This document shows, piece after piece, positions 1 through 64,000 of a stretch of 64,000 nucleotides of DNA. The translations under genes and the position numbers were made by a program. A model generated the notes under the pieces. The model was not told the origin of the DNA, ran no database searches, and saw only the letters and a list, made by a program, of their open reading frames with translations. Source of the stretch: Actinocatenispora comari (GTDB lineage: Bacteria; Actinomycetota; Actinomycetes; Mycobacteriales; Micromonosporaceae); NCBI RefSeq assembly GCF_017312725.1, contig NZ_BOPO01000125.1, positions 1-64,000 of the forward strand, written 5' to 3'. The number at the start of each line of letters is the position of its first letter. Position 1 is the first letter of the stretch.

Positions 1-471
1 CCGCGCCGAGGCGTCCACCGCCTCGCCACGGCCGAGCCGGCGCGCCACCCGGGACGGCACCCACGCGCGATCCGCCGTACCGTCCGTGATCACGGCGAGT
101 TCCACCCCGGCCGCCCGCAGCCGGCGCACCAGCACGGCGGTACGCACCGGGCGGTCGGTCCGGTTCGCCACCAGCGCGGCGACCACGTCGGCCTGTTGGC
201 CCAGGCCGCGCCGCTCGGCCCGGGTGCCGGCCGCGCGCGCCAGCGGCACCGCGACCGCCGCCGTCACCAGTACCGAGATCACCGCGACCGCGCAGGTCAC
301 CAGCATCGACCGGGCCACGATCCCGCGCCGCCCCACCGCACGACGCCCGTGCGGTCCAGCCCCGCCGGCCGACGCCGATCGGTACACCGGAGGCGGCGGC
401 GCGGGCGTGCCGGACGGTGGCGGGCCTGGTGTCGGCGGGTCCGGCGGCGCGGGTGGTACAGGCTGGGTCAT
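1..471 (-). CDS. Sensor histidine kinase, N-terminal part (cut by left window edge)
   Basis: Reading the minus strand from an ATG at 471 gives about 157 residues before the window ends. The protein opens with a Pro-rich cytoplasmic stretch, then one hydrophobic helix (around VTCAVAVISVLVTAAVAV) and the start of an extracytoplasmic region. The kinase core lies outside the window. Its start overlaps the stop of the response regulator as ATGA, so the two are translationally coupled. The kinase assignment rests on this pairing and on the membrane topology, because no H-box or ATPase motif is visible here. Confidence 0.8.
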   Translation of the reverse strand, partial: MTQPVPPAPPDPPTPGPPPSGTPAPPPPVYRSASAGGAGPHGRRAVGRRGIVARSMLVTCAVAVISVLVTAAVAVPLARAAGTRAERRGLGQQADVVAALVANRTDRPVRTAVLVRRLRAAGVELAVITDGTADRAWVPSRVARRLGRGEAVDASAR

Positions 472-1157
472 GGCGGGGGCTCCGCGGCGTAGCCGACGCC
501 CCGGACGGTACGGATCGGGCTGGCCGCGCCGAGCTTCCCGCGCACCTGCGCCACGTGCACGTCGACGGTACGGGTGCCGGCCTGCGCGGCGTAGCCCCAC
601 ACCGCGGCGAGCAGCTCGTCCCGGGTGAACACCCGCCCCGGCCGCGCCATCAGGTGCGCCAGCAGGTCGAACTCGGTGGCGGTGAACGGCACCGGCGCGT
701 CGTCCAGGCTGACCCGGCGCCGCTCGGTGTCGACGGCGACCCGGCCCAGCCGGTACACCCGGTGGGTCGTCGGGCCGGCGGTACGCCGCAGCACCGCGTG
801 CAGCCGGGCGACCAGCTCGCGCGGGCTGAACGGCTTGGTCAGGTAGTCGTCGGCACCCAGCTCCAGCCCGACCACCCGGTCCACCTCGTCGTCCGCGGCG
901 GTCAGGAACAGCACCGGGGTCCAGTCGTCGGCGGCGCGCAGCTGCCGGCACACCTCCGTACCGTCGATGCCGGGCAGCCGGATGTCGAGCACCACGGCGA
1001 CCGGCCGCTCCCGGCGTACCGCGGCCAGGCCGGTCTCGCCGTCGCCGTGGCAGCTCACCCCGAACCCGTCGCGGGTCAGGTACAGCCGGACCAGGTCGCT
1101 GATCGCCGGCTCGTCCTCGACGACCACGACCAGCCCGCGACGCTGCGTCTGAGTCAG
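468..1157 (-). CDS. OmpR/PhoB-family response regulator
   Basis: About 229 residues. The receiver domain shows VVVEDEP near the N-terminus, the phospho-acceptor Asp in VVLDIRLPGIDG, and the conserved Lys in DDYLTKPFS. The C-terminal winged helix includes LTATEFDLLAHLMARPGRVFTRDELL and ends RTVRGVGYAAEPPP. It is a DNA-binding regulator phosphorylated by the coupled kinase. The start is uncertain. A strong AGGGAGG lies just upstream of an in-frame CTG at 1157, which gives the usual family length, while the next upstream GTG would add a non-conserved extension. I chose the CTG. The stop overlaps the kinase start by 3 bp. Confidence 0.9.
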   Translation of the reverse strand: MTQTQRRGLVVVVEDEPAISDLVRLYLTRDGFGVSCHGDGETGLAAVRRERPVAVVLDIRLPGIDGTEVCRQLRAADDWTPVLFLTAADDEVDRVVGLELGADDYLTKPFSPRELVARLHAVLRRTAGPTTHRVYRLGRVAVDTERRRVSLDDAPVPFTATEFDLLAHLMARPGRVFTRDELLAAVWGYAAQAGTRTVDVHVAQVRGKLGAASPIRTVRGVGYAAEPPP

Positions 1158-1315
1158 CGCGTCCTCCCTGGCAGTACCGGTTGGTGGCCGCACCCGGCCA
1201 TCATGCGCCGACGGTCGCCGAAGGATCGTCGCCGAGCCGGATGACGATCCGGTCACGGGTTCGTACGGGCCGGGTCAGATCCCGAACCGGCGACATCGGC
1301 ACCCGGCCGCGACCG

Positions 1316-2410
1316 TCAGGTGCCGGCGATGGCAGCGGGGCCGGCGACCCGGTTGCGGCGGGCCCGCACCCCGTCGGCCAGCCGGTGCAGCACCGGTACC
1401 GTCGACTCCCAGCCCAGGCAGGCGTCGGTGACGCTCTGCCCGTAGGCCAGCTCGCCGGAGCCGCCCTCGATGCCGAGCGACTGCTTCCCGTCGGCCAGGA
1501 AGCTCTCCAGCATGACGCCGACGATGCCGCGCTGGCCGGCCGCCAGCTGGCCGGCGATGTCGTCGGCGACCAGCGGCTGGCGGGTGTGGTCCTTGCCGCT
1601 GTTGCCGTGCGAGCAGTCGATGATCACCCGCTCCGGCAGCCGCGCGTCGCGCAGCTGGCCCAGCGCGGCGGCGACCGGCTCGGCGGCGTAGTTGGGGCCG
1701 GACCGGCCGCCGCGCAGGATGACGTGGCAGTCCGGGTTGCCGGCGGTCTGCATGATCGCCGCCACGCCGTGCTCGGTCACGCCCGGGAACACGTGGGGTA
1801 CCGCCGCGGCCCGCACCGCGTCGATCGCCACCCCGACGCCCCCGTCGGTACCGTTCTTGATCCCGATCGGCATGGACAGGCCGGACGCGAGCTGCCGGTG
1901 CACCTGGCTCTCCGCGGTCCGCGCGCCGATCGCGCCCCAGCTCACCGTGTCCGCCAGGTACTGCGGCAGGATCGGATCGAGGTACTCGCAGCCCACCGGC
2001 AGGCCGAGCGCGCCGATGTCCAGCAGCAGCCGGCGGCCGATCCGCAGCCCCTCGTTCGCCTCGAACGAGCCGTCCAGCCGCGGGTCGTTGAGCAGGCCCT
2101 TCCAGCCGACGACGGTGCGCGGCTTCTCGAAGTACACCCGCATCACGATCGCCAGGTCGTCGCGCAGCTCGTCGGCGACGCCGGCCAGCCGCCGGGCGTA
2201 CTCCAGGGCGGCCGCCGGATCGTGCACCGAGCACGGGCCGACGATCACCAGCAGCCGGTCGTCGGTACCGGACAGCACGTCGGTGACGGCGCGCCGGCCG
2301 GCCCGTACGGTGGCGGCGACGGGTTCGGTGATCGGCAGCTCCTCGGCGAGCAGCGCCGGTTGCACCAGCGGGCGGACCGAGGCGATGCGGCGATCGCGGA
2401 GCGGTTCCAT
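1316..2410 (-). CDS. aroG: 3-deoxy-7-phosphoheptulonate (DAHP) synthase, class I
   Basis: A 364-residue enzyme that condenses phosphoenolpyruvate and erythrose 4-phosphate in the first step of the shikimate pathway. Family motifs seen are VIVGPCSVHDP, MRVYFEKPRT, GWKGLLNDP, GIGARTAESQVHR-like (WGAIGARTAESQ), GIKNGTDGG, the HVILRGG barrel strand, and DCSHGNSGKDH near the metal site. The length matches the AroF/G/H type rather than the class II enzymes common in actinomycetes. The ATG at 2410 has an AAAGG ribosome site. Upstream lie a short aromatic leader ORF and a hairpin, described separately, which suggests regulation by attenuation. Which aromatic amino acid inhibits the enzyme cannot be read from the sequence. 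Confidence 0.95.
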   Translation of the reverse strand: MEPLRDRRIASVRPLVQPALLAEELPITEPVAATVRAGRRAVTDVLSGTDDRLLVIVGPCSVHDPAAALEYARRLAGVADELRDDLAIVMRVYFEKPRTVVGWKGLLNDPRLDGSFEANEGLRIGRRLLLDIGALGLPVGCEYLDPILPQYLADTVSWGAIGARTAESQVHRQLASGLSMPIGIKNGTDGGVGVAIDAVRAAAVPHVFPGVTEHGVAAIMQTAGNPDCHVILRGGRSGPNYAAEPVAAALGQLRDARLPERVIIDCSHGNSGKDHTRQPLVADDIAGQLAAGQRGIVGVMLESFLADGKQSLGIEGGSGELAYGQSVTDACLGWESTVPVLHRLADGVRARRNRVAGPAAIAGT

Positions 2411-2470
2411 GACTGACCTTTCCGCAGGCCGCACGCGGTCCCATCCGGCCGGCCTGCTGCGGGAAACACG

Positions 2471-2498
2471 AAAGGCAGGGGAGGAATCCCCTGCCTTT
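2471..2498 (-). terminator. Candidate attenuator hairpin upstream of DAHP synthase
   Basis: A perfect 11-bp inverted repeat (AAAGGCAGGGG with CCCCTGCCTTT, 6-nt loop) sits 60 nt before the aroG start and about 25 nt after the stop of the aromatic leader ORF. It is followed on the transcript by a short T-containing stretch. The position fits a leader-peptide-controlled terminator. The competing antiterminator pairing was not worked out. Confidence 0.65.
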
Positions 2499-2523
2499 GC
2501 CGGCTCTTGGATGGTTCGAGGCG

Positions 2524-2592
2524 TCAGTGCACGGTGGCCCGCCCGACCCCACCCAGGGCCGGCGATGTAAACCACGGATACAGACGCGTCAC
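2524..2592 (-). CDS. Candidate aromatic leader peptide of the DAHP synthase gene
   Basis: A GTG-initiated 22-codon ORF directly upstream of the attenuator hairpin. Residues 5-8 are Tyr-Pro-Trp-Phe, encoded TAT CCG TGG TTT. TAT and TTT are rare codons in a genome this GC-rich. A cluster of all three aromatic residues in a short leader before the first shikimate enzyme is what ribosome-mediated attenuation needs. There is no strong Shine-Dalgarno, and a GTG-led mini-ORF could also arise by chance. The hairpin downstream raises the likelihood. Confidence 0.6.
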   Translation of the reverse strand: MTRLYPWFTSPALGGVGRATVH

Positions 2593-2615
2593 GACGGCGA
2601 CTCTACCAGCAACGG

Positions 2616-3092
2616 TCAGCGCTGCCGGGGGATGCTCCGGCCCGTCGCGTGCCGGCGGGCGGCGAGTTCGTCGGTACCGGCGGTGAAGGTACGGCCGAAC
2701 ACGCTCACCAGGTGCGCGAGTTGCCGCCGGTGCGGCGCCCGGACCCACAGTTGATGCCGGTCACCGTCGACGGTGAACCGGAGGTCGAGCAGGCCGATCC
2801 GGTCCCGCGGGACCCAGCTGATCTCGGACAGTTCGGTCAGCTCGGCGGTGATCAGCGGCCGGACCCGGTCGAACAGCCGGCTCTGCCGGGTGACCACCAA
2901 CCGCCTCCGGGTCAGCAGCAGGACCAGACCGGCGTTGAGGAAACGGTTCGGGTCGACGCACTGCGCGACCGCGAGCGCCGTGTCGTGCCGCCCGACGTCG
3001 CGCCGGAACACCGGTACGTGCCGGCTGACGGTCAACGTGTCCAGGCCGGCATCGGCCGCGGCGGGCAGCAGCGAGAGCGAGAACGTGTCCAT
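2616..3092 (-). CDS. Conserved hypothetical protein, possible PH-like domain
   Basis: A 158-residue soluble protein with a GGAAGGA ribosome site before the ATG at 3092. The middle (around WVPRDRIGLLDLRFTVDGDRHQ-like sequence, residues about 95-125) alternates hydrophobic and polar residues, and the segment before it (LVLLLTRRRLVVTRQSR) resembles the strand pattern of bacterial pleckstrin-homology-like domains. No catalytic motif is apparent. It lies upstream of the aroG leader in the same orientation but with its own ribosome site. The function is unknown and the PH resemblance is an impression only. Confidence 0.65.
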   Translation of the reverse strand: MDTFSLSLLPAAADAGLDTLTVSRHVPVFRRDVGRHDTALAVAQCVDPNRFLNAGLVLLLTRRRLVVTRQSRLFDRVRPLITAELTELSEISWVPRDRIGLLDLRFTVDGDRHQLWVRAPHRRQLAHLVSVFGRTFTAGTDELAARRHATGRSIPRQR

Positions 3093-3172
3093 GAAGATCC
3101 TTCCCCATCCGGGACAACTGCGGCTGGGGGATCTCGTCACGCGGTTCGACCCGATCCGGTGACGGACACGGC

Positions 3173-3201
3173 GAGGGCCCCGCACGTGGTGCGGGGCCCT
3201 C
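3173..3201 (-). terminator. Intrinsic terminator
   Basis: A perfect 13-bp stem (GAGGGCCCCGCAC and its complement) with a 3-nt loop. It starts 20 nt beyond the stop of the Tyr/Gln/Gly-rich membrane protein gene and separates it from the downstream hypothetical gene. There is no U tract, as is common in actinomycetes. Confidence 0.85.
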
Positions 3202-3221
3202 GGTCGCGTCGCGCTGGGTGC

Positions 3222-4280
3222 TCAGGTCAGCTTGTCGAGCGTGCTCTTCGCGCTCTCGATGGCCTGCGACCGCACCTTGTCCAGGTCGGAGTCGGACCAC
3301 TTGCTGTCGTCCGAGTGGAACACCATCGGGCTCATCTGCAGCATGAAGCTGCCCTTGAGCACCTGCACGTACAGGATGGCGCCGCCGTCCGAGCCGTCAC
3401 TCGACTCGCTGACGTACGAGCAGGCCTGGTCGCCGATGTCGGCGTCCTTCATCGACCCGCTCTTGACGTTGCTGGCGTCGTCGCCGCAGTAGTACTTGAA
3501 CAGGTTGCTCGCGTCGCTCGCGGTGTCGAAGTACAACCCGGCGACCGACACCGAGGCGTAGGTGGAGCCGCTGTAGCTGCCGAACGTCTGGGTGGCGCGC
3601 ACCTGGGTCATGGTGTCGTCGCTGGACTTGCTGTTCGACACCGAACCGGACGACTTCCCGTACGCGTCCTCGAACGGCGACCAGTCGACCTTGTCGTCGA
3701 TCTTGTCCGGCGGCTCGCCGGTCGAGCCACCGTCGTCGGTGCTCTCGCTGTCGCTCGGCGCCGGCGAGGCGGAGGCCGAGGTCGAGGTGCTGCCCTTGGT
3801 CTCCGGCGGGTTGTCGTCCTTGCCGGACTTCGTCACCAGCAGCACGGTGACGACCACGATCGCCACCAGCACCAGCGCGCCACCACCGATGATCCCGCCG
3901 ATCAGCGGGCCCTTGTTCCCGCCGCCGGAACCACCGGTGGGCGGCGGCGGGTAGCCGGGCGCGCCGTAACCGGGCGCGCTGGGCTGCCCGTACGCCGGGC
4001 CGCTCGCCGGGTTGGCCTGGTAGCTCGCGTACGGGTCCGGGCCGTAGCCGCCGGACACCGGCGCGCCCGAGTTTGGCACCCCCGAGTACGGAGCGCCGTC
4101 CGGCTGCTGCCAACCGGGGTCGGGCTGGCCGTACCCGGTCTGGTCGTACGACTGGGGTTGCTGACCATACCCGGGTTGCTGCTGACCGTAGCCGGGCTGC
4201 TGCTGACCATAGTCGGGCTGCTGACCGTAGCCCGGCTGGTTCCCGTAGCCGGAGTACGGATCGTAGGGGGGCTGCGTCAC
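3222..4280 (-). CDS. Single-pass membrane protein with Gly/Tyr/Gln-rich cytoplasmic region
   Basis: A 352-residue protein. Residues 1 to about 110 are low complexity with repeats such as GYGQQQPGYGQQQPGYGQQ and later Pro/Gly/Ala/Tyr-rich sequence. One hydrophobic helix follows (GGALVLVAIVVVTVLLV), then a Ser/Thr/Asp-rich linker and an extracytoplasmic domain of about 170 residues with two cysteines (KYYCGDD, DQACSYV) that could form a disulfide. This layout is common in actinomycete envelope proteins. A GTG start is chosen at the beginning of the repeat region, although its ribosome site is weak. The role is unknown. The tyrosine-rich tail is prion-like in composition. Confidence 0.8.
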   Translation of the reverse strand: MTQPPYDPYSGYGNQPGYGQQPDYGQQQPGYGQQQPGYGQQPQSYDQTGYGQPDPGWQQPDGAPYSGVPNSGAPVSGGYGPDPYASYQANPASGPAYGQPSAPGYGAPGYPPPPTGGSGGGNKGPLIGGIIGGGALVLVAIVVVTVLLVTKSGKDDNPPETKGSTSTSASASPAPSDSESTDDGGSTGEPPDKIDDKVDWSPFEDAYGKSSGSVSNSKSSDDTMTQVRATQTFGSYSGSTYASVSVAGLYFDTASDASNLFKYYCGDDASNVKSGSMKDADIGDQACSYVSESSDGSDGGAILYVQVLKGSFMLQMSPMVFHSDDSKWSDSDLDKVRSQAIESAKSTLDKLT

Positions 4281-4645
4281 GGCGATACCTGAGCTTTCGG
4301 ACGGGTGGTACGCGATGGGGGTCTGGCGCGCCGCGGCCAGAGGGCCAATGGCCCCGACGGCGGCACCGCCGGAGGCCCCGTGCGGACTTTCCATGGACCT
4401 GTTTCCGGACCCCCGGCCGAACGAGGCGAGTCCCCGTTGTTCGCTCACAAGGCGGAGGGCCGTCCGTGTGCCGGGTTCGCACTCGGACGGACCGACAACG
4501 CCGTGAGCGGGCAACGGGGGCCGCCGCAGTCGGCACGCGGGATCCGGAAACAGGTCCTGGCTCAGACCCTAGACAATCCGCGCCACTACCACACCATCGG
4601 CAGGCCGAGCCGGGACCAAGGACCCGGGATCAAACCGGACGTCGA
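4281..4645. other. Intergenic region between two minus-strand genes
   Basis: No convincing gene. On the minus strand a TAGGGT near 4590 could be a -10 element for the gene ending at 3222, but no good -35 accompanies it. Confidence 0.4.
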
Positions 4646-5446
4646 TCACGCGAAGAGGGGAAACTGCGCCGCTGCCGGACCCAGGAGCTCACGCTCCGTT
4701 GCGCTCAGCGGCGTTCTGCCGGTGCCCTTCAACACATAGTCACGGTCCCCCCAGCCGGGCCGCCGCACCCCCGCGCCGAGGAGCCCGTCCAGGGTGCGCC
4801 GGGTCAGCGCCAGCGGCAGCGGATCGGCGGTGGGCGCGTCGGCCAGTTCCAGCGTCATGTCCAGCCCGTGTACGCAGGCCTCCACGGCCAGCGTGGCGAG
4901 CAGGTCGGGCAGCGTCAGCACGTGCTGCTGGGTGCTGAGCAGCAGATCGGCGTCGGCGGCCCGGGCGGCGTGCACCACGGCCGCGGACGTCTCCTGCCAG
5001 AGCTGCACCAGGGTGCGCGGCCGGAACGCGGACGCGGCGATCCGGACCGCCCGGGCGTGCTCGTTCGCCCCGATCCGGGGGGACGCCGGGAAGGACCGCC
5101 AGTACGAGATGTAGTCGGTGTCGGCGACCCGGTCGTCCGGGGTGGCCAGCGCGATCAGCGCGCGCTGCGCGTCGAGCAGCACGTGGTAGAGCACGTCCAG
5201 CACCGACCAGCCGGTACACCGGGTGGGGCGGATCAGGTCGGTGTCGGGTCGGCCCTGCACGACCGCGGTGAGCTGCCGGTACCCGACCGTCAGCGCGGCG
5301 AGCGCCTGCTCCCGGGTGACCGCGGTGGGCTCCGCCGCCGGTACCGGGCCGAGAACGCCAGCCGGGCGGGGATCGGCGGGCACCTCGGCGTGACGCGGCG
5401 CGTCGTATCCGTCCTGCGGGGCCCGGTCGGCTCTCCTACCGTGCAT
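4646..5446 (-). CDS. DinB/maleylpyruvate-isomerase-like (TIGR03083-type) protein
   Basis: A 266-residue protein. The central part has the four-helix-bundle pattern of mycothiol-dependent isomerase and DinB-like proteins: TRCTGWSVLDVLYHVL early, DADLLLSTQQHVLTLPDLLATLAVEACVHGLDM later. Histidines in VLYHVL and EACVHGLDM occupy places where family members bind metal. Such proteins use mycothiol or related thiols in many actinobacteria, but the substrate here is unknown. The start at 5446 (ATG) is preferred because upstream in-frame sequence looks non-coding. The first 60 residues are variable and Pro/Ala-rich. Confidence 0.75.
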   Translation of the reverse strand: MHGRRADRAPQDGYDAPRHAEVPADPRPAGVLGPVPAAEPTAVTREQALAALTVGYRQLTAVVQGRPDTDLIRPTRCTGWSVLDVLYHVLLDAQRALIALATPDDRVADTDYISYWRSFPASPRIGANEHARAVRIAASAFRPRTLVQLWQETSAAVVHAARAADADLLLSTQQHVLTLPDLLATLAVEACVHGLDMTLELADAPTADPLPLALTRRTLDGLLGAGVRRPGWGDRDYVLKGTGRTPLSATERELLGPAAAQFPLFA

Positions 5447-5668
5447 GCGAACCAGCCCCGTTACAGTTGACAACGACCGATATAGGAAGAATATCCATCC
5501 AGCGGTACCGCCCGACTCTCGCACACCCGGTCGGGCCGCGATGTCACCGGTATGACAGATCCGTTGCGCCCGGGGTCGGCGTCATCGGGCAGGGCAGCTT
5601 ACCGTTACCGAGGTCGAGGCGGGACCAAGCGAGACGCCGAGGCGGCGCCCGCCGCACGGAGGGGCATC
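5447..5668 (+). promoter_or_regulatory. Divergent intergenic region with a candidate promoter
   Basis: The region between the minus-strand DinB-like gene and the GTPase operon is less GC-rich than its surroundings. TTGACA at 5467-5472 is a perfect -35 element; GAATAT at 5489-5494, 16 bp on, is a possible -10. It would drive the plus-strand GTPase genes. No other feature is seen. Confidence 0.4.
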
Positions 5669-5794
5669 ATGTCACGCATGCCGGAAACATACCGTCGTTA
5701 CCGATATCGGCTGCACGCTGGGGTGGAAACCGCGGCCGTGCTCTGGCGTGTGCGTTGTCGCCCGGTTGTTCGATCGGGCACCCTTGAGCCGTGA
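5669..5794 (+). CDS. Possible small ORF coupled to the first GTPase gene
   Basis: A 41-codon ORF (MSRMPETYRRYRYR at its start) with GGAGGGG five bases before the ATG. Its stop overlaps the GTPase start as GTGA, an arrangement typical of translational coupling. Against it, codon usage is not strongly G/C-biased at third positions. It may be a real Arg/Tyr-rich micropeptide or simply a leader that delivers ribosomes to the next start. A leaderless start for the GTPase is the alternative. Confidence 0.35.
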   Translation: MSRMPETYRRYRYRLHAGVETAAVLWRVRCRPVVRSGTLEP

Positions 5795-8700
5795 CGACGC
5801 AGCGGGACAGCGGCGTCGCGCCAGCCGGGGGGCGACAGTTCACCGAGGCAGGTCGGCAGCCTGACGAGCCAGGCGACAACCGCCCGACGGACACCACGGA
5901 ACCGAGCGGTTCCACGCATCGACCGTACCCACCCGAGCCGACGCGCGCCGAGCGCCGGGAGCCGACGGAGCACCATGCCCCGCCGGCCGCTCCGGACGAT
6001 CTCGGTAACCAGGTGCTCGGCGAGGCGCTGCAGCAACTGCGCACCGCCGTCGCCGGCGTCCGGTTCAGCCTGGCCACGGCCGGCGCTGCGGAAGCCCGGC
6101 AGCTCGCCCGGCGGCTCGCCGGCACCCTGGACGACTACCTGTCCCCGCGGCTCGCCGAGCTGGCCGGGCCGCTGCTCGTCGTGGTCTGCGGCCCCACCGG
6201 CGCCGGCAAGTCGACGCTGGTCAACAGCCTGGTCCGGGCGCCGGTCAGCCAGGCCGGCGTGCTCCGGCCCACCACCCGGGCCCCGGTCCTGGTCGCCAAC
6301 CCGGCGGACGCGTCCTGGTTCGGCCGGCCGCGGCTGCTCGCCACCTTCGCCCGCACCGGGGGTACCCCACCGCAGGGCCGGCACCTGCAGGTGGTGGCCG
6401 CCCCGGCGCTGCCGCCCGGGCTGGCGCTGCTGGACGCGCCGGACATCGACTCCGTCGCCGCGGACAACCGGGAGCTGGCCGACGAGCTGATGAGCGCCGC
6501 CGATGCCTGGCTGTTCGTCACCACCGCCAACCGCTACGCGGACGAGACGCCCTGGCAGCTGCTGCGCACCGCCCGGGACCGCGACGCCGGGCTCGCCGTC
6601 GTACTGGACCGGATGCCGGTCGGCGAGGCGCGCCGGATCCGCAGCCACCTGTCCCGGCTGCTGGCCGAGGACGGGCTGGCCGACGTCCCGGTGTTCGAGC
6701 TGGCCGAGTCCGCGATGGGCCACGAGCGGCTGCTGCCGGAGGAGCAGGTCGCCGCGCTGCGCGACTGGCTCGAACGGCTCGCCGCCGACGGCGCCGCCCG
6801 CGCCGCGGTGGCCCGGCAGACCCTGGACGGCGCGATCGGCACGCTGCCGGCCAAGCTCGCCGTGCTCACCACCGAACTCGCCGCGCAGCACCGCGAGTCC
6901 GACACGCTGCGCGCCGAGGTGCGTATCGCACACGCGCACGTCCTGTCCACAGTGGACGACGCGATCCGGGACGGCGGGCTGCTCGGCGGCGAGCTCGCCG
7001 CCCGCTGGCAGGAACTCGTCGTCGGCGGCGAGCTGGTCCGCGCCGTACAGTCCCGCTCCGGGCGGCTGCGCGACCAGCTGCTGGTCTCGCTGACCGGGCG
7101 CGCGCTGCCCGGACGGCAGTTCGTACCGGCGGCCAAGGCGGCCCTGCACAGCCTGGTCGACGAGACGCTGGCCGACGCGGCCCGCCGCATCGCCGACGGA
7201 TGGCGGCGCGGTCCGGCCGGCACCGCACTGCTGTCCGATGTGGACAGTTACACCCCGCCCGATCTGGTCGCGCGGTGGTTCGACGACCTGGACGAGTGGA
7301 TCCGGACCGACGACGGGCAGCGCTCGGTGGCCCGGCAGACCGAGTACACGATCGCGGCGGTGCGGCTGCTCGTGCTGGTCGCGGTGCTCATCGCGCCGGC
7401 GCGCACCGACGCCACCGGCTCCGAACGCGCGATGCTCGACACCGTCCTCGCCGACCCGGTGGTGCGGCGCATCTCCGGTACCGCCCGCGACGAGCTGATC
7501 GGCCGGCTCCGCGAGCTCGCCGACCAGCAGCGCCGCCGGTACGACGCGGCGCTCAACCGGGTCGCGGTGGACGACGCCGCGATGGTCGCACTGAGTACCG
7601 CGGCCGAGGCGCTGGTGCCGGCCCGTACCGCGGCGGCGCTGGTCACCGAGCGCCGCTCGCTGCCACCGGCGACGCCACCCGCACCGCCGGCGCCGGCTCC
7701 GACGACCGGCGCGCTGCCCGGCCCGGACAGCCCGCTCTTCCACCCGGCACCCGAACCCACCGGTACCGAGCCGACCCGTCCCGCCGGCATCGACGCGACC
7801 GCCCCCGCGACACCCGAACCCGGCGGTACCGAGGCGACCGGCGCCGACGTGGCCGCAGCGGTCGACGAGAGCGGCCCGGTGCATGCGACAGCTTCGGCCG
7901 ATGAAGTCGGCCCGGCGCATCCGGCAGCTTCGGCCGACGACGTCGGCCCGGCGCATCCGGCAGCTTCGGATGACGAGGGCGGGGCGGCGCATCCGGCAGC
8001 TTCGGCCGAGGAGGGCGGCCCGGCGCATCCGGCAGCTTCGGATGACGAGGGCGGGGCGGCGCATCCGGCAGCTTCGGCCGACGACGGCGGGGCGGCAGCA
8101 CCGACCGACGCCGACGAGGCCGGGCCCGCGTCGGATGCCACCGCCGACGTGCCCGGCGGCGCCGACCCGACAGCCGGCGCCGCGGACACCACCGGAACGG
8201 CGAGCCTCGACACCTCACCGGAGCAGCGGAGCAGCGGCACCGACGAGACGACCGCGAGCGACGACACCGACGAGACGCCCCAGAGCGACGAGAACCGCGG
8301 CACCGACGAGGCCTCGGACGCCGCGGACGGCGGCGCGGACACGATGGCGCCGAGCCACGAGGACGGCGCCGACGTGGCAGCGGCGGTCGACGAGGGCGCC
8401 CCGCTGCATGCGGCAACTTCGGTCGACGAGGGCCTCCCGGCAGCACCGGCCGACGAGCACGGCCCGGCAGCACCAGCCGACGAAGGCGGCCCGGCAGCAC
8501 CGGCCGACGCCGGCGATGCTCCGCGCGCGGCAGCACCGGCCGACGAGGGCGGCGCAGTCGACGTGGCGATGCCGGACGCCGGGGCGGGCGGGTCGAGTGC
8601 CGACACAGCGTCGACCGTCCGCATCGAACAGGTCGATGCTGCCGAGACAGCGGTGTCGGTGGCCCACTCCGAGCCGGGTGACGCGGCACCAACCCGCCCG

Positions 8701-10302
8701 ACCGAGCCGACCGACCCGCCCACCACTCCGACCGAGGCGAACGACGCGGGCGAGCCTGCGGTGGCGAGTACGAAGGTCAGGGGCACCGGAACGTCCGGAT
8801 CGGACGGTGGCGGGGCCACCACGGCCGAGGACGTGACGCCGGAACGTCCGTCGGGTGCCGCGGATGCCTTCGGCGAGCACGAGCCACCCGTGCCGTCCGG
8901 GTCGCCCACTCCGGAGGCGCCGGCGGCGAACGGACAGCCAGCGTCGAGCGGCCGGTCGAACCGGACGGCCAGCGCGGACACCTCGACTGTCTCCGAGGCT
9001 CGCGCGGCCGCGGAGACGGCAGTCGCCGGCAGCGGGGTGGCGGACGGCGCGGTCACCCGCCCCGAGGCAGTACCGGATGCGGGCGAGCCCGGACCGAGCC
9101 ACACCACGCCGGGCGACACCACCAGCGAACGGAACCCGTCCGAGGGCGTACGGCGGCGGGCGGTCCGCCAGGCCACCGACACCACGTCGAGCGAGGACGA
9201 CCGCGAGCAGGGTCGGGACGAGACCGAGCCGGCGGACGACGCGCCCGAGGCCGGCGGCGAGTCGGCCGACCCCCGTGCGCTCCGCGACAGCACCGAGCCC
9301 ACCCACGACACCCCGGCGCCCGACACCCGCGAACCAACCGACGACATGGCAACACCCGGCACCGCCGAACCGAGTGACGGCGCGACGAGTGATGGCGCGA
9401 CCGGCCCGGTTGGCGGCACCGCGCCACCCGACGGCACCGAACCCACCGACGACACGGCAACACCCGGCGCCACCGAGCCAACCGACGACACGGGCGCCAG
9501 CGACCAGACCACGGTCGACCACCAAGCCGAACGCGACACCGCCGAACCGACCGGCGACGCAACGGGCGATGGCCGTACCGAAGTCGACGGCACGGCGCCA
9601 CCCGACGCTCCCCAACCAACCGACGACACGGCGACCGACCGCCAGGCCACGGCCGACCACCAGGCCGAGCACGACACCGCCGAACCGACCGGCGACGGTA
9701 CGGGAGTCGACGGCATCGGGCCAGCCGAACCGACCGGCGGCGTGGCAGCCGGTGCCGCCGAACCGACCGGCGGCGTGGCAGCCGGTGCCGCCGAACCGAC
9801 CAGCGGCGCGGCAGCCGACGGCCGTACCGACGTCGACGACCGTGCGGACCGTGACGCCGCCGAGGCCGCGGACCCGGTCGACGGCATCGCGGTACCCGAC
9901 GCCTTCGGGCCGAGCGGCGACGCGACGAGCGACGACGGGCCGGGCGGCGATGGGATCGGGGCGGTCGACGGCGGGGTGCCACCGGGCGCTGCGGGGCCGG
10001 CCGACACGACGAGCGGCGGCACCGAGCGGACGGGCGCCGAGACGGCGCCCGACACCGGCGAGGCGACGGGCGGGGCCCCCGCCGCCGGGGGCGAGGCGGG
10101 AGACGACGCGGCCGGTACGGGCGGCACCGGTGCGGCGCACGGCGTGGCCGGGGCCAGCGACGGAGCGGCAGCCACCGCCGAGCGACCGGCCACCGATGAC
10201 GGGACCGCGACGGGCGGCGGGCGGACGGCCGAGGACGGCCGTACCGGTCGGGCGGGCGTCGCGAGCGAGACCACCGACGGCACCGGCCAGGAGGACACGT
10301 GA
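5791..10302 (+). CDS. Dynamin-like GTPase with an ~880-residue acidic disordered tail
   Basis: A 1503-residue protein. The GTPase core has the P-loop GPTGAGKST at residues 134-142, a switch threonine region (RPTTRAP) and LLDAPDID in place of DxPG. The usual N/TKxD is replaced by VLDRMP, so base recognition may be altered. Helical sequence continues to about residue 620. After that comes an Ala/Asp/Thr/Pro/Gly-rich, strongly acidic tail with several internal repeats. The stop overlaps the start of a second GTPase (GTGA). Paired actinomycete dynamin-like genes such as dynA/dynB of Streptomyces share this adjacency; membership of that family is an inference. It probably acts at membranes, with its partner supplying the transmembrane anchor. 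Confidence 0.85.
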   Translation: MTTQRDSGVAPAGGRQFTEAGRQPDEPGDNRPTDTTEPSGSTHRPYPPEPTRAERREPTEHHAPPAAPDDLGNQVLGEALQQLRTAVAGVRFSLATAGAAEARQLARRLAGTLDDYLSPRLAELAGPLLVVVCGPTGAGKSTLVNSLVRAPVSQAGVLRPTTRAPVLVANPADASWFGRPRLLATFARTGGTPPQGRHLQVVAAPALPPGLALLDAPDIDSVAADNRELADELMSAADAWLFVTTANRYADETPWQLLRTARDRDAGLAVVLDRMPVGEARRIRSHLSRLLAEDGLADVPVFELAESAMGHERLLPEEQVAALRDWLERLAADGAARAAVARQTLDGAIGTLPAKLAVLTTELAAQHRESDTLRAEVRIAHAHVLSTVDDAIRDGGLLGGELAARWQELVVGGELVRAVQSRSGRLRDQLLVSLTGRALPGRQFVPAAKAALHSLVDETLADAARRIADGWRRGPAGTALLSDVDSYTPPDLVARWFDDLDEWIRTDDGQRSVARQTEYTIAAVRLLVLVAVLIAPARTDATGSERAMLDTVLADPVVRRISGTARDELIGRLRELADQQRRRYDAALNRVAVDDAAMVALSTAAEALVPARTAAALVTERRSLPPATPPAPPAPAPTTGALPGPDSPLFHPAPEPTGTEPTRPAGIDATAPATPEPGGTEATGADVAAAVDESGPVHATASADEVGPAHPAASADDVGPAHPAASDDEGGAAHPAASAEEGGPAHPAASDDEGGAAHPAASADDGGAAAPTDADEAGPASDATADVPGGADPTAGAADTTGTASLDTSPEQRSSGTDETTASDDTDETPQSDENRGTDEASDAADGGADTMAPSHEDGADVAAAVDEGAPLHAATSVDEGLPAAPADEHGPAAPADEGGPAAPADAGDAPRAAAPADEGGAVDVAMPDAGAGGSSADTASTVRIEQVDAAETAVSVAHSEPGDAAPTRPTEPTDPPTTPTEANDAGEPAVASTKVRGTGTSGSDGGGATTAEDVTPERPSGAADAFGEHEPPVPSGSPTPEAPAANGQPASSGRSNRTASADTSTVSEARAAAETAVAGSGVADGAVTRPEAVPDAGEPGPSHTTPGDTTSERNPSEGVRRRAVRQATDTTSSEDDREQGRDETEPADDAPEAGGESADPRALRDSTEPTHDTPAPDTREPTDDMATPGTAEPSDGATSDGATGPVGGTAPPDGTEPTDDTATPGATEPTDDTGASDQTTVDHQAERDTAEPTGDATGDGRTEVDGTAPPDAPQPTDDTATDRQATADHQAEHDTAEPTGDGTGVDGIGPAEPTGGVAAGAAEPTGGVAAGAAEPTSGAAADGRTDVDDRADRDAAEAADPVDGIAVPDAFGPSGDATSDDGPGGDGIGAVDGGVPPGAAGPADTTSGGTERTGAETAPDTGEATGGAPAAGGEAGDDAAGTGGTGAAHGVAGASDGAAATAERPATDDGTATGGGRTAEDGRTGRAGVASETTDGTGQEDT
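7891..8106 (+). repeat. Six 36-bp tandem repeats inside the GTPase tail
   Basis: Units begin with GCTTCG at 7891, 7927, 7963, 7999, 8035 and 8071, exactly 36 bp apart. Each encodes a 12-residue unit of the form ASADEVGPAHPA. Differences are mostly Asp/Glu or Gly/Val swaps. Further Asp/Pro/Ala repeats follow at 8380-8560, and an 11-residue unit AEPTGGVAAGA occurs near 9725-9800. Confidence 0.9.
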
Positions 10303-13300
10303 GCCGGCCAGAATCGGCGCGTACCGGCGCGGACGACGACGCCGATCCGGAGATGACCGCCTGGATCCAGCAACTCGCCTCGGACGAGCCGCTGCCGGAT
10401 CCGCACCAGCCGGCAGCCGAGCCGGTACCCGCGTCGACGCCGGACGCGGCCGAGCAGCCCGCGGTACCGGACCGGGCCGGGCGGGCGCACCGGGGCTCGC
10501 ACCGCCGCGGCGGCCGGTCCAGGGCGACGACCAGTGGCGGCGAGCGCTCCGACGGTGCCCCGACCGCCGCTGCGGCCGGCGGTGGGCCCGCGGCGCCGGC
10601 CGCCGCGACGGCCGGCGCCGCGACCGACCACCCTGCCGACCGGTCCGCTGGCGACCGGTCCGCCGGCGACCGGTGGGCTGCCGACCGGTCCGCTGGCGAC
10701 GACGGAGGAGCCGCCGCCACCGGCGCAGCGGACGGTTCCGCCGCGCCGACCCCCGGCGCCCCGGCGCCGCAACAGCCCGCCGACACCGCACACCATCGGT
10801 CCGACGCCGCACGACACCCCGCCGACACCACGCGTCCGCCCAGCGCCGCGCAGCATCCGACCGACCCCGGGCAACAGCAGCCGACCGACGGCACGCAGCA
10901 TCCGGCAGATGCCACCCGGCAGCCGAGCGGCGCCACGCAGCACCCGACCGGTACGGCGGGTCCGGTCGACGACGCGGGACAGCGCACCGGCGGCCCCACC
11001 TCACCGCACCTGGCCGACACGGCTCCGGCACACGCGGCCGGTACCGCAGCGAACGCCGCGGACGCCCCGGCGCGACGTGCGACGGACGGGCGGGCGCAGC
11101 GCGCGGCCGACCGGACCGGGCCGGCGCCCGCCGGGACGGCGCAGCACCCGGACGGCCCCGCGGCGCCGCGGCAGGTCGAGACCACGTCGGCGGCGTCCAG
11201 GTTCGACGACGGGCCCGGGCCGAGCCTGCCCGTACCGGCCGATCCGGCGCAGGCCGCCGCCCTCGGCGACGCCGGGAACGGGCGTCCGGTCCCGAGCGAT
11301 CCGACCACGCACCCGGACACCGCCGGTTCCGCGCGCCACCAGACCGGCACCGAGCCGGCTCGGCACCACGCCCGCACCGCACCGGCCGAGCACCAGGGCA
11401 CGGCCGAACCGACCCGCCACCAGGCCGACAGCGAACCGGGACGGCACCCGGCCGGTACCGAGACGGGTCGGGTCGACGCCGCCAGCGGACCTGCCGGACA
11501 CCAAGGCGGACACCAGGGCACCGCCGAGCCCGCCCGGCATCGGGCCGGTACCGGCCCCGTCGCTCCGACGACGCAGCAGGTCGGCGAGCCGGGCCGGGAA
11601 ACGACGCCGTACCCGGATCCGGCCGTACCGGTCGCGCCCCGAGACGTTCCGCTCGGCGAACTGCCGGCGCGGCTGCGGGCGCTGGGCGAGTTCGTCGCGG
11701 CGACCGAGGGGCGGGTGCCCGCCGACCGGCTCGCTCCGGCACGCGCGCTGCTGGCCCGCGCCGACGAGCGGCTGGCGTTGTCCGACCGGCACACCGTCGT
11801 GGTGCTGGCCGGTACCACCGGGAGCGGGAAGTCGCGGCTGTTCAACGCGCTGACCGGGCTGGACCTGTCCCGGGTCGGTGCCCGCCGGCCGACCACCGCG
11901 GACCTGCACGCCTGCATCTGGGAACCGGCCGGTACCGGGCCGCTGCTCGACTGGCTCGGCGTGCCGCCGGAGAACCGTACCGAGCGGGAGAGCGTGCTCG
12001 ACGGTGACGCGCAGCGGGCACTGCACGGGCTGGTGCTGATCGACATGCCCGACTTCGACTCGATCGAGCACGGGCACCGGCCGATGGTGGAGCGGCTGAT
12101 CGGCTCCGCCGACATGGTGTTGTGGGTGCTCGACCCGCAGAAGTACGCGGATCGCACCGTGCACGAGCACTACCTGTCGTCGCTGGCCGACCGGGACGCC
12201 GCGCTCACCGTCGTCCTGAACCAGGTCGACCGGCTGCCGGCGGCCGACGTCGACCGGCTGGCCGCCGACCTGCGCCGGCTGCTCGCCGAGGACGGCCTGC
12301 CCGCCGCGCCGGTGCACCTGGCCTCGGCGCGGACCGGCCTCGGCGTCGCCGCGCTGCGCTCCGCGCTCGCCGACGTGGTCGCCAGCCGGCAGGCCGCGAC
12401 GGTACGCATCGCCGCCGACCTGACCGCAACCGCCGACGGCCTGGCCGACCTGACCGACGCCGAGCCACCGACCGGGTTGGCGACGGACGAGCTGGCCGAC
12501 CGGCTGGCCGCGCACGTCGGGGTGGCCGGCCTGGTCGACGCCGCCGAGCAGGACATGCGCCGCCGCGGCCGGCGGGCGACCGGCTGGCTGTTCGTCCGCC
12601 GGGCGCTCGGCGGCCGCAACCCGGACCGCATCCTCGCGCAGGAGCGCTACGACCTGGACTGGCTCGACGACACCACCCCGGCCGACCCGACCGCGGCCAC
12701 CGCCGCCGCCACGCCTACCGACAGCGTCGCAGGCACCGTCACCAACGCCGGCTCCGGCAGCACTCCGGCAGCCGCCGGCGGCTCGAGCACCGCGGGCACC
12801 AGCGGCCCCGCACGTGCCCCCGGCGGCACGAGCGACGCGGGCGCCAGCGGTCCCGCTCGTCCCGCCGGCGACGCGGGCACCGACGGCCCGGCAGGTACCG
12901 CAGGTGTCCTCGGCGGCGCGGGTCCGGCGCACGCCGATCGCGAACCCGCCGACTCCGGAGCCGGCACTTCCCAGCCGGCAGGCAGCGAAGACGCCAGGTC
13001 CGAAGCCGCCACGATCAGGGACGCGGTGGCCGGCACCGGCGGCGCGGCCGTACGCGGGGGCGCGGCGCGGCCGAGCGGGGCCGGCGGTCGGCACGGAGCG
13101 GGCGACGGCCGCCAGCCCGTACCGGAGCGGGAGGCGCCGCGGCGCGTCGGCCTCGGCGGGGTGCTGCGGTCCGGCCTCGGGCCGGCGCTCGACCGGCTCC
13201 CGGCGCCCTGGCGCGACTCGCTGCGCGGTGCGCTGACCGAGCAGGTGCCGACGCTCGCCGGGCGGCTCGCGGCACTGCCGGCCCAGGCCGCCCGCGGTAC

Positions 13301-13652
13301 CCGGCCGGCCTGGTGGACGGTGCTCGGTGTGCTGCAGTGGGTGTGCGGGGCTGCCGCGGTGATCGGCGCCGGCTGGCTGATCGCCGCGACGGTCTCCGCC
13401 GCGGTACCGGATCCCGCGCTGGCAGCGCTGTGGCTGCTGGTCGGCGGGGTGCTGGTCGGCGTACTGGCGTCGCTGGCCGCGCTGCCGCTGGTGCGCCGGG
13501 CGGCGCGGACCGAACGGGGCGCGTTGGACGCCGCGCTGCGCTCCGCGGTCGCCGCCGCGGCACGCGACTGCGTGCAGGACCCGGTCGAGGCGGAGCTGAC
13601 CGCCTACCGCACCGCGCACGCCGCCCTCGCCACCGCCCGCGGCCGTCGGTAG
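10299..13652 (+). CDS. Dynamin-like GTPase with long disordered N-terminus and two C-terminal membrane helices
   Basis: A 1117-residue protein starting with GTG that overlaps the upstream stop, with CCAGGAGGA as ribosome site. Residues 1 to about 450 are Pro/Ala/Thr/His-rich low complexity. The GTPase domain has P-loop GTTGSGKS (505-512), RPTT switch, DMPDFDS as G3 and NQVD as the base-recognition motif, so it looks catalytically intact. A second low-complexity segment (about 790-930) leads to two hydrophobic helices (about 1003-1067). One TM-bearing and one soluble GTPase side by side matches the dynamin-like pairs that support septation in Streptomyces; the role here is not proven. Confidence 0.85.
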   Translation: MSRPESARTGADDDADPEMTAWIQQLASDEPLPDPHQPAAEPVPASTPDAAEQPAVPDRAGRAHRGSHRRGGRSRATTSGGERSDGAPTAAAAGGGPAAPAAATAGAATDHPADRSAGDRSAGDRWAADRSAGDDGGAAATGAADGSAAPTPGAPAPQQPADTAHHRSDAARHPADTTRPPSAAQHPTDPGQQQPTDGTQHPADATRQPSGATQHPTGTAGPVDDAGQRTGGPTSPHLADTAPAHAAGTAANAADAPARRATDGRAQRAADRTGPAPAGTAQHPDGPAAPRQVETTSAASRFDDGPGPSLPVPADPAQAAALGDAGNGRPVPSDPTTHPDTAGSARHQTGTEPARHHARTAPAEHQGTAEPTRHQADSEPGRHPAGTETGRVDAASGPAGHQGGHQGTAEPARHRAGTGPVAPTTQQVGEPGRETTPYPDPAVPVAPRDVPLGELPARLRALGEFVAATEGRVPADRLAPARALLARADERLALSDRHTVVVLAGTTGSGKSRLFNALTGLDLSRVGARRPTTADLHACIWEPAGTGPLLDWLGVPPENRTERESVLDGDAQRALHGLVLIDMPDFDSIEHGHRPMVERLIGSADMVLWVLDPQKYADRTVHEHYLSSLADRDAALTVVLNQVDRLPAADVDRLAADLRRLLAEDGLPAAPVHLASARTGLGVAALRSALADVVASRQAATVRIAADLTATADGLADLTDAEPPTGLATDELADRLAAHVGVAGLVDAAEQDMRRRGRRATGWLFVRRALGGRNPDRILAQERYDLDWLDDTTPADPTAATAAATPTDSVAGTVTNAGSGSTPAAAGGSSTAGTSGPARAPGGTSDAGASGPARPAGDAGTDGPAGTAGVLGGAGPAHADREPADSGAGTSQPAGSEDARSEAATIRDAVAGTGGAAVRGGAARPSGAGGRHGAGDGRQPVPEREAPRRVGLGGVLRSGLGPALDRLPAPWRDSLRGALTEQVPTLAGRLAALPAQAARGTRPAWWTVLGVLQWVCGAAAVIGAGWLIAATVSAAVPDPALAALWLLVGGVLVGVLASLAALPLVRRAARTERGALDAALRSAVAAAARDCVQDPVEAELTAYRTAHAALATARGRR

Positions 13653-13736
13653 GAGTCGGGCGGGCCACGGCGCGTCCCGACCGCCCGGCTCGGTGACGCG
13701 AGTGGGGGTCGGTGCGGGTCCACGTAGGCTGGGCGG

Positions 13737-14903
13737 ATGTCCGTCTCGGGGAAGCAGCAGGAATTCTTTGCGCCGATCCTGGCCGCGTGCGCGCCGATCG
13801 CCGCCGTGGACACCGCGTTGGACGCCGAGTTCGCGGTGTCCGCGCTGCTCGGCGGGGCGTACGCGGCGGCCGACGAGGAGCGCGCCGCCGCGGTCGCCCG
13901 GTTCGCCGAGGACCTGGTGTCGGTCCTGGACGGGCGGGACGACGCGCTCGCCGGCGCGCTGCTGGCCGGGCTGTCCGGGGTGGCGCCGGCCGCCGTGGCC
14001 GGTCATGCCCGGGCCGCGTTGGACGCCGGGACCCGCCCGGTCTGGGCCGCCGAGATCGGTACCGCCCGGTGCACGGATGCCTGGGCGATGAGCGACGTCT
14101 ACGGCGACCAGACGGAGTTCGTCCTGGTCTTCGAGTTCGCGGACCGGGATCGTGGCGGCGCACCGCACGCGTGCTGCGTGTTGACCGACGCGAACCTCGG
14201 CGTGGTGAAGGACTGCTGGACGTCGACCGAGCCGGAGCGGGTGCTGGCGGACTGCCGGCGCAGCGCCGCGAGCAACGACGACCTGCGGCTCGCCGAGGTC
14301 GCCCCGAGTACCGCCCGCGCCGCGGTCGAGCCGCTGCTGGCCCGCACCGACGAGTTGCCCGAGCTGCCCGACTCGACCGAGTTCGCCGAGGACCGGGCGC
14401 TGCTGCTGGCCCGGCTGGCCACGCTGCCGACTGCACCGGCCGAGGCCGCCGACGGCGCCGACCCGGTGGCGGAGTTCCTGGCCGCGTCGGAGGCGGAGAT
14501 CGACGACGCGCCGGACGGCGTGGTCGAGGCGTGCGCCCGGCTGATCGCCGAGTACGCGGCGGCCGACCCGTACCGGTGGAGCCCGACCGCGGCCGAGCAG
14601 TTCCTGGTCGACTGGGTACCGACGTCGGCGGTGCTGGACGCCGAGTGCGTCGACTGGCTGCCCACCGTGCTGCTGGCCTTCGTCACGTACGCCGGGCACC
14701 GGCGCGGCCTGCCCGAGGACGCCGTGATGGACACGCAGGACGCGATCCGGGAGCACCTGGACGACTTCGCCGCCGCGATGGCGGACGCGGCCGGCAACGC
14801 GGTGACCGCCGCGCAGGTGGCGCGGGCGATGCTCGCCGACGGTGTCGACCCCACCGATCAGGACGCCGTGCGTACCTGGCTGGCCAGCAACCTGCCCCGC
14901 TGA
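13737..14903 (+). CDS. Conserved hypothetical protein, probably leaderless
   Basis: A 388-residue acidic soluble protein with no recognised motif. The N-terminal two thirds look like an alpha/beta domain (TEFVLVFEFADRD, ACCVLTDANLG) and the C-terminal third is helical (EFLVDWVPTSAVLD, DAIREHLDDFAAAMADAAG), ending in a small helical region around VDPTDQDAVRTWL. There is no ribosome site, and TAGGCT at 13725-13730 places a -10 element 6 bp before the ATG, as expected of a leaderless mRNA. Coding bias is strong throughout. It lies 84 bp downstream of the GTPase pair but probably has its own promoter. Confidence 0.75.
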   Translation: MSVSGKQQEFFAPILAACAPIAAVDTALDAEFAVSALLGGAYAAADEERAAAVARFAEDLVSVLDGRDDALAGALLAGLSGVAPAAVAGHARAALDAGTRPVWAAEIGTARCTDAWAMSDVYGDQTEFVLVFEFADRDRGGAPHACCVLTDANLGVVKDCWTSTEPERVLADCRRSAASNDDLRLAEVAPSTARAAVEPLLARTDELPELPDSTEFAEDRALLLARLATLPTAPAEAADGADPVAEFLAASEAEIDDAPDGVVEACARLIAEYAAADPYRWSPTAAEQFLVDWVPTSAVLDAECVDWLPTVLLAFVTYAGHRRGLPEDAVMDTQDAIREHLDDFAAAMADAAGNAVTAAQVARAMLADGVDPTDQDAVRTWLASNLPR

Positions 14904-15255
14904 CCCGACCGCGCCACTCCGAGCCCCGGCGGGCAGTTGATCGCGCCGGTCCCCACCGGCGCGGGACGCAGCCGTCGGTACAGCCTGCACCGCGGGCGGT
15001 TGAGGTCGCCTGCCCCTCGCGCGACGGTCGACACTGGCGCCCGCCGCGTACGGCCACACTGCACCGCCAGCGTGGGCCTTCGGCACTGCCCTGACGCCTC
15101 GTTGATCGTGCCGGCGGCCGCGCGGACGCGCTGACCCGGCCGGCTCCGCACGGCACAGGCAGCGCGGCCCGGCTCCGCTCCGCGGGTCCCACCGGATGCT
15201 CTGGCACGAGGGCGCCGGAGCGACCGACCGGTAGCCGGGCTGGCGCTGCGGCCGG
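14904..15255. other. Convergent intergenic region with candidate terminator
   Basis: The region separates converging genes. A 9-10 bp stem (GCGCCGGT core, loop CCCC) at 14942-14963 lies about 40 nt beyond the stop of the plus-strand gene and is a candidate terminator. The rest is GC-rich and shows nothing else I can name. Confidence 0.5.
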
Positions 15256-17226
15256 TCAGTGTCGGTGGCGGCCGGTACCGGTGCCGTGGGCGTCGTGCCC
15301 CGGGACAGCCGGCCGGGCGAGGGTGGCAGCCGGCCGGTGCTGCTCGGCGTCGGGCCGGCCCGGCCCGGCCTGGTGGTCGGCCGGTTCGGACCGCGTCGTC
15401 GGCGCGGTCGCCGGACGACCGGCGGTACCGACGCCGGCGTTGCTCGCCGTCGCGCCCACCGGGTCGACGGCCGCCCGTGTCCTAGTGTGCCGCCCGCCGG
15501 TGGCCGCGGTACCGCTGGCGTTGCCGCCGGGCGCCGACGCCCCGTTGCCGTTGGCCACGGTGTCGCCGTTGGTGGCGGCACCGGGTCGCGTCGGTGCGGC
15601 CTGGCCGGTCGGGCCGGCCTCCGGCGCAGCGCCGGCCGCCCGCGTCGGTGCGTCGGTGGTGGCCTTGCTCGCATTCGCGGTAGGTCCGCTCGCGGCACCG
15701 TCGACGGCGCCTCGTGCTGCGGCGGTGCCGCCGATCGAGGTTGCGGCCCCACCGGTCGGCGACGCGTCGGCAGGCGCCGGGCCGGTGGGAGGCGTTGCGG
15801 GAGAAGCCGGTGCGGTCCGCTGCGGCGAAACGGGGCCCGCCGGAGCCGCGGGCGCAGCCGCGGCGGGGCCGGTCGCTGCCGGCCCGCGAGCGACGGTCGC
15901 GCCGCTCGGGTCAGGTGCAGTCGCCGCCGGAACAGATGCGGTAGCTGCCGGCGCACGAGCGACGGTCGAGCCGCTCGGGTCAGGTGCAGTCGCCGCCGGA
16001 GCAGGTGCGGTGGCCGCCGGAACAGGTGGGGTGGCCGCCGGAGCGAGGGTGGCGGACCGGGCGGTCATGGTCCAGGTCGCGCCGGACGGGTCCTGCACGG
16101 TCCAGGCCGCACCGTCCCGGCCGGTACCGGCGGGGCCTGCTGGCGCGGCGGGTCGCGCCGCGAACCACGTCGGGTCGGCCTGATCGCCGGCCGGCACCGC
16201 CGCGCCGGGGCCGGCGGCGGGGGTCGCACCGTCGCTAGCGGCGGTGGGCAGCAGGACCACCGGGGCGACGCGGTTGCCGGTGACGACGAACCCGGCCAGC
16301 GCGACGCGGTCGGAGCCGGGCCGCCCGCCGGTCCGGGCCGCCGGTGCCGGCGGACCGAACACGATCGGCGCCGCGGTCTGCGCCCCCGGGATCAGCGTGA
16401 TCGGACCGGCGGTACCCGCGACGGGGGCCACCGGGCCGAACACGATCGGCAGGGTGGTGGCCTGCTCCATCGGCGGCAGCACGAACCGGAGGCCGTCGTA
16501 CCGGATGATCGTGGTGCCGTTCGGGCCGGGTTCGACGACGGGCTGCTCGGGATCGGTCGAGCCGGTGCGACCGGCGTGGTCGCCCTCCCGTTCCCGATCG
16601 CTTTCCCGCTCGCGGTCGCTCGGCGCACCGGCCTGCGGCCCGCGCGCCTCGGGACGGCCGACGGCAGCCCCGCCGTCGTGCCGACCTGGCCCGCCGTCGT
16701 GGGCGCCCCGGGCGTCGCCGTGGCCGGACGAAGCGGTGGGGCCGGCGGCCCCGTCGTGGCCGGGTGCGGCGCCGGAGTCGCCGCGGGGCTGTGCCGGGTC
16801 GGCGGGTTTGGCGGCAGGGTCGGGTACGACGACGGGCGCGTTGCCGGGGCTCTTGAGGAACGGGGTGGTCTCGGCGAGCGGAGCGCTGCGCAGCCGGTCC
16901 GCGCCGGCCGCCATCAGCACGGTCGAGGCCGCGACGGTGACGGCGACGAGGCTCACCAGTACGAGGGTGATCTTGCGGCCGGCGATCGTGTGGGCGGCGG
17001 CCCGGGAGCGCGCTCGCAGCCCCGCGGCGATCCGCCCCATCAATCCGGAAATATGGGCATGCAGCGCGGCGGCCAGGCCCGGGTTTCCGTTGCCGCGCAC
17101 AAGGTGCGGCGTCTCGGTCCGCTCGGCCACGCCGGAGAGGTTAGCCCCATCGGCACCCGCCCCGTCAGCCCCGGTTCGGCCATTCGTCGGGGCACACGCG
17201 TCGGAAGTGGTGACGGTCACTCGCAT
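15256..17226 (-). CDS. Membrane-anchored Ala/Pro/Thr-rich extracytoplasmic protein
   Basis: A 656-residue protein with a strong GGAGG ribosome site before the ATG at 17226. About 80 cytoplasmic residues precede one helix (ITLVLVSLVAVTVAASTVL). The large outer region has a short charged segment (RERESDRERE) and a more ordered stretch around EPGPNGTTIIRYDGLRFVLP, where two copies of a PIVFGP motif occur. After this it turns into Ala/Pro/Thr/Gly repeats, including duplicated PAATAPDPSG units, and ends His-rich. It resembles cell-wall-spanning low-complexity proteins of actinomycetes. No enzymatic motif is visible and the role is unknown. Confidence 0.75.
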   Translation of the reverse strand: MRVTVTTSDACAPTNGRTGADGAGADGANLSGVAERTETPHLVRGNGNPGLAAALHAHISGLMGRIAAGLRARSRAAAHTIAGRKITLVLVSLVAVTVAASTVLMAAGADRLRSAPLAETTPFLKSPGNAPVVVPDPAAKPADPAQPRGDSGAAPGHDGAAGPTASSGHGDARGAHDGGPGRHDGGAAVGRPEARGPQAGAPSDRERESDREREGDHAGRTGSTDPEQPVVEPGPNGTTIIRYDGLRFVLPPMEQATTLPIVFGPVAPVAGTAGPITLIPGAQTAAPIVFGPPAPAARTGGRPGSDRVALAGFVVTGNRVAPVVLLPTAASDGATPAAGPGAAVPAGDQADPTWFAARPAAPAGPAGTGRDGAAWTVQDPSGATWTMTARSATLAPAATPPVPAATAPAPAATAPDPSGSTVARAPAATASVPAATAPDPSGATVARGPAATGPAAAAPAAPAGPVSPQRTAPASPATPPTGPAPADASPTGGAATSIGGTAAARGAVDGAASGPTANASKATTDAPTRAAGAAPEAGPTGQAAPTRPGAATNGDTVANGNGASAPGGNASGTAATGGRHTRTRAAVDPVGATASNAGVGTAGRPATAPTTRSEPADHQAGPGRPDAEQHRPAATLARPAVPGHDAHGTGTGRHRH

Positions 17227-17390
17227 GCCGCTCGCCTCCTCGACTCCGTACCGTGTCCGCGCCGTACCGGAGTGCCGTCGGGCGATGCGGGGCAACGTGC
17301 CTCGCTGTGCCGTACGTCGGCTAGGACCGGTACGAGCGGCTACTCCGGTTCCTGCCGCACTACCTGAGTATTGTTGCACTTCGTGAGCTC

Positions 17391-17402
17391 TGTGTATACA
17401 CA
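17391..17402. promoter_or_regulatory. Palindromic operator candidate TGTGTATACACA
   Basis: A perfect 12-bp palindrome in an AT-richer pocket between divergent promoters. Its GT...AC spacing resembles GntR-family sites. It could control the minus-strand surface protein gene, the dehydrogenase operon, or both. No binding protein can be assigned. Confidence 0.4.
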
Positions 17403-17733
17403 CAGTTGTTTTCCCTGCATCCAGCGCCCTCCCGCGCCGCCCCTGCCCTGAACGCTGGTAAAGGCTGGTTACGGTCGCGTAGGTTCCCGGTGGACCCCTG
17501 GAGAGCCGCACCGGGGCGCGACCAGCGGATCGTGATCGACCCGTCGGACGCGCGCTGGGGTGCGGTTCGCCGCTGCGACAGGCACGAGCGCGGGGGTCGC
17601 GGGGCCGAGCCACAGCCGACCGGCTGGCTCCCTCGCGACCACCGGAGCCCGTACGATGGCGGCACGGGATGTGGCGGCCATCACCCTCGATGGAGTCGCA
17701 TCCGAGCTGACATGCTGTTGGGCAATCGGCAAC

Positions 17734-17769
17734 GGGGCCGATGATCGCGCACACCCGCGATCCGGCCCC
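17734..17769 (+). promoter_or_regulatory. Hairpin in the probable 5' leader of the dehydrogenase operon
   Basis: GGGGCCG and GATCGCG pair with CGCGATC and CGGCCCC around a 6-nt loop, with a 2-nt bulge on the left arm. It ends about 115 bp before the E1alpha start. It may be an attenuator, a terminator of upstream transcription, or an mRNA-stabilising structure. Confidence 0.4.
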
Positions 17770-17885
17770 TGCGCCGACGCTCCCGCCGGGCGAACCCCCA
17801 ACCGGGGTCCGCGCGGCACGACGGAGACGTCGACCGGTGCGGTAACCCCACACCGGCGACGCAAGCAGAGGGAGAGGGATCGGAC

Positions 17886-19106
17886 ATGGGTGACAAGCCC
17901 GCGACGAAGGGGCGGCCCGCCACCAAGGCCCGGTCCGGTGCCCGGCGGTCACGCCCGGCATCGACACCGGCCGACGCGGCGGCGCTCCAGGGGTCCGCAG
18001 GAGAGCATGGGTCCGCCCAGGAGCCGGAGTTCGTGCAGCTGCTCACCCCGGACGGGGAGCGGGTCGAGCACCCGGACTACTCGGTCGACTTCACCGACGA
18101 GCAGCTGCAGGGGCTCTACCGCGACCTGGTGATCGTGCGGCGGCTCGACCTGGAGTCGACCGCGCTGCAGCGGCAGGGGCACCTGGCGATCTGGGCCAGC
18201 CTGGAGGGCCAGGAGGCGGCGCAGATCGGCTCCGGCCGGGCGCTGCGCAACCAGGACATGGCCTTCCCGACGTACCGCGAGCACGGCGTGCTGTGGTGCC
18301 GGGGCGTCGACCCGACCGCCCCGCACGGGCTGTTCCGCGGCAACGACCACGGTGACTGGGATCCGGCCAAGCACAACGCCAACCTGTACACGCTGGTCAT
18401 CGGCGCGCAGACGCTGCACGCGGTGGGCTACGCGATGGGCATCAACTACGACGGCAAGGTCGGCACCGACGACGGCGAGGCGGCGATCGTCTACTTCGGC
18501 GACGGGGCGTCCAGCCAGGGCGACGTGCACGAGGCGTGCGTGTTCGCCGGCGTCTACCACGCGCCGGTCGTGTTCTTCTGCCAGAACAACCAGTACGCGA
18601 TCTCCGAACCGGTCGAGCGGCAGACCCGCACCCCCATCTACCAGCGCGCCGCCGGGTACGGCTTCCCCGGCGTGCGGGTGGACGGCAACGACGTGCTGGC
18701 CTGCTACGCGGTCGCCCGGCACGCGCTGGACCAGGCGCGGCACGGCCAGGGCCCGACGCTGATCGAGGCCTACACGTACCGGATGGGTGCGCACACCACG
18801 ACCGACGACCCGACCCGGTACCGCACCGGCAGCGAGGTCGAGTCGTGGAAGCAGCGCGACCCGATCACCCGGATGCGCGCGTACCTGACGAAGGCGGGCA
18901 TCGGCGACGACGACTTCTTCGCCTCGGTCGACGCGGACGCGGACCGGATCACCGGCCGGCTCCGCGAGTTCGTGATCGGCATGCCCGACCCGGACTCGAG
19001 CCGGCTGTTCGAGCACGTGTACGCGGAGGAGTCGCCGCTGCAGGACGCCGAGCGCGCCTGGTTCGAGCAGTACCAGAGCAGTTTCGTCGGGGAGGGGGCG
19101 CACTGA
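17886..19106 (+). CDS. bkdA: 2-oxo acid dehydrogenase E1 component alpha subunit (branched-chain type)
   Basis: A 406-residue thiamine-diphosphate enzyme subunit. The ThDP/Mg site is GDGASSQGDVHEA followed by FCQNNQYAIS. The substrate side has FPTYREHGVL, and YRMGAHTTTDDPTRYR is the phosphorylation-loop region of the family. It forms an alpha2beta2 E1 with the next gene and decarboxylates a 2-oxo acid, passing the acyl group to lipoyl-E2. Actinomycetes normally use homodimeric AceE for pyruvate, so branched-chain 2-oxo acids are the likelier substrate, though pyruvate cannot be excluded. The first 45 residues are Lys/Arg/Ala-rich and variable. The stop overlaps the beta start. Confidence 0.88.
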   Translation: MGDKPATKGRPATKARSGARRSRPASTPADAAALQGSAGEHGSAQEPEFVQLLTPDGERVEHPDYSVDFTDEQLQGLYRDLVIVRRLDLESTALQRQGHLAIWASLEGQEAAQIGSGRALRNQDMAFPTYREHGVLWCRGVDPTAPHGLFRGNDHGDWDPAKHNANLYTLVIGAQTLHAVGYAMGINYDGKVGTDDGEAAIVYFGDGASSQGDVHEACVFAGVYHAPVVFFCQNNQYAISEPVERQTRTPIYQRAAGYGFPGVRVDGNDVLACYAVARHALDQARHGQGPTLIEAYTYRMGAHTTTDDPTRYRTGSEVESWKQRDPITRMRAYLTKAGIGDDDFFASVDADADRITGRLREFVIGMPDPDSSRLFEHVYAEESPLQDAERAWFEQYQSSFVGEGAH

Positions 19107-20119
19107 TGGCCAAGCAGCAGGGACCGCTGACCGGTACGCAGACGTTGACCATCGGCAAGGCGCTCAACCTCGGCCTGCGCCGGGCGCTGGAGGACGACCC
19201 GAAGGTGCTGCTGATGGGCGAGGACGTCGGCCGGCTCGGCGGCGTCTTCCGGATCACCGACGGGCTGCAGAAGGACTTCGGCGAGGATCGCGTGCTCGAC
19301 TCGCCGCTGGCCGAGGCGGGCATCGTCGGTACCGCGATCGGGCTGGCCATGCGCGGCTACCGGCCGGTCTGCGAGATGCAGTTCGACGGGTTCTCCTACC
19401 CGGCGTTCGACCAGGTCACGAACCAGCTGGCGAAGATGCACTACCGCTCCCGCGGGCGCATCACGCTGCCGGTCGTCATCCGGATCCCGTTCGGCGGCGG
19501 CATCGGCTCGGTGGAGCACCACTCCGAGTCGCCGGAGACCTACTACATGCACACGGCCGGGCTGAAGGTCGTCACCCCGTCGTCCGCGCTCGACGCGTAC
19601 TTCATGATCCAGCAGGCGATCCGGTCGAACGACCCGGTGATCTTCCTGGAGCCGAAGGCGCGCTACTACGAGAAGGGCGAGGTCGACCTGGACGCCTCGC
19701 TCGCCAGCGCGGAGCCGCTGCACCGCTCCCGGGTGGTACGGGCCGGCACCGACGCCACCGTGGTCGGCTACGGCCCGACCATGCGGGTACTGCGCGACTC
19801 CGCCGACGCCGCCGCCGAGGACGGCCGCTCGCTGGAGCTGATCGACCTGCGCACGCTCTCCCCGCTCGACCTCGACCCGGTGTACGAGTCGGTCAAGCGC
19901 ACCGGCCGGCTGATCGTGGTGCACGAGGCGCCGAACAACGCCGGGCCGGCCGCGGAAATCGCCGCGCGGGTGCAGAGCGAGTGCTTCTATTCGCTGGAGG
20001 CGCCGGTGCAGCGAGTGACCGGGTTCGACACGCCCTACCCGGCCTCGAAGCTGGAAGAGCACTTCCTGCCCGATCTGGACCGGGTGCTCGACGCCGTCGA
20101 CCGTACCTTCAGCTACTAG
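19106..20119 (+). CDS. bkdB: 2-oxo acid dehydrogenase E1 component beta subunit
   Basis: A 337-residue subunit starting with ATG in a TGATG overlap with E1alpha, with GGGGAGGGGG ahead as ribosome site. Family motifs are LLMGEDVGRLGGVFRIT, DSPLAEAGIVGTAIGLAMRG, EMQFDGFSYPAFDQ and IRIPFGGGIGSVEHHSES. The C-terminal transketolase domain includes VVGYGPTM and LIDLRTLSPLD. With the alpha subunit it builds the E1 active site. Overlap with the alpha gene implies coupled, stoichiometric synthesis. Confidence 0.92.
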   Translation: MAKQQGPLTGTQTLTIGKALNLGLRRALEDDPKVLLMGEDVGRLGGVFRITDGLQKDFGEDRVLDSPLAEAGIVGTAIGLAMRGYRPVCEMQFDGFSYPAFDQVTNQLAKMHYRSRGRITLPVVIRIPFGGGIGSVEHHSESPETYYMHTAGLKVVTPSSALDAYFMIQQAIRSNDPVIFLEPKARYYEKGEVDLDASLASAEPLHRSRVVRAGTDATVVGYGPTMRVLRDSADAAAEDGRSLELIDLRTLSPLDLDPVYESVKRTGRLIVVHEAPNNAGPAAEIAARVQSECFYSLEAPVQRVTGFDTPYPASKLEEHFLPDLDRVLDAVDRTFSY

Positions 20120-20130
20120 GAGTCGCCCGG

Positions 20131-21537
20131 ATGACGCGCGTCAAGCAGTTCCCCCTGCCCGATCTCGGTGAGGGACTCACCGAGGGCGAGATCCTGAAGT
20201 GGTTCGTCGCACCGGGCGACCGGGTCACGCTGAACCAGCCGATCGTCGAGGTGGAGACCGCCAAGGCGGCGGTCGAGATCCCCTGCCCGTACACCGGTGC
20301 GGTGGTGGAGATCTTCCACGGCGAGGGCGAGACCGTGGACGTCGGTGCGCCGATCGTCTCGTTCGACACCGATCCGGACGCCGGCCCGCTGCCGGAGCCC
20401 GAGACCGGCGGCGGACCGAGCGAGGTGACCGGGCCGCTGATCGGCGAGCAGAGCGCCGACGGCCGCACCGCGGTGCTGGTCGGGTACGGGCCGAAGGAGT
20501 CCGGCGGCAAGCGCCGGGCCCGCCGCCCCGTCAACGGCTCCACCGCACCCGCCCCGGCGGCCCCGGCCGCCGTTGCGCCGGCAGCGGCCGCTCCGGCCCC
20601 GGCTCCCACGCCGACGCCGGCTCCGGTGGTACCGGCGCAGCCGGCGCCGGCGAGCGTCCGGGTGCTGGCCAAGCCCCCGGTGCGCAAGCTGGCCAAGGAC
20701 CTCGGTGTCGACCTGACCACGCTGACCCCGACCGGCCCGAACGGCTCGATCAGCCGGGACGACGTGCTGTCCGCGCAGTCCGCGGCGGCCGCGCCGGCAC
20801 CGGCGGCGGTGTCCGCACCGTCGTTCGGCCCGGACCGCGAGCAGCGAATCCCGATCAAGGGGGTCCGGAAGCTCACCGCGGCGAACATGGTGGCCAGCGC
20901 GTTCACCGCGCCGCACGTGACGGAGTTCCTCACCGTCGACGCCACCCGTACCGTCAAGGCGGTCGAGCGGTTGCGCGGCATGCGCGACTGGCGGGACGTG
21001 CGGGTCTCGCCGCTGCTGCTGGTGGCCAAGGCGGTGCTGACCGCCGTCCGGCGGCACCCGCTGGTCAACTCGACCTGGGACGAGGCCAACGGCGACATCG
21101 TGGTCAAGGAGTACGTGAACCTCGGCATCGCGGCGGCCACCGAGCGCGGCCTGATCGTGCCGAACATCGCCGACGCCGGCCGGCTGTCCCTGCGCGAGCT
21201 GGCGGACGCGATGAACGAGCTGGTCGCGACCGCGAAGGCGGGGAAGACGGCGCCGGCCGCGATGCAGGGCGGCACGTTCACCATCACCAACGTCGGCGTG
21301 TTCGGGGTGGACACCGGTACCCCGATCCTGCCGCCGGGGGAGACCGCGATCCTCGCCTTCGGCGCGATCAGGCAGCAGCCGTGGGTGCACAAGGGCAAGG
21401 TCAAGCCGCGGTACGTGACGACCCTGGGCCTCTCGTTCGACCACCGCATCGTGGACGGCGAGCTGGGCTCCCGGTTCCTGGCCGACATCGGTGCGTTCCT
21501 CACCGACCCGGAGGCGGCGCTGCTCGCCTGGGGCTGA
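20131..21537 (+). CDS. bkdC: Dihydrolipoamide acyltransferase (E2) of the 2-oxo acid dehydrogenase complex
   Basis: A 468-residue protein starting 11 bp after E1beta, with its ribosome site (TAGGAG) overlapping that stop. It has a single lipoyl domain (lipoylated Lys45 in VETAKAAVE), an Ala/Pro-rich linker, a peripheral-subunit-binding domain (PPVRKLAKDLGVDLTTLTPT), a second linker, and a catalytic core ending with the HRIVDG active-site motif (SFDHRIVDGELG). It transfers the acyl group from lipoamide to CoA. No E3 (lipoamide dehydrogenase) is in the operon, so it must be encoded elsewhere. One lipoyl domain fits a branched-chain complex. Confidence 0.92.
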   Translation: MTRVKQFPLPDLGEGLTEGEILKWFVAPGDRVTLNQPIVEVETAKAAVEIPCPYTGAVVEIFHGEGETVDVGAPIVSFDTDPDAGPLPEPETGGGPSEVTGPLIGEQSADGRTAVLVGYGPKESGGKRRARRPVNGSTAPAPAAPAAVAPAAAAPAPAPTPTPAPVVPAQPAPASVRVLAKPPVRKLAKDLGVDLTTLTPTGPNGSISRDDVLSAQSAAAAPAPAAVSAPSFGPDREQRIPIKGVRKLTAANMVASAFTAPHVTEFLTVDATRTVKAVERLRGMRDWRDVRVSPLLLVAKAVLTAVRRHPLVNSTWDEANGDIVVKEYVNLGIAAATERGLIVPNIADAGRLSLRELADAMNELVATAKAGKTAPAAMQGGTFTITNVGVFGVDTGTPILPPGETAILAFGAIRQQPWVHKGKVKPRYVTTLGLSFDHRIVDGELGSRFLADIGAFLTDPEAALLAWG

Positions 21538-21556
21538 TCTTCCGTACGGCATGTGA

Positions 21557-21585
21557 CGGCCGCGACCCGATCCGGGTCGCGGCCG
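21557..21585 (+). terminator. Terminator of the 2-oxo acid dehydrogenase operon
   Basis: A perfect 13-bp stem (CGGCCGCGACCCG and complement) with a 3-nt loop, followed by TTACC, 20 nt after the E2 stop codon. Confidence 0.85.
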
Positions 21586-21748
21586 TTACCGTTCCCGGAC
21601 GTGACCGTCGACACCACGGTGACTTCCCTTGTCGTACCGAAGGATCTTAGGCATGTAAGCGCCCTCACCATGGATTCTTTTGCAGTCAACCGGTCATCTG
21701 CGTTCTAATGGAGTCACCGGAGAAACATCCAGCAGAGGTGAGGCACTG

Positions 21749-21883
21749 ATGAACAACCTGCTCCAGAAGTACCGGGAGCGTCGCACGGTGGTCCGTCGGA
21801 CTCGCGCCATCGAGCGGGCGCTGTCGCGCTGCCCGTCCCGCGCGATGCGCGACGAGCTGCTCACGATCGCCAACCGCGACTGA
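21749..21883 (+). CDS. Small basic protein, 44 residues
   Basis: The ORF MNNLLQKYRERRTVVRR... is very basic in its first half and probably forms one or two helices, with a single Cys near residue 33 (SRCPSRAMRDEL). An AGAGGTGAGG ribosome site precedes the ATG. It sits alone between two terminator-like hairpins, and codon use fits the genome. No homologue comes to mind; it looks like one of the lineage-specific micro-proteins of actinomycetes. Confidence 0.6.
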   Translation: MNNLLQKYRERRTVVRRTRAIERALSRCPSRAMRDELLTIANRD

Positions 21884-21940
21884 CCTCCCTTACTCCTTCG
21901 CGACCGGTGGCCCGCCCCGCCATCGTCGCCGCCCAGACAC

Positions 21941-21969
21941 CGCCCTCCTCGACCCGATCGAGGGGGGCG
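21941..21969 (+). terminator. Terminator-like hairpin after the 44-residue ORF
   Basis: CGCCCTCCTCGA pairs with TCGAGGGGGGCG (one T-G wobble) around a 5-nt loop, 57 nt past the stop of the small ORF. A second stem, GTTTCCGG/CCGGAAAC, follows at 21975-21992. Confidence 0.7.
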
Positions 21970-22156
21970 CTCGTGTTTCCGGCCCCGGAAACGTCGGCCC
22001 ACCCACACCGCTCCTGCCGAGAGCGCCGGGACGCTCGTGTTTCGACCAGCCGAGGCGGCCGGCGACCGGATCGATCGGGGGTGCCGGCGCCGGGTAGCGT
22101 GGGACGCCGCCAGCCCAGGACGGGCCGGGCGACGGCGATGCGACGGAGGTGGCGCG

Positions 22157-22696
22157 GTGCAACCGGACGGCACCGCGCGCGGCGCGTCCTCACCCGACCG
22201 GGACGTCCACCCCGGCGAGGCACCACCGCCCGCCGATACACCGCACGGCCCGGCACACCCCGGCGCGACGCCGCCGGCCACCGACCCGGGCCCGTACCCG
22301 GGGCAGCCCGGCGCGGTGCCACCGGGCGCTGACGCCGGTCCGTACCCGGGGCAGGGCGGGGGCGTGCCGCCGGCGTGGGCGATGCCGGTGCCGGTCAAGC
22401 CGCCGCCGCAGCCGAAGCGCACCCTCACACTGATCATCGTCGGCGCGGTGGTCGTCGCCGCGGCGGTGATCTCGGCGCTGATCCTCAACGGTCGGCACGG
22501 CGACTCGTTCCCGGTGGGGTCGTGCATCACCGCGCAGGGCGGCAAGGCGGTCGCGGCCTCCTGCGACCGGCCCGGGGCGTACAAGATCACCAAGGTGACG
22601 TCGAGCCGGGCGAAGTGTCCCGATCCGACCGGGCCGGCGGTCGAGCTGCAGGGCGCGGCCGGCGACCGGTTCCGCTGCCTGGCCCCGGTGAAGTAG
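22157..22696 (+). CDS. Single-pass membrane protein with small extracytoplasmic domain
   Basis: A 179-residue protein with GTG start and GGAGGTGG ribosome site. The first 90 residues are Pro/Gly-rich with repeated DPGPYPGQ-type units; one helix follows (TLIIVGAVVVAAAVISALIL). The C-terminal 75 residues contain four cysteines (SCIT, SCDR, KCPD, RCLA), which could make two disulfides outside the membrane. This architecture is frequent in actinomycete LppU/SCO3897-like proteins. The next gene is only 55 bp away but seems to have its own leaderless start. Confidence 0.75.
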   Translation: MQPDGTARGASSPDRDVHPGEAPPPADTPHGPAHPGATPPATDPGPYPGQPGAVPPGADAGPYPGQGGGVPPAWAMPVPVKPPPQPKRTLTLIIVGAVVVAAAVISALILNGRHGDSFPVGSCITAQGGKAVAASCDRPGAYKITKVTSSRAKCPDPTGPAVELQGAAGDRFRCLAPVK

Positions 22697-22751
22697 CGCT
22701 GTCGCGTTCGCCACGCTGTCGGCCGGCCCGGCGCCGCGCAGAATGGTCGAC

Positions 22752-24623
22752 ATGGCCTACCACCAGGATGATCGTCGTGCCCGGGTGCGCGCGCCGGAGC
22801 TGCGCGGCCGCCGCTGGCTGAACACCGGCGGGCGCGAGCTGACCCTCGCCGACCTGCGCGGCCGGATCGTCCTGCTCGACTTCTGGACGTTCTGCTGCAT
22901 CAACTGCCTGCACGTCATCGACGAGCTGCGGCCGATCGAGGAGAAGTACGCGGACTCGCTGGTCGTGATCGGGGTGCACTCGCCGAAGTTCGAGCACGAG
23001 AAGGCGCCCGACGCGGTGACCGCCGCGGTCGAGCGGTACGGCGTGCACCACCCGGTGCTGGACGACCCCGACCTGTCGACCTGGCAGCAGTACGCGGCGC
23101 GCGCCTGGCCGACGCTCGCCGTCATCGACCCGCAGGGGTACGTGGTGGCGAGCATGGCCGGCGAGGGCCACGGCGACGGGCTGGACCGGTTGCTCGCCGA
23201 GCTGGTCGCCACGCACACCGCGGACGGCACCCTGGTCCGCGGTCAGGGGCCGTACGTGCCGCCGCCGCCGGAGCCGAGCCTGCTGCGGTACCCGGGCAAG
23301 GCGGTGCGGCTGTCCGGCGGGACGCTGCTGGTCAGCGACTCGGCCCGGCACCAGCTGGCGGAGCTCGCCGCCGACGGCCGTACCGTGCTGCGCCGGATCG
23401 GCAGCGGCGAGCGCGGCGCGGCGGACGGGCCGGCGGACGAGGCGTCGTTCCGCGAACCGCAGGGGGTGCTGGTGCTGCCGCCCGAGGCGGCCGAGCGGGT
23501 CGGGTACGACGTGCTGGTCGCCGACACGGTGAACCACCTGCTGCGGGGGGTACGGCTGGCCGACGGCGCGGTGCGCACCGTCGCCGGTACCGGCGAGCCG
23601 TGGCGCGCCGACCACCGCACCGACCCGGACGCCGCGGCCGCCGGGGACGCCCTCGCGGTGGACCTGTCGTCGCCGTGGGACCTGGCCTGGTACCAGGGCG
23701 CGGCGGTGATCGCGATGGCCGGCATCCACCAGCTGTGGCGGTTCGACCCGGTCACCGGCACCGTGGCGCGGTGGGCCGGTACCACCACCGAAAGCCTGCG
23801 GGACGGGCCGGTCGGCGACGCGTTCCTGGCCCAGCCGTCCGGGCTGGCCGCCGACGGCGACCGGCTCTGGGTGGCCGACTCCGAGTCGTCCGCTCTGCGC
23901 TACGTCCAGGACGGCGAGCTGCACACGGTCATCGGTACCGGGCTGTTCGACTTCGGCCACGCCGACGTGCCCGGTGGCGGACCCACCGACGACGGCACCC
24001 CGCGGCCGGCACCGGACGCGCTGCTGCAGCACCCGCTCGGCGTCGCGGTGGCGGCGGACGGCGCGGTGCTGGTCGCCGACACGTACAACGGGGCGATCCG
24101 GCGGTACGAGCCGGCCACCGGCGCGGTGACCACGCTGGCCGGCGGGCTGTCCGAGCCGTCCGACGTGCTGCCGGACCTGGACGGGCCCGGCTTCCTGGTC
24201 GTGGAGTCCGGGGCGCACCGGCTGGTCCGGCCGGAGCTGGCCGCCACCGCGGCGCCGGCGGCGCGGTACCGGACCGAGCGGCCGGTCACGCCGGTCGCCG
24301 AGGGGGCGGTGACGCTGGACGTGGTGTTCGAGACGCCGCCCGGCGCGAAGCTGGACGAGAGCTACGGGCCGGCGACCCGGCTGGAGGTCACCGCGACGCC
24401 GCCGTCGCTGCTGACCGAGGGCGCCGGGGTCGGCACCGACCTGTCCCGGCGGCTGGTCTTCGCGCCGGGCGCGAGCGGGGTGCTGTCGGTGACCGCGCAG
24501 GCGGCCACCTGCGACGCCGAGGCGGAGAACCCGGCCTGCCACCTGACCCGGCAGGACTGGGGCGTCCCGGTCACCGTGGCCGCCGGCGCCGACGACATCC
24601 TCGCCCTCGTCCTCCGCGGCTGA
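22752..24623 (+). CDS. Thioredoxin-like plus NHL-repeat protein (NHLRC2-like)
   Basis: A protein of about 623 residues. The N-terminal thioredoxin fold carries a CCINC active site in LLDFWTFCCINCLHVIDEL, and continues with the family segments VIGVHSPKFEHEK and AWPTLAVIDPQGY. From about residue 180 there are NHL beta-propeller repeats (GTLLVSDSARHQLAEL, DVLVADTVNHLLRGV, LWVADSESSALR, VLVADTYNGAIRRY), then a C-terminal beta domain. This is the arrangement of animal NHLRC2 and its bacterial relatives. It is probably cytosolic, as no signal peptide is seen. The ATG at 22752 lies 7 bp after CAGAAT, suggesting a leaderless start; an ATG at 22743 is the alternative. Confidence 0.85.
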   Translation: MAYHQDDRRARVRAPELRGRRWLNTGGRELTLADLRGRIVLLDFWTFCCINCLHVIDELRPIEEKYADSLVVIGVHSPKFEHEKAPDAVTAAVERYGVHHPVLDDPDLSTWQQYAARAWPTLAVIDPQGYVVASMAGEGHGDGLDRLLAELVATHTADGTLVRGQGPYVPPPPEPSLLRYPGKAVRLSGGTLLVSDSARHQLAELAADGRTVLRRIGSGERGAADGPADEASFREPQGVLVLPPEAAERVGYDVLVADTVNHLLRGVRLADGAVRTVAGTGEPWRADHRTDPDAAAAGDALAVDLSSPWDLAWYQGAAVIAMAGIHQLWRFDPVTGTVARWAGTTTESLRDGPVGDAFLAQPSGLAADGDRLWVADSESSALRYVQDGELHTVIGTGLFDFGHADVPGGGPTDDGTPRPAPDALLQHPLGVAVAADGAVLVADTYNGAIRRYEPATGAVTTLAGGLSEPSDVLPDLDGPGFLVVESGAHRLVRPELAATAAPAARYRTERPVTPVAEGAVTLDVVFETPPGAKLDESYGPATRLEVTATPPSLLTEGAGVGTDLSRRLVFAPGASGVLSVTAQAATCDAEAENPACHLTRQDWGVPVTVAAGADDILALVLRG

Positions 24624-24709
24624 CCGGCCCCGCCCCGGGCCGGCCCGCACCGTCGCTCACGGCGCGGGCTGGCGGTACGAGTTCGTGGTCGACGCGCGGT
24701 GCGGCGTGG

Positions 24710-25306
24710 TCAGTCGTGGTGCACGCGGTAGCGGAGGTAGGCGAAGCCGTTGTCGCGGGACAGTTCGGTGAGGGTGAGCGAACGGGACGTGAGCCGGCGC
24801 GGCAGCACCGGGGCGCCGGCGCCGAGCAGTACCGGGGCGACGCCGAGGATGATCTCGTCCAGCAGCCCGTGGTCGGCGAACTCGCCGACCAGCCCCCCGC
24901 CGCCGACCAGCCAGATGTTGCGGCCGGCGGCGGCCTCGACCATCGCCGCGTGCGTACCGACGACGTCGTCGGCCACGAACCGCAGCGGGATACCCGGCAC
25001 CGGGGTCAGCTCGCGGTGGGTGAAGACCCACGTCGGCGTGTCCCCGTAGTACCGCTGCCACTTCTCCGGGTGCGCGGCCATCTGCTCGTGTTCGAGCATC
25101 CACTCGTAGGTGGTGGCGCCGAGCGCCATCGCGCCGACGCCGGCGAAGAACTCGGCGAACCGGTCGCCGGCCGGCTCCTCCGCCGCGCCGTCGGAACGCG
25201 CCTCCTCGCTGGAACCGTCCGCCTCGAACAACCAGTCCAGGCTGTTGTGCTCGTCCGCGATGTAGCCGTCGATGCTGGTCGCGGTGAAGTACTGGGTCAG
25301 TGTCAT
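24710..25306 (-). CDS. Dihydrofolate reductase/RibD C-terminal domain family protein
   Basis: A 198-residue protein. It opens with the family pattern YFTATSIDGYIADEHNSLDWL, has GAMALGATTYEWML, and the nucleotide-binding IWLVGGGGLVGEFADHGLLDEIILGVAPVLLGAGAPVL. Such proteins resemble the reductase domain of RibD and are often called dihydrofolate-reductase-like, but the substrate is usually unknown. It stands alone, minus strand, convergent with the NHL gene. Confidence 0.85.
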   Translation of the reverse strand: MTLTQYFTATSIDGYIADEHNSLDWLFEADGSSEEARSDGAAEEPAGDRFAEFFAGVGAMALGATTYEWMLEHEQMAAHPEKWQRYYGDTPTWVFTHRELTPVPGIPLRFVADDVVGTHAAMVEAAAGRNIWLVGGGGLVGEFADHGLLDEIILGVAPVLLGAGAPVLPRRLTSRSLTLTELSRDNGFAYLRYRVHHD

Positions 25307-25434
25307 GACCTCAGCGTGCCGCGCCGCCCTGACAACCCATGTCAGTTCGCCGCAACGAGTCGCGGAGCGACCCACGACCGAGCCCGCCGGACCGTACCGC
25401 CGAGCTGCGTGCCGCCCGAGACAGCCGGTGCGGG

Positions 25435-26205
25435 TCAGGGGCGAATCAGGTCGCCCGGCGCGAACGGGGCGAGCGCCAGGCCGGCCTCGGTCAGCGCCGT
25501 CCGCAGCCGCGACGCCAGCGCCACCGCACCCGGCGTGTCCCCGTGTACGCACAGCGAGTCGATCGCGATCGGCAGCGAGGCGCCGTTCACCGCCACCACC
25601 TCGCCGCCCACCGCCATCCGCAGCGCCCGCGCCACCACCTCGTCCGGGTCGGTGACCAGCGCACCCGGCTCCCGCCGGGACACCAGCGTGCCGTCCGGGG
25701 CGTAGCCCCGGTCGGCGAAACCCTCTGCGACGGTGCGCAGCCCGACCTCGCCCGCACACCGCAGCAGCGCCGAGCCGGGCAGCCCCAGTACCGGCAGGGT
25801 CGGGTCGTACTCGGCCACCGCCCGCGCCACCGCCGCCGCCTGCGCCTCGTCGCGTACCGCGGTGTTGTAGAGCGCGCCGTGCGGCTTGACGTAGGTGACG
25901 CGGGTCCCGGCGACGCGGCAGAACCCGTCCAGCGCGGCGAGCTGGTAGAGCACGTCGTCGGTCAGCTCGGCCGGGTCGTAGTCGATCCGCCGCCGGCCGA
26001 AGCCGGCGAGGTCGCGGTAGCCGACCTGGGCGCCGACCGCGACGCCCTGCGCCGCCGCACCGGCGCACACCCGACGCATCGTCGTCGGGTCGCCGGCGTG
26101 GAACCCGCAGGCCACGTTCGCGCTGGTCACGATCGCGAGCAGGGCATCGTCGTCGCCGAGCGTCCAGCGCCCGAACCCCTCGCCGAGGTCGCTGTTCAGG
26201 TCCAT
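25435..26205 (-). CDS. pxpA: 5-oxoprolinase subunit A (LamB/YcsF family)
   Basis: A 256-residue protein with the full family signature: MDLNSDLGEGFG at the start, SANVACGFHAGDP, VGYRDLAGFGRR, YVKPHGALYN and IDSLCVHGDTPGA. With PxpB and PxpC it hydrolyses 5-oxoproline (pyroglutamate) to glutamate using ATP. It is the last gene of the overlapping set pxpB-pxpC-pxpA; its first codons overlap the 3' end of pxpC by 10 bp. Confidence 0.95.
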   Translation of the reverse strand: MDLNSDLGEGFGRWTLGDDDALLAIVTSANVACGFHAGDPTTMRRVCAGAAAQGVAVGAQVGYRDLAGFGRRRIDYDPAELTDDVLYQLAALDGFCRVAGTRVTYVKPHGALYNTAVRDEAQAAAVARAVAEYDPTLPVLGLPGSALLRCAGEVGLRTVAEGFADRGYAPDGTLVSRREPGALVTDPDEVVARALRMAVGGEVVAVNGASLPIAIDSLCVHGDTPGAVALASRLRTALTEAGLALAPFAPGDLIRP

Positions 26206-27320
26206 CCGGGCACTCCTTCGGACTCGAACCGGACCGGCGTACCGGGCCGGGCCTGCGCGGCGCGCGGCACGTCGGCGGGATCCACGACGGCGATGACCGG
26301 ATAACCGCCGGTGGTGGGATGGTCGGCCAGGAACACCAGCGGTTCGCCGCCGGCCGGCACCTGCACCGCGCCGAGGACGACACCCTCGCTGGGGAGCTCG
26401 GTGGCGACCGCCCGGGCCAGCGCCGGGCCGGTCAACCGCATGCCGACCCGGTTGCTCGTCGGCGACACCCGGTACTCCGCGGACAGCAGCGTCCGCACCG
26501 CCGCCGGCGTGAACCAGTCCACCCGCGGCCCCGGATGCACCCGCAACACCACCGCCGCGCCGCCCGATTCCGCATCGTCGCGGCCCGCACCAGCACGGCC
26601 CATATCGCGGCCCGCACCAGCGCGGTGCGGGTCGGCGCGGTCCGTGTCGCGGTCCGCGTCAGCACGGTCCGTGTCGCGGCCCGCGTCAGCACGGTCCGTG
26701 TCGCGGCCCGCGTCAGCGCGGCCGGCGACACCGCCGCCTGGGACGGCAGGACCCGCGTCGGCAGGGCCCGCCTCGGCAGGGCCGGCATCGGGGGTCACGT
26801 CGGTGCGGGTGACGTCGGCGGGGGCCGGGCCGGTCGCGGCGCCGAGGTCGGTACGGGCCGGGGTGCCGATCGGGATCGTGTCGCCCTTGCGCAGCGGGGC
26901 CGGGCCGAGGCCGGACAGGGTGTCGGTGGCGCGGCTGCCCAGTACCGGCGGGACCGCGACGCCGCCGGCGACGGCGAGGTAGCTGCGCAGCCCGGTACGG
27001 GCGGTGCCGACGGCGAACTCCGCGCCGGCCGGCACCCGTACCGCCGCGCCGTGCGGCACCTCGACGCCGGCGACCCGGACCGGGGCCGGCGCGCCGGTGA
27101 CCGCGACGAGCAGCGACTCCTCGGCCCGCAGTACCGCGCCGGTGACGGTGAACTCCAGCCCCGCCGCGGCCGGATCGTTGCCGACCAGCCGGTTCGCCAG
27201 CTCCAGCGCCGGCAGGTCGGCGGCGCCGGACCGGGGCACGCCGAGGTACGCGAGGCCCGGCCGGCCCCGGTCCTGCACCGTGGTCAGCAGCCCCGGCTTG
27301 AGCACCGTGAACGCCCTCAC
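26196..27320 (-). CDS. pxpC: 5-oxoprolinase subunit C with an expanded Arg/Asp-rich linker
   Basis: A 374-residue protein. The GTG start at 27320 overlaps the pxpB stop (GTGA). The N-terminal half is typical (FTVLKPGLLTTVQDRGRPG, GVPRSGAADLPA, ANRLVGND, GDTIPIG) and so is the C-terminal half (LRVHPGPRVDWF, RVSPTSNRVGMRL, EGVVLGAVQVPAGGEP, DHPTTGGYPVIAVV). Between them, residues about 160-253 are an extra low-complexity linker with repeats of DTDRADAGR and GPADAG type. This makes the protein longer than usual. The insertion lies where the two halves are normally joined by a short loop, so activity is probably kept. Confidence 0.93.
   Translation of the reverse strand: MRAFTVLKPGLLTTVQDRGRPGLAYLGVPRSGAADLPALELANRLVGNDPAAAGLEFTVTGAVLRAEESLLVAVTGAPAPVRVAGVEVPHGAAVRVPAGAEFAVGTARTGLRSYLAVAGGVAVPPVLGSRATDTLSGLGPAPLRKGDTIPIGTPARTDLGAATGPAPADVTRTDVTPDAGPAEAGPADAGPAVPGGGVAGRADAGRDTDRADAGRDTDRADADRDTDRADPHRAGAGRDMGRAGAGRDDAESGGAAVVLRVHPGPRVDWFTPAAVRTLLSAEYRVSPTSNRVGMRLTGPALARAVATELPSEGVVLGAVQVPAGGEPLVFLADHPTTGGYPVIAVVDPADVPRAAQARPGTPVRFESEGVPGWT
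26576..26722 (-). repeat. 27-bp tandem repeats inside pxpC
   Basis: Three near-identical 27-bp units start at 26639, 26666 and 26693, each encoding nine residues (DTDRADAGR type). Degenerate copies continue to about 26576 (RAGAGRD units). The reading frame is preserved throughout. Confidence 0.85.
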
Positions 27321-28093
27321 CCGCGCACCGCCCGGAATGTCACCCGGGTACCGGGGGTCAGCAGCGCCGGCGGCGAGGCGTCCGGGTCGAACAGCACCCG
27401 GTCGGTGCGGCCGATCAGCCGCCAACCGCCCGGCGACGGCGACGGGTAGACGCCGGAGTACTCGCCGGCGAGGCCGACCGCGCCGGCCGGCACCCGGGGC
27501 CGCGGGCTGTCCCGCCGCGGCACCGCCAGCTCGGCCGGCAGCCCGGTCAGGTAGCCGAAGCCGGGCGAGAAGCCACAGAACGCCACCCGGAACTCGGTAC
27601 CGGTGTGCCGCGCGATCACCCCGTCGACGCTGGTACCCCACAGCTCCGCGACGTCCGCCAGGTCCGGCCCGTCGTACACGCAGTCGAGCTCGACGTGCGC
27701 CGCCGCGACCGGCGGGACCCGCGGTCCGGCGGGGCTCTCGACCGCCTCGGTGCAGCGGTCGCCGATCGTCCCGCCGGCGCCACCGGCCGGCCCGGCGGAG
27801 CGGCTCGTCGCGGCCCCGGGGGAGCTCCCGGCCGTCCCGCCGGGGAGGCCGCCCGGCGAGCCTCCGGTCGTACCGCCGGGGAAGCTGTCCGCCGCCCGGA
27901 TGAGGATCTCGGCCAGCGCGGCGGGGTCGGCGACCCCGTCCACCAGCACCGTACGGGCGGCCGGGACCAGTTCGGTCGCGGCCAGCGCACCGCTGTCCCG
28001 GCGCCGCCGCAACTCGGCGTGCCAGCCGGCGACCTCGGCCGCGTCCGCACACTCCAGCAGCACCGCGTGCGGCCCGGCCGGCCGGGTCCTCAT
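27317..28093 (-). CDS. pxpB: 5-oxoprolinase subunit B (KipI-like) with Gly-rich insertion
   Basis: A 258-residue protein. The C-terminal catalytic part has VYDGPDLADVAELWG, the FCGFSPGFGYLTGLP signature, PRVPAGAVGLAGEYSGVYP and GGWRLIGRT. The N-terminal alpha/beta part (ELVPAARTVLVDG) is normal. Residues about 71-110 are a Gly/Ser/Pro/Thr-rich insertion (FPGGTTGGSPGGLPGG onward) that standard KipI proteins lack. It is the first gene of the overlapping pxpB-pxpC-pxpA set. Confidence 0.92.
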   Translation of the reverse strand: MRTRPAGPHAVLLECADAAEVAGWHAELRRRRDSGALAATELVPAARTVLVDGVADPAALAEILIRAADSFPGGTTGGSPGGLPGGTAGSSPGAATSRSAGPAGGAGGTIGDRCTEAVESPAGPRVPPVAAAHVELDCVYDGPDLADVAELWGTSVDGVIARHTGTEFRVAFCGFSPGFGYLTGLPAELAVPRRDSPRPRVPAGAVGLAGEYSGVYPSPSPGGWRLIGRTDRVLFDPDASPPALLTPGTRVTFRAVRG

Positions 28094-28291
28094 GCCCCGG
28101 TCCGGCGGTCGATGCCGGCGCGCGCCGGCCGCCTGGCGGAATCCCGCGCGCCGCGGGTGCCACGACGCGGCCTGACCGAATCGACGGACGTCACGCTGCT
28201 CACCCTACGTCCGGCAGGGCGCGTGGCGCGCCGGTCCGACGCGACTGTCCGGTCCGCCGGCCATGCCCTGTCCGGCGTGACCGCCGGGTGG

Positions 28292-28990
28292 TCAGCGTGG
28301 CGTGAGCACCACGTGCGTGTCGACCCGCTCGTACCCGAGGCGGCGGTAGATCCGGGCCGGCCCGTCCTCGGCGTGTAGCCACACCGGACCGTCGGTCAGC
28401 TCGGTGGCCGCCACGGTCGCCGCCACCGAGAGCGCGGCGCCGATGCCCCGCCGGCGGTACTCCGGCCGTACCGTCACCGCCGACACGTACGCGGTGCTGC
28501 CGGCCCGCTGGGCCAGCGCGCACCCCACCGGCTCGCCGTCGATCCGGGCCACCAGGAACCGGTACCGGGGGCTGGCCAGGTGCCGTGCCGTCGCCAGCGG
28601 CGCGAGCTGCGCCCCGTAGACCGCCAGGAACTCGGCCGGGTCCCGGGGCGCGCCGATCGACAGGCCCGGCACCGGCGCGGCACCGGCCGGGTCGGCCGAC
28701 ACGTACACCGGCAGCACCAGCCACTCGGCGAGGCCGCGGTACGCCGGTGCCGCGGTGTCGGCCGCCGACACCTTCACCGACCAGGGCCCACCGTGCCCGG
28801 CCAGCCAGTCGACCACCGGCGCCAGGTCGTCCGGCGGCGTCACCGGGCGGGCCCAGGTCGCCCACGGCTGGTCGATGCCGTAGCTGGCACAGGCGATCCC
28901 GGCCACCGTCGCCGAGTCGCCGCCGACCTCGGTCAGGTCGGCCATCGCGGCCTCGCCGCGCGCCAGCCGCGCCGTCAGCGCCGCGGTCAC
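28292..28990 (-). CDS. GNAT-family N-acetyltransferase
   Basis: A 232-residue protein with GTG start overlapping the upstream stop as GTGA. The C-terminal GNAT fold contains the acetyl-CoA-binding pattern VSAVTVRPEYRRRGIGAALS and ends with ARIYRRLGYERVDTHVVL. The N-terminal 100 residues (DLTEVGGDSATVAGIACASYGIDQPW) resemble a degenerate second GNAT-like domain. The substrate is unknown. It is coupled to the histidine-phosphatase-like gene upstream. Confidence 0.85.
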   Translation of the reverse strand: MTAALTARLARGEAAMADLTEVGGDSATVAGIACASYGIDQPWATWARPVTPPDDLAPVVDWLAGHGGPWSVKVSAADTAAPAYRGLAEWLVLPVYVSADPAGAAPVPGLSIGAPRDPAEFLAVYGAQLAPLATARHLASPRYRFLVARIDGEPVGCALAQRAGSTAYVSAVTVRPEYRRRGIGAALSVAATVAATELTDGPVWLHAEDGPARIYRRLGYERVDTHVVLTPR

Positions 28991-29448
28991 GCCGGCCAGC
29001 CCGAGACGTACCGCCAGCCGTCGGCGTCGTACTCGGCGACCGCGACGTCGCCGTCGGCCAGCGGCGCGGCGTGCACCCGGGCCGGTGACAGGCCGGCGCA
29101 GAGCGCCGCGAGCGGCAGGTCCAGCCCGCCGGCGACCACCGCGACGGTCTGCCCACGATGCCGTTCGGCGATCTCCGCCAGCGTCGTGCCGAACCGGTCC
29201 AGCACCTGCTGGCCGCTCTCCCCGTCCGCCGCGGGCGCCGTGAGGTCGCCATCCAGCAGCCACCGGTCGCGCGGCGCCTCCCCGGGATCCGCCAACCCGG
29301 CCTGCTCCTCGACCGGCATGTCGACCGCGCCGGTGAGCCGCGGCCCGTCCGGCGCCACGTAGACCCGCACCGGCCGGTGCGGCGCCAGCACCGCGGCGTC
29401 CCCGCCGGCCAGGCAGAGCAACCGCGCCACGCACATCATGTCCGCCAC
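28987..29448 (-). CDS. Histidine-phosphatase-superfamily-like protein without the catalytic RHG motif
   Basis: A 153-residue protein. Its second half follows the phosphoglycerate-mutase-like pattern (DGESGQQVLDRFGTTLAEIAERHRGQTVAVV, then AGGLDLPLAALCAGL and a final YDADGWRYVSGW). The N-terminus, where RHGE/RHGQ should be, reads LLCLAGGDAAVLAPHRPVRV and lacks it, and the second catalytic His (SHG) is replaced by AGG. It is therefore probably non-catalytic, perhaps a binding or regulatory partner of the coupled acetyltransferase. The GTG at 29448 is chosen as start. Confidence 0.65.
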   Translation of the reverse strand: MADMMCVARLLCLAGGDAAVLAPHRPVRVYVAPDGPRLTGAVDMPVEEQAGLADPGEAPRDRWLLDGDLTAPAADGESGQQVLDRFGTTLAEIAERHRGQTVAVVAGGLDLPLAALCAGLSPARVHAAPLADGDVAVAEYDADGWRYVSGWPA

Positions 29449-29612
29449 ACCGCGACCCTACGGCGCCCCGGCCGGCCGCTGCCATCGTCTTTCCCGCCGC
29501 CGACGCGGTCACCCGGCCGGGCTGCCATGGCCGGGTCCACCGACCCACCCCGGCCTCGGTGCCCGGCAACGGACGGGTGCATCCCCCGCCACCGGAGGAG
29601 CGGGACGGAACG

Positions 29613-29651
29613 CGCCGACCCCCGTCGCGCGAGGCGCGACGGGGGTCGGCG
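29613..29651 (-). terminator. Strong intrinsic terminator after the acyl-CoA dehydrogenase gene
   Basis: An 18-bp perfect stem (CGCCGACCCCCGTCGCGC and complement) with loop GAG, 20 nt beyond the stop of the acyl-CoA dehydrogenase gene on the minus strand. Confidence 0.9.
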
Positions 29652-29671
29652 GGGCGGGAGGACAGGCCCGG

Positions 29672-31522
29672 TCAGAACGCTTCTTCGGGGAGGTCCATCG
29701 GCTCCAGGGTGGCGGCCTCGACGACGGCCCGGTCGCCGGCCAGCCGGGGGAGTACCTCGGCGGCGAAGAAGCTCGCCGTCGCGACCTTGCCCTGGTAGAA
29801 CAGCCGGTCGTCGGCGGAGACCTCGCCGTCCAGCTTGGTCAGCGCGACCTCGGCCTGGCGGGCCAGCAGCCAGCCGATGACCAGGTCGCCCATGCCGAGC
29901 AGCAGCCGGCGCAGGTGCAGCGCCGCCTTGTAGATCGAGCGCGGTTCGCCCTGCTGGGCGGCACCGGCGTACTCGAAGATCTTGCCGAGCATGCCCTGCA
30001 CGTTCTCCAGGGCGGTGTTCAGCGAGGCGCGAACCTCCTTGAGCCGGCCGTTGCCGGCCTCCGCGTCGATGAACGCCTTGATGTCGCCGGCCACCTGCAT
30101 CAGCGCCTTGCCCTGGTCCTTCACGATCTTGCGGAAGAACAGGTCCTGGGACTGGATCGCGGTGGTGCCCTCGTACAGGGTGTCGATCTTCGAGTCGCGG
30201 ATGTACTGCTCCAGCGGGTAGTCCTGCAGGAAGCCGGATCCGCCGAAGGTCTGCAGCGACTCCGAGCCGAGCAGCTCGTACCCGCGTTCCGAGCCGCAGC
30301 CCTTGACGATCGGGAGCAGCAGGTCGTTGACCCGGCGGGCCAGCTTCGCCGCCTTCTCGTCGCCCTCGGCCTCGGCGACCATGGCCGCGTCCTGCCAGTT
30401 CGCGGTGTACGCGACCAGCGCCCGCAGCCCCTCCGCGTACGACTTCTGCAGCAGCAGCGAGCGCCGCACGTCCGGGTGGTGGGTGACGGTGACCCGCGGC
30501 GCGTCCTTGCCGGGGTTGGTCAGGTCGGCGCCCTGCACCCGCGACTTCGCGTAGTCGAGCGCGTTCAGGTACCCGGTGGACAGCGCCGACATCGCCTTGG
30601 TGCCGACCATCATCCGGGCGTACTCGATGATGTGGAACATCTGCTTGATGCCCTCGTGCACCTCACCGAGCAGCCAGCCCTTGGCCGGCGCGCCGTCGCC
30701 GAGGGTCAGCTCGCAGGTGGTGGAGACCTTCAGCCCCATCTTGTGCTCGACGTTGGTCACGTAGGCGCCGTTGCGCTCGCCCAGCTCGCCGGTCTTCGGG
30801 TCGAACAGGAACTTCGGCACCACGAACAGCGACAGCCCCTTGGTACCGGGGCCGCCCGCGCCCTCGACGCCGACCGGCCGGGCCAGCACGTAGTGGATGA
30901 TGTTGTCGGCCATGTCGTGCTCGGCGGACGTGATGAACCGCTTCACGCCCTCGATGTGCCACGACCCGTCGTCCTGCCGGTACGCCTTGGTGCGGCCGGC
31001 GCCGACGTCGGAGCCGGCGTCCGGCTCGGTGAGCACCATCGTGGCGCCCCAGCGCTTGTCGGCGAACATCTTCGCCCACTCCTGCTGCTCCGGCGTGCCC
31101 AGGTGGAACAGCGTGCCGGCGAAGCTCGGGCCCGCGGCGTACATGAACGCGGCCGGGTTGGCGCCGAGGATCAGCTCGGAGGTGGACCACCAGAGCGCGC
31201 GCGGCACCGGGGTGCCGCCCATCCCCTCCGGGATGTCCATCCGCCAGTACTCGGCCTCCATCATCTGCTTGAACGGCTTCGCGAACGCCTCCGGCACGTG
31301 CACCGAGTGCGTCTCGGGGTCGAACACCGGCGGGTTCCGGTCACCGGCGACGAACGACTCGGCCAGGTCCTCCCGGGCGAACCGGTCGATCTCGGTCAGC
31401 AGGCCGCGCGCGGTGTCCGCGTCGATCTCCGGGAACGGCTGCTTGCCCAGCCGGTCCGCGGTCCCGAACATCTCGAACAGGTTGAACTCGAGATCCCGCA
31501 GGTTGCTCTTGTAGTGCCCCAT
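29672..31522 (-). CDS. Acyl-CoA dehydrogenase, FadE5-like
   Basis: A 616-residue flavoprotein of the long acyl-CoA dehydrogenase type. Motifs include [18 protein letters not shown] (FAD/substrate-binding strand), [44 protein letters not shown], and the [23 protein letters not shown] segment with catalytic-loop context YEGTTAIQ. Length, N-terminus ([17 protein letters not shown]) and C-terminal extension match the FadE5 group of mycobacteria, which dehydrogenates a broad range of acyl-CoAs in beta-oxidation. The ATG at 31522 is supported by family N-termini. It is monocistronic, with direct repeats in its promoter region. Confidence 0.92.
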
Positions 31523-31589
31523 GTGTGCACGCTCCCGGACTGTGCTCGGCCCGGTCGACGCCGCCCATCCACCGCCGACCCGTACTCTT

Positions 31590-31620
31590 CGGTAACCAAC
31601 TGTATTACTCATCGGTAACC
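31590..31620 (-). promoter_or_regulatory. Direct repeats CGGTAACC upstream of the acyl-CoA dehydrogenase gene
   Basis: CGGTAACC occurs at 31590-31597 and again at 31613-31620, 23 bp apart, 70-100 bp upstream of the start codon in an AT-richer pocket. TTAC and GTAA half-sites also flank the middle of the region. Candidate binding sites for a fatty-acid-responsive repressor; the regulator is unknown. Confidence 0.4.
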
Positions 31621-31817
31621 GCCGGCAAGCCAGTCTCGCCCTGCGGCCTCACCGTGACCTGCGTCACCGCGTGCCGGATGACTCGTTGGTACCGGTGGAG
31701 TGCCGGGTCGGTTCGCCGAACCGTCCGCCGAGCCGCGGAGCCCGCGCAGGTCCACCGACGCACGCCGCCCGCCGGCCCCTCCGGCGATCCGCGGCCGGCC
31801 GGGAGGAGGCCAGGACC

Positions 31818-31910
31818 ATGTTGACCATCCTGCTGAACAGGCTCCGTCGAAACCGCTACATCGGCCGGCACCGTGCCAGCACCGTCGCCCTCAGCCTGCG
31901 TTCGAGCTGA
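31818..31910 (+). CDS. Small basic peptide ORF, 30 residues
   Basis: ATG at 31818 with a strong GGGAGGAGG ribosome site eight bases upstream. The peptide begins MLTILLNRLRRNRYIGRHRA and is amphipathic and Arg-rich, like a membrane-associated or nucleic-acid-binding micropeptide. Codons are G/C-ending. It lies in the gap between the divergently transcribed acyl-CoA dehydrogenase gene and the convergent phosphatase gene. No known family is recognised. Confidence 0.5.
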   Translation: MLTILLNRLRRNRYIGRHRASTVALSLRSS

Positions 31911-31952
31911 TCGCGAGGCCCCGCCGGCCGGAAGCCGCTCGCCACACCGCCG

Positions 31953-33086
31953 TCAGGCGTCCCGTACGCCGGGGTTGGCCACGTCGCCGACCTCCCAGGA
32001 CGGGGTCGCGGTGCGCGCCTCACCGGCCAGCCCGGCGCCGGTGTACTCGAGCAGCACCAGGGCGATGTCGTCGTCCAGCATGCCGTTGACCCACTCGAGC
32101 AGGGCGGCCTCCAGCGAGGCCAGGCCGTCCTGCACGGTGCCGTGGCCGAGCAGGCCCCAGGCCCGGTCCTCGATCGGGAAGAACTCGCCGTCCCGGCGCG
32201 CCTCCGCCAGCCCGTCGGTGTAGAGCAGGATCCGGTCGCCCGGCTCCAGCCGCTGCACCAGCGGGCGGGCCATCGGCATGAACCCCAGCGGCGGCGCCGG
32301 CGCCGGCGGCGCGAGCGGAATGACCCGGCCCTGCCGCATCAGCAGCGGCGCCGGATGGCCGCAGTTGAGCACCGTGAGCGTGCCGCCGCGCTCCTCGACC
32401 AGCGCCGCGGTGACGAAGTCCTCCAGCCCGACCGAGCGGGCCACCGCCCGGTCCAGGTCGGCGAGGATCGCCCGCAGGTCGGCCCGCTCGTACGCGACGT
32501 GCCGGTACGAGCCGAGCACGACGCTGGCCAGCCGCACCGCGTCGAGGCCCTTGCCCCGCACGTCGCCGATCAGCAGCCGCACCCCGTAGGTGGTGTCGAC
32601 CGCCTCGTACAGGTCGCCGCCGATGTCGGCCTCGGCGCTCGCCGACACGTACCGGGCGGCCAGCGGCAGGTCACCGACCCGCGGACCGAGCGGGCCGAGG
32701 ATCGCCTTCTGCGCCACCGAGGCCAGCCGGGACAGCGCGGCGAAGCGCGCCACCTGCCGCTGCCGGATCGCGCCGACCGCCGCGGCGATGGCGGCGGCGA
32801 TCACGACCGCACCCACGTTCACCGCGACCGCGGTCTGCGGGCCGCTCGGCGAGGTCACCCAGAACAGCGCGGCCAGCAGCACGGACAGCACCCCGACCGG
32901 CAGCACCGTGCGCCACGACCCGAACGCCGCGGCGATGAACGGCGGCACCGCGAGCAGCCCGACGTAGCTCGGCGCCCGCCCGTCGGCCACCTCCACCGCG
33001 CAGACCATCGCCAACAGCACCAGGGCGGCGACAAGACCGGCGCGCGCGTCGGGGCGCATCATGCGTCGGGCCTTGCTTCGTGGCAT
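31953..33086 (-). CDS. Membrane-bound PP2C-type serine phosphatase (SpoIIE/RsbU family)
   Basis: A 377-residue protein. Three to four hydrophobic helices occupy residues about 15-110 (LVAALVLLAMVCAVEV, VVIAAAIAAAVGAI). The phosphatase domain has the metal-binding motifs ASAEADIGGDLYEAV, LLIGDVRGKGLDAV, VLNCGHPAPLL, ILLYTDGLAEARR and a final LDDDIALVLL. Proteins of this kind dephosphorylate anti-anti-sigma factors in stress or sporulation signalling. No partner kinase or STAS gene is adjacent. Confidence 0.9.
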   Translation of the reverse strand: MPRSKARRMMRPDARAGLVAALVLLAMVCAVEVADGRAPSYVGLLAVPPFIAAAFGSWRTVLPVGVLSVLLAALFWVTSPSGPQTAVAVNVGAVVIAAAIAAAVGAIRQRQVARFAALSRLASVAQKAILGPLGPRVGDLPLAARYVSASAEADIGGDLYEAVDTTYGVRLLIGDVRGKGLDAVRLASVVLGSYRHVAYERADLRAILADLDRAVARSVGLEDFVTAALVEERGGTLTVLNCGHPAPLLMRQGRVIPLAPPAPAPPLGFMPMARPLVQRLEPGDRILLYTDGLAEARRDGEFFPIEDRAWGLLGHGTVQDGLASLEAALLEWVNGMLDDDIALVLLEYTGAGLAGEARTATPSWEVGDVANPGVRDA

Positions 33087-33293
33087 CGTCTTCCGGTCCC
33101 CGGGACAGAATGGGCGCCGCTGCGGGCCGCAGCGCTCCTGGAGTGCGGTGTTCCCAGGATGCAGTGCACCGCTGGGAAGAATCTCTACACCTGAGAATGC
33201 TGCACCTTACGAGGATGCCCTGCGGCGGGGTGACAAGCGAGCCCGCGTCGGCGCGGTGTCACCACCGGGGTGAGTCGGTCGTGCCCGAAGCGG

Positions 33294-33878
33294 TCAGTAC
33301 AGCACCTGGTAGTCGACCGTCGTCGCGTCGGTGGACAGCGAGGCGATCTTCGCGTACGCACCCGAGGTGAGCTGGAAGCACCGGTCCCCGGAGTACGGCC
33401 CCCGGTCGTTGATCTTGACGGTCACCGACTTGCCGTTGCTCGGGTTGGTGAGCTGCACCTTGGTCCCGAACGGGAGGGTCATGTTCCCCGCGGTCATCGC
33501 GTTCTGATCGAACTTCTGGCCGCTCGCGGTGGTCGACCCGGTGGACGTGTAGTCGGCCTTGCAGCTGCCGTTGTCGCCGGTGACGACGGTGTGGACCGAG
33601 TCGTCGTCCTTCTTCGTGGAGTCCGAGCCCTGCTGGTCGCTCTGACCGGGGGCGGTCGAGCCGGTGGGACGGGCCTTGTCGCGGGAGGCGCGCTGTTCGA
33701 GGGACTCGCGGTCGGGCTGGCTCTTGTTGTCGGCCGCGGCGGCCGGCTTGGTCGCCGGGCCCTCGTTGCCGGTCAGTGCGAAGGAAACCCCGCCGATGGC
33801 CATTGCTGCGACCGTGGCTCCGACAGCGATCGGGAGCACCGGCCGCGGAAACCGCCGCCGCACGTGTTTACCCTCCAC
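33294..33878 (-). CDS. RlpA-like double-psi beta-barrel protein, exported or anchored
   Basis: About 194 residues. An Arg-rich N-terminus (RRRFPRP) and one hydrophobic stretch (VLPIAVGATVAAMAIGGVSFAL) form a signal peptide or anchor. A Ser/Asp/Lys/Gln-rich linker follows, then the barrel domain from about residue 110: GSCKADYTSTGSTTASGQKFD, TLPFGTKVQLTNPSNGKSV, and KINDRGPYSGDRCFQLTSGA. DRGP plus the catalytic-type Asp is conserved in RlpA and expansin-like domains that act on peptidoglycan or glycans; the two Cys likely pair. The start is ambiguous between GTG 33878 (GAAGGGGG upstream) and GTG 33863 (GGAGGG upstream). Confidence 0.82.
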   Translation of the reverse strand: MEGKHVRRRFPRPVLPIAVGATVAAMAIGGVSFALTGNEGPATKPAAAADNKSQPDRESLEQRASRDKARPTGSTAPGQSDQQGSDSTKKDDDSVHTVVTGDNGSCKADYTSTGSTTASGQKFDQNAMTAGNMTLPFGTKVQLTNPSNGKSVTVKINDRGPYSGDRCFQLTSGAYAKIASLSTDATTVDYQVLY

Positions 33879-34164
33879 GGTGCCCCCTTCGCTCAACAGG
33901 TCCCGCGGAACATAACGAACGGGTCACCCGGCAGGCAACCCCGCCAGCGTGTTGTGTCCGACGCGTGGAGTGACGATCCACGAGTACCCGCCGGTAGGAC
34001 CCGGTTTTACGCTCGGAGCAGCGAAGACGATTGTTTTCCAGGTCACGCCGAGCCGGGGCGTCCAGTGGCGCGCACCACTCGTACGGTGACGGACGGTACG
34101 GGCGGGAACGCCCGGTGGGAGACCGGTGTTCGGCAGTCATCGGTGCGCGGTCAGCCGTGCGCGG

Positions 34165-35043
34165 TCAGCGGTCGAAGGTGCGGCGCTGCCGGCGCAGCCG
34201 CAACGGCACCAGCGCCGACTCCAACTGCACCGCGAAGCTCATCTTCGAGGCGCCGCGGGCCCGCTCGTCGAACCGGATCGGCACCTCGACCACCTTGTGG
34301 CCGCGCAGCACCGCGCGGTAGTTCATCTCCACCTGGAAGCTGTAGCCGTTGCTGCCGATCGACTCCAGTCGCAGGTCGCGCAGCGTTCCGGCGCGCCACA
34401 GCTTGAACCCGGCGGTCACGTCTCGGATCCGCAGCGACAGCAGCCGCTGGACGTAGAAGTTGGCCCAGGCGGACAGCAGTCGCCGGTGCACGCCCCACTC
34501 CTCGGCCAGCACGCCGCCCGTGACGTACCGGGAGCCGATGACGACGCCGGCCCGGGTGGCGAGCAGCGTGCCGAGCATCTCCGGCAGCGCCTCGGGCGGG
34601 TGCGAGAGGTCGGCGTCCATCTGCACGACGAAGTCGGCGCCGGCGTCCAGCGCGCGGGTCATGCCGTCCACGTACGCCCGGCCGAGGCCCTCCTTGGCGG
34701 TGCGGTGCACCACGCTGAGCCGCCCGTCGTACTCGGTGGCCAGCCGGTCGGCGAGCTCGCCGGTGCCGTCCGGGCTGTTGTCGTCGACCACCAGCACCCG
34801 AAGCTGCGGCAGCGGCAGCGCGAACAGCGCCTTCGCGATGATCGGCAGGTTGTCGGCCTCGTTGTAGGTGGGCAGCACCACCGTGACGGCCGAGTCGCAC
34901 CACGGTTTCGGCAGCTCCACCGCGGCGGCGGCACGCTCGATCACCGGGTCGGCCGGCGCGGTGGCTGGCTGGACCCGGTCGGCCGCGGGGGCCGACAGGG
35001 GTTCAGACGACATGTCCTGATCGTCCACCACGTCGTTCTGCAT
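34165..35043 (-). CDS. Polyprenol monophosphomannose synthase (GT2 family)
   Basis: A 292-residue glycosyltransferase. Motifs are [48 protein letters not shown] (the DxD-like metal site), [23 protein letters not shown] and the C-terminal [17 protein letters not shown]. This is the pattern of Ppm1/DPM1-type enzymes that transfer mannose from GDP-mannose to a polyprenyl phosphate for glycolipid and protein mannosylation. The N-terminal 45 residues are an Ala/Pro-rich extension, and the acyltransferase domain fused in mycobacterial Ppm1 is absent. GGAGG precedes the ATG at 35043. Confidence 0.92.
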
Positions 35044-35189
35044 CGTTGCGGTACCTCCGTGGTCGACCCGCCTGCCCCGTCGTTCGCCGTCCGATCCCCG
35101 CACCGAGGGTGAGCGGCCTGCCGGAGCAGCGTAGTTCATCCATACCGCCCGATTCGGCGCGCCGATCCGTCTGCTTGCCAACGCTTGAC

Positions 35190-35199
35190 TTCGATCGAA
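35190..35199. promoter_or_regulatory. Palindrome TTCGATCGAA between divergent genes
   Basis: A 10-bp perfect palindrome overlapping a TTGACT -35-like element (35185-35190) and flanked by a looser inverted repeat (TTGACTTC and GAAGTTCAA). It may be a TetR-like operator for the questin-oxidase-like gene that starts at 35253. Confidence 0.35.
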
Positions 35200-35252
35200 C
35201 ATGAAGTTCAACGATGGTCGGGCAGGCAACGACGCTGGATGGAGGCAGGACG

Positions 35253-36305
35253 ATGCCCGACGGAGTTCTGGACGAGGCGTACGAGCGGCTGCACCGCACC
35301 GGGCCCGAGCGACAGGGCTGGCTGTCCAACCACGCCCCGATGGCGGTCGAGGTACTGGCCCGGCACGGCCACGAGGGCGACGTGCACGGCTGGCTGGACT
35401 GGTACCGGCCGAAGCTGGAGGACATGCCCGCGCGGTACGAGCCGATCGACCCGGCCCGGTGGCAGCCGGCACTGGGTGACCCGCGGCGGATCGCGGACTG
35501 GGTCGACCTGCTGGTCGGTCAGGTCTCCGAACGCCCCTGGTCGGACGTGCTGGCCGAGTGGTGGCCGCGGCTGCTGCCGGGCATCGCCGCAGGCGCCACG
35601 CACGGGGTGATCCGGGTCGGGCACGCGGTCCGCACCCTGCACGGTGGGGACGAGAGCCCGGCGGCGGTGGCCGAGCTGGCGCACGCCTTGGCGTACTGGG
35701 CGGCGCGCTGGCAGACCGTCGGCGGGGTGAGCGCGCCGCGCGGCGGGCTGACCCCGGCCGCGGCGCTGGACCAGGTGCCGACGCTGCCGGACCAGACCGG
35801 CGGCATCCGGGACCGGCTGGCGCGGCTGGACGCGCTCGCCGGCTGGCCGGAGTCGGTGGCCGCCGCCGGCCCGCCGGACGACCCGGACGCCGCCCGCGAC
35901 TGGCTCGCCGGGCTCGTCGACGCCGCGGTCCGCCGGTACGGCCGGTACGGGTACGGCGAGCCGGTGATGCTGGTGCACTCGGCCACCGCACCGAACGCCG
36001 TACTGCGCACCCTGCCGGCGCTGCCCCGCTCGCTGTGGCTGCCCAGCGTCGGCGCCGCGTGGGCCGCTTCCGCGGCGGTGACCAGCGTGTACGCCCCGGC
36101 CGAGCCGATGCCGGCGGACCAGCTGGGCACCGGCCCGAGCGGTACCGACCCGCGTACCGAGGTGCTCGACCGGGCCGCCGCGCACCGGGACGAGCACGTG
36201 CTCAAGTTCGTGGACACCGCGCTGGACACGCACGCCCGTACCGGCGATCGGGCCGCGCTGATCGCCGCGTCCGACGTGATCACGCTCATCGACCAGGACA
36301 GCTGA
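35253..36305 (+). CDS. Questin-oxidase-like family protein (DUF4243)
   Basis: A 350-residue protein. The N-terminus [29 protein letters not shown] and following [15 protein letters not shown] are characteristic of the questin oxidase-like family, known in fungi for Baeyer-Villiger-like ring cleavage in anthraquinone metabolism. Bacterial members have no defined substrate. Histidines in SNHAPM, RHGH, TLHGGDE and AHRDEH are candidates for functional residues. GGAGGCAGG precedes the ATG at 35253; an upstream in-frame ATG lacks such a site. Confidence 0.8.
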
Positions 36306-36414
36306 CCGGTTCGTACCGGCCCGGGACAACGCAGGGACAGAAGGTAGTCAACGGATCACCAACTTCCCCGGGCCGGTGCGGCCACCCTGGCGGGCGGTGC
36401 GTAGGCTCCGTCGG

Positions 36415-36969
36415 GTGTTCGTGGTCGACAGCGCCCTGCGGCGAGTACCGGAGCCGATCCGGTCGCTGGTCATCAAGCACCACGAGGGGCTCAAGTTCCT
36501 GATCGTGGGCGGCACCTGCTTCCTGATCACCGCCGCGATCAACTACGGGCTGAAGCTGACGATCCTGCACGAGAAGCCGGTGACGGCACTGACCGTGGCG
36601 ACCATCATCGCCACGATCGTGTCGTACGTGCTGAACCGGGAGTGGTCGTTCCGCACCCGCGGCGGCCGCGAACGGCACCACGAGGCGCTGCTGTTCTTCC
36701 TGGTCAGCGGGTTGGGTGTGGGGGTCAACGACATCCCGCTGGTGATCAGTCGGTACGTGCTGGAGCTGCGGGTCCCGGTCGTGTCGCTGCTGACCCAGGA
36801 GATCTCCGACTTCGTCAGCGGGATGATCCTGGGCACCCTGCTCGCGATGGTGTTCCGGCTCTGGGCGTTCCGGAAGTTCGTCTTCCCGCACGCCGGCGCC
36901 CGCCCCCGGCCGGACCACACCACCCACCTCACCGCCGTCCCCGACCGCAGCGACGACGAGGTCGCCTGA
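36415..36969 (+). CDS. GtrA-family membrane protein
   Basis: About 184 residues with four hydrophobic helices: LKFLIVGGTCFLITAAINYGL, VTALTVATIIATIVSYVLNR, ALLFFLVSGLGVGVNDIPLV and ISDFVSGMILGTLLAMVFRL. FRLWAFRKFVF closes the family domain. GtrA proteins are thought to move undecaprenyl-linked sugars across the membrane in cell-wall glycosylation, which fits the polyprenol mannosyltransferase nearby. The start is uncertain. TAGGCT lies 7 bp before GTG 36415, consistent with a leaderless message; GTG 36376 is the alternative. Confidence 0.85.
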   Translation: MFVVDSALRRVPEPIRSLVIKHHEGLKFLIVGGTCFLITAAINYGLKLTILHEKPVTALTVATIIATIVSYVLNREWSFRTRGGRERHHEALLFFLVSGLGVGVNDIPLVISRYVLELRVPVVSLLTQEISDFVSGMILGTLLAMVFRLWAFRKFVFPHAGARPRPDHTTHLTAVPDRSDDEVA

Positions 36970-37067
36970 GCCGCCACGCGGCGGGTTCGGCCGACGCGGT
37001 GGCGCGGCCGGGCCGGTGGCAGGTGCCGGCGGCACCGGGTCAGCGGTGCCGGGTCAGCGGTGCCGGG

Positions 37068-37763
37068 TCAGCGGTAGGCGCCGAAGGCGGAGGCGGCGAT
37101 CGCCGCGCGGGTCGCGGCCACGACCCGGCGAACCGAGTCGTCCATCGCCTCGTCCACGGCACGGCGGCGGGCGGCACGCTCCGCCACCGCCAGATCCTCG
37201 TACGCGGGTGGGGCCGGGCCGAGCTCGCGACCCAGCGCGGCGAGCACCGCATCGGTCGGCGCCAGGTCCTGCGCCCAGGTCAGCGCGTGCGTGAACCACG
37301 CCTCGGTCCGGCCCAGCACGCTGGGATCGACGAACTGGACCCGGTCGGTACGGAAGAGCCCGAGCCGGCGCGCGGTGACCCTGCGGCACAGCCCGGTGCG
37401 CTCCAGCGACTCCAGGATCCGAGCCGTCGCGTCCGGGGCGAACTGGCCGATCCACTCGGCGGCGGTGTGCGACCGCGGCTCCCCGGCGAGCGTGTCCAGC
37501 ACCGCCAGGTGCAGGCCACGGGCGTCCGGCGGCGGCCCGCCGAGATCGGCGACCTTGACCGTACCGCCGTCCACGACGGTCACCGCGCCACCGATCGCCG
37601 CCTCGGCCAGCAGCGCCCCGCCGAGCACCACGTCCAGCAGCCGCGGGTGGTAGCGGGTGCGGCCGGCCTCGTCGTGGCCGAGGACGAACAGCGCCTCGGG
37701 CACCGGCAGGTGGCCGCGCGCCGAGGCGTCCCGCGGCTCGTACCGGCCCGGCGGCGGGCTCAT
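37068..37763 (-). CDS. GPP34 (Golgi phosphoprotein 3-like) family protein
   Basis: A 231-residue protein with the actinobacterial GPP34 pattern: ALFVLGHDEAGR, YHPRLLDVVLGGALLAEAAIGGAV, then helical sequence with WIGQFAPDATARILESLERTGLCRR. Eukaryotic GPP34/GOLPH3 binds phosphatidylinositol 4-phosphate; bacterial members are peripheral proteins of unknown role. GGAGGACG precedes the ATG. It is the last of three closely spaced minus-strand genes (permease, amidase, GPP34; gaps 58 and 43 bp). Confidence 0.85.
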   Translation of the reverse strand: MSPPPGRYEPRDASARGHLPVPEALFVLGHDEAGRTRYHPRLLDVVLGGALLAEAAIGGAVTVVDGGTVKVADLGGPPPDARGLHLAVLDTLAGEPRSHTAAEWIGQFAPDATARILESLERTGLCRRVTARRLGLFRTDRVQFVDPSVLGRTEAWFTHALTWAQDLAPTDAVLAALGRELGPAPPAYEDLAVAERAARRRAVDEAMDDSVRRVVAATRAAIAASAFGAYR

Positions 37764-37806
37764 CGAGCGTCCTCCGCCGGAAGCCGGTGCGCTCGCGCAC
37801 GCTCGC

Positions 37807-38832
37807 TCATCGGCTCGACAGGTACTGCCGGCCGAGGGCGCGCAGCCGCTCGTGCACCCCGTCGTACGCGGCGGCCGCACCGACCGCGGTCAGGTACTTC
37901 TTGGCCACCTTGGCGACCATCGTGTAGTTCGTGTCGACGACGTTGCCGACCGGCGCCTGCCCGGCCTGCGCGATCAGCTGGTACGCGTCCAGGGTGTCCA
38001 GCCCGGTGAGCCCGGCCGACCAGGTGACCAGGTCGTGCTGGCTGATCCGGAACGCGTCCTCCAGCGGCCGGGCCGAACCGGTCGACAGCAGCGCGTCGTC
38101 GGACTCCAGCCGCGGCCACGGCGTACCCACGCCCTTGATCAGGTCGACCGCGACGACGGTGTTCATCGCCGCCTCGACCGCGGCACCGGTCACCTCGCCC
38201 TCGCCCTGCCGGCAGTGCCCGTCGCCGATGGCGAACAGCGCACCGTCCACATTGACTCCCAGGTAGACGGTGACGCCGGCGCGCAGTTCCGGGGTGTCCA
38301 TGTTGCCGCCGTGCGCGTCCGGGGTGATCGTCATCCGCGCCTCGCCGGCGGCGGGTGCGACCCCGACCGTGCCGTGCATCGGGGAAAGCGGCAGCTCGAC
38401 GGTGTGCCCGGACCGGCTGGCGTGGTAGCGCACGACGCCCGCCGCGGCGTCCACGTCGTACTTCCAGACCCGCTCCTCCAGCGGCTCCTGCAGCGTGGCC
38501 GTGGTGTGCGTGGAGGTCAGCGCGCCGAAGTGCGGCAGGGTCGTGGTGACCGCCCAGTCCCGGGCCGGCGCGATCTCGACGAAGTGCAGCGCCAGCGTGT
38601 CGCCCGGCTCGGCGCCGTCCACGTGGAACGGCCCGGTGACCGGGTTGAGGAACGGGAAGTTGCACACCCGCGAGGGCAGGTCGTCGGTGGAGCGCACCAC
38701 GCCGCCGAAGCAGTCCTCGGTGTACATCGAGATCAGGTCGCCGGGCCGGACGTGCCGCACCGCCGGCCGCCCGCCGAACGTGTAGGCGTAGTCGCCGGCG
38801 CCCGGCCGGTACTCGATCAGGTCGCTGGCCAT
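37807..38832 (-). CDS. Acetamidase/formamidase family protein
   Basis: A 341-residue enzyme. The family is recognised from NPVTGPFHVDGAEPGDTLALHFVEI, LPLSPMHGTVGVAPAAGE, the metal-site motif AHGGNMDTPELRAGVTVYLGV, and GDGHCRQGEGEVTGAAVE. Members hydrolyse short amides such as formamide or acetamide to ammonia and the acid. The gene lies between an APC permease and a GPP34 gene in one likely operon, suggesting uptake and hydrolysis of an amide or amino acid derivative. Start at 38832 with GGGAGGC upstream. Confidence 0.9.
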   Translation of the reverse strand: MASDLIEYRPGAGDYAYTFGGRPAVRHVRPGDLISMYTEDCFGGVVRSTDDLPSRVCNFPFLNPVTGPFHVDGAEPGDTLALHFVEIAPARDWAVTTTLPHFGALTSTHTTATLQEPLEERVWKYDVDAAAGVVRYHASRSGHTVELPLSPMHGTVGVAPAAGEARMTITPDAHGGNMDTPELRAGVTVYLGVNVDGALFAIGDGHCRQGEGEVTGAAVEAAMNTVVAVDLIKGVGTPWPRLESDDALLSTGSARPLEDAFRISQHDLVTWSAGLTGLDTLDAYQLIAQAGQAPVGNVVDTNYTMVAKVAKKYLTAVGAAAAYDGVHERLRALGRQYLSSR

Positions 38833-38890
38833 GCTGCCTCCCGCTGTGTCACCAACACCGGCGCCACCGGCGCCCGCGTCGCCGGTACCG

Positions 38891-40303
38891 TCACACCGGC
38901 TCCTGGACCGGCTCGTCCTCCGCCATGCCCATGCTGGGCACCCGGGGCCGGCGGCCGAGAGCGTACAGCGAGGCCAGCACGATCAGGCCGAGCGCCAGCC
39001 AGGCCACGCCGAGGATCTGGGCGTTGTGGTCGGCGTTGACCTCCACCAGGACCAGGATCGCGATGCCGATCACCGGCACGACCAGGTGCGCGAACACCCG
39101 GCGGCTGCGCTGCCTGATCAGGTGGTACACCACGACACTCAGGTGCAGCAGCATGAACGCGGCGAGCGCACCGACGTTGATCATCGAGCTGAGCAGCGCG
39201 ATGCCGTCGTCCCGGCTGGACATGTACAGCCCGACGCCGAGGGTGACCAGCGCGGTCAGGAAGATCGCGTTGGTGGGCACCATCCGCTTCGGCGACACCC
39301 GGGCGAGGAACTTCGGCAGCTGCCGGTCCCGCCCCATCGCGAACAGCAGCCGCGACGTCGCCACCTGCGCGACCAGCGAGTCGGCGAACCCCCAGGCGAT
39401 CGCGGTGGTCAGCGCGGTCAGGGTGGACAACCAGGGCCCGCCGGCGACCTTGGCCGCGTTGTAGAACGCGTTGTCCACGTCCCCCTTGATCTGCGCCGGC
39501 CCGGACACGAACATCGACGCCACCCAGGTCTGCACCATGAACAGCAGGCCGGCGAGGACCAGCGCACCGATCAGCGCCCGGCCGACCTGCCGCGACTCGC
39601 CGCGGTTCTCCTCGGCCAGCATCGAGATCCCGTCGAAGCCGAGGAACGACAGCGCGGCGACGGACACCGCGCCGAACGCGACGGTGGTGGAGAAGTGGTG
39701 CGAGTCGAACAGCGGCTTCAGCGGGTCGCCGGTCGCCTTGCCGGTGGCCACGCCGTAGATGCCGACCGCGAGGAAGATCAGCAGTACGGCCAGCTCGCCG
39801 ACCAGCATCACCCGGGTGGTGACGGCGGTCAGCTTGATGCCGAAGAAGTTCACCGTGGTGTTGAACGCCAGGAAGATCAGCAGCCACGCCCACACCGGCA
39901 CCCCCGGTACGAACGTGGTCATGGCGCTGCCGGCGACCAGGTAGAGCAGGCTCGGTACCAGGATGTAGTCGAGCAGCACCATCCAGCCGGCGACGAAGCC
40001 GACCGGCGGCGCGATGCCGCGACCGGCGTACGTGTAGACGGAGCCGGCCATCGGGAACGCCTTGACCATCTGGGCGTAGGAGGCCGCGGTGAAGACCATG
40101 GCGACCATGCCGATCCCGTACGCCAGCGTGACCATGCCGCCGGAGGCCTGGTAGACGCTGCCGAAGATGCCGAACGGCGCGATCGGCACCATGAAGATCA
40201 GCCCGTAGAAGAGCAGATCGGGGAAGCTCAGGGATCGCCTGAGCTCCTGCTTGTACCCGAATCGGCGGAGATTGTCCTGCTCGAAGACCACGGCGCCGAA
40301 CAC
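38891..40303 (-). CDS. APC-superfamily amino acid/amine permease
   Basis: A 470-residue transporter with about 12 membrane helices. Conserved features are GLIFMVPIAPFGIFGSVYQASGGMV (helix 1), the cytoplasmic motif FPMAGSVYTYAGRGI, and FLGFDGISMLAEENRGESRQVGRA in the middle, as in eukaryotic-type amino acid permeases. It is the first gene of the operon with the acetamidase/formamidase, so its substrate may be an amine or amide used by that enzyme. GTG start at 40303; the ribosome site is weak. Confidence 0.88.
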   Translation of the reverse strand: MFGAVVFEQDNLRRFGYKQELRRSLSFPDLLFYGLIFMVPIAPFGIFGSVYQASGGMVTLAYGIGMVAMVFTAASYAQMVKAFPMAGSVYTYAGRGIAPPVGFVAGWMVLLDYILVPSLLYLVAGSAMTTFVPGVPVWAWLLIFLAFNTTVNFFGIKLTAVTTRVMLVGELAVLLIFLAVGIYGVATGKATGDPLKPLFDSHHFSTTVAFGAVSVAALSFLGFDGISMLAEENRGESRQVGRALIGALVLAGLLFMVQTWVASMFVSGPAQIKGDVDNAFYNAAKVAGGPWLSTLTALTTAIAWGFADSLVAQVATSRLLFAMGRDRQLPKFLARVSPKRMVPTNAIFLTALVTLGVGLYMSSRDDGIALLSSMINVGALAAFMLLHLSVVVYHLIRQRSRRVFAHLVVPVIGIAILVLVEVNADHNAQILGVAWLALGLIVLASLYALGRRPRVPSMGMAEDEPVQEPV

Positions 40304-40608
40304 TAGATCACCGTGTCGAGCTGTCGGGATACGTACCGCGATCGGTGCCTTGCCGCCTTCTCGCTCTGGTCAGAATTGTCACCATCTGTGAAGGTGATTC
40401 GAGCCTATTGCCAGCATTAATCGGTTGTTCCGCCAGAATCTACTGCATACCGTAAACGGTGTGATTCGTGACACACGATCACGAGGCGGTCTCACCAAGA
40501 TCACCCAGCGTGGCAGTGCCCGTTCATGGTGTCAGGTGCGGTGCGGGCCATGCCATTCCCGCGACCACCCGCCGGTACGCGCCGGTGTCCCCGTGGCAAC
40601 CTGCGACC
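40304..40608. promoter_or_regulatory. Divergent promoter region, AT-richer
   Basis: A 305-bp region between the permease operon and a leaderless plus-strand gene. ACCGTAAACGGT at 40449-40460 is an inverted repeat (arms ACCGT/ACGGT) and a possible operator. TAGGCT on the minus strand near 40404 could be a -10 for the permease operon. Confidence 0.4.
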
Positions 40609-41580
40609 ATGCGGTTCATCGTGTACGGCGCCGGCGCGATCGGCGGGGTCCTGGGCGGCCGGCTGCACCAGGCCGGACAGGACGTGGTGCTGATCGCCCG
40701 CGGCGAGCACCTGCACCGGATCCAGCGCGACGGGCTCCGGATCGAGGACCCGGAGACGACCGCGACGCTGCGGATCCCCGCCGTCGCCTCGCCCGCCGAG
40801 ATCGACTGGCGGGACGGCGACGTGGTCCTGCTGGCCATCAAGACCAACGGCACCGCCGCCGCCCTCACCGACCTGGTCGCCGCCGCCGGCCCGGACGTCC
40901 CGGTCTGCTGCGTGCAGAACGGCGTGGCGAACGAACGGCTCGCGCTGCGCCACTTCGACACCGTGTACGGCGTCTGCGTGATGATGCCCGCCGGCCACCT
41001 GGAACCCGGTGTGGTGCAGGCGTACTCGGTGCCCACCACCGGCATCCTCGACCTCGGCCGGTACCCGACCGGCACCGACGCGGGCGCCACCGCACTCGCC
41101 GACCGGCTGGGTACCGCCACGTTCGTCGCGCAGCCACGGCCGGACATCATGCGCTGGAAGTACCGCAAGCTGGTGATGAACCTGGCCAACGCGGTCGGTG
41201 CGCTCGTCGCCGACGACGACAGCGACGAGGCGGTGGCGCTGATCGACGCGGCCCGCGCCGAGGGCGAGGCGGTACTCGCCGCCGCCGGCATCGGCGTGGT
41301 CCCGATGGCGGAGGACCAGGCACGGCGCGGCGACATCCTGCGCATCACCCGGTTCGGTGCCACGCCGGCCGGCTCGTCGTCGTGGCAGAGCCTGTACCGG
41401 GGGACCGGCAGCGTGGAGACCGACTACCTCAACGGCGAGATCGTGCTGCTGGGCCGGCTCCACGGGGTGCCGACGCCGGTCAACGAGTTGCTGCGCCGCC
41501 GCAGCAACGACCTCGCCCGTACCGGCGGCGCCCCCGCCTCGCTCCGCGCCGCCGACCTGCACGCCGCCCTGCGCCCCTGA
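40609..41580 (+). CDS. Ketopantoate reductase (ApbA/PanE) family oxidoreductase
   Basis: A 323-residue protein. The NAD(P)-binding Rossmann motif is at the very start (MRFIVYGAGAIGGVLGGRL). It has the family segments LLAIKTNGT, CVQNGVANERLA, and the catalytic-region MRWKYRKLVMNLANAVGAL with the conserved Lys and Asn, plus the C-terminal SVETDYLNGEIVLLGRLHGVPTPVNE with its conserved Asn/Glu. It may reduce 2-ketopantoate for CoA synthesis, but several paralogues act on other 2-keto acids. The ATG has no ribosome site and may be leaderless (CAACCT 6 bp before). Confidence 0.85.
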   Translation: MRFIVYGAGAIGGVLGGRLHQAGQDVVLIARGEHLHRIQRDGLRIEDPETTATLRIPAVASPAEIDWRDGDVVLLAIKTNGTAAALTDLVAAAGPDVPVCCVQNGVANERLALRHFDTVYGVCVMMPAGHLEPGVVQAYSVPTTGILDLGRYPTGTDAGATALADRLGTATFVAQPRPDIMRWKYRKLVMNLANAVGALVADDDSDEAVALIDAARAEGEAVLAAAGIGVVPMAEDQARRGDILRITRFGATPAGSSSWQSLYRGTGSVETDYLNGEIVLLGRLHGVPTPVNELLRRRSNDLARTGGAPASLRAADLHAALRP

Positions 41581-41940
41581 CCACCGTTCGGCCGACGCGG
41601 CTCGGGCGCGTGGTCGGGGCGGCTCGGGCCACATTCTGTCCATAGTGGACGGTCAGGCTAACCGGCCGCCCGATCGACGACCGGACGGCCCAGGCAGGCT
41701 GCCGGCACCGGAGGTTCACGCGGTCAGCGCAGGGTGGCGAACCAGCGGGCGATCGCGGCGGTACCGGCGACCGCGGAACCGAGATGGCGCGAGTGCTCGT
41801 GGTCCGGGGTCCCGAGATCGACGCTGGCCGGTCGCGCGCCGTGCGCGGCGAACGAGCCGAGACACGGTAGGCGCGCCGGCCGCCGCGCCGCCGCCGCGCG
41901 TCGGGGCGCGACGGCGGCCGGGCGGGCTTTCGCGCACCCG
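41581..41940 (-). pseudogene. Intergenic stretch with a possible hydrolase remnant
   Basis: On the minus strand, about 41724-41850 reads as a coding-like tail (DLGTPDHEHSRHLGSAVAG followed by TAAIARWF) that ends with a stop at 41724. It resembles the C-terminal His region of an alpha/beta-hydrolase, but nothing upstream in frame continues the domain. It may be a decayed fragment or chance. The remaining sequence shows a GC-rich inverted repeat near 41890-41930 and nothing else. Confidence 0.25.
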
Positions 41941-42720
41941 TCAGCGCTGCCCGTGGTACCACCTGCCGACCGTGACCCCACCGGTACTCGACACCGGTCC
42001 ACCGGCGATCGACACGGCCCCGCCGGACTGCGTGACGAGGTGCAGCCCCGGGTAGGTCCGCTCCGGCCCGGCGCTGGGTTCGGAGACCGTACCGACGTCG
42101 AACAGCACCGTCTCGTGCGGCCGGACGGTCCCGCCGTACACCTTCGCCGGGCCACCGTCGAAGTAGGTGCCGTGGCCGACCGGAAGCCGGCAGTACCGCG
42201 GATCCGCCTGCGCGCTCCCGCCGCAGCGGTAGGTCAGCTCCGGGTACTTCTCCGGCAGCGTGCAGGGCGTCGCGCCGGTGTAGGTCATCGACACCGTGGA
42301 CAGCGCATGCCCACCGCCGGCACCGCCACCGTCGATCGTCACGGCCGCCATCGCATCCAGATCGCACTCGGGGGCGGCGCCGTCGCTCGACCCACCGTCC
42401 CGCCGCGCGGACGGCGAGCTCGTCGGGGACGGCGTACCGGTCCGGGACGGGCTGGGGCGATGCGACGGGCCGGGCGACGACGCCACCGACCGGGTCGGCG
42501 CCACCGCCGGGTGGTGGCTCGGCGCCGCGGCCCACCCCGCGGCGTACGCGGTGCCGCCGAGGCCGGCGACCGCGAGCGTGACGGCGGACGCGAGCACGGC
42601 GATGCGGCGCCGGCGCCGCCGTTCGGCACCGGCCCGGATCTCGCCCGGGTGCTTCAGGTTCGTGTTCATCGCGAGTCGTGCGGATCCGGCGCGCAGTGCC
42701 CGTTCGAAGCGGTCAGCCAT
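41941..42720 (-). CDS. Membrane-anchored protein paired with ECF sigma factor (DUF4232-like outer domain)
   Basis: A 259-residue protein. A short cytoplasmic N-terminus of about 38 residues (MADRFERALRAGSARLAM) precedes one helix (AVLASAVTLAVAGLGGTAYAAG), a Ser/Pro/Thr linker, and a beta-rich outer domain of about 140 residues with paired cysteines (ECDLD, PCTLPEKYPELTYRCGG, YCRLP). It overlaps the sigma factor gene by 8 bp. Position and topology are those of an anti-sigma or sigma-regulatory membrane protein, although no zinc anti-sigma motif is visible. The outer domain resembles DUF4232 sequences. Confidence 0.75.
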   Translation of the reverse strand: MADRFERALRAGSARLAMNTNLKHPGEIRAGAERRRRRRIAVLASAVTLAVAGLGGTAYAAGWAAAPSHHPAVAPTRSVASSPGPSHRPSPSRTGTPSPTSSPSARRDGGSSDGAAPECDLDAMAAVTIDGGGAGGGHALSTVSMTYTGATPCTLPEKYPELTYRCGGSAQADPRYCRLPVGHGTYFDGGPAKVYGGTVRPHETVLFDVGTVSEPSAGPERTYPGLHLVTQSGGAVSIAGGPVSSTGGVTVGRWYHGQR

Positions 42721-43234
42721 GGTTGGCCACCTCCGAGACTCCGGCGGTCAGTTCGGCAGCGAACTCGGACAGGTGCGGGGCCAGCGCCTGCCGGCCGCGC
42801 GTCAACCGGGCCCGCACGGTACCGACGGCGACGCCGGTCTCGGCGGCGATCTCCGGCACCGACAGCCCGACCAGGTGGTACAGCACGACCGCGCGGCGCT
42901 GGTCCGGCGCGATCCGGCGCAGCGCCGCGACGATCGCGACGTAGTCCGGGTCGGCGCCGGGCAGATCCTCCGGTACGCCGTGCCGCCGGTGCGCGGTGAG
43001 CCGGTTCCGCGCCTTGCGCCAGGTGCTCACCGCGATGCGGAAGGCGATGGTACGAACCCACGCCTCCGGGCTGTCGTACCTGGCCACCTTGTCCCAGTGC
43101 TGCCACGCCCGCGCGTACGCCTCCTGCGTGACGTCCTCGGCGTCCGCCCGGTTACCGACCATCGCGTGTACGTGACTGGTGACGCGCGGCGCGGTGCCCA
43201 GGTAGAAGGAGTCGAAGTCGCGCGAATCGCGCAC
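42713..43234 (-). CDS. ECF RNA polymerase sigma factor, SigE family
   Basis: A 173-residue sigma factor. Region 2 is present (FDSFYLGTAPRVTSHVHAMVGNRADAEDVTQEAYARAWQHW with the usual DAEDVTQE). Region 4 has ALRRIAPDQRRAVVLYHLVGLSVPEIAAETGVAVGTVRARLTRGR. The GTG start has AGAGGGGAG upstream. It is co-transcribed and overlapped with the membrane protein that follows, which suggests a signal sensed outside the cell. Target promoters are unknown; autoregulation is likely but no ECF-type promoter was identified. Confidence 0.92.
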   Translation of the reverse strand: MRDSRDFDSFYLGTAPRVTSHVHAMVGNRADAEDVTQEAYARAWQHWDKVARYDSPEAWVRTIAFRIAVSTWRKARNRLTAHRRHGVPEDLPGADPDYVAIVAALRRIAPDQRRAVVLYHLVGLSVPEIAAETGVAVGTVRARLTRGRQALAPHLSEFAAELTAGVSEVANHG

Positions 43235-43452
43235 ACGCTCCCCTCTCGGGACATGGGCCGGGTCCTCTGGCCGCCGGCCTCACCCTCTTGTCACGCCCGA
43301 GAAGGGCAACTGCTGCGTGACATCGGGGAAAATTCCCCCCGAAACCGGACCGCCACCGACCGCAGCGGAGCGGCCGTCGGTCGAGCGAGCCGGAGACCGT
43401 TCGGCTGACCGCAAGGGGCCCGACGCGGCCGAGCGGGAGTTCCGGCAGCCGG

Positions 43453-43692
43453 TCAGCCGCCGGCGAACGGGGGGAGCACGTCCACCGTGCAGCCGGCCCG
43501 CAACCTGGCCCCGTGGTCGTGCGCGGCAACCCCGTCGACCAGGAACGACGCCACCCCGAGCACCCGGCCGAGCGGGTCGCCGTGCCGGTCGGCGAGGCCG
43601 GTCAGCAACTCGCCGAGGCTGTCGGCCCGCACCTGCTCGCTCGCCGTACCGGCGGCGGCGCGGGCACCCGCGAAGTAGCGAACGGTGATCAC
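43453..43692 (-). CDS. moaD: MoaD/ThiS-family sulfur carrier (molybdopterin synthase small subunit)
   Basis: A 79-residue ubiquitin-fold protein starting with GTG (MITVRYFAGARAAAG) and ending in the functional Gly-Gly (PPFAGG), the site of adenylation and thiocarboxylation. It starts 1 bp after the moaA stop, so it is coupled to moaA. With MoaE it converts cyclic pyranopterin monophosphate to molybdopterin. Its position with moaA makes moaD more likely than thiS. Confidence 0.9.
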   Translation of the reverse strand: MITVRYFAGARAAAGTASEQVRADSLGELLTGLADRHGDPLGRVLGVASFLVDGVAAHDHGARLRAGCTVDVLPPFAGG

Positions 43693-43693
43693 G

Positions 43694-44707
43694 TCAGCCG
43701 CCGATCGCGGACATCGGCCGGGACGGCTGCAGGAACGACGGGTCGTTGATCGCGTGCCCCGGCGCCTTGCCCCACATCGCCGTGCGCCACGCGGTTGCCA
43801 ACTCCTCGTCGGTGGCGCCGCCGCGCAGCCCGCCACGCAGATCCGCCTCGTCCCGGCTGAACAGGCACGACCGCACCTGCCCGTCGGCGGTCAACCGGGT
43901 CCGGTCGCAGTCGCCGCAGAACGGCCGGGTCACCGACGCCACGATGCCGACCCGGGCCGGCCCGCCGTCCACCAGCCAGGTCTGAGCCGGGGCGCTGCCG
44001 CGCTCCCGGTCGTCCGGTGCCAGCTCGTGCCGGGACGACAGCCAGGCCAGGATCTCGTCCGCGGTGACCATCCGGTCCCGACGCCAACCGTGCTGCGCGT
44101 CCAGCGGCATCTGCTCGATGAACCGCAGCTCCAGCCCGTGCTCCAGGGCGAAGTCGAGCAGCTCGGGCGCCTCGTCCTCGTTGAGGTCGCGCAGCAGCAC
44201 CGTGTTGATCTTCACCGGGGTCATCCCGGCCTCCGCCGCCGCGGTGATCCCGGCCAGCACGTCGGGCAGCCGGCGCCGGTGCGCCAACTGCTCGAACCGG
44301 TCCGGCCGCAGCGTGTCGAGCGAGACGTTCACCCGGTCGAGCCCGGCCGCGCGCAACGGCCCGGCCAGCCGGGCCAGCCCGATCCCGTTGGTGGTCAACG
44401 CCAGCTCCGGCCGCGGCGACAGCCGGGCCAGCTCGGTCACGATGTCGACCAGCCCCGGCCGCAGCAACGGCTCACCACCGGTCAGCCGGACCTGCCAGAC
44501 ACCCAGCCGCTCGACCGCGATCCGGCACAGCCGCACCACCTCGGCGTCGGTCAGCAGCTCCTGCCGCGGCAGCCACGGCAGACCCTCTGCCGGCATGCAG
44601 TAGCTGCACCGAAGATTGCACCGATCGGTCAGCGACACCCGCAGATCGGTCGCCACCCGACCAAACCGGTCGACCAGCGTCAGCGCCTTACGAGCCTCGA
44701 CGGTCAC
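43694..44707 (-). CDS. moaA: GTP 3',8-cyclase (radical SAM, molybdenum cofactor biosynthesis)
   Basis: A 337-residue radical SAM enzyme. The first 4Fe-4S cluster is bound by CNLRCSYC (DRCNLRCSYCMPAEGLPW). LTGGEPLLRPG is the SAM-binding GGE motif. The C-terminal cluster ligands are in CGDCDRTRLTADGQVRSCLF, and the chain ends in the essential Gly-Gly (SAIGG). It turns GTP into 3',8-cyclo-dihydro-GTP, the first step to the molybdopterin cofactor. GTG start at 44707. It lies 20 bp behind the alpha/beta-hydrolase gene and just ahead of moaD. Confidence 0.96.
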   Translation of the reverse strand: MTVEARKALTLVDRFGRVATDLRVSLTDRCNLRCSYCMPAEGLPWLPRQELLTDAEVVRLCRIAVERLGVWQVRLTGGEPLLRPGLVDIVTELARLSPRPELALTTNGIGLARLAGPLRAAGLDRVNVSLDTLRPDRFEQLAHRRRLPDVLAGITAAAEAGMTPVKINTVLLRDLNEDEAPELLDFALEHGLELRFIEQMPLDAQHGWRRDRMVTADEILAWLSSRHELAPDDRERGSAPAQTWLVDGGPARVGIVASVTRPFCGDCDRTRLTADGQVRSCLFSRDEADLRGGLRGGATDEELATAWRTAMWGKAPGHAINDPSFLQPSRPMSAIGG

Positions 44708-44727
44708 CCCACGACCGTATCGCGAAC

Positions 44728-45723
44728 CTACGACGGAAGGTACGCGTCGAGCCAGCGCGCGGTCTCCGCATAGACCCGTTCGCGCACCGGTTTGGCCGAG
44801 AGCACCAGATCGTGCATGCCGCCCTCGATCCGCAGCAGCGTGACGTGCCGGCCGAGCTTCGGCGACCAGCGCGCGATCTGGTCGGCGTCCAGCACCGTGT
44901 CGAACCGCTGCGCCTCCTCGCTCCAGCTGCGCGGGAACCGGCTGCCGGTCGAGCACATCACCAGCACCGGGCAGCGGATGTCGAGCCCGTAGTGCACCCA
45001 CCGGTGCGCCCGGCGCACCGCGCGAAACCAGCCGGCCCGCACCGGGAACCCGCCGAGCGGCTTCCAGACGGTGTCGAAGTCCCACTCGCCGTGCTGCTCG
45101 TGGTGCAGGCTGTACCCGTACACCCCGGCCTCGTTGGCCCGCACCACCGCGCTGGGCTTGAGCTTGCCGATCACGTCCAGCGCCTCGGTGCCGGGGGTGC
45201 GCACCAGCCAGGAACCCTGCATGTCCAGCCACGGGCTGTTCAGCACGACCGCGTCGACCAGGCCGCGCTCGCGCACCCAGTGCGCCCAGATCGCGGCGAT
45301 CAGGCCCCCGGTGGAGTGCGCGTTCAGCATCACCCGCCGGGCGCCGTACTCGGCCCGGATGATCCGCACCGCCTCGTCCAGCTCGGCGAAGTAGTCGCGC
45401 AGGTCGGTGATGTAGCCGGGGGTCTGGTGTTCGCGCAGCGAGCGACCGTACTTGCGGAGGTCAAGCGCGAAGAAGTCGCTGCCCCGGGCGGTGTGGAAGT
45501 CGGCCAGCTCGGTCTGGAAGAAGTAGTCGGAGAACCCGTGCAGGTAGAGCACCGCGTCACCGGACGGCGTGCCGGTGGGGCGGTGGTGCACCAGGGTGGC
45601 GACGACCTCGCCCTCGTCGTCGTCGGGCAGCGGGATGGTCCGTGCGGTGTAGCCGGTGCCGAGCACGTCGTCGGCCAGCTCGTCCGGGACCAGCTGGGCA
45701 CGCTCGGTCACCTCGTCGCTCAC
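44728..45723 (-). CDS. Alpha/beta-hydrolase (lysophospholipase-like)
   Basis: A 331-residue hydrolase. The fold is shown by AVLYLHGFSDYFFQTELADF, the Ser elbow VMLNAHSTGGLIAAIWAHW (nucleophile in HSTGG), PVLVMCSTGSRFPRSW near the acid residue, and LRIEGGMHDLVLSAKPVRE with the catalytic His. It resembles serine aminopeptidase S33/lysophospholipase proteins. GTG 45723 has AGGGGGAAG upstream and is preferred over the ATG at 45777. It is probably co-transcribed with moaA and moaD, although no cofactor role is evident. Confidence 0.87.
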   Translation of the reverse strand: MSDEVTERAQLVPDELADDVLGTGYTARTIPLPDDDEGEVVATLVHHRPTGTPSGDAVLYLHGFSDYFFQTELADFHTARGSDFFALDLRKYGRSLREHQTPGYITDLRDYFAELDEAVRIIRAEYGARRVMLNAHSTGGLIAAIWAHWVRERGLVDAVVLNSPWLDMQGSWLVRTPGTEALDVIGKLKPSAVVRANEAGVYGYSLHHEQHGEWDFDTVWKPLGGFPVRAGWFRAVRRAHRWVHYGLDIRCPVLVMCSTGSRFPRSWSEEAQRFDTVLDADQIARWSPKLGRHVTLLRIEGGMHDLVLSAKPVRERVYAETARWLDAYLPS

Positions 45724-45868
45724 GAGAGCTTCCCCCTCGTCGGAACGCCCACGACTCGCACGCTGCCCCGTACTCATGGGGCACAGTGTGCCATCGGAGA
45801 GCACGTACCCCGTGGGCATGTTGCGGCGGATCACAGCGGCCGAGAACGCGCTGCCCGGACCGAACCGG

Positions 45869-46123
45869 TCAGTGCACGGCGGCGAGACGGAGGCGGCTCC
45901 ACAGCGGCAACCGGGTGCGCTGCGCCTTCTTCTCGGACAGCTCGCGTTGCACGTCGGCCTTGGCCTTCTTGCCGGCCCAGCTGCGGGCGTCGGCGAAGTA
46001 TCCCTTGGGGTCCTTGAGCAGGCGAGATGCGCGATCACGCGGACTCTGGTCGGCGTCTCGCGCCTCGTCGTGCGCGGCCGAGCCGAGGAACGGCGCGCCG
46101 CATGCTTCGATCAAGCTCGACAC
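45869..46123 (-). CDS. Small conserved hypothetical protein
   Basis: An 84-residue protein with GTG start (MSSLIEACGAPFLGSAAH) and GGGGGT upstream. It is strongly charged and mostly helical (DPKGYFADARSWAGKKAKADVQRELSEKKAQR). There is no recognised domain. It lies between a hydrolase gene and a 16-bp palindrome that might be its operator. Confidence 0.55.
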   Translation of the reverse strand: MSSLIEACGAPFLGSAAHDEARDADQSPRDRASRLLKDPKGYFADARSWAGKKAKADVQRELSEKKAQRTRLPLWSRLRLAAVH

Positions 46124-46191
46124 CGGAGACCCCCATCCAGAACCGATCGGGTCCAGCCTGCCATGACCTTGCCTAGGTCGCCAACGCAACG

Positions 46192-46207
46192 ACGTTCGTC
46201 CGAACGT
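46192..46207. promoter_or_regulatory. 16-bp palindrome ACGTTCGTCCGAACGT
   Basis: Arms ACGTTCG and CGAACGT separated by TC, about 70 bp upstream of the small gene starting at 46123. The half-sites point the opposite way from an actinobacterial LexA box (CGAAC-N4-GTTCG). A dimeric repressor site is plausible; the regulator is unknown. Confidence 0.4.
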
Positions 46208-46370
46208 TGCTACGCACACTAATGCGCACTTGTCGAGCGGACTGTCCTAGATCCGTCAGCTCACGGCCTTGAAATCCGCCCGTTCGTGTGAGCGGCGGCA
46301 AGGTCGCGTCGCCCGACAGCGCGGAGGCGTCGAGGTGGGCGACAGCGGCGCGGCAGGCCAGGGCGGACGG

Positions 46371-47132
46371 TCACCGGTTCAGCCCAGCCGCCAGCAGCTC
46401 GCCCAGCAGCCGGACCAGCTCGCGGTCCTGGTCGTGCAGCGCGCCGCACTCCTCGGTGTCCACCGTCAGCAGGCCGAACTGGCGCCGCGCGGTCACCACC
46501 GGTACGACGATCAGCGACCGGTGCTTGTGGTCGTCGGTGACCCAGCCCGGCGGCGCCTGCACGGTCAGGTCCGGGTAGAAGCCGTCGGTGTCGGTGTCGA
46601 TCAGGTGGAACGCGGCGTCGCCCAGCGGGGTACCGGCGACGAACTCGACGGTGCCCGGCTCGGCCCGGCCGTAGTAGCCGACCAGCTCCAGCCGCCGGCT
46701 GCGGCCGCCGACCGCGCGGAAGTAGCAGGCCCGGGCGCCTTCCGGGGCGACCAGCTCGCAGGCGGCGGCCAGGACGATCTGGCGGGCCTGGCCCTGCAAC
46801 TGGTCCAGGTCGCCGCCGCGCGGTCGGGCGTCGCTGATCTCGCCCAGCAGGTACGCGAGCGGGGTCAGGACCCGGCCGACCACGATGCGCATCTGCTGGG
46901 TGGCGCGTTCGGCGATCTGCCGGGCGTCGGTGGCCCGCACCGATGCGGCGCGCTCCGCGTACATCGGCAGGCCGACGGAGACGGCGGTGAACGCCGCCGC
47001 GCCGGCGAACAGAAGCCAGAACGGCCAGCCGGTCGTCTGGCTCGCCACCGAGCCCAGCGCGAACGCGCCCACCGCCGAGCAGATCGCGATCGGACGGTAA
47101 TCGCGGACAACCCCGGACGAAAGGCGCGACAT
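46371..47132 (-). CDS. Two-helix membrane protein with GAF-like domain
   Basis: A 253-residue protein. Two N-terminal hydrophobic helices (IAICSAVGAFALGSV; WPFWLLFAGAAAFTAVSVGL) are followed by an amphipathic helix. From about residue 100 comes a GAF-like sensor domain (QIVLAAACELVAPEGARACYFRA, LELVGYYGRAEPGTVEFVAGT, HRSLIVVPVVTARRQFGLLTVDTEECGALHDQDRELVRLLGELLAA). It ends without an output domain. It could sense a small ligand and act through a partner. The start could also be 33 bp upstream. Confidence 0.78.
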   Translation of the reverse strand: MSRLSSGVVRDYRPIAICSAVGAFALGSVASQTTGWPFWLLFAGAAAFTAVSVGLPMYAERAASVRATDARQIAERATQQMRIVVGRVLTPLAYLLGEISDARPRGGDLDQLQGQARQIVLAAACELVAPEGARACYFRAVGGRSRRLELVGYYGRAEPGTVEFVAGTPLGDAAFHLIDTDTDGFYPDLTVQAPPGWVTDDHKHRSLIVVPVVTARRQFGLLTVDTEECGALHDQDRELVRLLGELLAAGLNR

Positions 47133-47246
47133 GATGCCACTTACCGTAGCCGCACGGTACGACAAGAGTCACTCCCCGGGAGTTGCGACACGGGTCACGG
47201 GCCGGCGAATCGTACATTGTCTGATTGATCCGAGCCGATCGGCGGT

Positions 47247-47765
47247 ATGAAAACAGGTATGAAGCCGGTACGGAGCCTCGCCCACGCCATGCTCGCCTCG
47301 GTGTTCGTGTCGGGCGGGATACACACCCTGCTGCACCCCGAACACGCGGCGAAACAGGCCGAGCCGGTCAGCCAACGGCTCGCCGCCGCCACCGAGAACA
47401 CCGCGCCGTGGCTGCCCACCGGGCCGGTCGCCGTCGTACGCGCGAACGCGGCGATCCAGGTGGGCGGCGCGGCGCTGCTCGCCAGCGGCAGACTGCCCCG
47501 GTTGGCGGCGCTCGCGCTGGCCGCCTCGCTGGTGCCGACCACCCTCGTCGGGCACGCCTGGTGGCGCTACCAGGACCCGGCGCAGCGGTCCAACCACCGC
47601 AACCACTTCCTCAAGAACGTGGCGATCCTCGGCGGCCTGGCGCTGACCGCGGTGGACACCCAGGGCCGCCCCGGACTCGGCTGGCGCGCCTCGCACGCCA
47701 CCGAGGTCGCCGCGAAGCGGGTCGGCCGGCTGCGCCGCCGCGCGGTCGAACGCGTCACGCCCTGA
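47247..47765 (+). CDS. DoxX-family membrane protein
   Basis: A 172-residue protein with four predicted helices and the DoxX/SURF4 pattern: ARSLAHAMLASVFVSGGIHTLLHP-like N-terminus, GPVAVVRANAAIQVGGAALLASGRLPRLAALALAASLVPTTLVGHAWW in the middle, and NHRNHFLKNVAILGGLAL with the conserved Lys-Asn. Members are poorly understood integral membrane proteins, some linked to thiol or redox stress in mycobacteria. ATG 47259 is a possible alternative start. Confidence 0.87.
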   Translation: MKTGMKPVRSLAHAMLASVFVSGGIHTLLHPEHAAKQAEPVSQRLAAATENTAPWLPTGPVAVVRANAAIQVGGAALLASGRLPRLAALALAASLVPTTLVGHAWWRYQDPAQRSNHRNHFLKNVAILGGLALTAVDTQGRPGLGWRASHATEVAAKRVGRLRRRAVERVTP

Positions 47766-47783
47766 CCGCTCGCCCCGCCCGTC

Positions 47784-47890
47784 ACGAGCCGGGCGGCGCA
47801 GTCGCGACCCGGCGGGTAGCGCCCGGTACGAGCCGGGCGGCGCGGCCGCGACCCGGCAGGTAGCGCCCGGTAGGAGCCGGGTGGCGCGGC
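47784..47890. repeat. 44-bp direct repeat, 2.4 copies
   Basis: Units beginning ACGAGCCGGGCGGCGC start at 47784, 47828 and (as AGGAGCC) 47872. Each contains CGACCCGGCGGGTAGCGCC and can form a short hairpin. It fills the gap between the DoxX and Nudix genes; its role is unknown. Confidence 0.75.
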
Positions 47891-47973
47891 GGGTGACGCA
47901 CGGCGTCGCCGCGCGGTGGGCGGTGCGCGGCGAGACTCGGTTTCCGGCAACCGATCGGCTACGCTTCGCTGGC

Positions 47974-48423
47974 ATGGCGCCCATCGGACACCGCATCGCG
48001 TTGATGGTTGTCGTCGGCCGTGGCGGGGCGCTGCTGATGCAGCTGCGCGACGCCGACGCCCGGGTCGACCCGAGCCGGTGGTCACCGCCCGGCGGCCACG
48101 TGGAACCCGGTGAGACCGCGGAACAGGCGGCCCGCCGCGAGCTGACCGAGGAGACCGCGCTGACCGCGACCGGGCCGGTGCATCCGGTCGCCGAGGGCAC
48201 CATGCCCGACCGGGTCAGCCCCGGCCGGCTGGTCGCCTGGCAGGTCTTCGCCACCGCGCTGCCCGTCACCCGCGACGACGTACGGCTGGGTGAGGGGCAG
48301 GCGCTGGAGTTCGTCGCGGCGGACAAGGTGCCACAGTTGGACCTGACCGACATCGCCCGCCAGGTGTTGCCGTCGTTCCTCGACTCGGACGCCTACCGCC
48401 GACTGGCCGCGGCGACCGAGTGA
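47974..48423 (+). CDS. Nudix hydrolase
   Basis: A 149-residue enzyme. The Nudix box is complete (GGHVEPGETAEQAARRELTEE followed by TAL), so it should bind Mg and hydrolyse a nucleoside diphosphate derivative. The substrate is unknown. The ATG lacks a ribosome site; TACGCT at 47960-47965 lies 8 bp upstream, as for a leaderless mRNA. It is convergent with the small gene after it. Confidence 0.88.
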   Translation: MAPIGHRIALMVVVGRGGALLMQLRDADARVDPSRWSPPGGHVEPGETAEQAARRELTEETALTATGPVHPVAEGTMPDRVSPGRLVAWQVFATALPVTRDDVRLGEGQALEFVAADKVPQLDLTDIARQVLPSFLDSDAYRRLAAATE

Positions 48424-48445
48424 CCGTCCGGACGAACCCGGCGAG

Positions 48446-48754
48446 TCAGCGCTGGGCGATCGGTGGCTCCGGGGTCGGCCACAGCGGCGGGAACGCCTTG
48501 TCCTCGGCCAGGTAGTCGGCCACCGGGCGGTTCGAGCTGCGCAGCATCGCCGCGTAGTCGAGCCGCGCGTTGCGCTCCTCGTCGAGGATCTGACCGACCT
48601 CCTCGGTCGACCCGCTGCCCAGCTCCAGCATGCTGTGCACCTGCTGGACCGACTGCCACCAACGCCGGTAGGCATCCATCAGCCCACGGGCGACCAGCGG
48701 CGGATCATCCTGGACTGCCGTTTCGGCGGCAGCCTGCGTCGCAACCATGCTCAT
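48446..48754 (-). CDS. Small conserved hypothetical protein, 102 residues
   Basis: ATG at 48754 with GGGGGAGTG upstream. The protein is helical and acidic, with a Trp-rich patch (DAYRRWWQSVQQVHSML), a central EEVGQILDEERNARLDYAAML and a Pro-rich end (FPPLWPTPEPPIAQR). No domain is recognised. The helical central region with WW recalls small secreted or regulatory proteins but has no WXG motif. Confidence 0.55.
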   Translation of the reverse strand: MSMVATQAAAETAVQDDPPLVARGLMDAYRRWWQSVQQVHSMLELGSGSTEEVGQILDEERNARLDYAAMLRSSNRPVADYLAEDKAFPPLWPTPEPPIAQR

Positions 48755-49152
48755 CTGCACTCCCCCCACATGCATTCCACCATCGGCCGGCGATGGCGCC
48801 GGTTGCGGACTCCGCCCCCGGAGTCACCTCAACCCGAAACGCCGCCCAACGGGCGCTCGCCGTTCCAACACCGAACCATGTGCACTGTCTGGTCGACACC
48901 CGAGCCGAGCCGGGCGGCAAGCCGCATAGTACGACGTGCCAACCAGCGACACCATAGGCCGCTGGACGGCGCGATGGGTAACACAATGGCCCCGTTGGAG
49001 GGAAGCGGAGGTCAAGTGTCGGGTTTCTGACCCAACGGCGCGAATCGGTGCGCTAACGCGTTAGAGCATCGTTACCGACCGAAGCGACCGAAAGCTGTCG
49101 GCCGCCACGATAACCCGGCACCGCGCAACCGTCCATTCCGGACAGAGGCGGG
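48755..49152. promoter_or_regulatory. Intergenic region with palindrome CTAACGCGTTAG
   Basis: No convincing gene in about 400 bp. A perfect 12-bp palindrome at 49053-49064, centred on ACGCGT, resembles LacI-family operators. It lies between the stop of moaE and the start of the 102-residue gene, whose distal promoter it may control. Confidence 0.4.
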
Positions 49153-49578
49153 TCAGGGACAGTTGACCCACTCGTCGGTACCGTCGGCGAACAGCTGGTG
49201 CTTCCACACCGGCAGCTGGGCCTTCACCTCGTCCACCAGCTGCCGGCAGGCGTCGAACGCGGCACCCCGGTGCGCGCAGGCGACCGCCACCACCAGCGCC
49301 GCGTCGCCGATCGCGAGCGGCCCGACCCGGTGCCCCACCGCGACCGCCTGCAGCTCCGGGCAGTGCGCCACCACGTCGGCGACCACCTTGCCGAGCACGT
49401 CGGGCGCGCTCGGATGCCCCTCGTACGTCAGCTCCCGGACGGTGCGGCCGTGGTCGTGATCGCGCACCACGCCCGCGAACGAGACCACCGCACCCGCGGC
49501 GCTGCGGGACACCGCCGCCTCGAACTCCGCCGGTACCAACGGTTTCTCGGTCACCTCGACCCGGACCAGCTCGGTCAC
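49153..49578 (-). CDS. moaE: Molybdopterin synthase catalytic subunit
   Basis: A 141-residue protein. Family motifs are AAGAVVSFAGVVRDHDHGRTVRELTYEGHPSAPDVL (with the RDH/R and substrate-binding region), VGHRVGPLAIGDAALVVAVACAHRGAAFDACRQLVDEVKAQLPVWKHQLFADG with the catalytic Lys in KAQLPVWKH. It transfers sulfur from MoaD thiocarboxylate to precursor Z. GTG 49578 has GGAGGTG upstream. It lies 31 bp downstream of the mog-moeA fusion, in one operon with moaC. Confidence 0.95.
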   Translation of the reverse strand: MTELVRVEVTEKPLVPAEFEAAVSRSAAGAVVSFAGVVRDHDHGRTVRELTYEGHPSAPDVLGKVVADVVAHCPELQAVAVGHRVGPLAIGDAALVVAVACAHRGAAFDACRQLVDEVKAQLPVWKHQLFADGTDEWVNCP

Positions 49579-49609
49579 TGCGACACCTCCGTCGGCGCTT
49601 GCGGTGCGG

Positions 49610-51655
49610 TCATGGCCGTTCCCCGGCACTGAGCGGGAACGGCAGGAACTCGGCCGGCTCGCCGACCCGGCCGGTGGCGCCCGGCGGTACCAGTACGAAG
49701 CCGTCCGCCCAGGCGAGACCGCGCAGCATCGCCGATCCGTTGTGCGGCAACGGGTAGGCCAGGCCGTCCGGTTCCAGCCGGGCGAGCGCGAGGTGGGTGT
49801 CGTCGCCGCGACCGGCGATCTCGGCGCCGAGCCGGACCCGGCTCAACCGCGGCACCGACCGCCCGGTGAGCCCGGCGACCAGCGGCCACACCAGCGTCAG
49901 CAGGCCGATCACCGCGGACTGCGGGTTGCCCGGCAGGCCCGCCACGAACCGGCCGCCGGGCAGCTTGGCCAGCACCATCGGGAAGCCCGGCCGGACCGCG
50001 ACGGTGTCCACCACGTACTCGGCGCCGAGCTGCGCGAGCGCCGGATGCAGGTGGTCGACCGGGCCGTGCATGGTGCCGCCGGTGGTGCACACCAGGTCCG
50101 CCGCGCCGGCGGCGGTCGCGATCGCCTCGACGTGCGCGTCGAGGGTGTCGCCGACCGGCGCCACCGGGGCGGAAACCGTTGGCAGCGCGCCGATCCGGGC
50201 CAGCCAGCCGGGCAGTTGCGGGCCGAGCGAGTCGCGCACCAGGCCGCGGCCCGGCAGGCCCTCGGTGAGCAGCTCGTCACCGAACACCAGCACCGTGGCC
50301 CGGGGCGGGCGGCGCACCAGCAGCTCGTCGTACCCGCACTGGGCGGCGACGCCGACCGCACCGGGTGTCACCGGGGTACCGGCCGGGAGCAGTTCCTCGC
50401 CCTTGACCGCCTCCTCGCCCGGGACCCGCCACTCCGGCGTCGGCCGGCGGGGCTGCCCGGAGACCAGGCCCTCGGCGTCCCGGGTCGAGTCCTCGACCCG
50501 GATGATCTGGTCGGCGCCCGGCGGCACCATCGCGCCGGTCGCGATCTCGACCGCCGTACCGTCGGCCAGCGCGACCGCGACCTGGCCGGCGAGCACCCGG
50601 CCGGACACCCGCCACGGGCCGGCGCCGCGCACCGCGTAGCCGTCCACGCTGGCGGTGGTGAACGCGGGCAGCGGGGTACGGGCCCGGACCGGCTCGGCGA
50701 GCGTCGCGCCGGCGGCGTCGGGCAGCGCGAGCCGGACCGGCTCCGGCGGTGCGGCCGCCCCGGCGGCGTGCGCGGCGATTCGGGCCGCCGCCCAGCCGAT
50801 CGAGCCGCCACCCGCATCGTGCCCGCGGGCGCCCGCGGCTCCCGGCCCGGTCACCTGTCCGTGGGCACCGTCGGCTCCCGGCGCGGCTGCGCCGTGGCTG
50901 TGGCCACCTACGGCTCCCGGCCCGGCTCCGACGTGGCTGTGGGTACCCGCGGCTCCCGGCGCGGCTGCGCCGTGGCTGTGGGCGCCCGCGGGTCCTGGCC
51001 CGGCCACGGCGGGGCCGGCGGCGGCGCGCGGGCCGGCGCTGGAGCCGGTCGCGGGGAGCACGGTGGTCTGCTCGGCGCCCCCCGGCGGTGCGGCGACCGC
51101 GGACGGGCTGCCGGCGGGCGCGGACGAGTCGGCTGCGGCGACCGCGGGCGGGACGCCGGCGGTCGCGTCCACCGGGCGCGGATGGTCACCGCCGCGCAGC
51201 TGGTCGACCGCGTGGGCCAGGATCGGGCCGAGCACGGCGAGTCCGTCGGCGACGGCGCCCCGCGAGCCGGCCAGGTTGACCACCAGGGTGCGGCCGGCGA
51301 CACCGGCGATGCCACGGGACAGCGCCGCGGTCGGCACCGTGCCCACGCCGTACGCCCGGACCGCCTCGGCGATGCCGGGGATCTGGTAGTCGAGCACCCG
51401 GGCGGTCGCCTCCGGGGTGCGGTCGGTGGGCGAGACACCGGTACCGCCGGTGGTGACGACGACGTCGACCCGGGCCGCGACCGCCTCGCGCAACGCCCGC
51501 TCGACCGGGTCACCGTCCGGTACGACCACGGGCTCGGTCACCGTGGCGCCCAGCCGGCGCAGACCGTCGACGAGCACCGGCCCGGTGGTGTCGGCGTACC
51601 CGCCGGAGGAGGCACGGTTGGAGGCCACGATGACCCGGGCCTGGAAGTCGGTCAC
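49610..51655 (-). CDS. moeA: Mog(MoaB)-MoeA fusion with His/Gly-rich linker, gephyrin-like
   Basis: A 681-residue protein whose GTG start overlaps the moaC stop (GTGA). Residues 1 to about 150 are a MoaB/Mog domain (VIVASNRASSGGYADTTGPVL, DVVVTTGGTGVSPTDRTPEAT, VVNLAGSRGAV), which adenylylates molybdopterin. Residues about 283-681 are MoeA (LPAFTTASVDGYAVRG, TGAMVPPGADQIIRVED, VCTTGGTMHGPVDHL, LPGNPQSAVIGLL), which inserts molybdate. The linker of about 125 residues is Ala/Gly/Pro-rich and contains repeated HSH units (GAHSHGAAAPG, GTHSHVGAG, GGHSHGAAAPG). The domain order G-linker-E equals eukaryotic gephyrin and lets the adenylylated intermediate pass directly between sites. Confidence 0.95.
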   Translation of the reverse strand: MTDFQARVIVASNRASSGGYADTTGPVLVDGLRRLGATVTEPVVVPDGDPVERALREAVAARVDVVVTTGGTGVSPTDRTPEATARVLDYQIPGIAEAVRAYGVGTVPTAALSRGIAGVAGRTLVVNLAGSRGAVADGLAVLGPILAHAVDQLRGGDHPRPVDATAGVPPAVAAADSSAPAGSPSAVAAPPGGAEQTTVLPATGSSAGPRAAAGPAVAGPGPAGAHSHGAAAPGAAGTHSHVGAGPGAVGGHSHGAAAPGADGAHGQVTGPGAAGARGHDAGGGSIGWAAARIAAHAAGAAAPPEPVRLALPDAAGATLAEPVRARTPLPAFTTASVDGYAVRGAGPWRVSGRVLAGQVAVALADGTAVEIATGAMVPPGADQIIRVEDSTRDAEGLVSGQPRRPTPEWRVPGEEAVKGEELLPAGTPVTPGAVGVAAQCGYDELLVRRPPRATVLVFGDELLTEGLPGRGLVRDSLGPQLPGWLARIGALPTVSAPVAPVGDTLDAHVEAIATAAGAADLVCTTGGTMHGPVDHLHPALAQLGAEYVVDTVAVRPGFPMVLAKLPGGRFVAGLPGNPQSAVIGLLTLVWPLVAGLTGRSVPRLSRVRLGAEIAGRGDDTHLALARLEPDGLAYPLPHNGSAMLRGLAWADGFVLVPPGATGRVGEPAEFLPFPLSAGERP

Positions 51656-52152
51656 GGTTGCCTCCCGTCGTCGGCCGGACGGATCCAGGTACCGGTCTTG
51701 CCGCCGTCCTTGCGCAGCACCCGGACCGCGTCGATGCCGGCCGCCGGGTCGACCGCCTTGATCATGTCGATCAGCGCGAGGCCGGCGGCGAGCACCGAGG
51801 TCAGCGCCTCCATCTCGACCCCGGTGCGGTCGGCGGTGCGCACCGTGGCTCGTATGTCCACTGTGGACTCGTGCGGTTCGAGGTCGACGACCACGCCGTG
51901 GATGGCGATCGGATGGCACAGCGGAACGAGGTCGGGGGTGCGCTTCGCGGCCATGATGCCGGCGATCCGCGCCACCCCCAGCGCGTCGCCCTTGGCCAGT
52001 CCGTTGGTTCGGATCAGGTCGAGCACCTCGGTGGTGGTACGCACCACGCCGGCGGCGACGGCACTGCGGACGGTGACGTCCTTGCCGGAGACGTCCACCA
52101 TCCGGGCCGCGCCCGTCTCGTCCACATGGGTCAGGCCGCTGGACTCGGTCAC
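51652..52152 (-). CDS. moaC: Cyclic pyranopterin monophosphate synthase
   Basis: A 166-residue enzyme that forms cPMP from the MoaA product. Conserved segments are LTHVDETGAARMVDVSGKDVTVRSA, AKGDALGVARIAGIMAAKRTPDLVPLCHPIAI (with LCHPI), TGVEMEALTSVLAAGLALIDMIKAVD and VRVLRKDGGKTGTW. It is first in the moaC-(mog-moeA)-moaE operon. MoaA and MoaD are encoded 7 kb away in the same orientation. Confidence 0.96.
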   Translation of the reverse strand: MTESSGLTHVDETGAARMVDVSGKDVTVRSAVAAGVVRTTTEVLDLIRTNGLAKGDALGVARIAGIMAAKRTPDLVPLCHPIAIHGVVVDLEPHESTVDIRATVRTADRTGVEMEALTSVLAAGLALIDMIKAVDPAAGIDAVRVLRKDGGKTGTWIRPADDGRQP

Positions 52153-52547
52153 ACGACGAGCCTACGCAGCCCGGCCGGCCCGGACCGACACGGCGGGCGA
52201 ATCGGTACGGCCGTCCGCACCGCCGGCGGGCCCACCCGCACGGCAATGATCCGTTTCGTACCGCCGAGTGATCACCTGTCATCCTTTTCGCACATGGCCC
52301 TGTCATAGACGGCTATCTATGCTGACGGTGTTCCTCCTGCCGGAGATGGCGGTGCCCCGGCCCGCCCCGCGACGCAACGGGCCGCACGCACCGGCCACGA
52401 CGCGCGCGACGTTGGGGGGCGGTCGTGACGACGCCGCGAAACGGGCATGCACCGCGCGCTCCTCGTACCGCGCCGCCCTCCTGCCGCCGAACCGCGGCCG
52501 CCGACCCACCGGCACCCACTCCCGAGACGTACCGAAGGGGGTCCGCC
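52153..52547. promoter_or_regulatory. Divergent region between moaC and the mini-gene array
   Basis: About 395 bp. An AT-richer pocket at 52274-52325 (with TATGCT at 52318-52323) may hold the promoter of the array, but no good -35 matches it. The 200 bp before the first mini-gene are GC-rich, with an open frame that looks non-coding (Arg/Pro-rich). No other signal is seen. Confidence 0.4.
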
Positions 52548-52571
52548 GTGCGCGAACACAACTGGTCCTGA
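52548..52571 (+). CDS. Mini-gene 1, MREHNWS
   Basis: GTG start, Glu as GAA, Ser as TCC. AAGGGGG at 52535-52541 is 6 nt upstream. This copy and copy 6 share the same codon choices, unlike their neighbours. Confidence 0.7.
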   Translation: MREHNWS

Positions 52572-52613
52572 CGACTTGTCGCAGCCGACACCACACGGAG
52601 AGGGGATGCCGCC

Positions 52614-52637
52614 ATGCGCGAGCACAACTGGAGCTGA
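52614..52637 (+). CDS. Mini-gene 2, MREHNWS
   Basis: ATG start, Glu GAG, Ser AGC. GAGGGG lies 8 nt upstream. Its spacer is the first of the GACACCAC family, slightly diverged (GACACCACACGG). Confidence 0.7.
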   Translation: MREHNWS

Positions 52638-52678
52638 CCGCCGCCGACACCTTCCTGACCAGCGGAAAGGAGACCGCG

Positions 52679-52702
52679 ATGCGCGAGCACAACTGGAGCT
52701 GA
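52679..52702 (+). CDS. Mini-gene 3, MREHNWS
   Basis: ATG start, Ser AGC. AAAGGAG is 6 nt upstream in a spacer of the GACCAGCGG family, nearly identical to that before copy 12. Confidence 0.7.
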   Translation: MREHNWS

Positions 52703-52747
52703 GCGAACCCCGTCGCGACCGACACCACGAAGAGAGGAGGCGCCGCC

Positions 52748-52771
52748 ATGCGCGAGCACAACTGGTCCTGA
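52748..52771 (+). CDS. Mini-gene 4, MREHNWS
   Basis: ATG start with Glu GAG but Ser TCC, combining the two codon types. GAGGAGG is 7 nt upstream. The preceding spacer is the longest, 45 nt. Confidence 0.7.
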   Translation: MREHNWS

Positions 52772-52812
52772 GAGCTGTCGCAGCCGACACCACGAAGAAA
52801 GGAGGCAGCGCG

Positions 52813-52836
52813 ATGCGCGAGCACAACTGGAGCTGA
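52813..52836 (+). CDS. Mini-gene 5, MREHNWS
   Basis: ATG start, Ser AGC. AAAGGAGG is 7 nt upstream. Confidence 0.7.
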   Translation: MREHNWS

Positions 52837-52877
52837 ACGACCGGACGCCGCCCCGACAAGCGGGAAGGACACACGCC

Positions 52878-52901
52878 GTGCGCGAACACAACTGGTCCTG
52901 A
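52878..52901 (+). CDS. Mini-gene 6, MREHNWS
   Basis: GTG start, Glu GAA, Ser TCC, the same codon set as copy 1. GGAAGGA lies 8 nt upstream. Confidence 0.7.
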   Translation: MREHNWS

Positions 52902-52943
52902 GGAGCGGTCGCAGCCGACACCACGAAGAAAGGAGGCGCCGCC

Positions 52944-52967
52944 ATGCGCGAGCACAACTGGAGCTGA
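52944..52967 (+). CDS. Mini-gene 7, MREHNWS
   Basis: ATG start, Ser AGC. AAAGGAGG is 7 nt upstream; the spacer repeats that of copy 5 almost exactly. Confidence 0.7.
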   Translation: MREHNWS

Positions 52968-53008
52968 ACACCGCCGACAACGTCCCGACCAGCCGGAAGG
53001 AGACCGCG

Positions 53009-53032
53009 ATGCGCGAGCACAACTGGAGCTGA
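53009..53032 (+). CDS. Mini-gene 8, MREHNWS
   Basis: ATG start, Ser AGC. GGAAGGAG is 6 nt upstream; the spacer belongs to the same family as copies 3 and 12. Confidence 0.7.
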   Translation: MREHNWS

Positions 53033-53074
53033 GCCCCCGTCGCGACCGACACCACGAAGAGAGGGGACGCCGAC

Positions 53075-53098
53075 ATGCGCGAGCACAACTGGAGCTGA
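53075..53098 (+). CDS. Mini-gene 9, MREHNWS
   Basis: ATG start, Ser AGC. AGAGGGGA is 7 nt upstream; GACACCACGAAGA-type spacer. Confidence 0.7.
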   Translation: MREHNWS

Positions 53099-53135
53099 AC
53101 GAGCCGACACGATCCGACAACAGGAAGGACACGCC

Positions 53136-53159
53136 ATGCGCGAGCACAACTGGAGTTGA
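53136..53159 (+). CDS. Mini-gene 10, MREHNWS
   Basis: ATG start and the only Ser AGT codon. AGGAAGGA is 6 nt upstream. The preceding spacer is the shortest, 37 nt. Confidence 0.7.
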   Translation: MREHNWS

Positions 53160-53201
53160 TCGGACGACGCCGTCACATCGAGCCGAGGAGGGAGGCGCGC
53201 C

Positions 53202-53225
53202 GTGCGCGAGCACAACTGGAGCTGA
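53202..53225 (+). CDS. Mini-gene 11, MREHNWS
   Basis: GTG start but Glu GAG and Ser AGC. The AGGAGGGAGG ribosome site is the strongest of the array; this spacer matches no other. Confidence 0.7.
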   Translation: MREHNWS

Positions 53226-53266
53226 ACCCCGCCGACAACGTCCTGACCAGCGGAAAGGAGACCGCG

Positions 53267-53290
53267 ATGCGCGAGCACAACTGGAGCTGA
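53267..53290 (+). CDS. Mini-gene 12, MREHNWS
   Basis: ATG start, Ser AGC. AAAGGAG is 6 nt upstream; the spacer resembles those of copies 3 and 8. Confidence 0.7.
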   Translation: MREHNWS

Positions 53291-53328
53291 ACGGCACCCG
53301 TCGGCCATGTCGTACGAAAGGAGACGCC

Positions 53329-53352
53329 GTGCGTGAACGCCACTGGACCTGA
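53329..53352 (+). CDS. Mini-gene 13, variant MRERHWT
   Basis: GTG start; codons CGT GAA CGC CAC TGG ACC. His-Asn becomes Arg-His and Ser becomes Thr, while Met-Arg-Glu, Trp and the stop are kept. GAAAGGAG lies 5 nt upstream. It is the last copy, 100 bp before the GGDEF-EAL gene. Confidence 0.6.
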   Translation: MRERHWT

Positions 53353-53381
53353 CGACGATCTGTGGTGTTGTCGAACACTCA

Positions 53382-53411
53382 CTTACGTCGATCCGCGCAT
53401 CCGCGTAGGAT
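53382..53411 (+). promoter_or_regulatory. Candidate promoter of the GGDEF-EAL gene
   Basis: CTTACG (53382-53387) and TAGGAT (53406-53411) are spaced 18 bp apart. TAGGAT fits the actinomycete TAGRRT -10. It lies between the last mini-gene and the GTG start, so the diguanylate cyclase gene may not depend on transcription through the array. Confidence 0.45.
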
Positions 53412-53452
53412 CGCCGCATCCGTCACCCGATTCGCCCCGGGGACCTGCCACC

Positions 53453-55936
53453 GTGAGTACTGCCGACGCTTCCACGGCCCGCAACGCCACCCTGCGCCGC
53501 TACATCTTCGGACACGCCGCGCTGGCGCTGGGCGTGCTCCTTGTCGCCACCGCCAAGCTGCCCGGGCCGACCGGCGCGCTGTGGCTCGCGGTGGGCATGC
53601 TCGCGCTGTACACGGTGGCCGGGTTGGCCCCGGTGCAGCTGCGGTTGCGCAGCCAGGGCGTGCAGTTCGCCTGGGGCGAGGCAGCCGTCATCATCGGGCT
53701 GGTCGTGCTGCCACCGAGCACGATGATCTGGGCGGCGGCGTTGGGGCGCCTCGCCGCCGAGCTGATCGGTCGCCGCCCCGCGGACAAGCTCACCCTCAAC
53801 GTCGCGAAACAGGTCGTCGCAGTCACCGGGGCCGCCACCCTCAGCTACCTGGTGGCCGGCGCCCGGGTGGATCCGTTCACCGTCCGGGGCGCGGTCGCAC
53901 TGATCGCCGCGACGGGGGTGTACGCGCTGTTCGCCGCGCTGTCGGTGAGCATCGCGATCAGCCTCGCGAACGGCACCCGGCTGCGGCTGATGCCGCTGCA
54001 CCGGGTCGAGCTGATCGCGATCAGCGGCAACATCGCCATCGCGTTCCTGATCCTCGGCGTGCTGCGGTTCGATCCGCGGCTGCTGTTCGCGATCCCACCG
54101 ATGATCGTCTTCCTGCGGCTCGCCTACGCCTACCGGCTGCGCACGCACACCGAGCGCGAGGCGTGGCAGCGGCTGGCCGCGGCGACCGACCGGTTCAGCG
54201 AGGTCGACCTGGCGCAGGTGCTGGGTACCGCGGTGACCGGCGCCGCCGAGCTGTTCGGCGCCGACGAGGTCGAGGTGCTGGTCCGGCTGGGCACCGAACC
54301 GGACGGCCTGGTCCGCGGCGACGCGCAGGGCGTGTCCTGGGCCGGCGCCGCCGCCGACGCACCGGTCGCGGGCGAGGCCGAGACGATCGAGACGCCGCTC
54401 GGCAGCACCGACACCGACGCCGGCCCGGGGGAGCTGCGGCTGCGGTTCGCGGGCACCGTGCGGCTGAGCGACAGCGAGCGGTACGCGCTGCGTACCTTCG
54501 CCGCCGCACTGGGCACCGCGCTGCGCAACGCGTACGCGTACGCCGAGGCGCAGCGGCGGGCGGCCCGGCACGCCTACGACGCGGCGCACGATCCGCTCAC
54601 CGGCCTGGCCAACCGCCGGTACCTGCTGGACGTGGGCGAGCAGGTGCTGTCCGAGCGGCCGGCGCGCGGCACCCAGGCGATGGTGCTGATCGACCTGGAC
54701 CACTTCAAGGAGGTCAACGACACCCTCGGGCACTCCGCCGGTGACGAGGTGTTGACCGCGATCGGCCGGCGGCTGGCCACCGCGGCCGGCGACGACGACA
54801 TCGTGGTACGGCTGGGGGGCGACGAGTTCGCGGTGCTGTTCGTGGCGCTGCCGGCGCCGGCGCTCGCGGTGCACCGGGCCCGGCAGATGCTCGCCACCCT
54901 GGACCCGCCGATCGAGGTCGACGGCATCCGGATCACCGTCGGCGGCAGCGCCGGCGTCGCGCTCGCCCCGGTCCAGGGCGGGGTCGGCGAGCTGCTGCGC
55001 CGCACCGATGTGGCGATGTACCAGGCGAAACGGGAGGGCAGCCGGCTCGCCGAGTACCAGCGGCAGCGGGACACCGCCGACGTCGGCCGGCTCGCCCTCG
55101 GCGGCGAGCTGCGCGCCGCGCTGCACGGCAACCAGTTCGCCCTGCGGTACCTGCCGATCGTCGAGCTGAACTCGGGCCGGATCAGCGCGGCGGAGGCGCT
55201 CGCCCGGTGGGAACACCCGTACCGGGGGGAGATGGCGCCGCGGCAGTTCCTCACCGCGATCGAGCGGTCCGACCTGCTGCCGGAGTTCACCGAGCTGGTG
55301 CTGGACACCGCGCTGGCGGCGGCGTACCGGTGGGCCGACGCCGGGCACCCGATCGGCGTCGCGGTGAACCTCTCCCCGCGCAGCCTGCTCGACCCGGACT
55401 TCCTGCGCGTGGTGCAGCGGCGCGTCACGTCCAGCGGGGTACCGCCCGAGCAGCTCACCCTGGAGCTGACCGAGACCCGCAACCTGAGCCGGCTGGACGT
55501 CGTCGACGAGACCCTGCGCGGGCTGCGCGAGCTGGGGGTGCGCATCGCCCTGGACGACTTCGGTACCGGCAGCTCCTCGCTCGGCATGCTGGCCCGGGTG
55601 CCGGTGGACGAGCTGAAGATCGACCGCAGCTTCGTCGCCGGCCTGGTCACCTCGCCGGAGCCGGCGGCGGTGGTCCGCGCCGCGATCGACCTGGGCCGCA
55701 GCCTCGACCTGTCGGTGGTGGCGGAGGGGGTGGAGAGCCAGCGGCAGCGGGCGATGCTGTTCGAGCTGGGCTGCCCGTGCGGTTCCGGCTACCTGTTCTC
55801 CCGGCCGGTGACCGACACCAAGATCGCCGACCTGCTCGCGGCGGAGACCCCGCTGGCGCCGCCGATGTCGGCGGACGCGCAGGTCATCCGCATCCCACCG
55901 GGCCGGCTGACCCGCAGCACCCGGCACCGCCTGTAA
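53453..55936 (+). CDS. Membrane GGDEF-EAL protein (c-di-GMP synthesis and/or breakdown)
   Basis: An 827-residue protein. Several membrane helices fill residues about 15-220 (ALALGVLLVATAKL, LWLAVGMLALYTVAGL, AAVIIGLVVLPPS, AIAFLILGVLRF). A GAF-like segment follows, then a GGDEF domain with intact RLGGDEFAVL (about 452-461) and DPLTGLANRRYL. The EAL domain has AAEALARWEHP (about 580), NLSPRSLLD, ELTETR and DDFGTGSSSL with VDELKIDRSFV, so both activities look intact. GTG 53453 with GGGGA upstream is chosen. It adjusts cyclic di-GMP, which controls development in actinomycetes. Confidence 0.92.
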   Translation: MSTADASTARNATLRRYIFGHAALALGVLLVATAKLPGPTGALWLAVGMLALYTVAGLAPVQLRLRSQGVQFAWGEAAVIIGLVVLPPSTMIWAAALGRLAAELIGRRPADKLTLNVAKQVVAVTGAATLSYLVAGARVDPFTVRGAVALIAATGVYALFAALSVSIAISLANGTRLRLMPLHRVELIAISGNIAIAFLILGVLRFDPRLLFAIPPMIVFLRLAYAYRLRTHTEREAWQRLAAATDRFSEVDLAQVLGTAVTGAAELFGADEVEVLVRLGTEPDGLVRGDAQGVSWAGAAADAPVAGEAETIETPLGSTDTDAGPGELRLRFAGTVRLSDSERYALRTFAAALGTALRNAYAYAEAQRRAARHAYDAAHDPLTGLANRRYLLDVGEQVLSERPARGTQAMVLIDLDHFKEVNDTLGHSAGDEVLTAIGRRLATAAGDDDIVVRLGGDEFAVLFVALPAPALAVHRARQMLATLDPPIEVDGIRITVGGSAGVALAPVQGGVGELLRRTDVAMYQAKREGSRLAEYQRQRDTADVGRLALGGELRAALHGNQFALRYLPIVELNSGRISAAEALARWEHPYRGEMAPRQFLTAIERSDLLPEFTELVLDTALAAAYRWADAGHPIGVAVNLSPRSLLDPDFLRVVQRRVTSSGVPPEQLTLELTETRNLSRLDVVDETLRGLRELGVRIALDDFGTGSSSLGMLARVPVDELKIDRSFVAGLVTSPEPAAVVRAAIDLGRSLDLSVVAEGVESQRQRAMLFELGCPCGSGYLFSRPVTDTKIADLLAAETPLAPPMSADAQVIRIPPGRLTRSTRHRL

Positions 55937-56035
55937 CCCGCGGCCCGGCCGCCGCCGAGCTGGTGATCGGCGGCGCGGCGGGACGGGCCGTACCGGGAGT
56001 GCGGGGTCGGCGGGGGCGATGCCAGACTGACCGGC

Positions 56036-57352
56036 GTGACGCTGACCGGAATCGCCCGCGCGACGCACCGGGCCGGCCGAGGCACCGTGGTCGACATCGT
56101 GCTGTACGCGGCATCCGCCGTCTATGCCGGAATCATCGCGTTCAACACCGGGATGCCGGCGCACGCGCAGTGGGGCCGGATCGCGGTGTTCGGCTACCTG
56201 GCGCTGACCGTGCTCGCCGTCGTCCAGCGGTTCGTCGGGCGCGGGCTGGCCCGGCCGGCCACCCGGATGGTGCTGGTGTTCGCCGGCTGGGCGGCCACCA
56301 CGCTGCTGCCGCTGCTGATCGAGGCCGCCCAGCGGGCCACCGGCGCCAGCGGCCGAGCCCAGGACGAGGTGACCGTCGTCGAGATGGCCGGCGCGCGGCT
56401 CGTCGACACCGGCAGCCCGTACCTGTCGCACGACGGCATCGTCGGCGCGCTGCCCTCGCTCGGCTACCTCGCCTACGTGCCGTACAACCCGGGCATCGCG
56501 GTGTTCGGCCTGCCCCGGCGGTACGCGGGGGACCAGTGGTGGACCGACGCCCGGGTCGGCTTCGCCGTCGTGACCGCCGCCGCGATCGTCGCCGCCCTGG
56601 TACTGCTGCGCCGGCTCGCCCCCGCCGCGGTGCTGGTCCGGGCGGCGCAGGTGGCGACCGTGTTCCCGGTCTGCGCGCTGACCCTGGCCACCGGCGGCGA
56701 CGACCTGCCGGTCCTCGCGCTGTGCCTGCTCGGGCTCGCCTTCGCGGTACGGGCACGGGTGGACGAGGGCGGCGGCGCTCTCTGGTGGCTACTGTCCGGC
56801 CTGGTCATCGGCGACGCCGCCGCGATGAAGCTGTTCGCCCTGCCGGTGCTGGTGGTGTTGGCGGTGTTCGTCGGGTTCCGGGCCGGCGGCCGGTCGCTCG
56901 GCTGGTACCTGACACCGGCGCTGGCCCTGCCGGTCGTCACGCTCGGCCCGATCGCGCTGCGCGACCCGGACGGCGTGCTGGAGAACCTGGTCCGCTACCC
57001 GCTCGGGCGCGGGCTGGCCGAGAGCCCCGCCGCGAGCAACCTGCCCGGGCACCTGATCGCGGTGCTGCTGCCAGGTGGGAAGGTCGTCGCGGCGAGCCTG
57101 CTGGTGGCGGCCGGCCTGGCGTTCGTGCTCCACCTGCTGGTCCGGCCGCCGGCCGACGTCGCCGCGGTGACCTGGCGGGTCACCGCGGCGATGCTGCTCG
57201 CGATCTGCCTGGCGCCGGCGACCCGGTTCGGCTACCTGCTCTACCCCGCCGCGTACGCGGTCTGGGCGGTGGCGCTGCGCATACCGCGCGAACCGGCCGA
57301 GCCGGCACGACATCCCGGCGTTCGAGTCGCGACCGCCGGGGATCGGGCGTAG
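56036..57352 (+). CDS. Polytopic membrane protein, possible GT87-like mannosyltransferase
   Basis: A 438-residue protein with about 10-11 hydrophobic helices. An outer loop after the second or third helix contains ARLVDTGSPYLSHDGI and LAYVPYNPGIAVFGLPRRYAGDQWW, reminiscent of GT-C-fold polyprenol-phosphate-mannose-dependent transferases (GT87/DUF2029), including an Asp near the start of the loop. The family assignment is tentative. The GTG start lies 7 bp after CAGACT, so it is likely leaderless. It precedes a phosphoribosyltransferase gene by 9 bp. Confidence 0.72.
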   Translation: MTLTGIARATHRAGRGTVVDIVLYAASAVYAGIIAFNTGMPAHAQWGRIAVFGYLALTVLAVVQRFVGRGLARPATRMVLVFAGWAATTLLPLLIEAAQRATGASGRAQDEVTVVEMAGARLVDTGSPYLSHDGIVGALPSLGYLAYVPYNPGIAVFGLPRRYAGDQWWTDARVGFAVVTAAAIVAALVLLRRLAPAAVLVRAAQVATVFPVCALTLATGGDDLPVLALCLLGLAFAVRARVDEGGGALWWLLSGLVIGDAAAMKLFALPVLVVLAVFVGFRAGGRSLGWYLTPALALPVVTLGPIALRDPDGVLENLVRYPLGRGLAESPAASNLPGHLIAVLLPGGKVVAASLLVAAGLAFVLHLLVRPPADVAAVTWRVTAAMLLAICLAPATRFGYLLYPAAYAVWAVALRIPREPAEPARHPGVRVATAGDRA

Positions 57353-57361
57353 ACAGGAAAC

Positions 57362-58024
57362 ATGCGGTCGCGACCCCGACATCGGCTTGCCGGCCCGGTC
57401 GTCGACCGGACATACCGGGACCGGCGCGAGGCGGGTGCCGCGCTCGCGGCGCTGCTCGGCTGCCACGCCGGCAGCACCGACGTCGTCGTACTGGGGCTGG
57501 CCCGGGGCGGCATGCCGGTCGCCGCCGAGGTCGCCGGCCGGCTCGGCACCCCGCTCGACGTGCTGGTGGTCCGCAAGCTCGGCGTGCCCTGGGCGCCGGA
57601 GGTGGCGTTCGGCGCGATCGGGCCGGACGAGGTCGTCGCGTTCACCGCGTTCGCCGACCGGCTGTCCGCCGACGAGATCGACACCGCGGTGGCCACCGAA
57701 CGCGCCGAACTGGCCCGGCAGGACGCCCGGTACCACGCCGACCACCCGGCGACCGACCTGTCCGGCCGCATCGCCGTACTGATCGACGACGGGCTGGCCA
57801 CCGGCGCCACGGCCCGCGCCGCGGTCGAGGTGGCTCGGCGCCGCGGCGCCGAGCGCACCGTGCTCGGCGTGCCGGTCGCCGCACCGGGCGCGGCCGACGC
57901 CCTGGCAGCGGTCGCGGACGAGCTGGTCTGCCCGTACCGGCCGGCCAACTTCGACGCCGTCGGCCGGTTCTACCAGGACTTTCGGCAGATCTCCGACGGC
58001 GAGGTGCACGGCCTGCTGAGCTGA
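57362..58024 (+). CDS. Phosphoribosyltransferase family protein
   Basis: A 220-residue type I phosphoribosyltransferase. The PRPP-binding motif is VLIDDGLATGATARAA, and the N-terminal part has VVVLGLARGGMPVAAEVA with DVLVVRKLGVPW. Members of this subgroup (often next to hydrolase or stress genes) have no known substrate. AGGAAAC overlaps the ATG region and the gene follows the membrane protein after 9 bp, so they may be co-transcribed. Confidence 0.87.
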   Translation: MRSRPRHRLAGPVVDRTYRDRREAGAALAALLGCHAGSTDVVVLGLARGGMPVAAEVAGRLGTPLDVLVVRKLGVPWAPEVAFGAIGPDEVVAFTAFADRLSADEIDTAVATERAELARQDARYHADHPATDLSGRIAVLIDDGLATGATARAAVEVARRRGAERTVLGVPVAAPGAADALAAVADELVCPYRPANFDAVGRFYQDFRQISDGEVHGLLS

Positions 58025-58117
58025 TCCGCCGGTACCGCCGGGGCTGCCGGCGCGCCTCCTCAACGGCGCCTTAACGAGTCTTGGTCGATCGCCGGATCGC
58101 TCGGCTACCGTTGCCCG

Positions 58118-58396
58118 ATGGACCTGATCTGCCCGAAGTGCCAAGGACAGATGCGTCAGTACGAACGCAACGGAGTCACCGTCGACCAGTGCACCGAGTG
58201 CCGCGGGTTGTTCCTCGACCGCGGCGAGCTGGAGCACCTGATCAACGCCGAGCAGGGGTGGTACGGCCCGGGTGACCATCAACGGCCGCACGACGAGCGC
58301 GGCCGGCACGACACCCGCCGGTACGATGAGCGACGCCACCCGGACCATGGGCAGCGCCGGAAGCGCCGCAGCTTCCTCGAAGACCTGTTCGACTAG
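58118..58396 (+). CDS. zf-TFIIB-like zinc ribbon protein
   Basis: A 92-residue protein. MDLICPKCQGQMRQYERNGV and DQCTECRGLFLDRGELEHL give the two CxxC knuckles of the zf-TFIIB family. The tail is His/Arg/Asp-rich and ends RRKRRSFLEDLFD. It probably binds zinc; the function in bacteria is unknown. TACCGT lies 6 bp before the ATG, with TTGGTC 18 bp further up, which fits a leaderless promoter. Confidence 0.88.
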   Translation: MDLICPKCQGQMRQYERNGVTVDQCTECRGLFLDRGELEHLINAEQGWYGPGDHQRPHDERGRHDTRRYDERRHPDHGQRRKRRSFLEDLFD

Positions 58397-58537
58397 ACGA
58401 GCCATCGCCGTCTCGACCCGCCGCGGCGCGACCAGGTGCCGCGGCGCCCACCGGGTGCGCCGACCAACCGCACCGCGCGCGGTCGTGCAGACAGGGGCCC
58501 GGCTGCCGCGGGCACCGCCCGGCAGTGGGAGGGCTGG

Positions 58538-59236
58538 ATGGCGCTGACCGACGAGGCGATCAACCGGATCAAGAACATGATCACGTCCGGTGAGCTGCGT
58601 CCCGGTGACCGGCTGCCCAAGGAGGCCGACCTCGCCGACCGGCTCGGCCTGTCCCGCAACTCGTTGCGGGAGGCGGTCCGCGCGCTGTCCCTGATCCACG
58701 TGCTCGACGTGCGGCAGGGCGACGGCACCTACGTCACCAGCCTGGAACCGCAGCTGCTGCTGGAGACGATGAGCTTCGTCGTCGACTTCCACCGGGACGA
58801 CAGCATCCGCCAGTTCCTGGAGATCCGGCACATCCTCGAACCGGCCGCCACCGAGCTCGCCGCCCGGCGGATGACCGACCAGCAGCTCGACGCGCTCGGC
58901 GCCATCCTGGCCGAGCTGCCGGACGACCCCAGCGTCGACGAGCTGGTCGCCAACGACCTGCGGTTCCACCGCGAGATCGCTGTCGGCGCCGGCAATCCGT
59001 CCCTCGCCAGCCTGCTGGAGAGCCTCTCCGCCCCGACCGTACGGGCCAGGGTCTGGCGCGGCCTCACCCAGGAGGGCGCCGTGCAGCGCACCCGGGAACA
59101 GCACGCCGCGATCCACGCCGCCATGGTCAGCCGCAACCCCGACGTGGCCCGCGCCTGGGCGACCGTACACGTGGCCGGGGTGGAGGACTGGCTGCACCAG
59201 ACCCTCACCGAACCCCAGGCCACCGCCGCCGACTGA
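58538..59236 (+). CDS. FadR-subfamily GntR transcriptional regulator
   Basis: A 232-residue regulator. The winged HTH is at the start (AINRIKNMITSGELRPGDRLPKEADLADRLGLSRNSLREAVRALSLIHVLDVRQGDGTYV). The all-helical FCD ligand domain has EIRHILEPAATELAARRM, NDLRFHREIAVGAGN and REQHAAIHAAM, supplying the His/Asp metal ligands. GGGAGGG precedes the ATG. Its effector and targets are unknown; nearby genes give no clear hint. Confidence 0.9.
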   Translation: MALTDEAINRIKNMITSGELRPGDRLPKEADLADRLGLSRNSLREAVRALSLIHVLDVRQGDGTYVTSLEPQLLLETMSFVVDFHRDDSIRQFLEIRHILEPAATELAARRMTDQQLDALGAILAELPDDPSVDELVANDLRFHREIAVGAGNPSLASLLESLSAPTVRARVWRGLTQEGAVQRTREQHAAIHAAMVSRNPDVARAWATVHVAGVEDWLHQTLTEPQATAAD

Positions 59237-59330
59237 CCGCGGAACCCCGTCGCATCGGCGACCGCATCCCGGCCGGCGTCGGGAGGCGGGACGCGGTGGG
59301 CAGCGGAGCGCGGCCGGGTGCCGGCGGTGG

Positions 59331-59991
59331 TCAGCCGACCGCGGCCGGGGTCGCCTCGCGGGCGATCGTGTCCAGCACCCGCTGGGACGCCTCGTCGGCC
59401 GCCCGGTACAGCACGACGCGCAGGTCCGGTTCCGACATCGGCAGCAGCACCTCGAAGTCGACCGTCAGCGGGCCGAACTCCGGATGCAGCATCGGCTTGC
59501 GGCCCCGCCCGTTCACCCGCACCGCGTGCTGCTCCCACAACCGGGCGAACTCCGGACTGCCCGACACCAGGTCGTCCAGCAGCGCCGCCAGCTCCGCGTC
59601 GTCCGGGTGCGCCGCCCAGGCGGCCCGCAGGTCGGCGATGCCCTCCCGGATCACCCGCTCCCGCTCCACGTAGAAGTGCTCGAACCTGCCATCCATCAGG
59701 CACAACCGCATCGTGTTCAGCGACTGCGCCGGCAGCGTGTCCAGCCCGAGCATCACCCGGCTCATCTCGGCGTTCCAGGCCAGCACGTCGAAGCGGTGGT
59801 CGATGAGCATCGCCGGCAGCGGTGACAGGTCGTGCACCAGCCGGGCCGCCGCCGCCGGGAACACCGGACGATCTCCCGGGGGTACGCCGGCGACCCGTCA
59901 CCGGCAGCCCCACCTCGGCCGGCGTCAACCGCTCCCGCCTGGTCCGCAGGAACGCCGCCAACTCCGCACTGACGTCCACCGTCTCCGTCAT
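59331..59991 (-). pseudogene. Disrupted MmyB-like HTH regulator (HTH deleted, frame shifted)
   Basis: From ATG 59991 the sequence reads like the start of a MmyB-type regulator (ELAAFLRTRRERLTPAEVGLP then VTGRRRTPG). The HTH that should follow is missing. Sequence resumes in another frame at about 59870 with the ligand-binding domain (VFPAAAARLVHDLSPLPAML, FDVLAWNAEMSRVMLGLD, FGPLTVDFEVLLP) and runs to the stop at 59331. About 60-65 codons of DNA-binding domain appear to be deleted and the frame does not match. The remnant cannot act as a normal repressor. It is divergent from an intact aldo/keto reductase gene. Confidence 0.75.
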
Positions 59992-60170
59992 GCACCCAGC
60001 GTACGAGCAGCCGGCGGCGCCGCCGACCGACCGCGCTGGCGCCGTCCCGACACCGGCCCCACCGCGCAGCCTGGGACCCGCTTTCCCAGGAAACACCGTC
60101 CCTGAACAGCGACCGCCCGCTCGACGAACCTGGGTGTCAGGAAGCCAGCGAACGCATCAGGAGCGACACC

Positions 60171-61244
60171 ATGGCACACACCACACCGTCCCTCGACCGG
60201 TACCGGCTGCTCGGCCGCTCCGGCCTGCGCGTCTCGCCGCTCGCGCTCGGCGCGATGACCTTCGGTACCGACTGGGGTTGGGGCGCCGACCGGGACGAGA
60301 CCCGGCGCATCGTCGACGCGTACGTCGACCGCGGGGGCAACTTCATCGACACCGCCGACGTGTACACGAACGGGACGTCCGAGCAGCTCGTCGGGGAGAT
60401 GGCCGCGGGCCGGCGCGACCAGCTCGTGATCGCCACCAAGTACACCAGCAGCACCGACCCGGACAACCCGAACGCCGGGGGCAACCACCGGCGCAACCTG
60501 GTCCGCTCGGTGGAGGACAGCCTGCGCCGGCTCGGCACCGACTACATCGACCTGCTCTACCTGCACGCCTGGGACTCGACCACCCCGGTCGAGGAGGTCC
60601 TGCGCGGGATGGACGACCTGGTCCGCAGCGGCAAGGTGGTCTACGTCGGCATCTCCGACACGCCGGCCTGGCAGGTGTCCCGGATGCAGGCCATCGCCGA
60701 CCTGCGCGGCTGGTCCCCGCTGATCGCCCTGCAGATCGAGTACAGCCTGGTCGAACGCACCGTGGAACGCGACCTGATCCCGATGGCCGCCGAACTGGGG
60801 CTCGGCGTCGTACCGTGGTCGCCGCTCGCCTCCGGCGTCCTCACCGGCAAGTACGACCGGAGCGACCTGGCCACCGACTCGACCGGCTCACCGAACGGCA
60901 GCCGGCGCGACATCGCCGCCGGCAACGGCGCCCTGACCGAACGCGCGCTCGACATCGCCGACACCGTCACGAAGGTCGCCGCCGAACTCGACACCACCCC
61001 GTCCCGGGTCGCGATCGCCTGGGACCTGCAGAACCCGGCCGTCACCGCACCGATCCTCGGCGTACGCACCCTGGCCCAGCTGGAGGACAACCTGGGGGCG
61101 CTGGACGTCGAGTTCACCGCCGACCAGCTCGCCGCCCTCGACGCGGCCAGCGCGGTCCCGCTCGGTTTCCCGCACGAGTTCCTGCAGCGGCCGATGACCC
61201 GCACCGTGATGGGCGGCAACACCGTCGTCGAACCCCGTCGCTGA
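60171..61244 (+). CDS. Aldo/keto reductase
   Basis: A 357-residue NADPH-dependent oxidoreductase. Motifs are LGRSGLRVSPLALGAMTFGTDWGWG, the catalytic Asp and Tyr in NFIDTADVYTNGTSEQLVGE, Lys in VIATKYTSS, His in IDLLYLHAWDSTTPVEEVL, and the cofactor-binding SPLASGVLTGKY. Physiological substrate unknown. The divergent neighbour is a broken MmyB-like regulator; such regulators often sit beside and control oxidoreductase genes, so control of this gene may have been lost. Confidence 0.93.
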   Translation: MAHTTPSLDRYRLLGRSGLRVSPLALGAMTFGTDWGWGADRDETRRIVDAYVDRGGNFIDTADVYTNGTSEQLVGEMAAGRRDQLVIATKYTSSTDPDNPNAGGNHRRNLVRSVEDSLRRLGTDYIDLLYLHAWDSTTPVEEVLRGMDDLVRSGKVVYVGISDTPAWQVSRMQAIADLRGWSPLIALQIEYSLVERTVERDLIPMAAELGLGVVPWSPLASGVLTGKYDRSDLATDSTGSPNGSRRDIAAGNGALTERALDIADTVTKVAAELDTTPSRVAIAWDLQNPAVTAPILGVRTLAQLEDNLGALDVEFTADQLAALDAASAVPLGFPHEFLQRPMTRTVMGGNTVVEPRR

Positions 61245-61311
61245 CCCGACACCGTGGCGCGCGCTCCCGAGCTGCGGGGGCGCGCGCCGTCGTCGGCGCC
61301 GGTACCGCGGA

Positions 61312-61745
61312 TCACCGGTGCGGCATCATCCGCCGGGTACCCACCGACATCGCGGCCAACCCGAGCAGCACGCACACCGCGCCGACGATGATGTTGTTGA
61401 TCATCGTGGTGGTGGTACTCGCGTCCACCCCACGGATCACCCACGGCGACACGATCACCCAGACGCCCATGATCGGCGCCGTCCACGCGATCCCGTGCGT
61501 ACGGCCGAACGCGGCGACGAATCCCATCGCCACCACGCAGTACGCCAGGCCGACGATCAGGTTGCTCGCCGCCAGCGCGTGCAGGCCGTTGAAGCCCAGC
61601 ACCCACGGCGAGATCGCCAGGTACAGCCCGGCCAGCACGGTCAGCCCGTCCAGCACCTGCACCATCGGCCGTGCCGCGGCGCGGTCGTACTTGTCCCCAG
61701 CTCGACGAGGTCTGGATGCTGTTCGATCCCCGGAGCGCTCGCCAT
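61312..61745 (-). pseudogene. SPW-repeat membrane protein with an apparent frameshift
   Basis: Four hydrophobic helices carry the two SPW signatures (LAISPWVLGFNGL and VWVIVSPWVIRG). The conserved N-terminus (MASAPGIEQHPDLVEL) is read from ATG 61745, but is in another frame from the expected continuation (DKYDRAAARPMVQVLDGL). The frames join if one base is added at about 61697, within a run of G/C, e.g. to restore Leu-Arg-Asp-Lys-Tyr. Either the gene is frameshifted, the base call is wrong, or translation restarts at ATG 61665 and yields a 117-residue protein that still has all helices. Confidence 0.7.
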
Positions 61746-62072
61746 CGCGCCCTCATCTCCCCTACCGATGCGATCCTCGGCGGCCCGTTGCGGGCCGCCC
61801 TGTTGCGAGGCTGTCGGGGCGTCATCGAACCAGCGAGGCGCCACGACAGCTCGGAGCCCTTCCCGGTGTGCAGGACCCGCTGCCCCGGCTCGGGTGGCTC
61901 GGCGTGTGGCGAAGGATCGTCGGCGCGTCGGGTCCCACGACGGGACACGCGGCTAACGCATCAAGTTGACCACGCCGGCCGCGTTCTGCCCACTACCTGA
62001 TCGGCCACCCTCGCCCATCCGGTTTCCCCATCGACGGGGACCGCGGGCCGGCGACGGCCTCCCGGCGAGCGG
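61746..62072. other. Intergenic region downstream of dnaB
   Basis: About 330 bp between the dnaB stop and the SPW gene start, both on the minus strand. I see no gene, and no strong terminator stem was recognised. Confidence 0.4.
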
Positions 62073-64000
62073 TCAGCTGACCGCCATGTCGACGAACCGG
62101 GACAGGTGCAGCTGCGCCGCGACCGTGATGGTGTCGGTCGGCCCGTTTCGATGCTTGGCGACGATGAAGTCCGCCTCCCCGGCCCGGGGAGTCTCCTTGT
62201 CGTAGTAGTCCTCACGATGCAGCAGCAGCACCACGTCGGCATCTTGTTCGATGCTTCCCGATTCACGCAGATCGGATAGCTGTGGCCGCTTGTCGGTGCG
62301 CTGCTCGGGGCCGCGGTTGAGCTGGCAGGCCGCGATCACCGGGCAGTCGACCTCCTTGGCCAGCAGCTTCAGGCCACGGGACAGCTCGGCGACCTCCTGC
62401 TGCCGGCTCTCCGCCCGCTTCGGCCCGCTCATCAGCTGCAGGTAGTCGACCACGATCAGCTTGATGTCGTGCCGCTGTTTCAGCCGCCGGGCCTTGGACC
62501 GGACCTCCATCAGGTTCATGTTCGGGGTGTCGTCGCAGAACAGCGGCGCCTCGGAGATCTCGCCCATCCGCCTGGCCAGCTTGGTCCAGTCGTCGTCGGA
62601 CAGCTGCCCGGACCGCAACGTGTGCAGCGGCACCCGCGCCTCCGCCGACAGCAACCGCATCACGATCTCGACCTTGCTCATCTCCAGGCTGAAGATGACG
62701 CTGGCCATGTTGTTCTTGATCGAGCACGCCCGGGCGAAATCCATCGCCACGGTGGAGTTGTGGGTGGGGATCCACGACTCGCTGGCCAGGTACATGTGGT
62801 CGGCGGCGTCGACCTGCACGCAGCGCACCGGCACGCTCGCGACCGGCCGAACGGCCACGATGTACCGCCGGCGGGTCGTCACCCGTGCCGCACCGCGCTG
62901 CCGAGCCAGCTTGCGCCGGAGCCGGAACACCGGCTCGGCCGGCGTGAACGTCAGCGTGTAGCAGGTCGAGCTCTCCTCGCGGTGGCCGTCGACCCGCCTG
63001 GTCGACATCGAGACCTGATAGCCGAGGCTCAGCACCAGCTCGCGAACGTCGTACGCGAGCCGGCGGCAGGTCACCGCGAACTGCACGGTGCCGGACGGCA
63101 TCACGTACCCGTCGGAGTCGAGCAGGCCGGCGAGCAGCGCGCGCCGCTGCCGCTCGGAGGCCCGCAGGTAGTCGCGCGGAACGTGCTTGTCGCCGTACAC
63201 CCCGAGCGATCGGAGCCGCGCGGTGAACGAGCCGCTGCGGGCGCGGCAGGTGCGGCACTGCCGCCGACCGGATCCGGCACCGGTCGCCGGTCCGCCACAG
63301 TCGGGACAGGTCGGCGCAGGCTCGGGGGCGGACACGAACCGGGCCCGGCCGCCGCAGCGTCGACCGCAGGTACCCACGTTGCTCGCCTTGGGCTGGAACG
63401 CGCGGCCACAGACCACGCAGGCGCGACCGGGGACCGGGTCAGGCGCCGGCAGCTTGATCGAGTACCGGAGCCCGCCGAGGGGAGCGACCGCCAACCCCTC
63501 CGCCCGGATGTACTCGGCGATCTCCGGGTCGGCGGACGTGTACCGGTTCCCGGCGGCGTCCCCGTCGCCGAGCCAGATCCCGAGCGCGTAGGGCGGAACG
63601 GGCAGCTCGCGGTCGGGCAGGTCGGCCGCAGCCGCGACCGCGACCGCATGATTGGGTCGGCCGTCGCGACACGCCACCGAGGCGGCGATCTCCTCGGTGG
63701 TGACGACATCCCGGTGCGTCGCCGCCTGGCCGTCGTTGATCGGGACACCGGCCCGGTCGTGCAGCGCGGTCAGCAGCGCCTGGCGCGAGTACGCCGGGAC
63801 GGTGCGCGACCAGGGGCGGCCGTCGCGCTGGTAGGTCTGGGTGACGGTGCCGGCGCTGCCCACCGCTCCGGCGACCGTGTGCAGGACGTGCCGGAACTCG
63901 GCGCCGACCGCACCGGCCACCTGGGCCAGCGGCACCAGCTGATCGGGCCGTCGATCGGCGGCCTGCCGCGCCTGCCGCGACCTGTGCACGGCATCCATCG
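62073..64000 (-). CDS. dnaB: Replicative DNA helicase DnaB, C-terminal part, interrupted by an intein
   Basis: The C-extein (about 227 residues, 62756-62073) begins STVAMDFARACSIKNNMASVIFSLEMS and contains IKLIVVDYLQLMSGPKR (Walker B), CQLNRGPEQRTDKRPQLSDLRESGSIEQDADVVLLLHRED and the C-terminal domain end. The Walker A motif is split: the intein sits just before its Ser-Thr. The N-extein and the intein N-terminus lie beyond the right edge. After splicing the protein is the hexameric replicative helicase. Insertion at the P-loop is a recurrent site for DnaB inteins in actinobacteria and means helicase activity depends on splicing. Confidence 0.95.
   Translation of the reverse strand, partial: MDAVHRSRQARQAADRRPDQLVPLAQVAGAVGAEFRHVLHTVAGAVGSAGTVTQTYQRDGRPWSRTVPAYSRQALLTALHDRAGVPINDGQAATHRDVVTTEEIAASVACRDGRPNHAVAVAAAADLPDRELPVPPYALGIWLGDGDAAGNRYTSADPEIAEYIRAEGLAVAPLGGLRYSIKLPAPDPVPGRACVVCGRAFQPKASNVGTCGRRCGGRARFVSAPEPAPTCPDCGGPATGAGSGRRQCRTCRARSGSFTARLRSLGVYGDKHVPRDYLRASERQRRALLAGLLDSDGYVMPSGTVQFAVTCRRLAYDVRELVLSLGYQVSMSTRRVDGHREESSTCYTLTFTPAEPVFRLRRKLARQRGAARVTTRRRYIVAVRPVASVPVRCVQVDAADHMYLASESWIPTHNSTVAMDFARACSIKNNMASVIFSLEMSKVEIVMRLLSAEARVPLHTLRSGQLSDDDWTKLARRMGEISEAPLFCDDTPNMNLMEVRSKARRLKQRHDIKLIVVDYLQLMSGPKRAESRQQEVAELSRGLKLLAKEVDCPVIAACQLNRGPEQRTDKRPQLSDLRESGSIEQDADVVLLLHREDYYDKETPRAGEADFIVAKHRNGPTDTITVAAQLHLSRFVDMAVS
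62757..64000 (-). other. DnaB intein with LAGLIDADG endonuclease and Cys-rich insert (N-terminus outside window)
   Basis: The C-terminal splicing motifs are CVQVDAADHMYLASESWIPTHN followed by Ser, i.e. block F and the His-Asn/Ser junction at 62757/62756. Two LAGLIDADG-like helices are present: ALGIWLGDGDAAG (about 63550-63590) and LLAGLLDSDGYV (about 63103-63141), so the homing endonuclease may be active. Between them (about 63235-63425) lie eight cysteines: CVVC, CGRRC, CPDC and CRTC, forming what look like two zinc-binding ribbons. At least 414 residues of intein are visible. Confidence 0.9.

Follow-up and report, generated by a model that had tools for sequence, protein, structure and literature searches.

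Comparison of actinobacterial genomes shows that short ORFs, preceded by a Shine-Dalgarno sequence (SD) and ending in tryptophan, one further residue and a stop codon, lie upstream of membrane GGDEF-EAL genes in several families and of an MFS exporter gene in others, and that in some lineages (at least three) this mini-ORF unit has been multiplied in tandem to 6-13 copies. Thirteen copies stand in the window (the whole stretch of 64,000 nucleotides analysed here) from the soil bacterium Actinocatenispora comari. We tentatively read this array, with about an even chance of being right, as the multiplied form of a conserved, translated leader mini-ORF which sets the expression of the gene behind it. 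It suggests a switch, not described before, that works through a peptide or through translation.

The array and the gene behind it

Direct reading and a script agreed with an earlier note on this DNA that there are 13 tandem mini-ORFs, each of seven codons plus TGA, spaced 61-69 bp from start to start, but the array begins with the first mini-ORF at 52548, 14 nt later than the 52534 given there, and runs to 53352 on the plus strand. Nine mini-ORFs start with ATG and four with GTG; 12 of the 13 encode [fM]REHNWS and the last (53329-53352) encodes MRERHWT. The best match to AAGGAG has 4-6 of 6 bases and ends 5-8 nt before the start, as had been claimed for every copy, in 12 of the 13, the copy at 52614 having it at 13 nt.

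51652-52152, minus strand: moaC, divergent upstream neighbour (context only)
52318-52323, plus strand: putative -10 of array promoter P1, TATGCT (TATTCT in A. rupis), about 225 nt 5' of mini-ORF 1; consensus match only, conserved in the alignment of 4/4 genus members
52548-52571, plus strand: mini-ORF 1, GTG start, MREHNWS, Ser codon TCC
52614-52637, plus strand: mini-ORF 2, MREHNWS
52679-52702, plus strand: mini-ORF 3, MREHNWS
52748-52771, plus strand: mini-ORF 4, MREHNWS, Ser codon TCC
52813-52836, plus strand: mini-ORF 5, MREHNWS
52878-52901, plus strand: mini-ORF 6, GTG start, MREHNWS, Ser codon TCC
52944-52967, plus strand: mini-ORF 7, MREHNWS
53009-53032, plus strand: mini-ORF 8, MREHNWS
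53075-53098, plus strand: mini-ORF 9, MREHNWS
53136-53159, plus strand: mini-ORF 10, MREHNWS, Ser codon AGT
53202-53225, plus strand: mini-ORF 11, GTG start, MREHNWS
53267-53290, plus strand: mini-ORF 12, MREHNWS
53329-53352, plus strand: mini-ORF 13, GTG start, MRERHWT, divergent, nearest to the gene, Trp retained
53406-53411, plus strand: putative promoter P2 between array and gene, -10 TAGGAT, 53 nt 3' of the last stop, conserved in 4/4 genus members
53453-55936, plus strand: membrane GAF-GGDEF-EAL protein (Pfam), 827 aa, GTG start
56036-57352, plus strand: GT87-like membrane protein, downstream (context)

TRF reported periods of 65, 131 and 258 bp, the latter two suggesting that copies were duplicated partly as pairs. 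A search of the whole genome for the MREHNWS pattern gave 12 matches, all within the array (reversed-pattern control, 0), and the window had no Rfam match at gathering thresholds. Residues ~37-210 of the GGDEF-EAL protein are predicted to adopt an ECF S-component fold (models with mean pLDDT 92.2 and 91.0, and fold comparison), so that its sensor domain probably shares the fold of solved S components. The second messenger c-di-GMP governs actinomycete development.

Three known roles for so small an ORF find no support here. The modified, RiPP-type peptide proposed in the earlier note, like a biarylitide-like precursor, finds no P450 among the 13 ORFs scanned in the part of the window from 43.7 to 59.9 kb, nor is a maturation P450 present in 20 scanned ORFs of related loci; the sole radical SAM protein among the window ORFs scanned resembles MoaA, and the seven residues of MREHNWS hold no crosslinkable aromatic pair, Trp being the only aromatic besides His. 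A tRNA-sequestering minigene, which should act through the tRNA that reads its final codon, does not fit a last Ser codon that swaps between the TCN and AGY boxes and a residue 7 that varies in relatives. A trp-type attenuator fits poorly: each mini-ORF has a single TGG, with no run of regulatory codons, and the gene downstream is not of the matching pathway.

Mini-ORFs in relatives and selection on the peptide

The earlier note had asked whether relatives keep the array, and all four Actinocatenispora genomes examined do (13, 13, 10 and 7 copies), upstream of the same GGDEF-EAL gene and with the repeat not decayed. In other Micromonosporaceae this gene is normally preceded by one mini-ORF, which was present in 22 of the 23 best matches that came from the family's other genera and had upstream DNA (L034 was the one without; L047 had no upstream DNA and was excluded). 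At 80 named loci, taken as the best of 143 found, a mini-ORF with penultimate Trp was found within 700 nt 5' of the matched sensor region in 80/80 (shuffles 2.6%; reverse strand 1/80; inside the gene 0/80), and it was exactly 7 codons long in 79/80 (shuffles 0.3%). The consensus in relatives is M-R/K-G/S-x-E/D-W-x-stop, with residue 7 variable even among species sharing residues 1-6. Trp stands one codon before the stop in all mini-ORFs found, 5-8 codons from the start; this figure arises partly by selection because the detector required Trp as the last or next-to-last residue (penultimate for the 80 loci), the unselected fact being that 80/80 loci passed. Without anchoring to the gene, a family-wide pattern matched 154 of 354 genomes, usually a single time in each (reversed pattern, 3 genomes), and 26 of 30 fetched matches lay directly 5' of this GGDEF-EAL gene (L277, L291, L297 and L300 had no such gene).

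Membrane GGDEF-EAL genes that have no mini-ORF also occur. One GGDEF-EAL match of the order (L054) had no mini-ORF; among further, more distant membrane GGDEF-EAL matches 26/40 lacked one and 14/40 had one (three of the latter, L088, L089 and L091, escaped the SD filter and were recognised by eye), and 11/18 loci from outside the order were without. Another set of 20 loci gave 14 without a mini-ORF, comprising eight of family f10 (one with 327 nt only), G055, and 5/5 paralogues of another class (four from genus g4, Micromonospora, and one from g9); two MSWS matches ~1.58 kb away in this set were dismissed.

A P2-like TANNNT begins 18-40 nt 3' of the mini-ORF stop in 70/78 loci of other genera (shuffles 11%). 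An Actinocatenispora paralogue (three loci) has a single mini-ORF ending ~40 nt 5' of the gene start and no TANNNT between the two; here mini-ORF and gene are likely to share one mRNA.

The earlier note knew of no such many-copy array, and none was found in the open-access PMC literature searched, but further arrays do exist in at least two more families (7 x MRGATWG; 8 x MQLDGTHWG and variants; MSNGWG). In some arrays the members are not identical (MRGTDWE, MRITEWD and MHGTDWD before an MFS gene). Likewise the note was right that no exporter stands beside the window array, but mini-ORFs adjoin related MFS exporter genes in genus g29, genus g42, G048 and G049. Seven of 13 matched g29 genomes were counted as having mini-ORF copies before MFS, the other six being left out for having no clear SD or a chance-like match; within the MFS set the G122 gene is a remnant and the G093 sequence contains N. 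A class-wide W-G-stop array pattern, which is blind to MREHNWS-type arrays and was run on a sample of the order that is mostly family f8, matched 19/394 genomes; no mini-ORF array was seen among the matches listed, which were putatively CRISPR-like in 8 genomes (61-bp unit, repeat end GTGGGG[GA]TGA) and otherwise low-complexity or single places.

What evolution seems to preserve, as far as comparison of the copies can tell, is the short peptide and not the DNA itself. Between copies of the MRGATWG arrays in four genomes of genus g46, codon steps are synonymous in 30 cases and non-synonymous in 2 (per-array P of 1e-5, 1.4e-4, 2e-3 and 1.3e-4, which are not independent), an excess of synonymous change far beyond neutral expectation, so that selection acts on the peptide. 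The Actinocatenispora arrays are 0.90-0.97 identical within mini-ORFs and 0.62-0.69 in spacers, and as a test of the peptide-level constraint that the earlier note had looked for they are weak taken alone (9:5 synonymous to non-synonymous, P 0.03-0.11 per array), as is the G044 array (5:5). The case for selection therefore rests on the g46 arrays and on conservation across species.

What the mini-ORFs may do

Under the leader reading, transcription from P1 would yield an mRNA whose mini-ORFs are translated, and a ribosome whose nascent chain has Trp last or next to last, at the stop codon or close to it, would pause under some condition, for which a ligand acting on the ribosome, the supply of charged tRNA-Trp and termination capacity are candidate triggers. 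The pause would then alter the level of transcription or translation of the downstream gene, and the copies would be additive, placing many paused ribosomes on one mRNA. In the MFS leaders the attenuator may be a GC stem of ~17 bp 3' of the last mini-ORF, found in six g29 leaders and in a seventh with an MFS remnant (z -2.4 to -5.7), while the MFS-type leader of G048 gave z -2.0, so that z was below -2 in 8/8 MFS-type leaders examined. Covariation lends the stem little support: compensated changes were seen in 3/21 pairs, in two cases owing to a single sequence that aligns poorly, and the net term was unfavourable (+1.57). At 78 GGDEF-EAL loci with one or two copies, no conserved hairpin followed the mini-ORF (mean z -0.75, with 13% of loci below -2); the interval behind the window array gave z -2.18. 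This, with the putative P2 behind the mini-ORF, counts against the leader reading, since at GGDEF-EAL loci the mini-ORF need not be on the only mRNA of the gene. The switch at these genes would act through transcripts that start at P1 and continue across P2 into the gene, or via Rho. Also against the leader reading, control in cis alone predicts that the copy nearest to the gene is the most constrained, whereas the window's (MRERHWT) is the least, and identical peptides across copies suit a dosage product at least as well.

Both readings in the earlier note, dosage of a peptide and serial sensing by translation, survive in altered form. The main rival to the leader reading, which we hold to be on the unlikely side, is a free (formyl-)heptapeptide produced at high dose by as many as 13 cistrons per mRNA and acting in trans as an intracellular or exported signal that would most simply be read by the adjacent S-component-like sensor. 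Array copies mostly keep one peptide while their spacers diverge, lineages differ in peptide as signals do, and related MFS genes adjoin mini-ORFs in the four lineages named above; seven residues leave no space for an export signal, however, no exporter adjoins the window array, members of some arrays differ, and residue 7 changes among species sharing residues 1-6. Known S components bind vitamins or metals, not peptides. Over 67 loci (12 of 79 having been dropped for no seven-codon match, no WQ motif or a protein of <700 residues), the co-variation of residues 2-5 reaches r 0.48 for the sensor domain against r 0.20 for the GGDEF-EAL part, with a partial r of 0.50 (permutation p < 0.001), and r drops from 0.47 to 0.27 where the membrane domain ends. 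Linkage and rate confound this result: the non-coding DNA flanking the mini-ORF on its two sides gives r 0.36 and 0.32, and the seemingly free residue 7 co-varies too (partial r 0.27, p < 0.001), so that the co-variation is suggestive only. The fuller version, a signalling cassette in which tandem mini-genes would mass-produce a 6-9-residue peptide with C-terminal Trp-x without a larger precursor, copy number being dose, to be read by the adjacent S-component-like c-di-GMP enzyme with an MFS exporter in some lineages and the peptide diversifying with its sensor, we regard as doubtful.

The serial sensor for His and Asn supply suggested earlier is unlikely because relatives conserve only Trp. 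A sensor of Trp supply, with 13 serial one-Trp-codon sensors of tRNA-Trp per mRNA along which ribosomes would stall on uncharged tRNA-Trp (through starvation or a TrpRS inhibitor), would suit Trp as the sole residue common to all mini-ORFs found and its retention in the diverged last copy, yet it seems improbable to us. In amino-acid leader peptides the remainder of the peptide is little constrained, and codon sensing should not require R/K at 2, G/S at 3, E/D at 5 or a stop one codon past Trp. The genes found downstream (GGDEF-EAL, MFS) lie outside Trp metabolism, and although the trp leaders described for Corynebacterium and Streptomyces do use UGG, it is there doubled or tripled (PMC1262725), against one per mini-ORF here. 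Disfavoured, and very improbable in our estimate, is drift of the repeat, by which unequal crossing-over of a single useful leader would have left neutral extra copies, with just one copy that matters: the 131- and 258-bp periods do indicate duplication in blocks, and copy number ranges from 7 to 13 within the genus, but inner copies keep peptide, SD and start despite spacers at 0.56-0.69 identity, copy differences in g46 are almost all synonymous, and arrays recur in several lineages. We give next to no credence to a long antisense or through-reading protein gene that contains the repeats and makes the mini-ORFs chance, a reading likewise disfavoured: long minus-strand frames are open across the arrays of the window and its genus, but the 61-69 bp spacing is mostly no multiple of three, so no long frame stays in register, the G048 and G044 arrays have stops in all minus frames (G765 has two open), and the substitution pattern matches a plus-strand heptapeptide.

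Comparison with known systems

Seven-codon genes slip past ordinary annotation, and comparison shows those described here to be under selection at the peptide level and tied to a single class of gene across several actinobacterial families. If the leader reading is true, up to 13 serial uORFs with a Trp-before-last rule would be a new ribosome-based control over c-di-GMP; if the free peptide is true, few directly encoded signals would be smaller, and a candidate receptor is at hand.

Macrolide-dependent leader peptides of the mefA-msrD operon, MsrDL (MTASMRLR) and MefAL (MYLIFM), have been described in streptococci and resemble the mini-ORFs in being very short leader ORFs 5' of a gene, there for resistance, with a transcription attenuator behind, MsrDL arresting at its own stop codon; they differ in having one leader ORF per gene, other residues and no c-di-GMP enzyme downstream, and the main text of that report never uses the word "tandem" (PMC10314930). 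The toiL uORF of E. coli topAI, which senses multiple antibiotics, is single, with RBS occlusion and Rho as its proposed mechanism, but there too a stalled ribosome on a uORF switches the downstream gene (PMC12121999). Actinobacterial trp, ilvB, cys and leuS leaders are short ORFs as well, some with Trp codons and some without an obvious terminator, but in them the regulatory codons stand in runs, ahead of genes for the amino acid concerned (the word "tandem" is absent from the text; PMC1262725). Biarylitide precursor genes are equally tiny (18 bp) and encode a Met start and aromatic residues, but their products as described have five residues cross-linked by a dedicated P450, absent from the window neighbours scanned (PMC13417212). 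The main text on RmdB of Streptomyces mentions a leader 0 times, and its likeness to the window gene is one of architecture, both being membrane GGDEF-EAL c-di-GMP enzymes of actinomycetes, RmdB a 6TM-GGDEF-EAL phosphodiesterase (PMC6205966).

The array and its relatives in Actinocatenispora
The array precedes a GGDEF-EAL gene, and the following features of the window are referred to here:

52548-53352: array of 13 tandem mini-ORFs
53453-55936 (+): gene for a membrane GAF-GGDEF-EAL protein
43694-45232: radical SAM protein
7859-9950, 47776-47890 and 50827-51004: further tandem repeats

As the earlier note described, the array consists of 13 ORFs spaced 61-69 bp, each with seven sense codons, a TGA stop and a Shine-Dalgarno-like sequence before it, and 12 of them encode MREHNWS. 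Starts of these are ATG or GTG, and the last, gene-proximal copy encodes MRERHWT. A search of the whole genome gave 12 matches to MREHNWS, all in the array, and none to the reversed pattern. Tandem Repeats Finder reported periods of 65, 131 and 258 bp, and thus copies have been duplicated as pairs too. Long open minus-strand frames cross the array, but a minus-strand gene is very unlikely: the spacing is mostly not divisible by three, and in the G048 and G044 arrays (genera g46 and g42, described below) every minus frame is interrupted, although two are open in that of G765 (g46).

Relatives keep the array at this locus, a check for which the earlier note had called: all four Actinocatenispora genomes analysed have it, with 13, 13, 10 and 7 copies, always ahead of the same GGDEF-EAL gene (the other three proteins are 97, 94 and 74% identical to that of the window). 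Within genomes the mini-ORFs are 0.90-0.97 identical compared to 0.62-0.69 for the spacers; codon 2 is CGC/CGT, codon 3 GAG/GAA and codon 7 AGC, AGT, TCC or TCG, with ACC in two last copies. Changes are few, with synonymous to non-synonymous steps of 3:4, 2:1, 2:0 and 2:0 (P 0.11 to 0.03), and several of the non-synonymous steps fall in the last copy. Two boxes are kept in all four genomes, TAT[GT]CT (225 nt upstream of the window array) and TAGGAT (between array and gene). Each genome also has a paralogous GGDEF-EAL gene with its own single mini-ORF (MREVSWG, MREVSWG, MREWCWG and MREGVWG), and at three such loci the gene starts about 40 nt after the mini-ORF with no TANNNT box between.

Single mini-ORFs and their surroundings in Micromonosporaceae
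Other genera of the family usually have a single copy. Searching 33 other family genomes returned 30 loci, the best matches covering 24 other genera, and a single mini-ORF with penultimate Trp was found in 22 of the 23 best-match loci with upstream DNA (the locus of the 24th genus is truncated there). A named set, the 80 best-matching of 143 loci (sensor-region identity 67-35%; chiefly Micromonospora, with Phytohabitans, Plantactinospora, Planosporangium, Pilimelia, Dactylosporangium, Virgisporangium and a few MAGs), had at least one mini-ORF in every case, as a rule one or two, with an array in A. rupis, and 79 of the 80 had one of exactly seven codons. Controls gave 1/80 on the reverse strand and 0/80 within the gene, and dinucleotide shuffles gave 2.6% for 4-10 codons and 0.3% for seven. 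Across the 79 peptides, position 2 is mostly R (59), K (10) or N (7), position 3 mostly G (40) or S (26), position 4 mostly N, H, S or T (72) and position 5 mostly E (42) or D (31); position 7 takes sixteen different residues. Position 6 is W in all 79, partly by selection because the detector demands a penultimate Trp, yet none of the 80 loci failed it. When an unanchored pattern was run against 354 family genomes, 154 had a match, mostly a single one, compared to 3 genomes for the reversed pattern; of 30 matches fetched, 26 directly precede the GGDEF-EAL gene. Some GGDEF-EAL genes of this broad type lack a mini-ORF; one other membrane paralogue class (L416-L420, L354 and L355; Micromonospora and one other genus) lacks a gene-proximal mini-ORF in 7/7 loci and is a natural negative control.

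TANNNT begins 18-40 nt after the mini-ORF stop in 70/78 loci (11% in shuffles; 4/78 and 0/78 in two more distant control bins), and also occurs about 100-55 nt upstream of the mini-ORF in 70/78 (36% in shuffles), so the mini-ORF probably sits between two promoters. Folding found no conserved hairpin after these mini-ORFs (mean z -0.75). In six Micromonosporaceae loci (L177, L180, L186, L194, L241 and L250) an AT-rich, partly palindromic motif (TGCGCATA..GACATTTAT, GCGACATTTATTGTCGC), possibly an operator, was seen by eye ahead of the putative first promoter, about 90-150 nt 5' of the mini-ORF. Divergent to mini-ORF and GGDEF-EAL gene at L177, L184 and L198 is a large BTAD/NB-ARC/TPR (SARP-type) regulator, whose place is taken by moaC in other Micromonosporaceae. 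The membrane sensor of the window protein is predicted to have an ECF S-component fold, fused to GAF-GGDEF-EAL, and this c-di-GMP enzyme may sense a vitamin-like ligand.

Arrays in other families and mini-ORFs ahead of MFS genes
In g46, a genus of another family of the order, MRGATWG arrays occur in all four genomes listed with a match: 7 copies each in G048 and G765, 7 in G772 (two being variants, MQGATWG and MSGATWG) and 6 plus VSRGAIWG in G779. Synonymous to non-synonymous codon steps were 9:0 (G048), 7:0 (G779), 7:2 (G772) and 7:0 (G765), against an expected synonymous share of 27-28% (P 1e-5, 1.4e-4, 2e-3 and 1.3e-4, values which are not independent because the genomes share history). Genus g42 has six members in G057 (four MSNGWG flanked by MRFDSNGWG and MRDSNGWG) and ten in G044 (eight MQLDGTHWG; steps 5:5, P 0.06), and G786, of the g46 family, has MRGTHWG and MERGTHWG. 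W-x-stop mini-ORFs also occur outside the order, at 7/18 loci (MSKMWA, MSKDWK, MRSTSWN, MRDTYWG, VNAGVSWG, VNTGVSWG with VNAGVSWG, and VSLTEKWG). The distance from start to Trp ranges from 5 to 8 codons in all these, and Trp is always penultimate, as the detector requires. Arrays of 61-bp units, probably CRISPR, mimic W-G-stop arrays in pattern searches through their repeat end GTGGGG[GA]TGA (L145-L147, L155 and L160-L163).

In 7/67 genomes of a further genus, g29, an MFS gene (Pfam MFS_1/MFS_3 for the single one scanned; reduced to a remnant in G122) has one to three mini-ORFs ahead of it (MRGR[ST]W[SGAN] or MRSRSWV), and in 5/7 a divergent GGDEF gene lies beside them. G048 has three non-identical mini-ORFs (MRGTDWE, MRITEWD and MHGTDWD) ahead of another MFS gene. 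A relative of the g29 MFS gene, with 43-45% identity to it, lies upstream of mini-ORFs and GGDEF-EAL gene in G044, G057 and G049. The g29 leaders have a GC stem of about 17 bp between last mini-ORF and MFS gene, with no U-run after it; folding z-scores were -2.4 to -5.7 in seven leaders and -2.0 in G048. Compensated changes affect 3 of 21 predicted pairs, one convincingly, with an unfavourable net covariation term (+1.57).

Candidate roles of the mini-ORFs
We tentatively prefer, at close to an even chance, that the mini-ORFs are a translated leader which would act in cis on the gene behind. This is favoured by their strict tie to one gene position, the leader-like placement of the paralogue mini-ORF, the hairpin of the MFS leaders, which resembles an attenuator, and the distance from Trp to stop; against it are the putative promoter after the mini-ORF and lack of a conserved hairpin at most GGDEF-EAL genes, and that the gene-nearest window copy is the most diverged. 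The main rival, a free peptide, is rather unlikely. It would suit mostly identical array copies, whose number would give dosage, lineage-specific sequences and exporters close to some arrays, and residues 2-5 co-vary with the sensor (r 0.48 compared to 0.20 for the GGDEF-EAL part; partial r 0.50). However, non-coding DNA flanking the mini-ORF also co-varies (r 0.36 and 0.32), as does variable residue 7 (partial r 0.27), and therefore linkage may explain much of this signal. As to the modified peptide among the readings of the earlier note, no P450 was found among the 13 window ORFs scanned, and the radical SAM protein looks like MoaA. The supply sensor also proposed there loses His and Asn, which are not conserved outside Actinocatenispora, and sensing of Trp supply by the mini-ORFs is improbable.

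A precedent for a cis-acting leader is MsrDL, which is reported to arrest at its own stop codon and to open an attenuator (PMC10314930). No comparable array was found in searches of the open-access literature; as a leader, tandem multiplication combined with peptide-level constraint is new relative to the literature found there, and a free peptide, if true, would make this a new type of system.
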